Shown: piece after piece, positions 1 through 33,497 of the stretch
Position numbering within the stretch: the first letter of the stretch is position 1
Layout: every line of letters starts with the position of its first letter
Origin: Microcaldota archaeon
GTDB lineage: Archaea > Micrarchaeota > Micrarchaeia > Micrarchaeales > CABMGC01
Reading direction: 5' to 3'
Assembly: GCA_021850805.1 (NCBI GenBank)
Contig: JAJZKO010000009.1
Location: forward strand, 1-33,497
Length of the DNA: 33,497 nt
Translations under genes and position numbers: made by a program
The notes under the pieces: generated by a model
Told to the model about the DNA's origin: nothing
What the model saw: only the letters and a program-made list of their open reading frames with translations
The model's database searches: none

Positions 1-33
1 CTAATCACGCCAAAGGGAGGAGTCAAATTATAA

Positions 34-106
34 GGGGAGTTCGGCTAGCTTGGTAGGCTTCCAGATTCGGGTTCTGGAGACACGTGTTCAAATCACGTAC
101 TCCCCG
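34..106 (+). tRNA. tRNA-Pro (anticodon CGG)
   Basis: The sequence folds as a cloverleaf. A seven-pair acceptor stem joins GGGGAGT to ACTCCCC. The anticodon stem CCAGA/TCTGG encloses the loop TTCGGGT, which gives anticodon CGG (Pro) with G37. The T arm is ACGTG-TTCAAAT-CACGT. The D stem has one G-G mismatch. CCA is not encoded and base 106 would be the discriminator. There is no intron. The 3' end is the left edge of a repeat-bounded island, so this gene is the likely integration target. I did not find a convincing promoter in the 33 bases upstream. Confidence 0.93.
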
Positions 107-130
107 TCTTGTTTATGGGGTTATATACAG
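102..130 (+). repeat. Left terminal inverted repeat, 29 bp
   Basis: This matches the reverse complement of 3345-3373 at 28 of 29 positions (mismatch at 110). The similarity starts with the CCCC that closes the tRNA acceptor stem and stops after ATACAG. It could be a transposon-like terminal inverted repeat whose outer edge coincides with the tRNA 3' end. Confidence 0.75.
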
Positions 131-168
131 AATGGGAAAATGTCCCCCCTTAAATGATTTTGCACCCC
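117..168 (+). repeat. 52-bp direct repeat, left copy
   Basis: This is identical to 3372-3423 over all 52 bases, beginning GGGGTTATATACAG and ending TTTTGCACCCC. It lies 11 bp beyond the acceptor stem of tRNA-Pro and is a candidate attL. In this copy GAATGGG (130-136) can also pair with CCCATTC (166-172), which the right copy cannot do. Confidence 0.9.
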
Positions 169-193
169 ATTCTTATGACATAATTATTCCTTC

Positions 194-1303
194 TTATTGT
201 AATATTATAGAAAATACATCAGAGAGAATATCTTTTTGAGTTTTAAGCAAGAAGTCATAATAGGTTTTGGGTTCTTCTTTTTCAAAATTGATATTCAGAA
301 AAGCCACATTTGCCTCTTCGACAATATTAATATTAGAGAGCATAAACCATACCAACTCATTTAATTTACTGTTTTGCTTTTTAAGGTTCTCAACTATCTC
401 TTTCCTCTTCTTATCGAAAAAGGCTTTATATGAAGCTATCAATTTTTCTTTATTCTTTGTTTTTAATTCCAGAAGACCGAACTTTATCCCATCATCAAAC
501 GTTGGCACATTCAGAGTAATATAAGACTTTGAAGCCCCACCCCTTCCAACAAACTGCCCTATATCTTGATAGTTAATATCAGCCAGCTTATTTGTTTCAT
601 TCTTAATATCTGAATGTTGGCCATCCCCTCCGATGAATTCTTTAAACTTATCAAAAGAAAATTGATCTGTTGGGAAAACCATATTTGTGAAATAAGTTAC
701 AAGTTTCTGTTGAACTTTTTCTTCATGTCTACTGAAATAATATTGTAAAAGTCCAAAGATCACCCCTAATACTGTAACAACTGATGCGAATATACTTAGA
801 TTTCCAGTTAAAGTAATAATTTTCAGAGTCCAAGCCCCTCCCAAAAAAGCTAACCATATAAAGAATAATGGGAATAGCATGTAAGAAACGTTAAAGAATA
901 TTGTTCTGCTTGCAGATATTAAGAACATAACCCAATTTTTCTTTATAATCTGTAACCCTTCGCTTATATCCATACCTTCTTTTTTATTGCTTTTACCTTT
1001 TTCTTGTAGGGCATAGATTAAGTATACAATAAACAATATCAGAGCCAATACTATTCCAACATACCAGATGTAGAGACTTAATGTGGTTATGGCTAAGAGA
1101 CTAAGATAGCTTTTCCATCTCGGTATCTCACCAATGATAATAAAAGTAAGAATACCAATTAAGGGGAAAGCCCAAATATTTAATGTTGTAAAGAGTGTAA
1201 AGAAGTAGTATAAAGCAAGATCAGCCAGAATAAAAGATAAACCCCATGCAAAACTAAGGGAATCGTATCCTATCTTTGATTTTATTAATCCAGTTATGTC
1301 CAT
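194..1303 (-). CDS. Multi-pass membrane protein of unknown function
   Basis: I do not recognise this 369-aa protein. The N-terminal half holds about five to six hydrophobic segments (roughly residues 15-40, 43-60, 65-98, 122-158 and 163-192), with a short charged loop around 100-118. The C-terminal half (about 193-369) is soluble and charged, with helical Lys/Glu-rich stretches near 285-320. The layout of membrane sensor or anchor plus cytosolic domain fits many accessory-island proteins, but no catalytic motif is visible. The coding bias is AT-rich like the rest of the island. It is transcribed away from the cas1 remnant. An AT-rich TATA-like stretch lies about 35-40 bases upstream of the ATG. 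It could be an effector or immunity protein of the island, but nothing in the sequence proves that. Confidence 0.75.
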   Translation of the reverse strand: MDITGLIKSKIGYDSLSFAWGLSFILADLALYYFFTLFTTLNIWAFPLIGILTFIIIGEIPRWKSYLSLLAITTLSLYIWYVGIVLALILFIVYLIYALQEKGKSNKKEGMDISEGLQIIKKNWVMFLISASRTIFFNVSYMLFPLFFIWLAFLGGAWTLKIITLTGNLSIFASVVTVLGVIFGLLQYYFSRHEEKVQQKLVTYFTNMVFPTDQFSFDKFKEFIGGDGQHSDIKNETNKLADINYQDIGQFVGRGGASKSYITLNVPTFDDGIKFGLLELKTKNKEKLIASYKAFFDKKRKEIVENLKKQNSKLNELVWFMLSNINIVEEANVAFLNINFEKEEPKTYYDFLLKTQKDILSDVFSIILQ

Positions 1304-1362
1304 GTTTTCAGCAATTCATTAGTGTTTTCTTCTTTAATATTATTCGCCTTCCAGCATATTAG

Positions 1363-1992
1363 CCGTTTTTCTTAAAGTACTCTACTTCTGCTAACCTAAA
1401 GATAAGGCAATATGAAGCCTATTCTAACGCAAACAAGAAACGTGGCATAGCAGAGGCTATAGTCAAAGAGAAGGTTAGGCATTCGTTGAATCTACTTAAT
1501 CAGTTATCAGCATATTACCCAGAAATACAGCCCAATGCGTTTAAAGAACGTGTTATAGCTGAAAGTATGCTAACTTATGAGGGGAATATGGCGATTGCTT
1601 ATTGGCATGAAATAGGCAAGGTATTCAACAAGCTATATCCAGAGTTTAGGTTTACGGATAGGAACGGCAGAAGGCATTCATGGAATATGAATGCAAGCGA
1701 TGAAATAAACGCTCTATTGAATTATGGTTATGCCATTCTCGAATCTGAGATCAGAAAGGGCATTAACGCTATAGGGCTTGATTCTTCAATAGGCTTTTTG
1801 CATGAGCTTAAAGATGGCCGATCATCGCTTGTTTATGATTTGCAAGAGCTTGGTAGATGGCTAATCGACCTATCAGTTATACAACTTTTAGAGGAAAAGA
1901 AGCTAAAGAAGTCAGATTTTATTGTAACTGAGAATTACAATATAAGATTAAGAGAAAGTACAGCAAAGGCACTTATAGAGAAGGTAAGGTAA
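1363..1992 (+). pseudogene. cas1: Cas1 integrase, 5'-truncated remnant
   Basis: The frame is open from 1363, but the first possible start is a TTG at 1486, well inside the fold. It reads from a Cas1-like linker (SANLKIRQYEAYSN) through the C-terminal helical catalytic domain. All three metal-binding positions of Cas1 appear present: Glu in YEGNMAIAYW, His in GFLHE and Asp in VYDLQE. The characteristic ALLNYGYAILESEIRKGI and LKKSDFIVTENYNIRLR segments are also there. The N-terminal beta domain is missing, and the C-terminus stops at ALIEKVR where typical Cas1 proteins continue for a few dozen residues. No cas2, effector genes or repeat-spacer array is present. Whether it derives from a CRISPR-Cas locus or a casposon cannot be decided by eye. 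It is probably no longer functional. Confidence 0.85.
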
Positions 1993-2043
1993 AAAGAGCC
2001 AATCGAAGAAGAGCTAAAGAAAAATAAGGAATTTGTTGGTAAG

Positions 2044-2345
2044 TTGATAGAGTGGGGTACAAAGCAAGAAGAGAAGAAGGAAAGGGTCAATATACTGATT
2101 GATGAATGGCCAATTATTGAGCTTGCAAGAATAGGCTATAAGAGTTCTGGTATCTCTGTTTATCTGCCGAAAAGAGTATCAAAGGCACTCAGACTGGATA
2201 AGGGTACAATAAATCGCTCGTTATTATGGCCGATAGATCTTATAGCATCTTATTAATGAAAGATACAAAGGTTGCAGAGATGCGTAAGCCACTCGTTTTG
2301 GATATGCGTAAGGCTTTAGGAGCTAAGTTAGATAAGTTGCCTTAG
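2044..2345 (+). pseudogene. AbrB/SpoVT-like DNA-binding protein fragment, frameshifted
   Basis: The first part (frame of 2044, TTG start) carries a motif like the swapped-hairpin AbrB/SpoVT fold, SGISVYLPKRVSKALRLDKG, which is common in antitoxins and archaeal regulators. The ORF track ends it at 2256. In the frame that includes ATG 2226, the protein-like sequence continues without a stop (MADRSYSILLMKDTKVAEM) to TAG at 2343-2345, so a single indel near 2208-2216 seems to split one gene. The frame also runs open upstream to the cas1 stop at 1990-1992, which is in register, so the two remnants may have been joined by deletion. No toxin partner is visible. Confidence 0.5.
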
Positions 2346-2358
2346 AGTCTGGAGAAGG

Positions 2359-3276
2359 TTAAGTTAAATTTTTCTTATAAGATTGCTCTATCAAACTCAT
2401 CAAGTAATCTAAATTATGTTCGTCTTTAACATCTATCTCATAATCTCCATTACCCCAATGCCCTATTTCGGAGACGTCTCTGGTTAGGTGTTGTGGATCG
2501 TTAAGCTCACCTTTTTTAACATTAAGCCAAACTTTTAGTTTACCTTTTGAAAAATATATATCTACAAAATTGGTAGACGCTATAAAGCCAATATAATTCT
2601 TACGAGATCTTATTACTATATTTTCATCTATTGCTAAAATATGCTCTTTTATATATTGATATATACCTTTTAATTCGTTAGAAGTTTTCTCTAAATGGTA
2701 GTCTTCATTATAAAATTTTACTTCCCTACTCACTTTCTGGATCACTGAGCTTTTTAAAACTGGTTCTATTGAGGCAGTTCCCTTTTGCTTCTTAACTTCA
2801 ATCCTATTCAGTACTAAAGAGCCATTTGCGTACTTGTGTATTTCTATTAATTCTATAGGCAGGTCAATATTCAAGGCTCTTACAGAATACTTAGTAAATT
2901 CAGGTGAAATAAAAAGAATTCTTGTAGCAGACCAATCTACATCATCCTTCTTCAAGTCTTTCCCTGTCTGTTCCCTATAAAGTAGAATAAGATCAGCTTT
3001 CTTATCTAATAGTAGATTGAGATATGCATAACCCTGATCAACTACACTGAAATTAGCGGTGTTCTTATATTCGATTATAACAAAGGCATTGTTATTTGAG
3101 TCGAAAGCGACTGTATCCATACGCAGATCTTCAAGAGTATATTGTGGTTTAACCAATTCTAATCCAAATATCTCCTTTAGATTATTATCTATAAGATTTT
3201 GCAGTTCATTCTCATTTCTAAAGGGAATCTCCTTTGTATCCTCTAATTTACCCACGCCTATGTGAAAGACTTGCAT
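2359..3276 (-). CDS. PD-(D/E)XK-like nuclease candidate with DUF5655 C-terminal domain
   Basis: The 305-aa protein matches the architecture of a widespread family usually annotated as DUF5655-containing. Residues about 20-130 look like a restriction-endonuclease fold: RMDTVAFD supplies the Asp and FVIIEYKN the Glu-x-Lys, followed by FSVVDQGYAYL. The C-terminal part (about 195-300) has the DUF5655 pattern, including YFSKGKLKVWLNVKKG and the terminal GHWGNGDYEI. Nuclease activity is inferred from the motifs. Such genes often sit in variable islands, so a defence or mobile-element role is plausible. The ATG is supported by AAGGAG six bases upstream and a TATA-like tract at about 3310-3318. The gene is intact, unlike its neighbours. 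Confidence 0.8.
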   Translation of the reverse strand: MQVFHIGVGKLEDTKEIPFRNENELQNLIDNNLKEIFGLELVKPQYTLEDLRMDTVAFDSNNNAFVIIEYKNTANFSVVDQGYAYLNLLLDKKADLILLYREQTGKDLKKDDVDWSATRILFISPEFTKYSVRALNIDLPIELIEIHKYANGSLVLNRIEVKKQKGTASIEPVLKSSVIQKVSREVKFYNEDYHLEKTSNELKGIYQYIKEHILAIDENIVIRSRKNYIGFIASTNFVDIYFSKGKLKVWLNVKKGELNDPQHLTRDVSEIGHWGNGDYEIDVKDEHNLDYLMSLIEQSYKKNLT

Positions 3277-3309
3277 TCTGCTCTCCTTTTATAAAGTATT
3301 ACAGTAAGC

Positions 3310-3318
3310 CTTTAAATT
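3310..3318 (-). promoter_or_regulatory. TATA-like element of the DUF5655 gene
   Basis: An A/T-only stretch (caaatttaaa on the coding strand) lies about 35-40 bases upstream of the ATG. A leader containing a good Shine-Dalgarno (AAGGAG at 3283-3288) follows. It sits between the gene and the inverted repeat. Confidence 0.4.
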
Positions 3319-3344
3319 TGTTTGGAGGGTGCAAAAAGTCGTTG

Positions 3345-3385
3345 CTGTATATAACCCCATAAACGAGACGGGGGGTTATATACAG
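3345..3385. repeat. Right inverted repeat forming a 14-bp stem hairpin
   Basis: CTGTATATAACCCC (3345-3358) is the exact reverse complement of GGGGTTATATACAG (3372-3385), with a 13-base loop. The left arm with its continuation to 3373 is the inverted copy of 102-130. The right arm is the start of the 52-bp direct repeat. No T-run follows, so a terminator is unlikely. A recombination or integration junction is the better reading. Confidence 0.8.
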
Positions 3386-3423
3386 AATGGGAAAATGTCC
3401 CCCCTTAAATGATTTTGCACCCC
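3372..3423 (+). repeat. 52-bp direct repeat, right copy
   Basis: This is a perfect copy of 117-168 and a candidate attR. It directly abuts the inverted repeat at 3345-3373, so direct and inverted copies are fused back to back here. The perfect identity suggests recent duplication or maintained function compared with the decayed genes between the two copies. Confidence 0.9.
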
Positions 3424-3497
3424 CTCTCAAACCTAAACCAGTCAAATTTCCCGAAAAACAGTTAATTCTATGTATACAAATATTAAGAGAGGTTAAT

Positions 3498-4190
3498 ATG
3501 GGTAAAACTATGAGAAACTTCGGTAATAATCTTGGCCTATTCTTAGCCATACTTGCCTTTTTAGGATTTGGAACCATCTATGTTCTATGGCATTCTATAG
3601 TTGGAGTATTCCAGCCACAACCAATTGCGTACATAACAATAAGTAATTCAACAATTACTGGAAGTTTTAATGCTACTGGAAATGGTACATCCATAGACCA
3701 AATTACATTGTATGGTGAAAATAAAACCCAGTATCACGCTTTAATATCTGGCTCTTCATTCACTGTTACGTTACCAAACAAAAACGCCTCGTATAATGTT
3801 ACTGCAACATGGAATGGAATATATAGTTGGGAAAAAGGAACTGTAGCAAGCACGTCGCCTTTTACATTTAGTACTTCTGACATCTATGCGTCGCAAAGAA
3901 TTATTTTTCAGACACAAGATTCATTTATTATTTCTACAGGGACTGCTTCTACCAAATGGTTTCCGCTTGCATGGGCTTCATCAATAGAGTTTACTCCAAC
4001 AAATGAATCTTTTCAACCAATTACAGCAAATGTAAATTACGGTAGTTATATCGCTAAACTTCCAAACTTTGTAACCTATTCAGTTACAGAGTATTATGCT
4101 GGTGTCCCGAGCGGTAACTGTTCCGAAGGGACTTATCAAGTAAAAGTTACGAATGGCGCTGCTTTCCCTAAAGGGAATTGGACTTGCTAA
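3498..4190 (+). CDS. Membrane-anchored secreted protein, unknown function
   Basis: The ORF track starts at 3387 inside the 52-bp repeat. I choose ATG 3498 because GAGAGG lies just upstream and the protein then begins MGKTMRNF followed by a single hydrophobic segment (about residues 10-35), giving about 230 aa. The rest is Ser/Thr/Asn-rich with many N-x-S/T sites and beta-type patterning (ITGSFNATGNGTSIDQITLY), as expected for an extracytoplasmic Ig-like domain. Two Cys near the C-terminus, one of them the final residue, may form a disulphide. It is AT-rich like the island but lies outside the right direct repeat. It converges with the next gene and overlaps it by four bases. Function unknown. 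Confidence 0.7.
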   Translation: MGKTMRNFGNNLGLFLAILAFLGFGTIYVLWHSIVGVFQPQPIAYITISNSTITGSFNATGNGTSIDQITLYGENKTQYHALISGSSFTVTLPNKNASYNVTATWNGIYSWEKGTVASTSPFTFSTSDIYASQRIIFQTQDSFIISTGTASTKWFPLAWASSIEFTPTNESFQPITANVNYGSYIAKLPNFVTYSVTEYYAGVPSGNCSEGTYQVKVTNGAAFPKGNWTC

Positions 4191-4693
4191 CTTAGACTAT
4201 CTTCTATTATTTTCTTCCCATCTTCGTTTATATCATAAATTTTGTAAACGATATTGTTAATATCTCTCTCAATTTTAACGATATTTTCACTTATACTATC
4301 CCGTTTAGTCGCACTTCCATTAATATTCTCATTTAGAGAATTGTACAGGGAGACTAATTTCTTAGCCAGATCAGATAGCTTCGCTTTCTCATTATTAGAG
4401 CAATTCTTTATAGGCAATATCTTTAGTTGCGGCGCTTGGAATTGGAAATATCCACCACCCATTCTTAATCCTGCAAACAATTCAGAGTATACGAAATTCA
4501 TAAGTTTTGAATTAAGAATTGCAGTTAAATATTCCAGATCGTATCCTGCTTGAGGACTATACACACAATTCGTATTTAGAGATGCATATTCACCTTTAAT
4601 ATCAAGAAACCCTTCAGGATTCAATGCAATTTTTGCAAATATTATCTTAGGGGTGTTATACAAAACCTTTCTATTTTCACTGACCTTATCCAT
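4187..4693 (-). pseudogene. C-terminal specificity domain of a TaqI-like/type IIG restriction-methylase, fragment
   Basis: The 168 residues match the end of Eco57I/TaqI-like DNA methyltransferase-restriction fusions. PKIIFAKIA and GEYASLNTNCVYSP lead into a target-recognition segment (DLEYLTAILNSKLMNFVY, then GGGYFQFQAPQLKILPI), followed by a helical tail. In complete enzymes this follows several hundred residues with the N6-adenine methylase motif NPPY, which is absent here. The same frame extends only 12 codons upstream before a stop. It is therefore most likely a leftover of a restriction-modification or related defence gene cut away by rearrangement. The alternative is a stand-alone specificity subunit, which I consider less likely. 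Confidence 0.75.
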
Positions 4694-4843
4694 GGCATAA
4701 CCATAAACTTTTAACCCCTTTTCCTTTCTTTATCTTTTTCTTCAACCTGAACAACTGCCTCTTCGATAATCCAATGCATAGCGCCTTCTGTTGTCATGTT
4801 CCTTATAACTTCTGTATCTTTTGCTATGTTTTGTTACCATATC
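4694..4843 (-). other. Degenerate junction between the island and the core genome
   Basis: This stretch holds only short overlapping minus-strand ORFs: a 28-codon one starting at 4797 and a 32-codon one starting at 4840 that is Arg/Tyr-rich (KRYRSYKEHDNRRRYALDY). Neither is recognisable. They may be scraps of the same lost accessory genes. The base composition changes to the core pattern at about 4844. Confidence 0.35.
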
Positions 4844-5611
4844 TCAACCCCCCTGCAATACCATGCCAGAATTTGTCATGCTAAAATTGATAGAATTGCC
4901 GATATTCCCCGTGATTACAACAACATCCGCATAGAGCGGCACATCGTATCTAGCCGAAAGGCACGTGTAAAAAATAAACGTTCCAGGAGCGTATCCAGTC
5001 TGGTTAAATAACTCCTCGTTAACCATGACTGTTCCAGCTCCAGCTACCGAATAACAAGGCTGTCCACCAAAACTGCCCACCCCGTAATGGTCCGTACTTA
5101 CGTTGCCAATGCTTGTCAAATTAAATAGGTAACCAAGGACTGTTGTGTAAGCAGAGTATGGATAAGAAGAATTCTTGCATATCGACGTCGACGTACCGTT
5201 CTGATTGTCAAAGTTGTATATCACACACCCACGCCCATTTCCTGAGGTCTGGTTCAGATACGTCGTCGCTTCAAGGTCTTCAACATTTGACATATTCATT
5301 AATTTAAGGTCAGACCACGACTGGCTGCCATTCTTGCTATAGAGGAAGCTAAACTGCGGATCGGTTTTATTTATTACTATGGATCCTGAATATGAAAGGT
5401 TTGCAACGGCTGCCGAATTGATTTTCTGCGCCATTATCGAGATAAGAGTGCTTGAATTGAGGTTTTTTGCTGTAATTATTGCATAAGGCAGCGATCCATA
5501 CGTGAAGAAAAGGTATGCGCCTGCGATGATGATTAGTGCGAACAGTGCCAATATAATCCACTTGACCGAACCCCTCCTCTTCTTCCTGACATTCGCATCT
5601 TTTCTAGCCAT
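4844..5611 (-). CDS. Single-pass membrane protein with extracytoplasmic domain
   Basis: The track starts at a TTG (5632). I prefer ATG 5611 (MARKDANVRKKRRGSVKW) because a TATA-like GGTTATAAAC lies about 33 bases upstream of it and only about 12 from the TTG. The protein is then about 255 aa: a basic cytoplasmic N-terminus, one TM helix (WIILALFALIIIAGAYLFFTY), and a Ser/Asn/Tyr-rich outer domain with many N-glycosylation sequons and four Cys. The topology is type II (N-in). No enzyme motif was seen. Similar small anchored proteins of unknown role are common in DPANN-type genomes. It is divergent from the GH76 gene. Confidence 0.75.
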   Translation of the reverse strand: MARKDANVRKKRRGSVKWIILALFALIIIAGAYLFFTYGSLPYAIITAKNLNSSTLISIMAQKINSAAVANLSYSGSIVINKTDPQFSFLYSKNGSQSWSDLKLMNMSNVEDLEATTYLNQTSGNGRGCVIYNFDNQNGTSTSICKNSSYPYSAYTTVLGYLFNLTSIGNVSTDHYGVGSFGGQPCYSVAGAGTVMVNEELFNQTGYAPGTFIFYTCLSARYDVPLYADVVVITGNIGNSINFSMTNSGMVLQGG

Positions 5612-5724
5612 ATAACCGTACAGAGTGTCCAATAAGAGTTTATAACCATTGCGATAGTGCGTTTACTTCTGGATAGTGCGACGTTTCGCGCGCAGAATCA
5701 ATAATGGCATTCTCCTCAGAGCCA

Positions 5725-5738
5725 TAAATTATATTAAT
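5725..5738 (+). promoter_or_regulatory. TATA box of the GH76 gene
   Basis: TAAATTATATTAAT is centred about 29 bases before ATG 5760. At archaeal TATA-to-start distances this places transcription at or next to the start codon, which implies a leaderless mRNA. Confidence 0.55.
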
Positions 5739-5759
5739 GAGTAAGAAATACACTGGGTA

Positions 5760-7013
5760 ATGGCAATTTCTATAAGGGAACTTAAGGATCATCAAAGAGC
5801 CCGCCCTGATCCTATAATTACAGAATTTCCTAAGCCCGAGCAGAAGATCCACAAAAAGAGCCTCCTTACAAAGCTTAAGCGCGGAATTGCTGTAGCTGCA
5901 GTGTCTTCAATAGCACTAATATCTCCATCCACCTCCACCCTTGCTCCGCGAGGTGACGTCCCATTCGAGTATACACAGGAAATAACATCCCCTCCGCTAT
6001 CAAAGGCTGAGACTGGCATAGCCGTGCTGCAGCAAAGCTATGATCCGTCATCCGGGCTGTGGAATGGCGCAAGCTGGTGGCAGGATGCAAGGATATTCAA
6101 CACAATAGTAACATATGCAGCATCTATCGGTAGCAGCAGATATGACTGGGAGATACGCAACACATTCAACATAAATTCCTGGCCAGGTTTCGCGGATAAT
6201 TACAGCGACGATAACGGGTGGTGGTCTATTGCCTGGGCCAACGCATATTCCCTTACGGGCAAAGAAGCATATCTGCAAGAGTCGGAAGCGCTATTCAGGC
6301 AGATGGAAAGCAATTGGACGGGATCGTGCGGCGGCGGCCTTGTATGGAGCCGCGGCACAGGGTACAAGAATGCGATATCAAACGAACTCTTCCTTAAGGA
6401 TGCAAGTATCCTCTACATAAAAACAGGCAGCACATATTATCTGGACTGGGCCGATCGAGAATACAAATGGCTTATGGGAAGCGGGATGATAAACAGAAAC
6501 GGGCTGGTAAATGACGGGCTTACTGCCTCATGCAGGAACAACGGCGGAACGGAGTGGACATATAACCAAGGCGAACTCATAGGCGCGCTTTCATATTTCT
6601 ATGTTGCTGCAGGAAACCAGAAGGCGCTTCAAGTTGCCGAATCAGTGGCAGATTCAAGCATGGAAAACCTTACTTACAAGGGCATCCTCTCAGAGCCAGC
6701 ATGCACCCCTGCAAGTACCTGCCATTACGGCCAGGGACTCTTCAAAGGAGCATACATAGACAATCTCTACTACCTATTCTCGATAACCGGAAAAGAAAGA
6801 TACGCCGGGTTTATACTCAGAAATGCAAGATCCATATGGAGCAGGGACAGAAATGGCAATTATCAGTTCGGGTTCTCCTGGAATGGGAGAAATACATACT
6901 ACTCAATCAGCACAGAGGATTCAGGCACAGATGCTGAGATTGCAGCAAAGGAAACATCCGGGCAAGTTCTTACCACAGCATCCAATCCTGGAATTCTTGG
7001 ACAAAAAAATTAA
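5760..7013 (+). CDS. GH76-family glycoside hydrolase (alpha-1,6-mannanase-like), exported
   Basis: The 417-aa protein has a roughly 38-residue charged N-terminus, then a basic patch and hydrophobic stretch (KLKRGIAVAAVSSIALIS) that acts as signal or anchor. The remainder is an (alpha/alpha)6 barrel. The consecutive catalytic aspartates of GH76 are visible in NYSDDNGWWSIAWANAY, and the family signature TYNQGELIGAL follows NGGTEW. GH76 enzymes cleave alpha-1,6-mannan, so an extracellular role on mannan-type glycans of host, biofilm or S-layer is inferred. A bacterial or fungal type of enzyme in a small archaeon suggests transfer, although the codon use resembles the core genes. It is followed 35 bases later by a second glycosidase. 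Confidence 0.85.
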   Translation: MAISIRELKDHQRARPDPIITEFPKPEQKIHKKSLLTKLKRGIAVAAVSSIALISPSTSTLAPRGDVPFEYTQEITSPPLSKAETGIAVLQQSYDPSSGLWNGASWWQDARIFNTIVTYAASIGSSRYDWEIRNTFNINSWPGFADNYSDDNGWWSIAWANAYSLTGKEAYLQESEALFRQMESNWTGSCGGGLVWSRGTGYKNAISNELFLKDASILYIKTGSTYYLDWADREYKWLMGSGMINRNGLVNDGLTASCRNNGGTEWTYNQGELIGALSYFYVAAGNQKALQVAESVADSSMENLTYKGILSEPACTPASTCHYGQGLFKGAYIDNLYYLFSITGKERYAGFILRNARSIWSRDRNGNYQFGFSWNGRNTYYSISTEDSGTDAEIAAKETSGQVLTTASNPGILGQKN

Positions 7014-7048
7014 ATAGGGAAGCAAGGCAATACAAATGAGGGAAATGC

Positions 7049-8329
7049 ATGCCTGTATTATTCAAACCCAGAAAAAGCACGCCACCGAAGGTCAGCGCAG
7101 ATGTAACTGAGACATTCGAGAAGGCACGCAAGGTGCTAATAGACAATTCAACTGAGCATGGCATAAAGGCTGCGAGCACCCTGTACAATCAGATATGGTC
7201 CAGGGACTCATTCATAACTTTCATAGGCTCAAACATGCTTGGTGAGGAACGGCTCCTCGAAGCAGCAAAAAGAACCCTGACCACGCTAGGGAGATCAAAG
7301 ACCAGCACGGGGATGATCCCTGTAAACTTTGACCTCTCGAGAGGAAAGCCTCGGCTCTTCTTTGCAGGTGCAACTGACGCGTCTGCTTGGTACATCATAG
7401 GCCTGGCCAACCTTTACCATACGACGCAGGACAGATCTCTTCTTGGCGAGAACCTCGATCATGCTATTGATGCTTATATCTGGCTGAGGTACCAGGATAC
7501 TACAGGTGCAATATTGATAGACAGCCATCCTGCTGCGGACTGGATGGACAACACCGTGATCAGGCAGGGCAAGACGCTTTATAACAATACCCTTTTCCTT
7601 ATCGCAACAAAATGCATAAACTACCTCTGCGAAGAATCAGGCAAGGCAATTGATAAGAGGTTCTCGCTTGATTTTGAGACCCTGAAGCAGCGTTTCAATA
7701 TGCTCTTCGCTCCCGATGAGGAATTCATGCGAAGCGGCCACTGGCCGAACATCGCAGACAGCGACAAGGATTACATAACCAACCCGCCGAGAGGCAAGAT
7801 GCCATTCTACCCTAACTTCATAACGTTTAACCATGTTGACATGCATTTCGACACGCTCTCCAACCTCCTCTGCATAGCCGCTGGCATAAGCGACAAGGAT
7901 ATGGCATCAAGCATACTCTCATACATAGAGTCCAACAAAGTCGCAAGCCCATATCCGATAAAAGTACTGCACCCGAACATGCGCGAGGGTGATAAGTTCT
8001 TTGACAAGGCTTATACCGATGCGAAGCCTAAGCACTGGAGGAACGACGAGTACTGCTACCATAACGGCGGCATATGGCCTTTCGTAGGAGGGTTATACGT
8101 AATCTCTTTGTTGGGAAGAGACAATGGCGCAGCCGGCAGGGAGCTCAAGAATCTAGCCGCTGCTAACTCGATAAAGCGCACAGCAGGAGAAGTCGGGTTC
8201 AACGAATGGCTGCATGGATTGTCAGGAGAAGCCCTCGGTCAGGACGGCCAGTCATGGAGCGCAGGCATGTATGTTGCTGCGTATCTTGCTGCAAAGGGCA
8301 AGGATCCATTTGCGTTCCTCAAAGCATGA
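7049..8329 (+). CDS. Cytoplasmic (alpha/alpha)6 glycosidase, amylo-alpha-1,6-glucosidase/neutral-invertase-like
   Basis: The 426-aa protein without a signal peptide has the six-hairpin glycosidase pattern seen in the C-terminal domain of glycogen-debranching enzymes and in GH100 invertases. NQIWSRDSFI is followed by FAGATDASAWYI, DWMDNTVIRQGKTLYNNTLF, HNGGIWPFVGGLYV and NEWLHG...GQDGQSWSAGMYV. Asp in SRDSF and DWMD and Glu in FNEWL are candidate catalytic residues. The exact substrate (alpha-1,6-glucan branch, sucrose or another oligosaccharide) cannot be told. GAGGG lies about six bases upstream of the ATG. Pairing with the exported GH76 enzyme suggests uptake and intracellular trimming of an oligosaccharide, although no sugar transporter lies between them. 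Confidence 0.8.
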   Translation: MPVLFKPRKSTPPKVSADVTETFEKARKVLIDNSTEHGIKAASTLYNQIWSRDSFITFIGSNMLGEERLLEAAKRTLTTLGRSKTSTGMIPVNFDLSRGKPRLFFAGATDASAWYIIGLANLYHTTQDRSLLGENLDHAIDAYIWLRYQDTTGAILIDSHPAADWMDNTVIRQGKTLYNNTLFLIATKCINYLCEESGKAIDKRFSLDFETLKQRFNMLFAPDEEFMRSGHWPNIADSDKDYITNPPRGKMPFYPNFITFNHVDMHFDTLSNLLCIAAGISDKDMASSILSYIESNKVASPYPIKVLHPNMREGDKFFDKAYTDAKPKHWRNDEYCYHNGGIWPFVGGLYVISLLGRDNGAAGRELKNLAAANSIKRTAGEVGFNEWLHGLSGEALGQDGQSWSAGMYVAAYLAAKGKDPFAFLKA

Positions 8330-8350
8330 GCGCAACGCCATCCGGAAGCT

Positions 8351-9562
8351 CTAAACCATCTCTTCCTTGAATAAGCTCTTCTCCACAGTCGCCTTTATCT
8401 TATCCGCAGGATAGACGAGCTTTATGAGTTTGGTATGCCCGCGGATGCCCTTGCCGGATTCATAAGTGGATACTATCCCCTGCATCTCAAGGTCTATGAT
8501 GCATTTCCTGTACCAGCGCGTCGTCTTGAACTCCTTCTCCATGCTCTGCGCAAGCGAAGCATATCTGCTGTACACCTCCCCGCTGAATATGTACGTATCC
8601 GTGCCCTCTATAAGCCTCTTGTATTTGCTCCCCTGCATGGTGAGTATCGCAACCGCGTATATGACCAGCTTCTCGTGTTCCGGCAGGGTGTTCAGCAGCT
8701 CATAGGCTATATCCTCTTCTGCGCTCTTTGCCGCCTGCGATACATCCTCTGCAGTTACGCTCTTCGCCTTCTTGCTCTCGGCCAGTTCTCCCGCCACAGA
8801 GATAATCTTTAGCGCCAGCCTCGCATCCCCGCTCTCCCTGGCCGCTATTGCTGCAGCGAGGTTTATCGCCTCCTGGTCTATCCTTCCTTCCTTAAATCCT
8901 GCAGCAGCCCTGTCCTTGAGTATCGCGGAGAGCTCGTTTGAGTTGTAAGGCGGAAAGACAAGCTCGTTCTCGTAAAGGGTAGACAGGCTCCTGGGGTCAA
9001 GCTCGTCCTTAAATGATATGTTGTTCGATATGCCTACTATGGTAACCCCTCCCGACTTGATGTCGCTGTTTGAGCGTGTAAGCGTGTATATCATGTCGTC
9101 AAGGTCCTTCACCATGTCCACCTCGTCCAAGACGACTATGAGTATCTTTCCGTCTTCCTCTACCCAGTTTATGAGCCTCTCGTAGATCTCGGTTATCCCG
9201 TGGCCCCTCTTGGCGTACATTGGAAGATGGTCGCTCATCAGCTTGTAAAAAACCCTGTACCTGGAATTGTATATCCTGCAGTTTATGTACGATATTCTGG
9301 ATTTGGATATGGGGAGCTCCTTTATCTTGCCTATGATATTAAGCATGCATGATGTCTTCCCAGTGCCTGTCTTCCCGTAAAGGAAGAGGTTCCTCCCCCT
9401 CTCGCCTCTCAGCGACGGAGTAAGTACCTTGACTATGGCATCAATCTGCTTCTCCCTGAAGAGAAGCGTCTGCGGTATGTGGTGCTGTGACAGAACCTCG
9501 CGGTTGGCAAAGATCTCAGATTCCTTGAATACCTCAGAAAAAAGCTCATCCATCTTTGCCAC
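8351..9562 (-). CDS. cdc6: Orc1/Cdc6 replication initiator
   Basis: The 403-aa AAA+ ATPase has Walker A GKTGTGKTS at about residues 63-71 and Walker B ILIVVLDEVDM at about 137-147. A sensor-type GISNNISFKDELDPR follows, and a C-terminal winged helix occupies about 285-400. This is the normal length and order for archaeal Orc1/Cdc6, which binds origin recognition boxes and loads MCM. It is the last gene of a minus-strand cluster, seven bases after the Mrp gene. No origin repeats are visible beside it; the downstream side is a 21-bp convergent gap, so an origin next to this gene is not supported. Confidence 0.95.
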   Translation of the reverse strand: MAKMDELFSEVFKESEIFANREVLSQHHIPQTLLFREKQIDAIVKVLTPSLRGERGRNLFLYGKTGTGKTSCMLNIIGKIKELPISKSRISYINCRIYNSRYRVFYKLMSDHLPMYAKRGHGITEIYERLINWVEEDGKILIVVLDEVDMVKDLDDMIYTLTRSNSDIKSGGVTIVGISNNISFKDELDPRSLSTLYENELVFPPYNSNELSAILKDRAAAGFKEGRIDQEAINLAAAIAARESGDARLALKIISVAGELAESKKAKSVTAEDVSQAAKSAEEDIAYELLNTLPEHEKLVIYAVAILTMQGSKYKRLIEGTDTYIFSGEVYSRYASLAQSMEKEFKTTRWYRKCIIDLEMQGIVSTYESGKGIRGHTKLIKLVYPADKIKATVEKSLFKEEMV

Positions 9563-9569
9563 CTAGGAG

Positions 9570-10367
9570 TCAACGATTTGTTATTTTCTTTATTATGTTT
9601 ATAAACTCTTGTCTTATCCTCTCATCCTCGAGCACAGGCACCTTTCCCTCATCGCTGAGCGTGGAGAGCGCAGGGTCGTTCTTTATTGTGCCAAGGAAAT
9701 CGCATCCAAGCACCTCCGCGGTCTCCTTCCCGCCCTTAGGATCTCCAGAAGACATATTCTCCACAACCCCAAGTATGGCGACCCCAAGCCTCTTTGCCAT
9801 CATGCCCGAGCGCATAGCATTTATGGAGGCAATCTTTGGCGGCGTTGTAACTATCACGAAGCCGTCAAGCTCCAGCAGCTGTATTATGGACAGGGGCGCA
9901 TCACTTGTCCCAGGGGGAAGGTCTATTATCAGGTAATCAAGCTCGCCCCACTCAGTGTTCTCGAAAAACTCGCTTATCATCTTCGCTATGAGCGGCCCCC
10001 TCCATATTATGGGCTTCTTTGCGTCATCGGTAAACATCGCGGTAGAGAGAACCTTCACCCCGTTAACCTCCTGGGGCTTGAGGGGATAGCCCTGCTCAAC
10101 GTAATCGCTTATCCCGAGGAAGAGGGTGACATTCGGGCAGTCTATATCCGCATCCAGAAGCCCCACTGAATAGCCCTGCTCCTTCATCGCAAACGCGAGA
10201 TTAACCGCCACTGTCGTCTTTCCGACACCGCCCTTGGCGCTGTATACCCCTATCTTGTGCTTTATAGCCGCGAGCTTTGTCCTTATCTCCTTCTTCTGGT
10301 TTATTATCTTAAGTATGGAGGGATGCATCTTGGGCATCTGCTCCTGGTTTGCCTCTTCAGTAGCCAT
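9570..10367 (-). CDS. Mrp/NBP35-family iron-sulfur carrier ATPase
   Basis: The 265-aa P-loop ATPase has deviant Walker A AKGGVGKTT at about residues 44-52, then LLDADIDCPN, WRGPLIAKMISEF, LIIDLPPGTSDAPLS and VENMS, which are the diagnostic Mrp/ApbC/NBP35 segments. The family binds and transfers [4Fe-4S] clusters. The C-terminal CxxC pair common in NBP35 is not seen; the region after VENMS reads SGDPKGGKETAEVLGCDF. Many archaeal Mrp proteins also vary here, but cluster transfer is therefore less certain. It is co-oriented with, and close to, orc1. Confidence 0.92.
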   Translation of the reverse strand: MATEEANQEQMPKMHPSILKIINQKKEIRTKLAAIKHKIGVYSAKGGVGKTTVAVNLAFAMKEQGYSVGLLDADIDCPNVTLFLGISDYVEQGYPLKPQEVNGVKVLSTAMFTDDAKKPIIWRGPLIAKMISEFFENTEWGELDYLIIDLPPGTSDAPLSIIQLLELDGFVIVTTPPKIASINAMRSGMMAKRLGVAILGVVENMSSGDPKGGKETAEVLGCDFLGTIKNDPALSTLSDEGKVPVLEDERIRQEFINIIKKITNR

Positions 10368-10425
10368 ATAATCATATAGCTATGGCGATAAAGTGTTATA
10401 AAATCTGTTGAAAATTGCTAATATG

Positions 10426-11325
10426 TCAGTCACGCTTCTGGAGCATCCTCTCTATCCCTATCAGGAGGTCAAGTATGAGACCGGATACGACAAGGAATAT
10501 GCCCGCTATTATCAGCATTATCGAGAGCAGCGCCCTGCCTGGCTCTGAGAGTACTCCAGTATTTGCAAAATTGAAGACAACGAAGAGACCAAGCACTACC
10601 CCTATAACCGCCATCGCACCCCCTATCCCGCCGAATACCATCAGCGGGCTGTAATCCCTTATCTGCCTTATGAGATGCGCCCCTACATTTATGCCATATG
10701 CGAACTTCGAGGATGTGAGCTTTGATTTGCCGTAAGCCCTCTTATAATAGCGTATTCCTACCTCGTCTATTGCCCAGCCCCTCCTTGCGAGCTCTATCGC
10801 GAAGAATGCTATTCCCGCCCTGTACGGGTCCACCTTCCTTATCTCGTCAAACGCGTCCCTGCGCATCACGAAGAGGCCGGTAAGCACGTCATGCACCCTC
10901 GTCCTGTACAGCTTGCTGAATATGTAGCTAAGGGACTTGTTGCCGAACCTCAGGTAAAAGCTCATGGATCCTCTCTCGAGCCCGGCCAGCCTGTTCCCCA
11001 GCACAAGCCCTACGTCTCCCTTCTCGATTATCCTTACGCCTTCCTTCAGGCCTTCCGGATCGTGCGTTCCATCGGCATCTATGCTTGCGAGTATATCCCC
11101 GTGCGCTGCGCGCAGCCCTTCTACTATAGCGTTCTCCACTCCCCTGCTGCGCTGCCTTATTACAATAACCCCTGCCCTCTCAAGCCTCTTTCTGTAAGCC
11201 TCGCTGCTCTTGTCCACTACTATTATCTCCACTCCGTTGCCGAACATCCTGCGTATGCTGCGTATAAGGCCGAATACGCTCTCCTCCTCTATTGTAGGTA
11301 TCACGACGCTGATATGCTTTGGCAT
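10426..11325 (-). CDS. GT2 glycosyltransferase, polyprenyl-phosphate sugar synthase-like with two C-terminal TM helices
   Basis: The 299-aa protein has a GT-A fold: ISVVIPTIEEE at the N-terminus, nucleotide-binding region EIIVVDKSS, the DxD metal motif in SIDADGTHDPE at about residue 83, and VHDVLTGLFVMRRD. Two membrane helices follow (about 232-255 and 262-288). The layout is that of dolichol-phosphate mannose or glucose synthases. The likely reaction is transfer of a sugar from a nucleotide donor to a polyprenyl phosphate on the cytoplasmic face, feeding N-glycosylation. Its substrate could come from the nucleotidyltransferase at 14422. The abundant sequons on the window's surface proteins agree with active glycosylation. 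Confidence 0.85.
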   Translation of the reverse strand: MPKHISVVIPTIEEESVFGLIRSIRRMFGNGVEIIVVDKSSEAYRKRLERAGVIVIRQRSRGVENAIVEGLRAAHGDILASIDADGTHDPEGLKEGVRIIEKGDVGLVLGNRLAGLERGSMSFYLRFGNKSLSYIFSKLYRTRVHDVLTGLFVMRRDAFDEIRKVDPYRAGIAFFAIELARRGWAIDEVGIRYYKRAYGKSKLTSSKFAYGINVGAHLIRQIRDYSPLMVFGGIGGAMAVIGVVLGLFVVFNFANTGVLSEPGRALLSIMLIIAGIFLVVSGLILDLLIGIERMLQKRD

Positions 11326-11347
11326 GTCCTCCAGCTATAAAACTATT

Positions 11348-12274
11348 TTAAACACTTTTAACCCTTTCTGTGAGAGCTTCCTCAACAGAGCCGCCTGCGA
11401 ATATGCGCGGAGACTGGCCTCCCTGCCTGAAGAGGAGAAACTCATCGCCTTTCTCTATGGGAATATCCTTCATGAAGGAAAGAACCGCTTCCGAATCCGA
11501 GCATGACTCTATCCTGGTTTCCGTATAGGAGAATCCCGAGACAAAACCGTATACCCTGCCCCTCTCCATCTTCTCATTAGCAAGCGAATTCATCCTAATG
11601 CTGCATCTCGCGGAAGGTATCTTCGGCACTCGCACAGCGCAGAGGCTGTCGCCCTTCTCAACCTCGTCGCTCTCGATGCCTTTCAGCGCAAGCCCTACCC
11701 TTGTTCCAGGCCCCGCTTCAGGCATATCCTCGTCCTGAGCCTGTATGGACCTTATAAGTACCTCTTTTCCGGAGTTATGGTAAAGCTTGTCATGCACCTT
11801 TACCGTGCCCCTTGCAACTATCCCGAGAACTATGCTCCCCACGCCCTTTACCTGAAATGATTTGTCTATATCTATCTTCACCGGCGCTTCGGAAGAGGCC
11901 CCTTCATATTCCGCAATGGCCTCAAGAACCTTCTCCTTTCCCGTAACCAGGAAATCGCTTATCTTAAGGTTTGAGACAAATCCCGAGACGTCATTTTCAT
12001 CGGTGAATATCGCCCTTCTCCTGACAAGCGAGAGGGCTATGAGCACCTCCCCAAGATCCTTGTCCACCGCAGCGGTGCTCACTACTACAATCCTGGAGAC
12101 GAGTATGGATTCGCAAAGGCCATAAAACTTGTCAGCGATGCTGGAAGGGGCAAGCGCGACTATTACATCATCCCCCGATTTCCTGTTGTAAAAGACTATG
12201 CCGTTCCGCGAGCCCTCCTTGCCAACAAAAGATGCGAGCGAAGGATCCAAAGGAACAGAGACTATCCTATGCAT
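11348..12274 (-). CDS. SelB/EF-Tu-like protein with degenerate GTPase domain (aSelBL-like)
   Basis: The 308-aa protein keeps the EF-Tu-type beta-barrel domains 2 and 3 (VKIDIDKSFQVKGVGSIVLGIVARGTVKVHDKL at about 132-165, then VRSIQAQDE-like and AGPGTRVGLALKGI segments). The N-terminal domain lacks the G1 P-loop, the DxxG and the NKxD motifs, so it cannot bind GTP in the usual way. This matches the archaeal SelB-like family in which GTP-binding motifs have decayed, whose function is not settled. It sits between a MazG-like gene and GT2 in the TyrRS operon. GGAGGGTG about eight bases upstream supports the start. Confidence 0.75.
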   Translation of the reverse strand: MHRIVSVPLDPSLASFVGKEGSRNGIVFYNRKSGDDVIVALAPSSIADKFYGLCESILVSRIVVVSTAAVDKDLGEVLIALSLVRRRAIFTDENDVSGFVSNLKISDFLVTGKEKVLEAIAEYEGASSEAPVKIDIDKSFQVKGVGSIVLGIVARGTVKVHDKLYHNSGKEVLIRSIQAQDEDMPEAGPGTRVGLALKGIESDEVEKGDSLCAVRVPKIPSARCSIRMNSLANEKMERGRVYGFVSGFSYTETRIESCSDSEAVLSFMKDIPIEKGDEFLLFRQGGQSPRIFAGGSVEEALTERVKSV

Positions 12275-12315
12275 ATGCTACACCCTCCATCTCCACTGCC
12301 ACGCATAACATCTTA

Positions 12316-12678
12316 TCAAACCTCATTATACTTCTTGTTCAGGCCCTTGAAGACCCTTACCGGATACTTCTTCCTGTTCTTCTCAAGCTTCCTTACGAAA
12401 GCGGATGCTATATCGATACCTGCAATATTCGCAAAGGCTATCGCACCGAATATCACATCGGAGAGCTCGTCCTCCACCTCCTCCCTCTTCTTCCTGTCCC
12501 TCATTATCTCACTCACTTCCCTCTCCGACTTAAACCTGAAGTGCTCAAGAAGCTCTGCTGCCTCTATGGATATGTCGAGCGCAAGGTCCTTCTCATTGTG
12601 ATACTGCTCCCAATCACGCTCCCTGACAAACTCGCTTACCAGCGCGCGCAGCTTCCTGATGCTTGTTCTATCGTCCAT
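12316..12678 (-). CDS. MazG-like nucleotide pyrophosphohydrolase
   Basis: The 120-aa all-alpha protein has the metal-binding pattern of the MazG/RS21-C6 superfamily: ISIEAAELLEHF (ExxE type) at about residues 35-46 and EVEDELSDVIFGAIAFAN (ExxxD) at about 66-83. Members hydrolyse non-canonical or excess NTPs and dNTPs to monophosphates (house-cleaning). The size fits the single-domain dCTPase-like group. It starts four bases after the TyrRS stop, so translation is probably coupled. Confidence 0.9.
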   Translation of the reverse strand: MDDRTSIRKLRALVSEFVRERDWEQYHNEKDLALDISIEAAELLEHFRFKSEREVSEIMRDRKKREEVEDELSDVIFGAIAFANIAGIDIASAFVRKLEKNRKKYPVRVFKGLNKKYNEV

Positions 12679-12682
12679 AAAA

Positions 12683-13750
12683 TTACTTGCTCGTGTTCCC
12701 GAAGAGTTCGAGAAGCTTCTCCTTCTCTCCGATGAACTTGTCCCTGACTGGTGATATAAGCTTTATCATTGCCCTTGATACTGCGCCCTTCAGATCTACC
12801 GGATGAAGCTTCTTTGAGGCGTACAGCGTCTCCAGCTCCTGATAGCTCAATATCTCGATGTCGCCTCCATACTTCGCATCTCTCTCAACCTCAAGCCTCC
12901 CCGCAGAAGGTATTATCAGGTATCTGCAGAGCTCAAGCAGGGGATTATGCTCAACAACCCCGGCAGGGCACCAGCTGCCGCCTATTGCGGAGCTTATCTC
13001 CTCGTCGGTATATAATATTCCTATCGCGGATCCAGGCTTCGACTTGCTCATCTTCATCTCTGCCACAATCTCCTCCTTGTTCCCGTCCCACATGTTTTTA
13101 GGCGGCTCCGAGAGGGATGGAAGAAGGTGATGATGTATGGGGACTATCTTCCGCATTCCCATCTCGCCGAAGAGCTCCTTCGCAAGCATGTGCACTTTCC
13201 TCTGGTCCATTCCTGCATGGGGTATATCCACGCCAAGCGCCTCTATATCCGCAGACTGCATTATTGGGTATATGTACTGCGAGACGTGGAGCGTATCCTT
13301 CTCGCTCCGTCCCTCTATTATAAGCGTCCTGGTTGCCCTCGCGACTGTAGTCCGCGCCGCCATCTTCATAACAAGTTTCCAATACCCTGGGTCTTCCTCA
13401 TAAAGCTCAGAGCCCAGCACTATCTTTGTCTTGGGCGATACCTCCTTGAAGAGCCTCCTATAAAATCCAGAGGCCTTTATTATTCTCTCCCAGTCCCCTC
13501 CAAGCTTGTTGTTCGCAACAGTATGCCAATCGGCGAGCAGCACCTGTGTCTCCACGCCTGCAGCCTCAAGGTCCTTCAGCTTCTTGCCAGCTACAAGCAC
13601 ATGCCCTATATGCGGCATGCCGCTTATCTCAAGCCCTATGTAATGCCTGGGCCTTGATTTTGTCTCCAGAAGAGTGCGGAGCTCGCCCTCTGTTACTATC
13701 TCCTCGACAGGCTCCGATCTTATCAGCCCAATGCGCTCCTCTATATCCAA
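12683..13750 (-). CDS. tyrS: Tyrosyl-tRNA synthetase
   Basis: This class I synthetase of archaeal/eukaryal TyrRS type has GLEISGMPHIGHVLVAGK with the HIGH motif, QYIYPIMQSADIEALGVDI and HAGMDQRKVHMLA for tyrosine and ATP binding, and KMSKSKP near residue 235. The ORF track begins at an ATG 33 codons further up (13849). I prefer TTG 13750 (protein then starts LDIEERIGLI, about 355 aa), because AAGGAGTG lies just before it, archaeal TyrRS proteins normally start near this point, and the upstream stretch codes better in another frame for a small ORF. It heads the MazG/aSelBL/GT2/Mrp/Orc1 cluster. Confidence 0.92.
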   Translation of the reverse strand: MDIEERIGLIRSEPVEEIVTEGELRTLLETKSRPRHYIGLEISGMPHIGHVLVAGKKLKDLEAAGVETQVLLADWHTVANNKLGGDWERIIKASGFYRRLFKEVSPKTKIVLGSELYEEDPGYWKLVMKMAARTTVARATRTLIIEGRSEKDTLHVSQYIYPIMQSADIEALGVDIPHAGMDQRKVHMLAKELFGEMGMRKIVPIHHHLLPSLSEPPKNMWDGNKEEIVAEMKMSKSKPGSAIGILYTDEEISSAIGGSWCPAGVVEHNPLLELCRYLIIPSAGRLEVERDAKYGGDIEILSYQELETLYASKKLHPVDLKGAVSRAMIKLISPVRDKFIGEKEKLLELFGNTSK

Positions 13751-13781
13751 TCCAACACTCCTTAAAAAGTAACCCGCATTC

Positions 13782-13934
13782 TTAATCGCGTTTAGCGCTG
13801 CGGAGGCGCCTCGCCCTAATCCTATCCTGCGCCCTGTTAACCAGCGCAACCCCTGCCTTCTCTGCTATCCTCACACAGGCACCTGCAGCCACCAGCCCTG
13901 CCACTGCGGTCCATTCGACCTCATTCTTTGGCAC
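13782..13934 (-). CDS. Small 50-aa ORF upstream of tyrS (not in the ORF track)
   Basis: A GTG-initiated frame reads VPKNEVEWTAVAGLVAAG and ends in a strongly basic tail (RRLRSAKRD). A short hydrophobic Ala/Gly/Val helix is followed by an amphipathic Arg-rich end. It stops 31 bases before the preferred tyrS TTG. The same frame is open for some codons further upstream, so the true start could be earlier. I do not recognise a family. Its existence rests on codon pattern and on the spare space it fills, so confidence is low. Confidence 0.35.
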   Translation of the reverse strand: MPKNEVEWTAVAGLVAAGACVRIAEKAGVALVNRAQDRIRARRLRSAKRD

Positions 13935-14023
13935 ATGCGAGTGCAGAACAGAATGAACTAATCTCGTAAAAACACCAGATACACTATATCTGAAGCCAAT
14001 AATATTAATTATTTGCCCTATCT

Positions 14024-14033
14024 CTATATAACC
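14024..14033 (+). promoter_or_regulatory. TATA-like element before the 117-aa membrane protein gene
   Basis: CTATATAACC lies about 40 bases before ATG 14069, which implies a leader of about 15 nt. It lies in the divergent gap between the tyrS cluster (minus) and the 14069 gene (plus). Confidence 0.4.
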
Positions 14034-14068
14034 GTAAATGTGCTAAAGTCACGCAATGGCGATACTCA

Positions 14069-14422
14069 ATGAATCCACAGGACATAAAGAGGGCAGAGAA
14101 GCTCAAGAAGCTGCTCGAGAGGGTTGCATTCGCTTCTCTCATAGTCGACATATCAATAGCGATAGTCACCCTGATATCCATAAACTTCGCGAAGCTCAAC
14201 CTCCTGCAGCTCCAGCTCATCCTGAACTATGTCCTGACATTTATAGTCATAATAGCTGTAGGGCTCTTCGCGATACTCCTCGCGATATCCCATTACCAGA
14301 GACTTCTCGACAACTTCGAGATCATAAACAACAAGGTGGTAAACTCTTTCCGCAGGCCTTTCGGCAGGTCTCCGCCTCCAAAGAAGGAACCTGAGCAGGA
14401 GCAGAGCGAGGTGCAGCACTGA
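14069..14422 (+). CDS. Small two-TM membrane protein
   Basis: The 117-aa protein has a basic N-terminus (MNPQDIKRAEKLKKLLERV), two hydrophobic helices (about residues 19-42 and 50-75), and a cytoplasmic tail that turns Pro/Lys/Glu-rich (RSPPPKKEPEQEQ). No family recognised. Its stop overlaps the start of the nucleotidyltransferase by one base (TGATG), so the two are translationally coupled and probably act together. One possibility is that it anchors sugar-nucleotide synthesis at the membrane; that is inference. Confidence 0.75.
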   Translation: MNPQDIKRAEKLKKLLERVAFASLIVDISIAIVTLISINFAKLNLLQLQLILNYVLTFIVIIAVGLFAILLAISHYQRLLDNFEIINNKVVNSFRRPFGRSPPPKKEPEQEQSEVQH

Positions 14423-15111
14423 TGAAAGCAGTAATACTCGCCGGTGGATACGGGAAGAGGCTGATGCCCCTAACCGCGACTCTCCCAAAGCCGCTCGTGG
14501 AAGTCGCCGGGAAGCCGATAATAGAATGGCAGATACTCTGGCTTAAGGGACTCGGGATAAACTCGTTCGTCCTCCTTGTCGGCCACCTGAAGAACAAGCT
14601 CATAGAGCACATGGAAAAGAGAGCAACGGAGCTGGGAGTCAGGGTAGAGTATTCCGAGGAGCCCGAGCCCATGGGCACCGCAGGCGCGCTAAAGAATGCG
14701 AAGAGGCTCCTCTCAGAGGAGAAGGAGTTCATGATGCTGAATGGAGACAATATAACAAACATACACCTTGATCCGCTGCATATCAATGGCTCGATAGCAT
14801 CGATAGCCCTGGTCCCATTAAGGAGCACCTATGGGATTGTGAAGACGGAGGGGGAGAAGGTAATCAGTTTTGATGAGAAGCCGCTTATAAAAGATTACTG
14901 GATGAATGCAGGCGTGTACATGATGTCGCATGAGGTATTCAGGTACCTTCCAGAGAAGGGCAACCTTGAGAATACAACATTTACAGAGCTTACCAAGGAG
15001 GGCAGGCTAAGCGCGGTGAAATTCCCGGAAGCTTATTTCAAGGGCGTGGATTCAATAAAAGATATAGATGAGGTCTCGCATGACCTGCTCTCCGGCAGGG
15101 TATACGGCTAA
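14422..15111 (+). CDS. Sugar-1-phosphate nucleotidyltransferase
   Basis: The 229-aa protein consists of one nucleotidyltransferase domain. The signature AVILAGGYGKRLMPLT...LPKPLVEVAGKPI is at residues 3-33, YSEEPEPMGTAGAL at about 76-89, the metal site MMLNGDN at about 110, and MNAGVYM at about 162. The left-handed beta-helix tail of longer GlmU-type or GMPP-type enzymes is absent. The reaction is NTP plus sugar-1-phosphate to NDP-sugar; whether the sugar is mannose or glucose cannot be read from the sequence. It probably supplies donors for the GT2 enzyme and for glycosylation of the surface proteins. Its 3' end overlaps the convergent gene by four bases. Confidence 0.9.
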   Translation: MKAVILAGGYGKRLMPLTATLPKPLVEVAGKPIIEWQILWLKGLGINSFVLLVGHLKNKLIEHMEKRATELGVRVEYSEEPEPMGTAGALKNAKRLLSEEKEFMMLNGDNITNIHLDPLHINGSIASIALVPLRSTYGIVKTEGEKVISFDEKPLIKDYWMNAGVYMMSHEVFRYLPEKGNLENTTFTELTKEGRLSAVKFPEAYFKGVDSIKDIDEVSHDLLSGRVYG

Positions 15112-15755
15112 GCCTGCTTCCTCGCCTTCCTTAGCTTGTCTATCATCTTGCCGTAAGAATCCTTTCTCTTCGATATGACTCTTACCCTGCGGTTCTTCCT
15201 TGATACCATATCCTTCATCTCCGCAAACCTCCTTCTGCGTATGATCCTGACAGGAAGGAAGCTGTATCTCTTCAGTTCCTTGGAGAGGCTCTCCAGCTCC
15301 TTCGCTTCAGTCGCATATAGCTCCTCCGCCTTCTCCTTCTTGGAGAGAAGATCGAGGAGCGTTATGTTGTAGTATTTGTCAAGCGCATCCGGTGTATTGG
15401 ATTTTGTCACAAGGCCGTATATGAGAGGCATGGTGAGCCTGCTGCCTATCTTCATTGCATATATCTCCGCAAGCACCTCAACAGTATTCATGTACCTTAT
15501 CATATCTGCGCTGTGCATATCCTTGGATCTGGCAACTATCTGGTTCAGGCATGTGAGCTCGTAATCCAAGCCGCCGAGTATGCCGCGCATCTTCCCTATG
15601 TGATTCTGCAGTTCCTCCCTGCTGTGCTCGCTGCTGCTTATCTTGAAGCTCAGGTCATCCTCGACTATCTTCCTGAATGCTGCAGCTACCAGATCACTGC
15701 CCAAAGATGCCTTATTGAGATTCTCGTCGCCTTTTCCAAGTTTTACCTGTTCCAT
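15108..15755 (-). CDS. Coiled-coil basic protein of unknown function
   Basis: The 215-aa protein is almost entirely helical with no membrane segment. Heptad-like stretches run at about 45-65 and 130-165 (KKEKAEELYATEAKELESL). The C-terminal 50 residues are rich in Arg and Lys (RIIRRRRF, SRKNRRVRVISKRKDSYGK), suggesting nucleic-acid or acidic-surface contact. It lies 48 bases downstream of secE in the ftsZ-secE unit, where many archaea have spt5/nusG, but it shows no NGN or KOW features. Not recognised. Confidence 0.7.
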   Translation of the reverse strand: MEQVKLGKGDENLNKASLGSDLVAAAFRKIVEDDLSFKISSSEHSREELQNHIGKMRGILGGLDYELTCLNQIVARSKDMHSADMIRYMNTVEVLAEIYAMKIGSRLTMPLIYGLVTKSNTPDALDKYYNITLLDLLSKKEKAEELYATEAKELESLSKELKRYSFLPVRIIRRRRFAEMKDMVSRKNRRVRVISKRKDSYGKMIDKLRKARKQA

Positions 15756-15803
15756 AAATCCAACCCTGCTCCCGTGGGAAGAGCAGCTGAACCAAATATG
15801 ATT

Positions 15804-16001
15804 TTACGAATAAACTATTAAACTTATCACTCCGGATATTATAAACGCAAGAATTCCCATTACAAGTATGCCGAGCAGGACTATCTTAAGTGTCCTCTTG
15901 AATGTATCCATATCTGGCCTGTAGCTCACCGACATTATATGCCTGGCATCGGAATTAAACCTCCTGAGCTTCTTTATGGGATTAAGTTCCAGAAAAAACA
16001 C
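15804..16001 (-). CDS. secE: Preprotein translocase subunit SecE/Sec61-gamma
   Basis: The 65-aa protein has a conserved amphipathic region (VSYRPDMDTFKRTLKI) followed by a single C-terminal TM helix (VLLGILVMGILAFIISGVISLIV), as in archaeal SecE/Sec61-gamma. A GTG start lies two bases after the ftsZ stop; the start could be slightly further in. The ftsZ-secE linkage is a known archaeal arrangement. Confidence 0.88.
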   Translation of the reverse strand: MFFLELNPIKKLRRFNSDARHIMSVSYRPDMDTFKRTLKIVLLGILVMGILAFIISGVISLIVYS

Positions 16002-16003
16002 CT

Positions 16004-17080
16004 TTAGTCAAAGATCTTATCGAGATCGGCAGTCGCTTCAAACTCCTCATGCTTTTTCTTCATCATGCCGAATTCCGTATACTCGGGGAACTCTACCCCG
16101 CTCATGACTACCATCAGCTTTATCGCACTCTTCTGCATTGACGGCTCTATCCTCGCCCCCCACTTGAGCAGTGCATCCTCGCTTATCCTTGACGAGACCT
16201 CCTGGAAAATGCTCTGCGCCTCCCTGAGCGTGAGGTCCTCCCCTCCCACTATGTTTACCAGAGCCTTCTTCGCCGTTGATATATCAGCATCCAGCAGCGG
16301 GCTCTTAAGCGTATTCTCTATCGCCACCATCGCCCTGTCATTAGTCTGCGAATTTGACTCGCCAATGCCTATCACCGCATACCCCGAATCCTTGAGCACA
16401 CCGCGTAGGTCTGCGAAGTCCAGATTAACCATGCCAGGCTTCGTGACCATCTCCACAATTCCTTTTGTGGCATTGGCAAGCACCTCGTCGCTTATCTTGA
16501 AGGCCATGTTAAGCGGAAGATCCGGCGCTACGGAGAGGAGTTTGTCGTTCGGTATTATTATTGTTGTATCGGTAGCCCTCTTCAGCCGCGCGAGCCCCTC
16601 GAGCGCATTCCTCATCCTTATCCTCCCCTCCCCTGAGAACGGGAGTGTCGTTACGCCTATGGTAAGCGCACCGGCTTCCCTTGCCTCGTGCGCAAGCACT
16701 GGCGCTGCACCAGTACCAGTCCCGCCTCCAAGGCCGCATGTGACAAAGACAAGCTGCGCGTCGCTTATTATATGCTTGACGTCCTCCTTGCTCTCCATTG
16801 CCGACTCCTCCCCGAGCTTCGGGTCGCTCCCCGCGCCCATCCCCCGTGTCGACTTCTTTCCTAGGAGAACTTTCCTATGCGCCCTTATCCTTGCGAGGTG
16901 TGCAGCATCCGTATTAGTGGCTATGAGTGTAGCACCGTCTATATTGAGCTCCGTCATGCGCGCGACGGTATTCGAGCCTGACCCTCCGGCACCAAGAACG
17001 TATATCTTGGGCTTGGCCGACTCTATGAACTTAAGCAGATCCTCGTCATCCTGCGAGAGGAAGTTTTCAGGCATGCGCAT
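16004..17080 (-). CDS. ftsZ: Cell division protein FtsZ
   Basis: The 358-aa tubulin-family GTPase has VLGAGGSGSNTV at the N-terminal nucleotide site (about residues 28-39), the tubulin signature GGGTGTGAAP at about 118-127, and the T7 catalytic loop NLDFADLRGVLKDSG at about 218-232. The N-terminal extension (PENFLSQDDEDLLKFIESAKP) is typical of archaeal FtsZ. The C-terminal tail after the core is short (MMKKKHEEFEATADLDKIFD) and ends in a conserved-looking acidic-hydrophobic peptide that could dock a partner such as SepF. Full length, no anomalies. Confidence 0.97.
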   Translation of the reverse strand: MRMPENFLSQDDEDLLKFIESAKPKIYVLGAGGSGSNTVARMTELNIDGATLIATNTDAAHLARIRAHRKVLLGKKSTRGMGAGSDPKLGEESAMESKEDVKHIISDAQLVFVTCGLGGGTGTGAAPVLAHEAREAGALTIGVTTLPFSGEGRIRMRNALEGLARLKRATDTTIIIPNDKLLSVAPDLPLNMAFKISDEVLANATKGIVEMVTKPGMVNLDFADLRGVLKDSGYAVIGIGESNSQTNDRAMVAIENTLKSPLLDADISTAKKALVNIVGGEDLTLREAQSIFQEVSSRISEDALLKWGARIEPSMQKSAIKLMVVMSGVEFPEYTEFGMMKKKHEEFEATADLDKIFD

Positions 17081-17116
17081 ACCTCATACTAAATTCCCTG
17101 ATAAAGCATATAAGAG

Positions 17117-18121
17117 TTACCATTCTACCTTTATGTAATTGGTCCTTATGTCAAGGTTCCTGAAAGGAAGGAGCCCCTTTATTACTCCAGTTATCCCTGC
17201 ATATGATATCTCTATATCCTCTTTATTGAAGATCCTCTGGTGATGCTTCACTGCTCCCTCGAGAGCCGCCTCCTTTCCCTTAAACAGCGCTATTCCAAAC
17301 GATCTGTAGCTCCCGCTGATCGGCGCAACGAACTGGAAGGTATTCAGCAGAGGATTGTGGTCATCAGCATTCATATAACTCTCCCGTGCAAACGCAAATC
17401 TTGTCGATGTGGTTGTCTTGTTGAACTTGTAGTTTATGAAGTACGACATCGGGTATAAGCCGGCAGGCTCCTGCACTGCAATGGTGAAGCGCCTTATGAC
17501 CTCGCTCTTCCGCAGGGTGAATATCCTGTACCTTATCGTGTCCTCCTTCATCTTTAGCTTCTCAGCCATCTCCCTGTATCCCATCCTGGAATCCTGGTTG
17601 AGCAGGCCCAATATGCGCTTGTCATCCTCGTCTATCTGCTTGTTGTGCTTGTCTATGAAGCCTACGAAATCGTTGCTGAGCGGCATGTACCCAAAGTGCG
17701 CGAATACGTATTCCGACGGACGTATCACAACCCCGTATTCGGAGAGCTCGGAAGCCACCTTTGTCTCCCACCTTATGTAGTCGATAGGATTCCCGGTTAC
17801 CGCATATATAAGCAGGTCGTAATCCCCTTCGGTAAGGTAGACATTCTGGGAATACATATCTGCGCCGAAGAAGTCCCTGAGCACCTTCTCCTCCGGTTTT
17901 CTGGCAAACTTCACCATCACTATATGCCTCTCGCTTATCCCCAGCCTGGATGTGTTGAGTTCCAGAGTGAACCTTATCTTTAGCTTCTCCGTCAGCCTGC
18001 GCAGCAGCCTTGAGGTTGTTATCCGCGAGCATCCTATCTGTTCTGAGAGGTTGGTAATGGTGGACCTTGAATTATTGCTAAGTTCCCGTAGGAGCATGCG
18101 CTCCTTCTCATCGATTTCCAT
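17117..18121 (-). CDS. Lrp/AsnC-like transcription regulator with two HTH units
   Basis: The 334-aa protein carries two tandem Lrp-type units. An HTH at about 3-48 (MLLRELSNNSRSTITNLSEQ) is followed by a RAM-like beta-alpha domain. A second HTH at about 165-208 (RILGLLNQDSRMGYREMAEKL) has its own effector-like domain. Normal Lrp proteins are half this length. The duplicated form could fold as a pseudo-dimer in one chain. A TATA box about 25 bases upstream of the ATG implies a leaderless transcript. It is divergent from the 362-aa gene, so it may regulate that gene or itself. The ligand is unknown. Confidence 0.85.
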   Translation of the reverse strand: MEIDEKERMLLRELSNNSRSTITNLSEQIGCSRITTSRLLRRLTEKLKIRFTLELNTSRLGISERHIVMVKFARKPEEKVLRDFFGADMYSQNVYLTEGDYDLLIYAVTGNPIDYIRWETKVASELSEYGVVIRPSEYVFAHFGYMPLSNDFVGFIDKHNKQIDEDDKRILGLLNQDSRMGYREMAEKLKMKEDTIRYRIFTLRKSEVIRRFTIAVQEPAGLYPMSYFINYKFNKTTTSTRFAFARESYMNADDHNPLLNTFQFVAPISGSYRSFGIALFKGKEAALEGAVKHHQRIFNKEDIEISYAGITGVIKGLLPFRNLDIRTNYIKVEW

Positions 18122-18139
18122 GCTAATATATGCATCTCA

Positions 18140-18150
18140 AAATATAAATA
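18140..18150 (-). promoter_or_regulatory. TATA box of the Lrp-like gene
   Basis: On the minus strand TATTTATATTT is centred about 25 bases before the ATG at 18121, consistent with leaderless transcription. Confidence 0.6.
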
Positions 18151-18200
18151 CCTTGACAGAATCCTAAAAAATTTCAAACATTATTCTATAATGCTCTTAT

Positions 18201-18210
18201 TTTAAATATT
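18201..18210 (+). promoter_or_regulatory. TATA box of the 362-aa gene
   Basis: TTTAAATATT is centred about 24 bases before ATG 18229. Together with the minus-strand box it makes a 107-bp bidirectional promoter region. Confidence 0.55.
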
Positions 18211-18228
18211 ATCTTAGGCGTAAAATAA

Positions 18229-19317
18229 ATGTACCTATTTGTGGTCTTTATGCAAGATGCACCCAACAACATGGAATTAGTTGGAGCCATGACAGAAGGC
18301 AGTTATGGCGGCAACGCACAGGGCACTGCTTCTTCCCAGGAGCTCTCCAGCCTGAAGAGCCTACACCGCAACGATGACAAATGCGCTGCGTGGGATTCTC
18401 TTGACGCGTACTCGAGCCTTAAGAGCGTAAGCATGTTCTTCTCAAGGCATGCGAAGGCAGTCAGCGGCAGCCCTTCTATAATCTTCCTCGACAACTCAAG
18501 GAGGAAGGATAAGCTAAAGATGAAGCTGGGATTCTCCGTGAAATATGACTACAGGGACAACGCGATATACATAAACCCAAACACATGGAAGAAAAACAAC
18601 TATACTGAAGTACTCTCCTCCAAGATATCGAGCTATTCGTCCTACTACTCCATATACCGGAACACCAACGCAGGGCTTATCGCAAGGGAGTACTTCAAGT
18701 ACATACTCAAGAATCACTATTCCGGCCCCGATTCTGCGCTAAGCAAGGTATTCTCCAGCGTAAGGAAGGTAAAGAGCGTAGCAAAGATAGGTGCCCCAGA
18801 AGTGGACGTAATAGTGCAGGGAGCCGGCGCGAGGTTCTTCGAGCTTGCATTCCGCGTATCTGAAGAGTTTGATATGCTCGATGCCGCATACGGGATAATG
18901 AGCAGGATGGGCATGCATCCAGTCTCAAACCTCACCATGGTAAGGGCGATCGCGATGGGCAAGGAGAAGACCAAGAGCTTCGAGGATTTCAGGAGCTACT
19001 TCACCAGGCTGCACAGGATGCGCAGGATAGAGGCAGAGGAGATACTCGCCACACTTGCCTTCATAGAATCTGACCTGGACATAAGCCAGACGATAAAGAC
19101 GTTCCTCAGGCCTCCGGAGGAGGCATTCAAGAGGATCTACTACCTGGCAGTTGCGAAGAGCGACAGGGTAAGCGAGCTTGCGGAGCGCATACTAGAGCAC
19201 AGGCACAACCAGAGCAGGGACATATACTCTGCAGAGTTCAGGAGGCTGACAGAGGACGAGTTCGACTACATGCACAAGTTCGTCAGGCTGCACCTCCATT
19301 CCAAGAAGCAGTACTGA
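18229..19317 (+). CDS. Conserved-looking helical protein of unknown function
   Basis: I do not recognise this 362-aa protein. Residues about 1-60 look unstructured. About 80-150 is a beta/alpha segment (SIIFLDNSRRKDKLKMKLGF), and the rest is helical and positively charged (TRLHRMRRIEAEEILATLAF), like an alpha-solenoid. There is no TM or signal. Starts at 18229 and 18250 (MQDAPNNMEL) are both possible; the TATA distance favours 18229. It precedes a permease on the same strand by 32 bases and is divergent from the Lrp-like regulator. Confidence 0.75.
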   Translation: MYLFVVFMQDAPNNMELVGAMTEGSYGGNAQGTASSQELSSLKSLHRNDDKCAAWDSLDAYSSLKSVSMFFSRHAKAVSGSPSIIFLDNSRRKDKLKMKLGFSVKYDYRDNAIYINPNTWKKNNYTEVLSSKISSYSSYYSIYRNTNAGLIAREYFKYILKNHYSGPDSALSKVFSSVRKVKSVAKIGAPEVDVIVQGAGARFFELAFRVSEEFDMLDAAYGIMSRMGMHPVSNLTMVRAIAMGKEKTKSFEDFRSYFTRLHRMRRIEAEEILATLAFIESDLDISQTIKTFLRPPEEAFKRIYYLAVAKSDRVSELAERILEHRHNQSRDIYSAEFRRLTEDEFDYMHKFVRLHLHSKKQY

Positions 19318-19349
19318 AAGGATCATATTCACCACGCGCAGGCACTGAC

Positions 19350-20639
19350 ATGAGATTGAAGACCAAAGGGTATATTGCAATAGCCATAGCCGTAATAGAG
19401 CTGGCATTTCTCCCCATAATGATAGAGATAGGCGCCAGCGGCATAGGCAACATTCCCCTCGCCTTCTACATATTCATGTTCTCCTCTGTAGCCGCACTGG
19501 CGATAGGCTACAGGCACGACAAATTGAGCGGAGTGAAGAAGATAATAACCTCGCGCAACATGCTGATCATCATACTCATCACAGGCCTTCTTAATGATGC
19601 AATATCGCAGATATTCCTTGGCGTAGGCACTCTGGGCACGAATCCCAGCGTTGCAGCAATAGTCTTCAGGAGCTGGGTGATATTCGTGGCCCTTCTCTCC
19701 CCTCTGGTCCTAAGGCAGAGGATAACAGGGAAGCAGCTATTCGCCACGATCCTGGGATTCTCAAGCGTATTCCTGATAATGGCAACAGGCCCTTCACTCT
19801 CCCTTAACCTGACCCAGCTTCCGTTCATAGCTGCGCTCCTTATCGCTGCATTATGCGCCACATCCTCAAATCTCCTCATGAAGGTCTACAACGCAGATCC
19901 CGTGTCTTCGGTGGTGCTCTTCAACATCGTCTCCTTCGCCTTCCTCGGGCTATTCGCCATATCCTCAGGCGTAAATCTGGCAATAAGTCTTAACGCAACC
20001 GATATCCTTACGATAGCCTTCCTCGGCGTAGTGAGCTACGCGATAGGATCCAGCCTCTATTTTTACGCCCTGAAAATATTCGGGCCCGTATTCCTAGGCA
20101 ATGCGATACTCTCCGTGCCATTCCTCACCATAGCGTTCTCGGCTCTGACCCTAGGCACTCCTCTCTCACCTATATACATCGGCGCGGCAGCCCTGCTCAG
20201 CGCAGGGATAATACTGCAGAGGCGCTTCAGCTCCAATGCGCCTAGCTACATAAGCTCGAAGGGCCGCTCTTCCTCAAGCAACAAGTCATACGGGAAGATA
20301 TACGACATAAGCGGCGCCTTTGTGGGGAACAGGGGAAGTGAGATAAGGATGAGTCTGTCCAGCACCAACAAGGCCCTTGCGATGCGCCTTCCTGCAGATA
20401 CCACATACGATATAAACGGCAGGATAGGCAACCTGGGCGAGTACGACTGCATACTATTCACTACCGCCTCACCCCATTCTGAAGTAGCCCCCGAAGAAAT
20501 CGAATTCATAAACAATGTAGTGGGCCTCTCAGGCAACGAATACGCATTGGTAGGGATCGGGAATGCCAGCGTAGTGGAAGACGCATTCGATTATATTGCA
20601 GGCGAGGCAGCAAAGAAACCAGGTGAAGCTGGAGCATAA
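19350..20639 (+). CDS. EamA/DMT-superfamily permease with a C-terminal soluble extension
   Basis: The 429-aa protein has about ten TM helices in two EamA-like halves over residues 1-295. The end of the second half reads AIGSSLYFYALKIFGPVFLGN, with SAGIILQRRF closing the last helix, typical of drug/metabolite exporters. An extra region of about 130 residues follows (about 300-429). A Ser-rich linker (SSKGRSSSSNKSYGK) leads to an alpha/beta domain (DCILFTTASPHSEVAPEEIEF) that I do not recognise. Ordinary members stop near residue 300. The extension may be a sensor or regulatory domain. Substrate unknown. Confidence 0.82.
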   Translation: MRLKTKGYIAIAIAVIELAFLPIMIEIGASGIGNIPLAFYIFMFSSVAALAIGYRHDKLSGVKKIITSRNMLIIILITGLLNDAISQIFLGVGTLGTNPSVAAIVFRSWVIFVALLSPLVLRQRITGKQLFATILGFSSVFLIMATGPSLSLNLTQLPFIAALLIAALCATSSNLLMKVYNADPVSSVVLFNIVSFAFLGLFAISSGVNLAISLNATDILTIAFLGVVSYAIGSSLYFYALKIFGPVFLGNAILSVPFLTIAFSALTLGTPLSPIYIGAAALLSAGIILQRRFSSNAPSYISSKGRSSSSNKSYGKIYDISGAFVGNRGSEIRMSLSSTNKALAMRLPADTTYDINGRIGNLGEYDCILFTTASPHSEVAPEEIEFINNVVGLSGNEYALVGIGNASVVEDAFDYIAGEAAKKPGEAGA

Positions 20640-20644
20640 TGCCG

Positions 20645-21391
20645 CTACCTTGCAGGCTTTCTGGATGTACTCCTCTTACCAGAAGTTCTGCGGCTGCCGC
20701 TTCTCTTTCTCGAAGGCCTTCGCGTGGCCCTGCTTTTTCCGCGTGCACTGCCTTTATTCGCAGCAGCTTTGCCAGTTGAACTTCTATTAACATCCCTCTT
20801 TCCAGCAGCAACAGATGCTGGCGCTTTCTTCTCAGATTTCGTGGAAGCATGTTTCCTGCTCCTTGTGTAATACCATGCAGCGGCAGCGAGTATAATCAGC
20901 AGCACCACTAATATAACATAAGGAACTATGCTCCCAACCGGTTTGGATGCAAGTATGGAGATATTTTTTGCGACACCGGCCTGCAGATAAGCCCCGCCGC
21001 CTATGGGCGTCGAATTGGATACCTCCGCTACGGAGACTATGCCTATCCATGACGTTCCCGGTGTGTCAGTAGAAGGCATACGTACGGTTATTGCCAGGGT
21101 CTCTTGCGTATGCCCTGCAACAGTGCCATTTGAAGGGCTGATGGTTATGTTGGGCGCTGTCTCGTTAAGGACGGTGCTTAAGTATCCAAGCGTGGCCACA
21201 AATTTTACTGCTGAATTGCCGGTATTGACTATGGTCATGTTCAGAGTCTGCGATGAACCAAGTGTCACATTGAAGTTTACCGGACCAGCAACCTCTCCAA
21301 ACTGCGCATAGCTAAGGGAAAAAATGGAAAATGCAAGAAATAAAAATGGCGCAAGCCTCAAGCCTGCGCTGCCATGCTTCATCTGGAACAC
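20645..21391 (-). CDS. Surface membrane protein with Ig-like ectodomain and long basic cytoplasmic tail
   Basis: The 248-aa protein has a signal peptide (LAPFLFLAFSIFSLSYA), an ectodomain of about 110 residues with the COG1361/NEW3-like pattern (LNMTIVNTGNSAVKFVATLG), and one TM helix (SIVPYVILVVLLIILAAAAWYY, about 152-173). The tail of about 70 residues is almost only Arg, Lys, Ser, Ala and Gly (GKSRATRRPSRKRSGSRR). That tail resembles histone-H1-like or SR-type basic tails and would lie in the cytoplasm, where it could bind DNA, RNA or anionic lipid. It follows the small secreted protein gene by seven bases. Function unknown. Confidence 0.78.
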   Translation of the reverse strand: MFQMKHGSAGLRLAPFLFLAFSIFSLSYAQFGEVAGPVNFNVTLGSSQTLNMTIVNTGNSAVKFVATLGYLSTVLNETAPNITISPSNGTVAGHTQETLAITVRMPSTDTPGTSWIGIVSVAEVSNSTPIGGGAYLQAGVAKNISILASKPVGSIVPYVILVVLLIILAAAAWYYTRSRKHASTKSEKKAPASVAAGKRDVNRSSTGKAAANKGSARGKSRATRRPSRKRSGSRRTSGKRSTSRKPAR

Positions 21392-21398
21392 TCTGGGA

Positions 21399-21914
21399 TC
21401 AGCAGCTGTTCTCCAGTATTATGTTCTGGGTGTATGTTCCTGCCGCCTGGGCTACTGGCACATTAACGCCGAAGTATATACTGTTAGAATTTCCTGCTGG
21501 AACAACGGAGCTTGCGACAGGAGTGAGCGTGTTGCTAAGCTGCACGCCTGTTATTGCTGAGCTGCTGGAGACCATATTGTAGGTTGTGTTTGAGACGCCG
21601 AAACCCACAGAAGCCGTGAGTATCCAGTTGGTCCCTTCTATATCTATGGAATTTGCATTTGCATTGCCATTGTTTGTATCAGTAACCAAGACGTTTGTAG
21701 GGTGGAACGTTCCCGGAGCCACATTGCCGAATGTTATCGCATTAGGTGCGAGAGATATCTCGCAGACAGAGCTTACCACTACATTTGCCAGCACGTTGCT
21801 TGTGCTGCTCGTCGCGAATACGCTCCCTACCTGAGAATAAATCAAGACAAGCAATGTAAATGCCGTAAGGCCTATCTGCATTATCAATAACCTTATGCCG
21901 CTTCCTATTTTCAT
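21399..21914 (-). CDS. Small secreted protein sharing the C-terminal domain of the 2188-aa adhesin
   Basis: The track starts at 21959, but that ATG lies upstream of a strong TATA box (21945-21954). ATG 21914 (MKIGSGIRLLIMQIG) lies about 35 bases downstream of it and gives a proper signal peptide, for about 171 aa. The mature part is one beta-rich domain bracketed by Cys (VCEISLAPNAITFG ... IILENSC, the last residue). It aligns with the end of the large neighbour: both contain CxISL, FG..xPG, DTNxG, GVSNT, IYFGVxVP, AQxAG and end in ENSC. The paired Cys probably form a disulphide. It has no membrane anchor, so it may be a partner or subunit of the surface structure. Confidence 0.75.
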   Translation of the reverse strand: MKIGSGIRLLIMQIGLTAFTLLVLIYSQVGSVFATSSTSNVLANVVVSSVCEISLAPNAITFGNVAPGTFHPTNVLVTDTNNGNANANSIDIEGTNWILTASVGFGVSNTTYNMVSSSSAITGVQLSNTLTPVASSVVPAGNSNSIYFGVNVPVAQAAGTYTQNIILENSC

Positions 21915-21944
21915 AATCTGCACCAGATGTATCTCATGAGCAAA

Positions 21945-21954
21945 ATATATAAAT
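21945..21954 (-). promoter_or_regulatory. TATA box of the small secreted protein gene
   Basis: ATTTATATAT on the minus strand lies about 35 bases before the preferred ATG 21914 and downstream of the track's ATG at 21959. It therefore helps to fix the start. Confidence 0.55.
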
Positions 21955-21980
21955 ACCATGTCAGGTATGCCACAAATCCA

Positions 21981-24900
21981 TCAGCAGCTGTTCTCTATGG
22001 TTATGTTCTGCCCGTATGCGCCCGCCACCTGTGCATTTGGCACTCCAACCCCGAAATAGATGTCATTACTGGCTCCGGCTCCTACATCTATAAGAGTGTT
22101 GTAAGGAACCGAAGTGAGAGGGTTAGCAGAAGAGTAACGCGTTCCCGATACGGCATCCCATACGGTATTGCTAACTCCGAAGCTGTTGCTGCCGTATATC
22201 CAGTTGGAGCCGAATACATAAATGTAAGAAGGTGCAGTACCTGTGTTTGTATCTATTATTCCCTTATTTGTTGCTTCAACCCCACCAGGGACAAGAGTGC
22301 CGAAATTAATCTTTGTGCTATTCAGCGATATGGTGCATGTAGCTGAGGAAACAACAGGCGCAGCGCCGAAAGATGTTTCCGGCATCACCCCATTAGGAGG
22401 ATAGGCCCTTACTCTTACCCACTGGAAGAGCGTGGAGAAGGAACCTACTGCATCAGGCCCTTCCACCTCTACCCCTACAGGTTCGCTTGAGATGCTAGGT
22501 GCAGGAGACGTGCTGAAGATGGCCTTATGGTAATCAAAGAACTGCCTCTCGTTTCCCGTGCCCAGCCAGGCGCTGCCCATTATGCCATTTACCGTCTCAG
22601 AGCTTATGTTGCTGGCAACATATCTGGTGCTATTGGTAAGTATATAATATGGCCTCTGGTTCACGCTGAGGTTCTCTATATTATATGCATATCCTGTATT
22701 AACTCCATCGACAAGACCCGAGACCGCACCGGTTCCTATAAACGGTCCAAGCTCGTCAGCAATTATGTTCATATCAGTTGACTTTGCATAAATCTCTACC
22801 ACTGACGGGTTTGAGATTGTAGTTAGAGACTGGACATATGTATAGTTTAATTTCCCTGTTGCCGTCGGCGCCTCTGTGAGAGTAAGCCCATTGTCCACAG
22901 AAAGTGATCCATAAGAACCTATGCCTTCTTTCCATTTGCTCGTATTTAGCGCCGTGCCTGTAAAATTATCATAAAGCGCAAAGACATTCGCCCCGTTGTC
23001 ATATTCTCCGTAGGAGGGGCTGAGCTGCGGCGCCTCGCCCGTAAGATGCGCATTCAGGAGATTGTTCGAAGATGAGATGACGTTGCCCGCAAAACCCATA
23101 AAGAGTTCCAGCGAGCCCCGTGCAGGTACCCCGTTCTTAATCTTAAGCCAGTAGACTATGTCATTGCTCGTATAGAGATTGGAACCCTGCATCATGTTCG
23201 ATGAATTTCCTTCCATCCAGCTTGGTATTACGGATCCGCTTGCGTTGAAAAATTCCACATTGTTTAAGTTGCTAGTTGCGTAGAGCGAGTAATTAAGGCT
23301 GTTTACTACAAGCATCTGCTGGAACGGCGCAGGCGTGGAAGAATTCTGGAGATTGCAGAGCGTCAACGGGAAGTATTTGACTATGCCTGAAGGAACGGAA
23401 GAGGGTGCGGAGACGGTGCTTCTGCATGAGAAGACAGAGGCGAATGTGGTATTCCCTGCCCTGAGCGTTCCGCTCTGCACCTTTGCAGACTGCAGGATAG
23501 TACTCTCGGATACGTTAGGTATCGAGAACTGGTAAGATCCAGGCGCAGTAGAGAATACTATGTTGTTGGGCACCACCGCGCTCTCCGTGACCCCATTATA
23601 TGTTACGCTCCACGTCTCCCCATTATCAAAGAGCCCAAATTCCCTGAAGCTTGTAAGAGGCGAGGATGATACTACAGTGCCGAAGCGTGCGCGAGGCATT
23701 ACCCCATTAGGGGGATACGCCCTTACCCTCACCCACTGGAATGTCGCATACCAGGGGTTTGTAGAGCCTCCGCTTACTCCTGTTGCCTCTACCCCTATCG
23801 GCATAGGCTGAAGTTTGTTGCCTGTATTGTCCCATGTGGTGACCCTGCTGTAGTTATAGTACATCGCTTCACTGCCTGTAGCCAGCCAAACGCCGCCCAG
23901 TATTCCGTTGAGCGAGAAGATAGGCGCAGGATACCTGTCCATGTATGTTGTATCGTTCGCAAGGAACCATGTAGGTGCGAATGTATATGCGGGATTGGCC
24001 GAGGTATTCGTCAGAAACAGATCCCAGTAAGCGTATCCTGAGCTAATGCCATCCCCGGCGCCGCTGTATCCCACTCCGGTAAAAGGCGCAGCTCCCTGAT
24101 AGTTGGTAGTCATTATGTTCGAATTCACATCAGTCTCTACAATCTCCGGATTCGAGAAACTTGTCAGTGACTGCACAAAAGTAATGTAATTATCCTTCTC
24201 CCCTATTGTCAGTCCATCATTCACACTGTAGCTCCCTCCAGTTCCTGTAGTCTCAGACCACTTGCTGGTATTGAGTGCCGTGCCCCGGAAGTCGCTGTAG
24301 AAGTTGAAGACCCTGTAGCCGCTGTCATATTCCGCGTAAGTGGGAGAGAGCTGCGGCGCCTCTCCTATATTATTCCCGTTGAAAAGGTTAGTCGCCTTAG
24401 ACGCCCATCCCATGAAGACTGTTGAGTTTGCATTAGAAGGTATGCTGGCCGAGAGCCTGAGCCAGTAAATGGTGTGGTAAGAGCTGTTTGTATCGTTGGT
24501 CTCAAGCCACGAGGGCACTACAGTCCCATTCCCGTAAAAGAACTCCACATTCTGAAGGTTCCCTGCCTCATAAGCAGAGTAGTTTGAGCTGTTTACTACA
24601 AGCATCTGCTGGAACGGCGCAGGCGTTGCAATAGTTTGGTTGTCTGTGAAATTTATCGGAACATATGCCGATATGCCTGAAGGCACAACCACCGCACTCT
24701 TCGTGAAAGTCACGTTTGTCGTATTGCCTGCTACGAGATACCCGCTGCTCACTGACGGTGTGTAAAGGAATCCCCCTATGCTCCGATCGGGTATGCTGAA
24801 AAGATAATTTCCAGGCGCCGTGGTGGTTCCTACTCCGCCAGGTGAGATCCCATTAAATATCTCAGAATCGTAGGTCACGCTCCATTTGTATCCACTGGGA

Positions 24901-27900
24901 AGGCCTACCTCATTGAATATGCTCTTCACACTTGGTGCTTCTACTGCAGCAAGCTCTGAAGCCGCGCTACCAGCAGGTCCTGGAACTGCAGTCGCAAACC
25001 CGGAACTTGTGAAATTTATTGAGTATGTTCCCGCGCTCTGGTTTAGGCACTCTACAGCCCAGGCACCTGCGAATCCAAAAGAACCTGAATAATTCGAATT
25101 AGTTATAGAATTGCATCTGTTGTTAGGCAGCTTTACTGGCAAAAAAGTGGAATTGCCTGTCGATGCAACTATATATACATCGCTGCCAGAGGTTGCAACA
25201 GTATACGTAAGCACGGAGTTGTAAGAGCCTGCCGCATTTCCGTTTCCGGTATAAAATGTAAGGCTGCTAGGGCTTGCGTTTATCGCAATTCCGCTGATTG
25301 CGAATCCCTGCGCTGCGGAAGGCGAGCTTGCATTGCCGACATTATATGTAGAATATCCCACACTTGAATTATCATAATAGTCCGTTGTTGTACGCCCCTT
25401 AGTAGTACTTCCGGAAACTACCGAGTCTGAAGCCTCAACAGTCCAGTTTACGCCCATGCCTGCGCTTCTATTGTTCCCTCCGTCACCTGCCGCATAGATG
25501 TATGTTTTGTACCCTGTAGGGAGCCTAAGTGAGATGCTGCCCTGTTCGACAGAGCTGTTCGTGCTATTGGCATATGAAATATAAGACTCCGTGCCTCCGT
25601 TTAAAGTGTATAACTTCACGAGACTGCTCAAAGCGGGATAAGCCCGCAACCTCACCCACTGAACTTCGTAAGTGCTGTTCTGGGCAAATCCCCCTATATT
25701 CAATGGGAATGCAGGTATTCCCGAATTCGAGGTTATAAATCCAGTATAATTCACCGTTGCATTAACCGTAGCAGTATTGTTCGCCGCAACCCTTATGGAA
25801 TAAAGCCGGTATCCGCCAAACGCCAATCCCGTAACCCTATGGATAGTAACAGAGTTCCACGTCAAAATGCCATATACTTCGGGGTTAAGCCCCGTCCCCC
25901 CAATGACGCTGAGATTTGTATTTCCGTTAGATGGATTGGGGGATGTTGACATGTAACCAAATGTGCTCCATTGGCAGCATGGTTGTGACGGGGAGAAATT
26001 CCCGAAGAAGTCAAGTACTCCCTGCCCAAGCTTCTTAACTGAGTAAATCTCAGGCGTGTTGCCAATCGCACCTGTCTTGCCGCTCTTTACAACCGTAAGC
26101 CCGTTGTCCACAAGGATCTTGCCGTATCCTGTATTTACCGTATTGTTTACCCACTTGCTGGTATTGAGTGCCGTGCCCCTGAAATCGCTGTAGAAGTTGA
26201 AGACATTATAACCGTCATCGTATTCCGCATAGGACTTGCTTAGCGTTGGGTTCTCGCCTGTAGTTATGTTATTCAATAGATTGGTGCCCCTATAAGCGAA
26301 GCCCATGTATACCGTTTCTTTGCTATTCGCAGGAAGCCCATTCGGAAGCTTTATCCAGTATGTGGTATTCCACGATTTGTTGAGATTTCCGGATTCAGAA
26401 TAATTGTATATATAATTTCCATTCTCAAGCCTTCCTGATTCCAGCCAGGAATTTATCACCGTGCCGTTCCTGTAGAAAAACATGACATTCTGCATATTTG
26501 GGGCTTCCCAAGGGGTGTAGTTCAATCCGTTCACAGCCACCCGCTGCTGGAACGGCGCAGGCATTGCGTTATTGTTTAAGTTCACTATCTCTATCGGCAC
26601 ATAGTACACTATCGGTACAGGGACCACGAAAATGTTCGGATCCTCCGCGCTATAATTCTGGCTTGAAGATGAGCTTAGGTATACGGAGATATTGTCCCCT
26701 ACCGGTATGTTGGTGTAATTTAGGTATTCGGAGAGATTGCCTGTCGTGTTGGAGCCCTGCCCGGCAATACGGGAGCCTTCAAAAGCACTCCAGGAATAGC
26801 CAAGCTTATTTCCTGCTTCAATAGTCGAGTATAAGTGCAGGCTTATGCTGTAGGTACGCTGCAGAGGGTTTACCGGGATGTAAATCTTCCCTGTCGCATT
26901 AGGCGCCCCGAATCCCGCGCTATCTACATTTACCATAAGATGCGGAATTCCTTTAGCAACATCTACCTGCTCCATAATCTTTCTCCCAGTTCCTGGATTC
27001 ATTACAGTAATGTTATATGTTCCAGGCGTGAGGCATGTCTGCGAACCTCCAGAACAGACGCCATATTCCACAGTTCCATTCCCAGTTGCGACCATCGCAC
27101 CGTCAATCTTTATAATTACGCCCGCATTCCGGTTGGATGCCCTTGCCCTTATAGCGAATACCTCCCCATACGCGGCATACGCCGGCAGCTGTACGCTTAA
27201 TGATGGGACGGCGCTTGCATTGCCTATGTACTCATGCGGCATTACTCCGTCAGGAGGGTAGGCTCTGGCGCGAATCATGGCAAAATATGCAGGGTTTGTA
27301 AGACCTGCCCAGGTTACTATACCTGCATACTTGTCTTGCGTTCCTATCAATGAACTGCTCGTTGTGCAGTTTGCAACAATGGCACCTCCCTCCTCAGGGG
27401 TGCGATTGTAAATGTAAGAAGCCAGGTCAGTGCCATTCACTATTCCCTCTATCCAATACCAGCCTGGCTGCCTGCTTCCAGTGTTGCAGAGCGCAGTGTT
27501 GGCTCCTGAAGAAAGATAAGCCACTATCGCCTCGTCCCCCATCCACCCGTCCCCTATTATATAATTGCTTAGCGATGAATCTGAGCTCCCTCTAACAGAG
27601 AAGAGCGCATTCAGGTTGGTTCCTATATTGCCCCAGCCTTCAACGACAAATGAGTTGTAACCCAGTGGCACATTACTCCATGCTACTGTCTCAGGCGACT
27701 TTGATGTAGACCCATTTCCGGTTATCTGTATAACGTTGGAAGGAAACCCGTAAGGGCCAGTCATGGATATGCTGCTTAGCATGCCTCCATTTGCAAGCGA
27801 GAGGTTTCCCGTGCCGCTGCCATTGTAATACATGCTGAATACCGATGCTCCGTTGTCATACCTCCCATATACCTGCGAAAGCTGCGGCGCCTCGCCAGTG

Positions 27901-28547
27901 CCCTGCCCATTCATAAGAACTTCGCTGAGATTTGCAAAGCCCATGTATACAGTCAGGTTAGAATCTGCAGCAATACCTGAACTTATGTTCAGCCAGTATA
28001 CGGTATCCGTTGATGTATTCAGTCTGCTTGCATTCTGCGGGTCATTGAGTCTTATATTCGAGGCGCTTCCTTCGAGCCATGAGTTTATCACGGTGCCATT
28101 ATAATAAAAAAATTCTATATTACTCAGGTTCCCTGCCTCCAGATAAGCATACTTTGAGCTATTTACGTAAATCTCCTGCTGGAATGGCGCCTCAGTGCTT
28201 ATGTTCTGTGCATTGTCCAGCCTTATCGGTATATAATATTCCACAGCAGGCGGAAAGCTAGCTGCAGCCTGTGCGCCTGAATTGCTATAGTATACCGTGC
28301 CGTTTGAATATCCTGGAGATACCTTTATCGATGAGCTGTAGTCCTTCCCATTCGGCGCAGTAACTCCGTAAGCGGTGTACGCGCCTGCAGAAGTATAATT
28401 ATTGCTGGTATTCTGGAGAGAATTGGACGTTCCAGAGAAGTAATATACGCTACCATGCCAATCATGCCTGACATTCACCGCGCCAAGCAAGAAAGCGGCT
28501 CCAAAGGTAATCACAAGAAGCATTACCAAAGCGGTATACCTTTCCAT
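21981..28547 (-). CDS. Giant secreted repeat protein (DUF2341-type adhesin)
   Basis: The 2188-aa protein has an N-terminal hydrophobic signal or anchor (ALVMLLVITFGAAFLLGAV). Four large units then begin near residues 105, 640, 1290 and 1720. Each has a DUF2341-like start (for example YYIPIRLDN ... APFQQEIYVNSSKY), a W/Y-rich core (VINSWLE, VYWLxI, VYMGFA), GEAPQLSxxYxxYDNG, and then a concanavalin-like beta segment (FYSDFRGTALNTSKW) closing with VRxRAYPPNGVMP. Ig-like linkers separate some units. The last 120 residues form a Cys-bracketed domain shared with the 171-aa neighbour. There is no C-terminal TM. Dozens of N-glycosylation sequons suggest a heavily glycosylated outer-surface protein. 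DUF2341/ConA-like folds usually bind carbohydrate, so host or biofilm adhesion is the likely role. Confidence 0.85.
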   Translation of the reverse strand: MERYTALVMLLVITFGAAFLLGAVNVRHDWHGSVYYFSGTSNSLQNTSNNYTSAGAYTAYGVTAPNGKDYSSSIKVSPGYSNGTVYYSNSGAQAAASFPPAVEYYIPIRLDNAQNISTEAPFQQEIYVNSSKYAYLEAGNLSNIEFFYYNGTVINSWLEGSASNIRLNDPQNASRLNTSTDTVYWLNISSGIAADSNLTVYMGFANLSEVLMNGQGTGEAPQLSQVYGRYDNGASVFSMYYNGSGTGNLSLANGGMLSSISMTGPYGFPSNVIQITGNGSTSKSPETVAWSNVPLGYNSFVVEGWGNIGTNLNALFSVRGSSDSSLSNYIIGDGWMGDEAIVAYLSSGANTALCNTGSRQPGWYWIEGIVNGTDLASYIYNRTPEEGGAIVANCTTSSSLIGTQDKYAGIVTWAGLTNPAYFAMIRARAYPPDGVMPHEYIGNASAVPSLSVQLPAYAAYGEVFAIRARASNRNAGVIIKIDGAMVATGNGTVEYGVCSGGSQTCLTPGTYNITVMNPGTGRKIMEQVDVAKGIPHLMVNVDSAGFGAPNATGKIYIPVNPLQRTYSISLHLYSTIEAGNKLGYSWSAFEGSRIAGQGSNTTGNLSEYLNYTNIPVGDNISVYLSSSSSQNYSAEDPNIFVVPVPIVYYVPIEIVNLNNNAMPAPFQQRVAVNGLNYTPWEAPNMQNVMFFYRNGTVINSWLESGRLENGNYIYNYSESGNLNKSWNTTYWIKLPNGLPANSKETVYMGFAYRGTNLLNNITTGENPTLSKSYAEYDDGYNVFNFYSDFRGTALNTSKWVNNTVNTGYGKILVDNGLTVVKSGKTGAIGNTPEIYSVKKLGQGVLDFFGNFSPSQPCCQWSTFGYMSTSPNPSNGNTNLSVIGGTGLNPEVYGILTWNSVTIHRVTGLAFGGYRLYSIRVAANNTATVNATVNYTGFITSNSGIPAFPLNIGGFAQNSTYEVQWVRLRAYPALSSLVKLYTLNGGTESYISYANSTNSSVEQGSISLRLPTGYKTYIYAAGDGGNNRSAGMGVNWTVEASDSVVSGSTTKGRTTTDYYDNSSVGYSTYNVGNASSPSAAQGFAISGIAINASPSSLTFYTGNGNAAGSYNSVLTYTVATSGSDVYIVASTGNSTFLPVKLPNNRCNSITNSNYSGSFGFAGAWAVECLNQSAGTYSINFTSSGFATAVPGPAGSAASELAAVEAPSVKSIFNEVGLPSGYKWSVTYDSEIFNGISPGGVGTTTAPGNYLFSIPDRSIGGFLYTPSVSSGYLVAGNTTNVTFTKSAVVVPSGISAYVPINFTDNQTIATPAPFQQMLVVNSSNYSAYEAGNLQNVEFFYGNGTVVPSWLETNDTNSSYHTIYWLRLSASIPSNANSTVFMGWASKATNLFNGNNIGEAPQLSPTYAEYDSGYRVFNFYSDFRGTALNTSKWSETTGTGGSYSVNDGLTIGEKDNYITFVQSLTSFSNPEIVETDVNSNIMTTNYQGAAPFTGVGYSGAGDGISSGYAYWDLFLTNTSANPAYTFAPTWFLANDTTYMDRYPAPIFSLNGILGGVWLATGSEAMYYNYSRVTTWDNTGNKLQPMPIGVEATGVSGGSTNPWYATFQWVRVRAYPPNGVMPRARFGTVVSSSPLTSFREFGLFDNGETWSVTYNGVTESAVVPNNIVFSTAPGSYQFSIPNVSESTILQSAKVQSGTLRAGNTTFASVFSCRSTVSAPSSVPSGIVKYFPLTLCNLQNSSTPAPFQQMLVVNSLNYSLYATSNLNNVEFFNASGSVIPSWMEGNSSNMMQGSNLYTSNDIVYWLKIKNGVPARGSLELFMGFAGNVISSSNNLLNAHLTGEAPQLSPSYGEYDNGANVFALYDNFTGTALNTSKWKEGIGSYGSLSVDNGLTLTEAPTATGKLNYTYVQSLTTISNPSVVEIYAKSTDMNIIADELGPFIGTGAVSGLVDGVNTGYAYNIENLSVNQRPYYILTNSTRYVASNISSETVNGIMGSAWLGTGNERQFFDYHKAIFSTSPAPSISSEPVGVEVEGPDAVGSFSTLFQWVRVRAYPPNGVMPETSFGAAPVVSSATCTISLNSTKINFGTLVPGGVEATNKGIIDTNTGTAPSYIYVFGSNWIYGSNSFGVSNTVWDAVSGTRYSSANPLTSVPYNTLIDVGAGASNDIYFGVGVPNAQVAGAYGQNITIENSC
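23298..23336. repeat. 39-bp exact DNA repeat within the adhesin gene, copy 1
   Basis: This is identical to 24588-24626. It encodes the PAPFQQMLVVNS segment at the start of the fourth unit. Confidence 0.8.
24259..24311. repeat. 53-bp DNA repeat within the adhesin gene, copy 1
   Basis: This matches 26152-26204 at 51 of 53 bases. It encodes the FYSDFRGTALNTSKW segment of the third unit. The identity is much higher than between the surrounding unit sequences, suggesting gene conversion or recent exchange. Confidence 0.8.
24588..24626. repeat. 39-bp exact DNA repeat within the adhesin gene, copy 2
   Basis: This is identical to 23298-23336, at the start of the third unit. The two copies lie 1290 bp (430 codons) apart, the length of one full unit. 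Confidence 0.8.
26152..26204. repeat. 53-bp DNA repeat within the adhesin gene, copy 2
   Basis: This is the partner of 24259-24311 with two mismatches, in the second unit. It could mediate deletion or expansion of about 1.9 kb in frame. Confidence 0.8.
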
Positions 28548-28637
28548 ACTCTATTACTCTCATCCCTTTCTAGAATGCGCCTCTACTCGCACCTACCTGG
28601 TATATACACAGCAAAAAATTAAACCCATACGCATAAC

Positions 28638-29399
28638 TCATCTGGTAAACCTTCCCATAATCCTGGAAATAAATCCGCCTTCAGCCCCTCCTTCCTTTCC
28701 AGAAAATCTCAATGCCATCTGCCTTATGTCTTTGCAGAACCTCGAATTCTTTTTCATCGCATAGGCAGCAATTCTCTCAGAGACGCTGATAGGCACAATA
28801 CTATCCTCTCGGAGTACGCAAAAGACTTTATTGCCGTATATCTCCTCAATCTCGCGTATGGTGAGCTCATAGCTCATGTTCTGCACCCTGTTTACCACCA
28901 GCCTCTGCCTGATGCCAAACTTCCTGTAAACCTTCGCAAGCCTCATCGCACTGGTGCATGAGGGAAAATCAGGAGTGGTAAGTATAAATGCCTCATCGTA
29001 GGACCTTACTGCTTCCTCGGATATTATCCCAGGTGCGGTATCTATAATTACAAAGTCAAAGTTTGTGCTCCTTAGGTTCTCTGCAAATGCGTGCACATCC
29101 CTGTCATTCAGGCTGACCTGTCGGGCGCTCAGTCTTCCGGGAAGGACTATCAACCCAGTCCTTCTGTCCTTTACCACAGCCTCGGAAATCTTCGTTCTGC
29201 CCCTTATCACTTCCAGAGATCCTGCCTCTATATCCTCAAGCCCCAAGTCTATCCCTATGGAAGGATTGGTAAAATCCGCATCCACGAGAAGGACGCTCTT
29301 CCCGATCTGCTCCAGGGCAGCAGCGAAATTAACTGCTACTACCGTCTTCCCAACGCCTCCTTTCTGTGATGATATCCTTATAAGATACGGTTTTCCCAT
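28638..29399 (-). CDS. MinD/ParA-family ATPase with amphipathic C-terminus
   Basis: The 253-aa protein has deviant Walker A SQKGGVGKTVVAVN at residues 11-24, LLVDADFTNPSIGIDLGL (switch region), and Walker B FVIIDTAPGI at about 116-125. The last residues, GGFISRIMGRFTR, form a short amphipathic helix like the membrane-targeting sequence at the end of bacterial MinD. This predicts ATP-dependent membrane binding. The ATG directly follows the stop of the 670-aa surface-protein gene, so the two are co-translated. That suggests positioning of a surface structure rather than chromosome segregation. No MinE or ParB partner is visible. Confidence 0.85.
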   Translation of the reverse strand: MGKPYLIRISSQKGGVGKTVVAVNFAAALEQIGKSVLLVDADFTNPSIGIDLGLEDIEAGSLEVIRGRTKISEAVVKDRRTGLIVLPGRLSARQVSLNDRDVHAFAENLRSTNFDFVIIDTAPGIISEEAVRSYDEAFILTTPDFPSCTSAMRLAKVYRKFGIRQRLVVNRVQNMSYELTIREIEEIYGNKVFCVLREDSIVPISVSERIAAYAMKKNSRFCKDIRQMALRFSGKEGGAEGGFISRIMGRFTR

Positions 29400-31412
29400 C
29401 TACTCCCCTCCATCCTCCATCTCTCTCTTTATCTTCTCAAGCCTCTCAACCCTCCACTTCCTGTATACGGGCCTGCTGCGAATCTTAATTATGCTCGCCA
29501 CTATGATCAGGAGCCCAAGCGCGGCCAGAATGCCCCTGTAAGCATATCCAAGGAATCCGGAGTAGCCTACGTTCACGGTCGGCTCCACAGGTATAGTTGT
29601 AGTCGTAGAAGTGTATACCTGCCTTGCAAGCACATCCTCAGTAACAGTGTAGCTCTTTGTCCTATTCCCTATGGTAATGTTGATATATGCGGAGTATGAT
29701 CCCGGCGAATATCCTGCAACGAATGGGAATCCTCCATCCACCGCGCTGTCAGGTGCAAGATGGTATTCTTCCGCACCCTTGCTTAGGTATATCCCACTAG
29801 GGGCATACGCCGATATCAGCACGTTTGCTTCAGACGCACCAGTATACACGAAGGAGAAATTTATGGAGCCATCTGCGCCAGTATAAACAGGCACAGAGGC
29901 AAAACTTACAATAGCCGCAGAAGACGAGAAAGTGAGGCTGCGCTGGTACTCAAGCCTCTCTGTGGATTGCTCGAGGAGATAGGGGTCTGAGACATTGGAT
30001 ATCGAATAGTATACGTACTTATCAGCCGCTGCTGCAGGAATGCTCCAGCTTATCACATAAGAGCCGTTGCTGTAGCTCACATAGTTCGGGAATCCGTACG
30101 CCTTTATGTCTGAAGCTGAATTTGTGATTGCCTTAGGGATATACACCATCAGCGTGTAGTTGTACAGGCCTGTCGAGTTTACGCTAAGGTTAACATTTAT
30201 CCTTCCCGAGACATTCGTATAGCTGTTTGAGGCGCTCAGCTCCTCTGTTATCGCATGCCCCGTAGTGCTGGAATTGTACATGTAAAATTCATAATATGAA
30301 GTCGAGTTGTAAGATGATCCGTAAGTGCCCCTTGCAGATACTGTTATAGGCACACTGTATACTCCCTGCACATCCCTGGAAGCTGTGAAGGCGATGCTTA
30401 CAAACAGCCTCTCCCCCGGCGCAAGGTAGCCCCTCCCTGAAGATATGTTGGCTACATTCCTGTATCCGAATGGGGTACTGACATTTATGTACTCTCCTAC
30501 CGTACCGTTGTTCTTAATCTCCATCTGCGAATACACAGTCTGCCCAAACGGCGCAGATACGTAAAACGGCACATACAATATCTCAATATGCGGCGGAGGC
30601 GGAGGCGGCGAGCTTGGCTGCTGCGGCTGATTGCTGAAGACCGTATACGAAGAGGTAAAATTATTGCTTCGCAGCCTCAGCCCTCCTGAAGAGTAATTCA
30701 TGTAAATGATCATGGTATAGGTGCCTGTGGCACCACTGACTCCGTTAAGCACAAAATCCTGGGATCCGCTGCTTCCAGGCGCCAGACCATTAACCGGAAA
30801 AGAGTAATCCCTGCTGATAGGCCCCCTTACCTGTATATATAATGTATCGTTTACGGAAGAAAGGTTTCCCCTGTTACTCTCGTTTACCTGCAATCCAATC
30901 TGCGATCCCTGTAGTATGCTCTGCTGCATCTGCACGGGCCCTATAATCATATTCGCAGGCAGGAGCAGCGCGAATCTTGCAGTACTTTCATTGTGATAGC
31001 CCACATACGAGACGTTAAAGACCGCTGTATAATTCCCGTATTCAAGCGTTGACGTGTTCACCTCTAACGTATTGGACTGCACCGCTCCAGAGGCAGGGGG
31101 AAGAGGAAACTGCTTGTAATACACGAGCGAGTCTGCAGGCTGACGGTACAGGCTTATGCTTCCGTTTAGCTCTGACGTAGTGCACCCTCCGATGGAATTG
31201 TACGAATACGGAAACGATGCGTTAGTCCCTATCACATAAAATGCATTCGCAGAGACTGAGACATGAAGCCCGCAGAATACCGTCACGTTAGCGGCTATGC
31301 TACTTCCGCTGCTGGCAAAACCCGAGCCAGAAAAGAACAAGAGAAAAGCAATAATGCAAAGCGGTAAATGCGGATTGCGATGTCTATTACAATGTATGCC
31401 TGCACCCATCAT
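29400..31412 (-). CDS. S-layer-like type I membrane protein with Pro hinge
   Basis: The 670-aa protein has a signal peptide (about residues 15-34), a glycosylated ectodomain of several Ig/COG1361-like repeats, and a poly-proline stretch (SSPPPPPPHIEIL) at about 268-280. A Thr-rich stalk (TSTTTTIPVEPT) precedes the C-terminal TM helix (ILAALGLLIIVASIIKI). A basic cytoplasmic tail of about 35 residues (YRKWRVERLEKIKREMEDGG) ends the protein. The tail reaches the cytoplasm, where the co-transcribed MinD-like ATPase could contact it. A TATA box about 24 bases before the ATG implies a leaderless mRNA. Exact role unknown: structural surface layer, pilus base or adhesin receptor. Confidence 0.82.
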   Translation of the reverse strand: MMGAGIHCNRHRNPHLPLCIIAFLLFFSGSGFASSGSSIAANVTVFCGLHVSVSANAFYVIGTNASFPYSYNSIGGCTTSELNGSISLYRQPADSLVYYKQFPLPPASGAVQSNTLEVNTSTLEYGNYTAVFNVSYVGYHNESTARFALLLPANMIIGPVQMQQSILQGSQIGLQVNESNRGNLSSVNDTLYIQVRGPISRDYSFPVNGLAPGSSGSQDFVLNGVSGATGTYTMIIYMNYSSGGLRLRSNNFTSSYTVFSNQPQQPSSPPPPPPHIEILYVPFYVSAPFGQTVYSQMEIKNNGTVGEYINVSTPFGYRNVANISSGRGYLAPGERLFVSIAFTASRDVQGVYSVPITVSARGTYGSSYNSTSYYEFYMYNSSTTGHAITEELSASNSYTNVSGRINVNLSVNSTGLYNYTLMVYIPKAITNSASDIKAYGFPNYVSYSNGSYVISWSIPAAAADKYVYYSISNVSDPYLLEQSTERLEYQRSLTFSSSAAIVSFASVPVYTGADGSINFSFVYTGASEANVLISAYAPSGIYLSKGAEEYHLAPDSAVDGGFPFVAGYSPGSYSAYINITIGNRTKSYTVTEDVLARQVYTSTTTTIPVEPTVNVGYSGFLGYAYRGILAALGLLIIVASIIKIRSRPVYRKWRVERLEKIKREMEDGGE

Positions 31413-31430
31413 AATCCCATGCCCGCCAAT

Positions 31431-31440
31431 TAATATATAT
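31431..31440 (-). promoter_or_regulatory. TATA box of the surface-protein/MinD operon
   Basis: ATATATATTA on the minus strand is centred about 24 bases before the ATG at 31412. The gap to the divergent Mre11-like gene is only 73 bases, so both promoters share it. Confidence 0.6.
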
Positions 31441-31485
31441 CTTGCAGATTGATAAAATACTGCATCTTTCTGTCGCGGTGGTATA

Positions 31486-32718
31486 TTGAGGCTTGCGATA
31501 ATATCGGACCTGCATATAGGCTATGAGCGCTTCAGCGATGATGCTCTCCTCCAGGCCCGCAGAGCCTTGGAGGCTGCGCATGCAGATGCCGATGCTGTCC
31601 TGATACCTGGCGATATATTCGATAACCGCACCCCAAAGCCAGAGGTTATAGCATCCGCAATGCGCCTCTTCAGGGAGTTCTCCGGAATGGAATGGACAGC
31701 GAAGCCTGCGGAAGCTGGAGAACCGGGCGCAAGAGCGCCGATTGTAGTAATTCCAGGCACCCATGAGCGCCGTGCCCAGGACATAGAGAATCCTGTAAGC
31801 CTTCTTTCCATCGCAGGATTCGTAGTAGATGCAAGCAACAGGCGCGCAACACTTGAAAAAGATGGGGAGAAGGTTAGCATATTCGGTATAGCCGGCGTCT
31901 CTGAGGAGCGCTTTGGAGAGATCCTTTCCAAACTCAATCCGGAACCAGAGCCGGGCGCATTCAACATACTCATGTTCCACCAGTCTCTATACGAGCTTCT
32001 GCCATTCAGTGATACCTTCCTCAGGATGGATATGCTGCCGAAGGGATTCGACCTATATGTCTGCGGCCACATACACGGGAGGGTCGAGAAGAAACTCCAC
32101 GGGAGCGACTTCCTGATCCCGGGAAGTACAGTACTAACACAGCTCAAAGAGGGCGAGCAGGAGGGCAAGGGATTTTACATATATGATACATCATCACGCA
32201 CATTCTCCTTCAGATACATAGACTCAAGGAAATTCGTCCTCATAAAGGAGGATGCATCAAACCGCTCGGCTCTCGATGTAAGGCATGCCATAGAGGAGAA
32301 GGTGAAGGGCATAGCCTCGTCTTCAAACTCAAAACCAATAATAAGGGTTGAGATAACCGGAAAACTAAGGGAAGGTTCAGTGAACCTGGAGCTGCAGCCC
32401 AAGAGGATAGCAGAGGAGCTCAAGGATACTGCGATAGTGGAGATAGGGAGCAAGATAGACGCCGAAGAGATAGGGAAAGATGCCGAGGCCCAGGAGCTCC
32501 GCAGCGGGAAGCTGAAGGACATGTCGATAAAGGATTACGGGATGGAGCTCTTCCTCGAGAATCTGCGGAAGAAGGGATATACGCTTTCAATAAAGCCTTC
32601 AGACCTATTCGAAGTCCTCGCGCAGGAAGGCTCAAGCAGGGACAAGGCAATATCGGAAGCCATCGCGCTGCTCTATTCCTCATTTCCAAGCGCTTCAGAA
32701 TCCATGGAAAGCTCCTGA
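31486..32718 (+). CDS. Mre11/SbcD-like DNA repair nuclease
   Basis: The 410-aa calcineurin-type phosphoesterase shows ordered metal motifs: ISDLHIG (D8, H10), PGDIFDNRTP (D43), IPGTHERR, MFHQS and VCGHIHGR. The C-terminal 180 residues fit the capping and Rad50-contact regions. Mre11 resects DNA ends with Rad50. The usual Asn of GNHD is Thr here (GTHE), a variant I believe occurs in other archaeal members. The start is TTG (TTGAGGCTT), chosen because MRLAIISDLH is the expected N-terminus. No rad50, herA or nurA gene is in the window. Confidence 0.88.
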   Translation: MRLAIISDLHIGYERFSDDALLQARRALEAAHADADAVLIPGDIFDNRTPKPEVIASAMRLFREFSGMEWTAKPAEAGEPGARAPIVVIPGTHERRAQDIENPVSLLSIAGFVVDASNRRATLEKDGEKVSIFGIAGVSEERFGEILSKLNPEPEPGAFNILMFHQSLYELLPFSDTFLRMDMLPKGFDLYVCGHIHGRVEKKLHGSDFLIPGSTVLTQLKEGEQEGKGFYIYDTSSRTFSFRYIDSRKFVLIKEDASNRSALDVRHAIEEKVKGIASSSNSKPIIRVEITGKLREGSVNLELQPKRIAEELKDTAIVEIGSKIDAEEIGKDAEAQELRSGKLKDMSIKDYGMELFLENLRKKGYTLSIKPSDLFEVLAQEGSSRDKAISEAIALLYSSFPSASESMESS

Positions 32719-32727
32719 CACATAGCT

Positions 32728-33426
32728 TCAGGAGTCCTTGCGCAGAAATTCTTCCTTCACCATCTTCCCGTCCATTATGTGTATAACATGGTCGCACTTC
32801 CTTGTTATATCCGGATTGTGCGTCACCATCACTATCGTAACCCCGTGCTTCTTGCATATGCTCCTGAATAATGCTATTACCTCATCCCCGGCCTTGCTGT
32901 CAAGGTTGCCCGTAGGCTCATCGGCAAGGACAAGCGAGGGATTGTTCACCAGTGCTCTGGCTATCGCAACCCTCTGCTGCTGCCCTCCGCTGAGCTGCAT
33001 CGGCTTAAGCATTACCCTGTTTCCAAGGCCCAGGTCGTTAAGGAGCGCATCTGCCCTCTCCTTCCTCTCATAATCAGGCATCGGATCAACCATTAGCGGC
33101 AGCGCCACATTCATCTCGGCGTTTATGCCATTGACCAGGTTGAAGGCCTGGAAGACGAACCCCAGCTTCTTGTTCCTGAAATCTGCAAGCTGGTTCTCGT
33201 TCATGTTGGAAGTGGGCACTCCGTCTATGTACACCTCTCCGGATGTTGGCTTGTCTATTGTGCCAAGGAGGTGCATAAGCGTGGACTTGCCGCTGCCAGA
33301 AGGCCCTACAATAGCGACGAACTCTCCTTTCTTAAGTGAGAAGGATACGTTTATCAGCGCATCTACCTCGACCGAGCCGGAGAAGTACTTCTTTGAGACA
33401 TTCTTAGCCTGAACCGAATATTCCAT
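32728..33426 (-). CDS. ABC transporter ATP-binding protein, LolD/MacB type
   Basis: The 232-aa protein has Walker A GPSGSGKST at about residues 40-48, a Q-loop in FVFQAFNLVNGI, signature LSGGQQQRVAIARAL, Walker B LVLADEPTGNLD and the H-loop VTHNPD. LVNGI with NVALPL and the GNLD ending are typical of the LolD/MacB/FtsE group, which works with FtsX-like permeases in lipoprotein, peptide or antimicrobial export rather than nutrient import. The permease is not in the window; it may lie downstream only if not in this operon, since the next gene is convergent. A TATA-like TTAAATATTA lies about 33 bases upstream. Confidence 0.93.
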   Translation of the reverse strand: MEYSVQAKNVSKKYFSGSVEVDALINVSFSLKKGEFVAIVGPSGSGKSTLMHLLGTIDKPTSGEVYIDGVPTSNMNENQLADFRNKKLGFVFQAFNLVNGINAEMNVALPLMVDPMPDYERKERADALLNDLGLGNRVMLKPMQLSGGQQQRVAIARALVNNPSLVLADEPTGNLDSKAGDEVIALFRSICKKHGVTIVMVTHNPDITRKCDHVIHIMDGKMVKEEFLRKDS

Positions 33427-33497
33427 AAAACCTTACTGCAAACTAAGATTACGATAATATTTAACTGCTGCCTTTATTTTAGGTTTGCAAACATGGA
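33427..33497. other. Divergent intergenic region; possible start of a next gene
   Basis: It contains the A/T-rich promoter of the ABC gene (33455-33464). An ATG at 33492 on the plus strand is cut by the window edge and cannot be judged. Confidence 0.3.

Follow-up and report, generated by a model that had tools for sequence, protein, structure and literature searches.

A possible undescribed surface fibre from a five-gene cluster of Micrarchaeota

The window analysed here is one contig (C24; 33,497 nucleotides) from a Micrarchaeota (DPANN) genome assembled to 883 kb in 25 contigs and 84% complete. Five genes lie together on its (-) strand and encode, in transcription order, ASH670, a MinD-like ATPase, a giant surface protein, a small secreted protein and TM248. 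ASH670 (29400..31412 (-); 670 aa), the first gene product of the cluster, is secreted, gives weak matches of the ASH/Ig-like kind and carries a TM helix at its C-terminus. The MinD/ParA-like ATPase (28638..29399 (-); 253 aa) matches the archaeal MinD model at E = 2.7e-35, below the cut-off of that model, and has a short hydrophobic and basic C-terminus that by eye resembles a membrane-targeting helix. The giant protein (21981..28547 (-); 2188 aa) combines an N-terminal signal/anchor, 80 N-glycosylation sequons and DUF2341 modules; it belongs to that family at 50.5 bits (cut-off 23.4; E = 2.9e-13), with three stretches in all, the best-scoring of which covers residues 1332-1431 (24255..24554 (-)). 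The small protein (21399..21959 (-)), recognized from its translation and its family across Micrarchaeota, is 186 aa long, or 171 aa if read from Met16 at 21914, and consists of a signal peptide, an N-terminal extension and a single Cys-bracketed domain with an ENSC end. Directly after it comes TM248 (20645..21391 (-)), a secreted protein with an Ig domain that is ASH/PapD-like at the superfamily level only, a TM helix and a Lys/Arg-rich tail. Elsewhere in the window (5760-8329(+)), two adjacent ORFs of 417 and 426 aa resemble carbohydrate-active enzymes by eye, and the first has a possible signal peptide.

The small and the giant protein share a domain of about 120 aa, which the alignment places at residues 66-186 of the former (Cys66 to the terminal Cys186; 21402..21764 (-)) and residues 2071-2188 of the latter (Cys2071 to the terminal Cys2188; 21984..22337 (-)). 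In a sequence search the giant C-terminus matches the small protein at 50% identity (E = 9.6e-22). A preliminary description of this DNA had already reported the shared C-terminal domain and the ENSC endings, and our translations and alignment bear out both, along with its coordinates and the two protein sizes. The assembly holds a second small/giant pair, 91% identical to that of the window, on contig C8 (L035, G000:C8, 1-19932). We considered and discarded a paralogy or local duplication within a single genome as its source: C8 is collinear with window positions 12892-32817 over its entire 20 kb at 85% nucleotide identity, and must therefore be the version of a second strain or species inside the assembly. 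Between the two contigs dS is about 0.3-0.9, and the FtsZ protein sequence is identical; this looks like one MAG in which two related strains or species are mixed. Comparison of the two versions reveals purifying selection on the small gene (dN 0.04, dS 0.59) as well as on the giant gene (dN 0.08, dS 0.92). Because both genes are under such selection and the pair recurs across Micrarchaeota, chance is excluded as the origin of their likeness. A giant domain resembles the small domain of its own locus more (0.53) than those of other loci (0.40), which fits either gene conversion or the matching of a common interface, and the data do not choose between the two.

The gene order of the window recurs across the loci we compared. 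A small gene is followed directly by TM248 at 43 loci (median gap 11 bp), ASH670 by the MinD gene at 31 (median gap 0), MinD by the giant at 21 and the giant by the small gene at 24. Some loci hold at least two small genes, some encode tandem small proteins with two domains, and in several genomes (G036, G042, G048) the giant lies on a separate contig or far off. Nearly all matches among named genomes have titles of the Micrarchaeota type; three MAGs are titled Marsarchaeota. The gene set is found in cultured strains too, Ca. Micrarchaeum A_DKE (L087) and ARM-1, both with complete genomes; in ARM-1 a tandem small protein is followed by TM248 at one locus (L095) and a domain-bearing giant is encoded at another (L049).

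Several loci depart from the common plan. At L094:9866-13983(+), five domain-bearing small genes surround one TM248 gene, and a giant was not found in that 20-kb stretch. At L040:3744-5129(+), in genome G045, one ORF of 461 aa covers both MinD ATPase and small protein, with a signal/TM segment mid-way; in a sister species they are two genes 20 bp apart, and the ORF is either a natural cytosol-to-surface fusion or the product of a lost stop codon. The giants at L052, L063 and L070 carry many regular Cys pairs (C-x8-C, recurring at intervals of about 45 residues), unlike the giant of the window, and the largest frames with the domain, of about 3420 aa, belong to G212:C16:9307-9684 and G213:C3:70794-71171.

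How widely the domain occurs bears on what it could be for. Of 295 genomes sampled within the phylum 93 have it, as do 21 of 37 close relatives whose genomes are fairly complete. Micrarchaeon cells possess an S-layer (PMC8975820; PMC11329633), and long, glycosylation-rich surface proteins like the giants could be lattice or anchoring subunits of it together with the small proteins, the domain providing the lattice contact. We find this improbable, since an S-layer would be expected to be more general than a domain restricted to part of the phylum, and since giants ranging from about 700 to 3400 residues are unlike a single lattice protein.

What, then, is the role of the Cys residues that bracket the domain? 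Two sets of domains were assembled, one from relatives and a second from named genomes, the latter with a subset of 7 query sequences. Cys is found in most members at two alignment columns only, one close to where the domain begins and the other its last residue. The two residues come and go together: among 73 complete domains 66 have both, 7 have neither and none has just one (Fisher p = 6e-10, a guide only, as relatedness among the Cys-less copies makes the value overstate their independence). Each of the 7 Cys-less domains comes first in a natural two-domain protein and runs on into a linker. In fact, internal copies follow the same rule in both sets taken together (n = 20), with both Cys in 11, neither in 9 and one in 0; the 11 that keep the pair with a linker behind it comprise ten small-type copies and one giant. 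That giant (L065:6100-10443(-)) has the domain at residues 975-1108 of 1447, followed by DUF2341-like sequence and a Cys-less end. Of 42 mature small proteins with a single domain, 41 have two Cys and no more.

The preliminary description had seen in the terminal Cys itself a possible sorting, anchoring or joining element, and a sorting, lipidation or intermolecular cross-linking site would indeed account for its being always the very last residue of C-terminal copies. Yet the perfect co-variation with the first Cys and the two-Cys composition of the mature proteins predict a disulfide within the domain, which would leave no free thiol for anchoring or cross-linking, and internal copies retain the pair with sequence behind it. 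Moreover, we know of no C-terminal lipidation signal of this terminal-Cys form for secreted archaeal proteins. A modified or cross-linked terminal Cys is thus very improbable, and the residue is best explained, from the alignments, as one half of a predicted intradomain disulfide with the first Cys of the domain. This does not settle the matter of the C-terminus. Homologues with the domain in internal positions and no conserved terminal Cys had been named beforehand as evidence against a special C-terminal module; internal copies do exist, with both Cys or with neither, yet the copies at C-termini, 112 distinct ones (68 small, 44 giant), all end exactly at the Cys. Since none has a residue after it, the exact C-terminus is under constraint, and the disulfide alone does not account for this stop.

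By sequence, the domain stands outside every family against which we tested it (pilin, usher, WxL, camelysin). No Pfam or NCBIfam model matched it over cut-off, and searches of Pfam, NCBIfam and PDB sequences gave sub-threshold matches only (SCPU, DUF4402, NEW3, choice-of-anchor D and one Pam-pilin at 0.014). The SCPU pilin family had no match in the own genome and only sub-threshold ones in 4 of 36 domains (best 0.14). PapD_N, Usher and Peptidase_M73 (camelysin) likewise had no match in this 84% complete genome, and the WxL domain PF13731 was found neither there nor among the 36 domains at E <= 1. AlphaFold2 predicts a well-folded domain for the small protein (mean pLDDT 86), and about half of its top 50 PDB matches listed are subunits of donor-strand fibres, namely Caf1, Csu, TasA (fibre 8aur), CfaB, PapA and FimA; the same list includes Ig domains of glycosidases and ASH domains, and the Saci_0406-type thread is not among the 50. 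For the model of a tandem protein, the best query TM-scores among the matches listed went to 3f84_B, a CfaB-CfaB fusion (TMq 0.45), and to 6fjy, the tip adhesin CsuE (TMq 0.43), both spanning the two domains. Such matches are support rather than proof, because the Ig-like fold is widespread and the TM-scores, at about 0.4-0.5, are modest. The shared domain is thus predicted to be an Ig-like, pilin-like beta sandwich.

The second element is one that the preliminary description did not mention. Ahead of the first Cys, small proteins carry the motif V-x-A-x-V-x-V, in which every second position is hydrophobic or small; in the window it reads V-L-A-N-V-V-V (residues 56-62; 21774..21794 (-)), a candidate donor strand. 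The motif precedes 35 of 48 single domains and 30 of 39 tandem-derived ones (65 of 87 together, so that a quarter of small-type domains do not fit its strict form), and 0 of 42 giants, the giant of the window included. All 20 first domains of tandem proteins have Ala at -8 and Val at -4. AlphaFold2 predicts the extension as coil in the monomeric small protein, outside the folded domain. The model of the tandem protein L090 repeats this for the first of its two extensions (coil, pLDDT about 67), but shows the one after domain 1, at residues 187-195, as a strand in a block with pLDDT 82-93; the alignments behind the models were shallow (36 and 15 sequences). Sequence and prediction together thus describe a free, alternating-hydrophobic extension that is unfolded in its own domain. 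Conserved, free, missing from the giant and ordered only behind another domain, it is what donor-strand complementation predicts. In CsuA/B the donor strand shows the same alternation, and its removal stops polymerisation (PMC4654587). We propose that the extension is likely the joining element.

To explain these observations we envision a surface fibre, undescribed so far, that the cluster may build. The disulfide between the first Cys and the last residue would close the beta sandwich, and the small protein would be secreted as a pilin-like subunit whose N-terminal extension is freed by cleavage of the signal peptide. The freed extension would enter the domain of the next subunit as its missing strand, so that small proteins chain head to tail by donor-strand complementation. 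The giant, with an acceptor domain at its C-terminus and no extension, would be limited to one end of the chain; it could accept a strand without donating one, and act as a FimH-like terminal adhesin with its DUF2341 region reaching outward. TM248 would anchor or prime the subunits and might hold them by the invariant end of their C-terminus, and the MinD-like ATPase would position the machine. In archaic chaperone-usher systems the C-terminal carboxylate of the subunit is bound by the chaperone (PMC4654587), and ParA/MinD ATPases organise surface structures in bacteria and archaea (PMC11588486). We infer polymerisation, the tip position and parts for TM248, ASH670 and the ATPase, and on balance we consider this assembly of small subunits, adhesive giant, anchored TM248 and positioning MinD probable, if by no wide measure. 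It retains much of the module suggested earlier: the domain is indeed common to both proteins, and the joining of subunits fits best as its function, whether the small protein polymerises with the giant or caps it; only the terminal Cys drops out as the element responsible. A more specific version is possible but distinctly more tentative. It would make the structure a Micrarchaeota donor-strand pilus of an undescribed class, in which giant tips are meant for an archaeal host, TM248 replaces both chaperone and usher and reads the C-terminus, and a MinD is dedicated to the machine.

The main rival to the fibre is a surface platform without polymerisation, of the kind suggested by Firmicutes WxL clusters. 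Here the domain would be a docking module, the small protein its stand-alone copy and the giant its long, host-binding copy; TM248 would bind both in the manner of Firmicutes WxLIP, and strand complementation, if any, would take place between TM248 and the domain. The gene content does match that of a WxL cluster, with its domain-only small protein, large protein that ends in the domain and Ig-fold protein bearing a C-terminal TM helix, and AlphaFold2 has predicted a partner strand inserting into WxL (PMC10599100). The match to a cluster of small, large and WxLIP-like TM proteins is one of architecture only, the similarity of TM248 to WxLIP_PGBD being weak and limited to few members (one homologue at 2.5e-5, four at E <= 1). 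Against docking, the WxL domain itself had no match in this genome or among the 36 domains, and the tandem or multiple small genes per locus and the absence of the extension from giants fit a polymer better. To our knowledge archaea also have no peptidoglycan that such a domain could bind. We therefore consider docking without polymerisation unlikely, although it deserves to be kept in mind.

Should the fibre be a donor-strand pilus of such an undescribed class, it would be a candidate for the thin filaments on ARMAN-type cells. Thin filaments protruding from ARM-1 cells 'could represent archaeal pili' (PMC11329633), and pili-like connections have been described for ARMAN cells (PMC4110969). 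Type IV pili, reported in the relative Mia14 (PMC5498576), are an alternative source of the ARM-1 filaments. Our literature search pairing DPANN with donor strand, in a limited library, found nothing. If right, the proposal would extend the known donor-strand fibres to a lineage of DPANN and to a route that needs no usher. For host attachment in DPANN archaea the cluster offers a concrete candidate gene set in cultured strains, and the proposed mechanism is simple and testable with recombinant proteins.

How does the cluster compare with known systems? Firmicutes WxL clusters resemble it in the three-part gene content already described (PMC10599100). They differ in the WxL domain, of which there is no match here, in an Ig-fold partner with two Ig domains where TM248 has one, and in their envelope, which here is archaeal; the cluster described here also has an additional MinD ATPase and ASH670. 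TasA/TapA and the archaeal bundling pili are also donor-strand fibres of Ig or jelly-roll subunits with a helper protein, and 8aur is among our structural matches; here, however, the genome has no Peptidase_M73 match and a SipW-type gene was not identified in the cluster. The thread of Sulfolobus acidocaldarius (Saci_0406) is built from secreted subunits of Ig-like fold, linked to each other through an N-terminal strand, and its neighbour Saci_0405, of the same fold, is a proposed cap (PMC9715654). Archaeal secreted Ig-like subunits and joining by an N-terminal strand are thus common to both, the joining being described for the thread and proposed here. The neighbour of the thread is a small cap rather than a giant adhesin, no set of MinD, ASH670 and TM248 has been described for it, and it is a crenarchaeal system with no Pfam domain, in which isopeptide bonds (N-terminal Asp) occur rather than a terminal disulfide. 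Chaperone-usher fibres (archaic Csu with CsuA/B and CsuE; Caf1; CfaB of CFA/I) offer the longest list of likenesses: a predicted Ig-like subunit fold, an alternating N-terminal extension, a Cys pair in the domain, an adhesin with a C-terminal pilin domain, a nearby PapD-like gene and a conserved exact C-terminus. In fact, the Cys of archaic pilin domains are invariant (PMC4654587). The archaeal system differs in having no usher, no PapD_N match and no significant sequence similarity, in a PapD/ASH-like protein that has one Ig domain and is membrane-anchored, and in its giant adhesins of 700-3400 residues and its MinD ATPase. In its mode of action the cluster would have the Sulfolobus thread or the chaperone-usher fibres as nearest analogues, and in gene content it comes closest to the WxL clusters.
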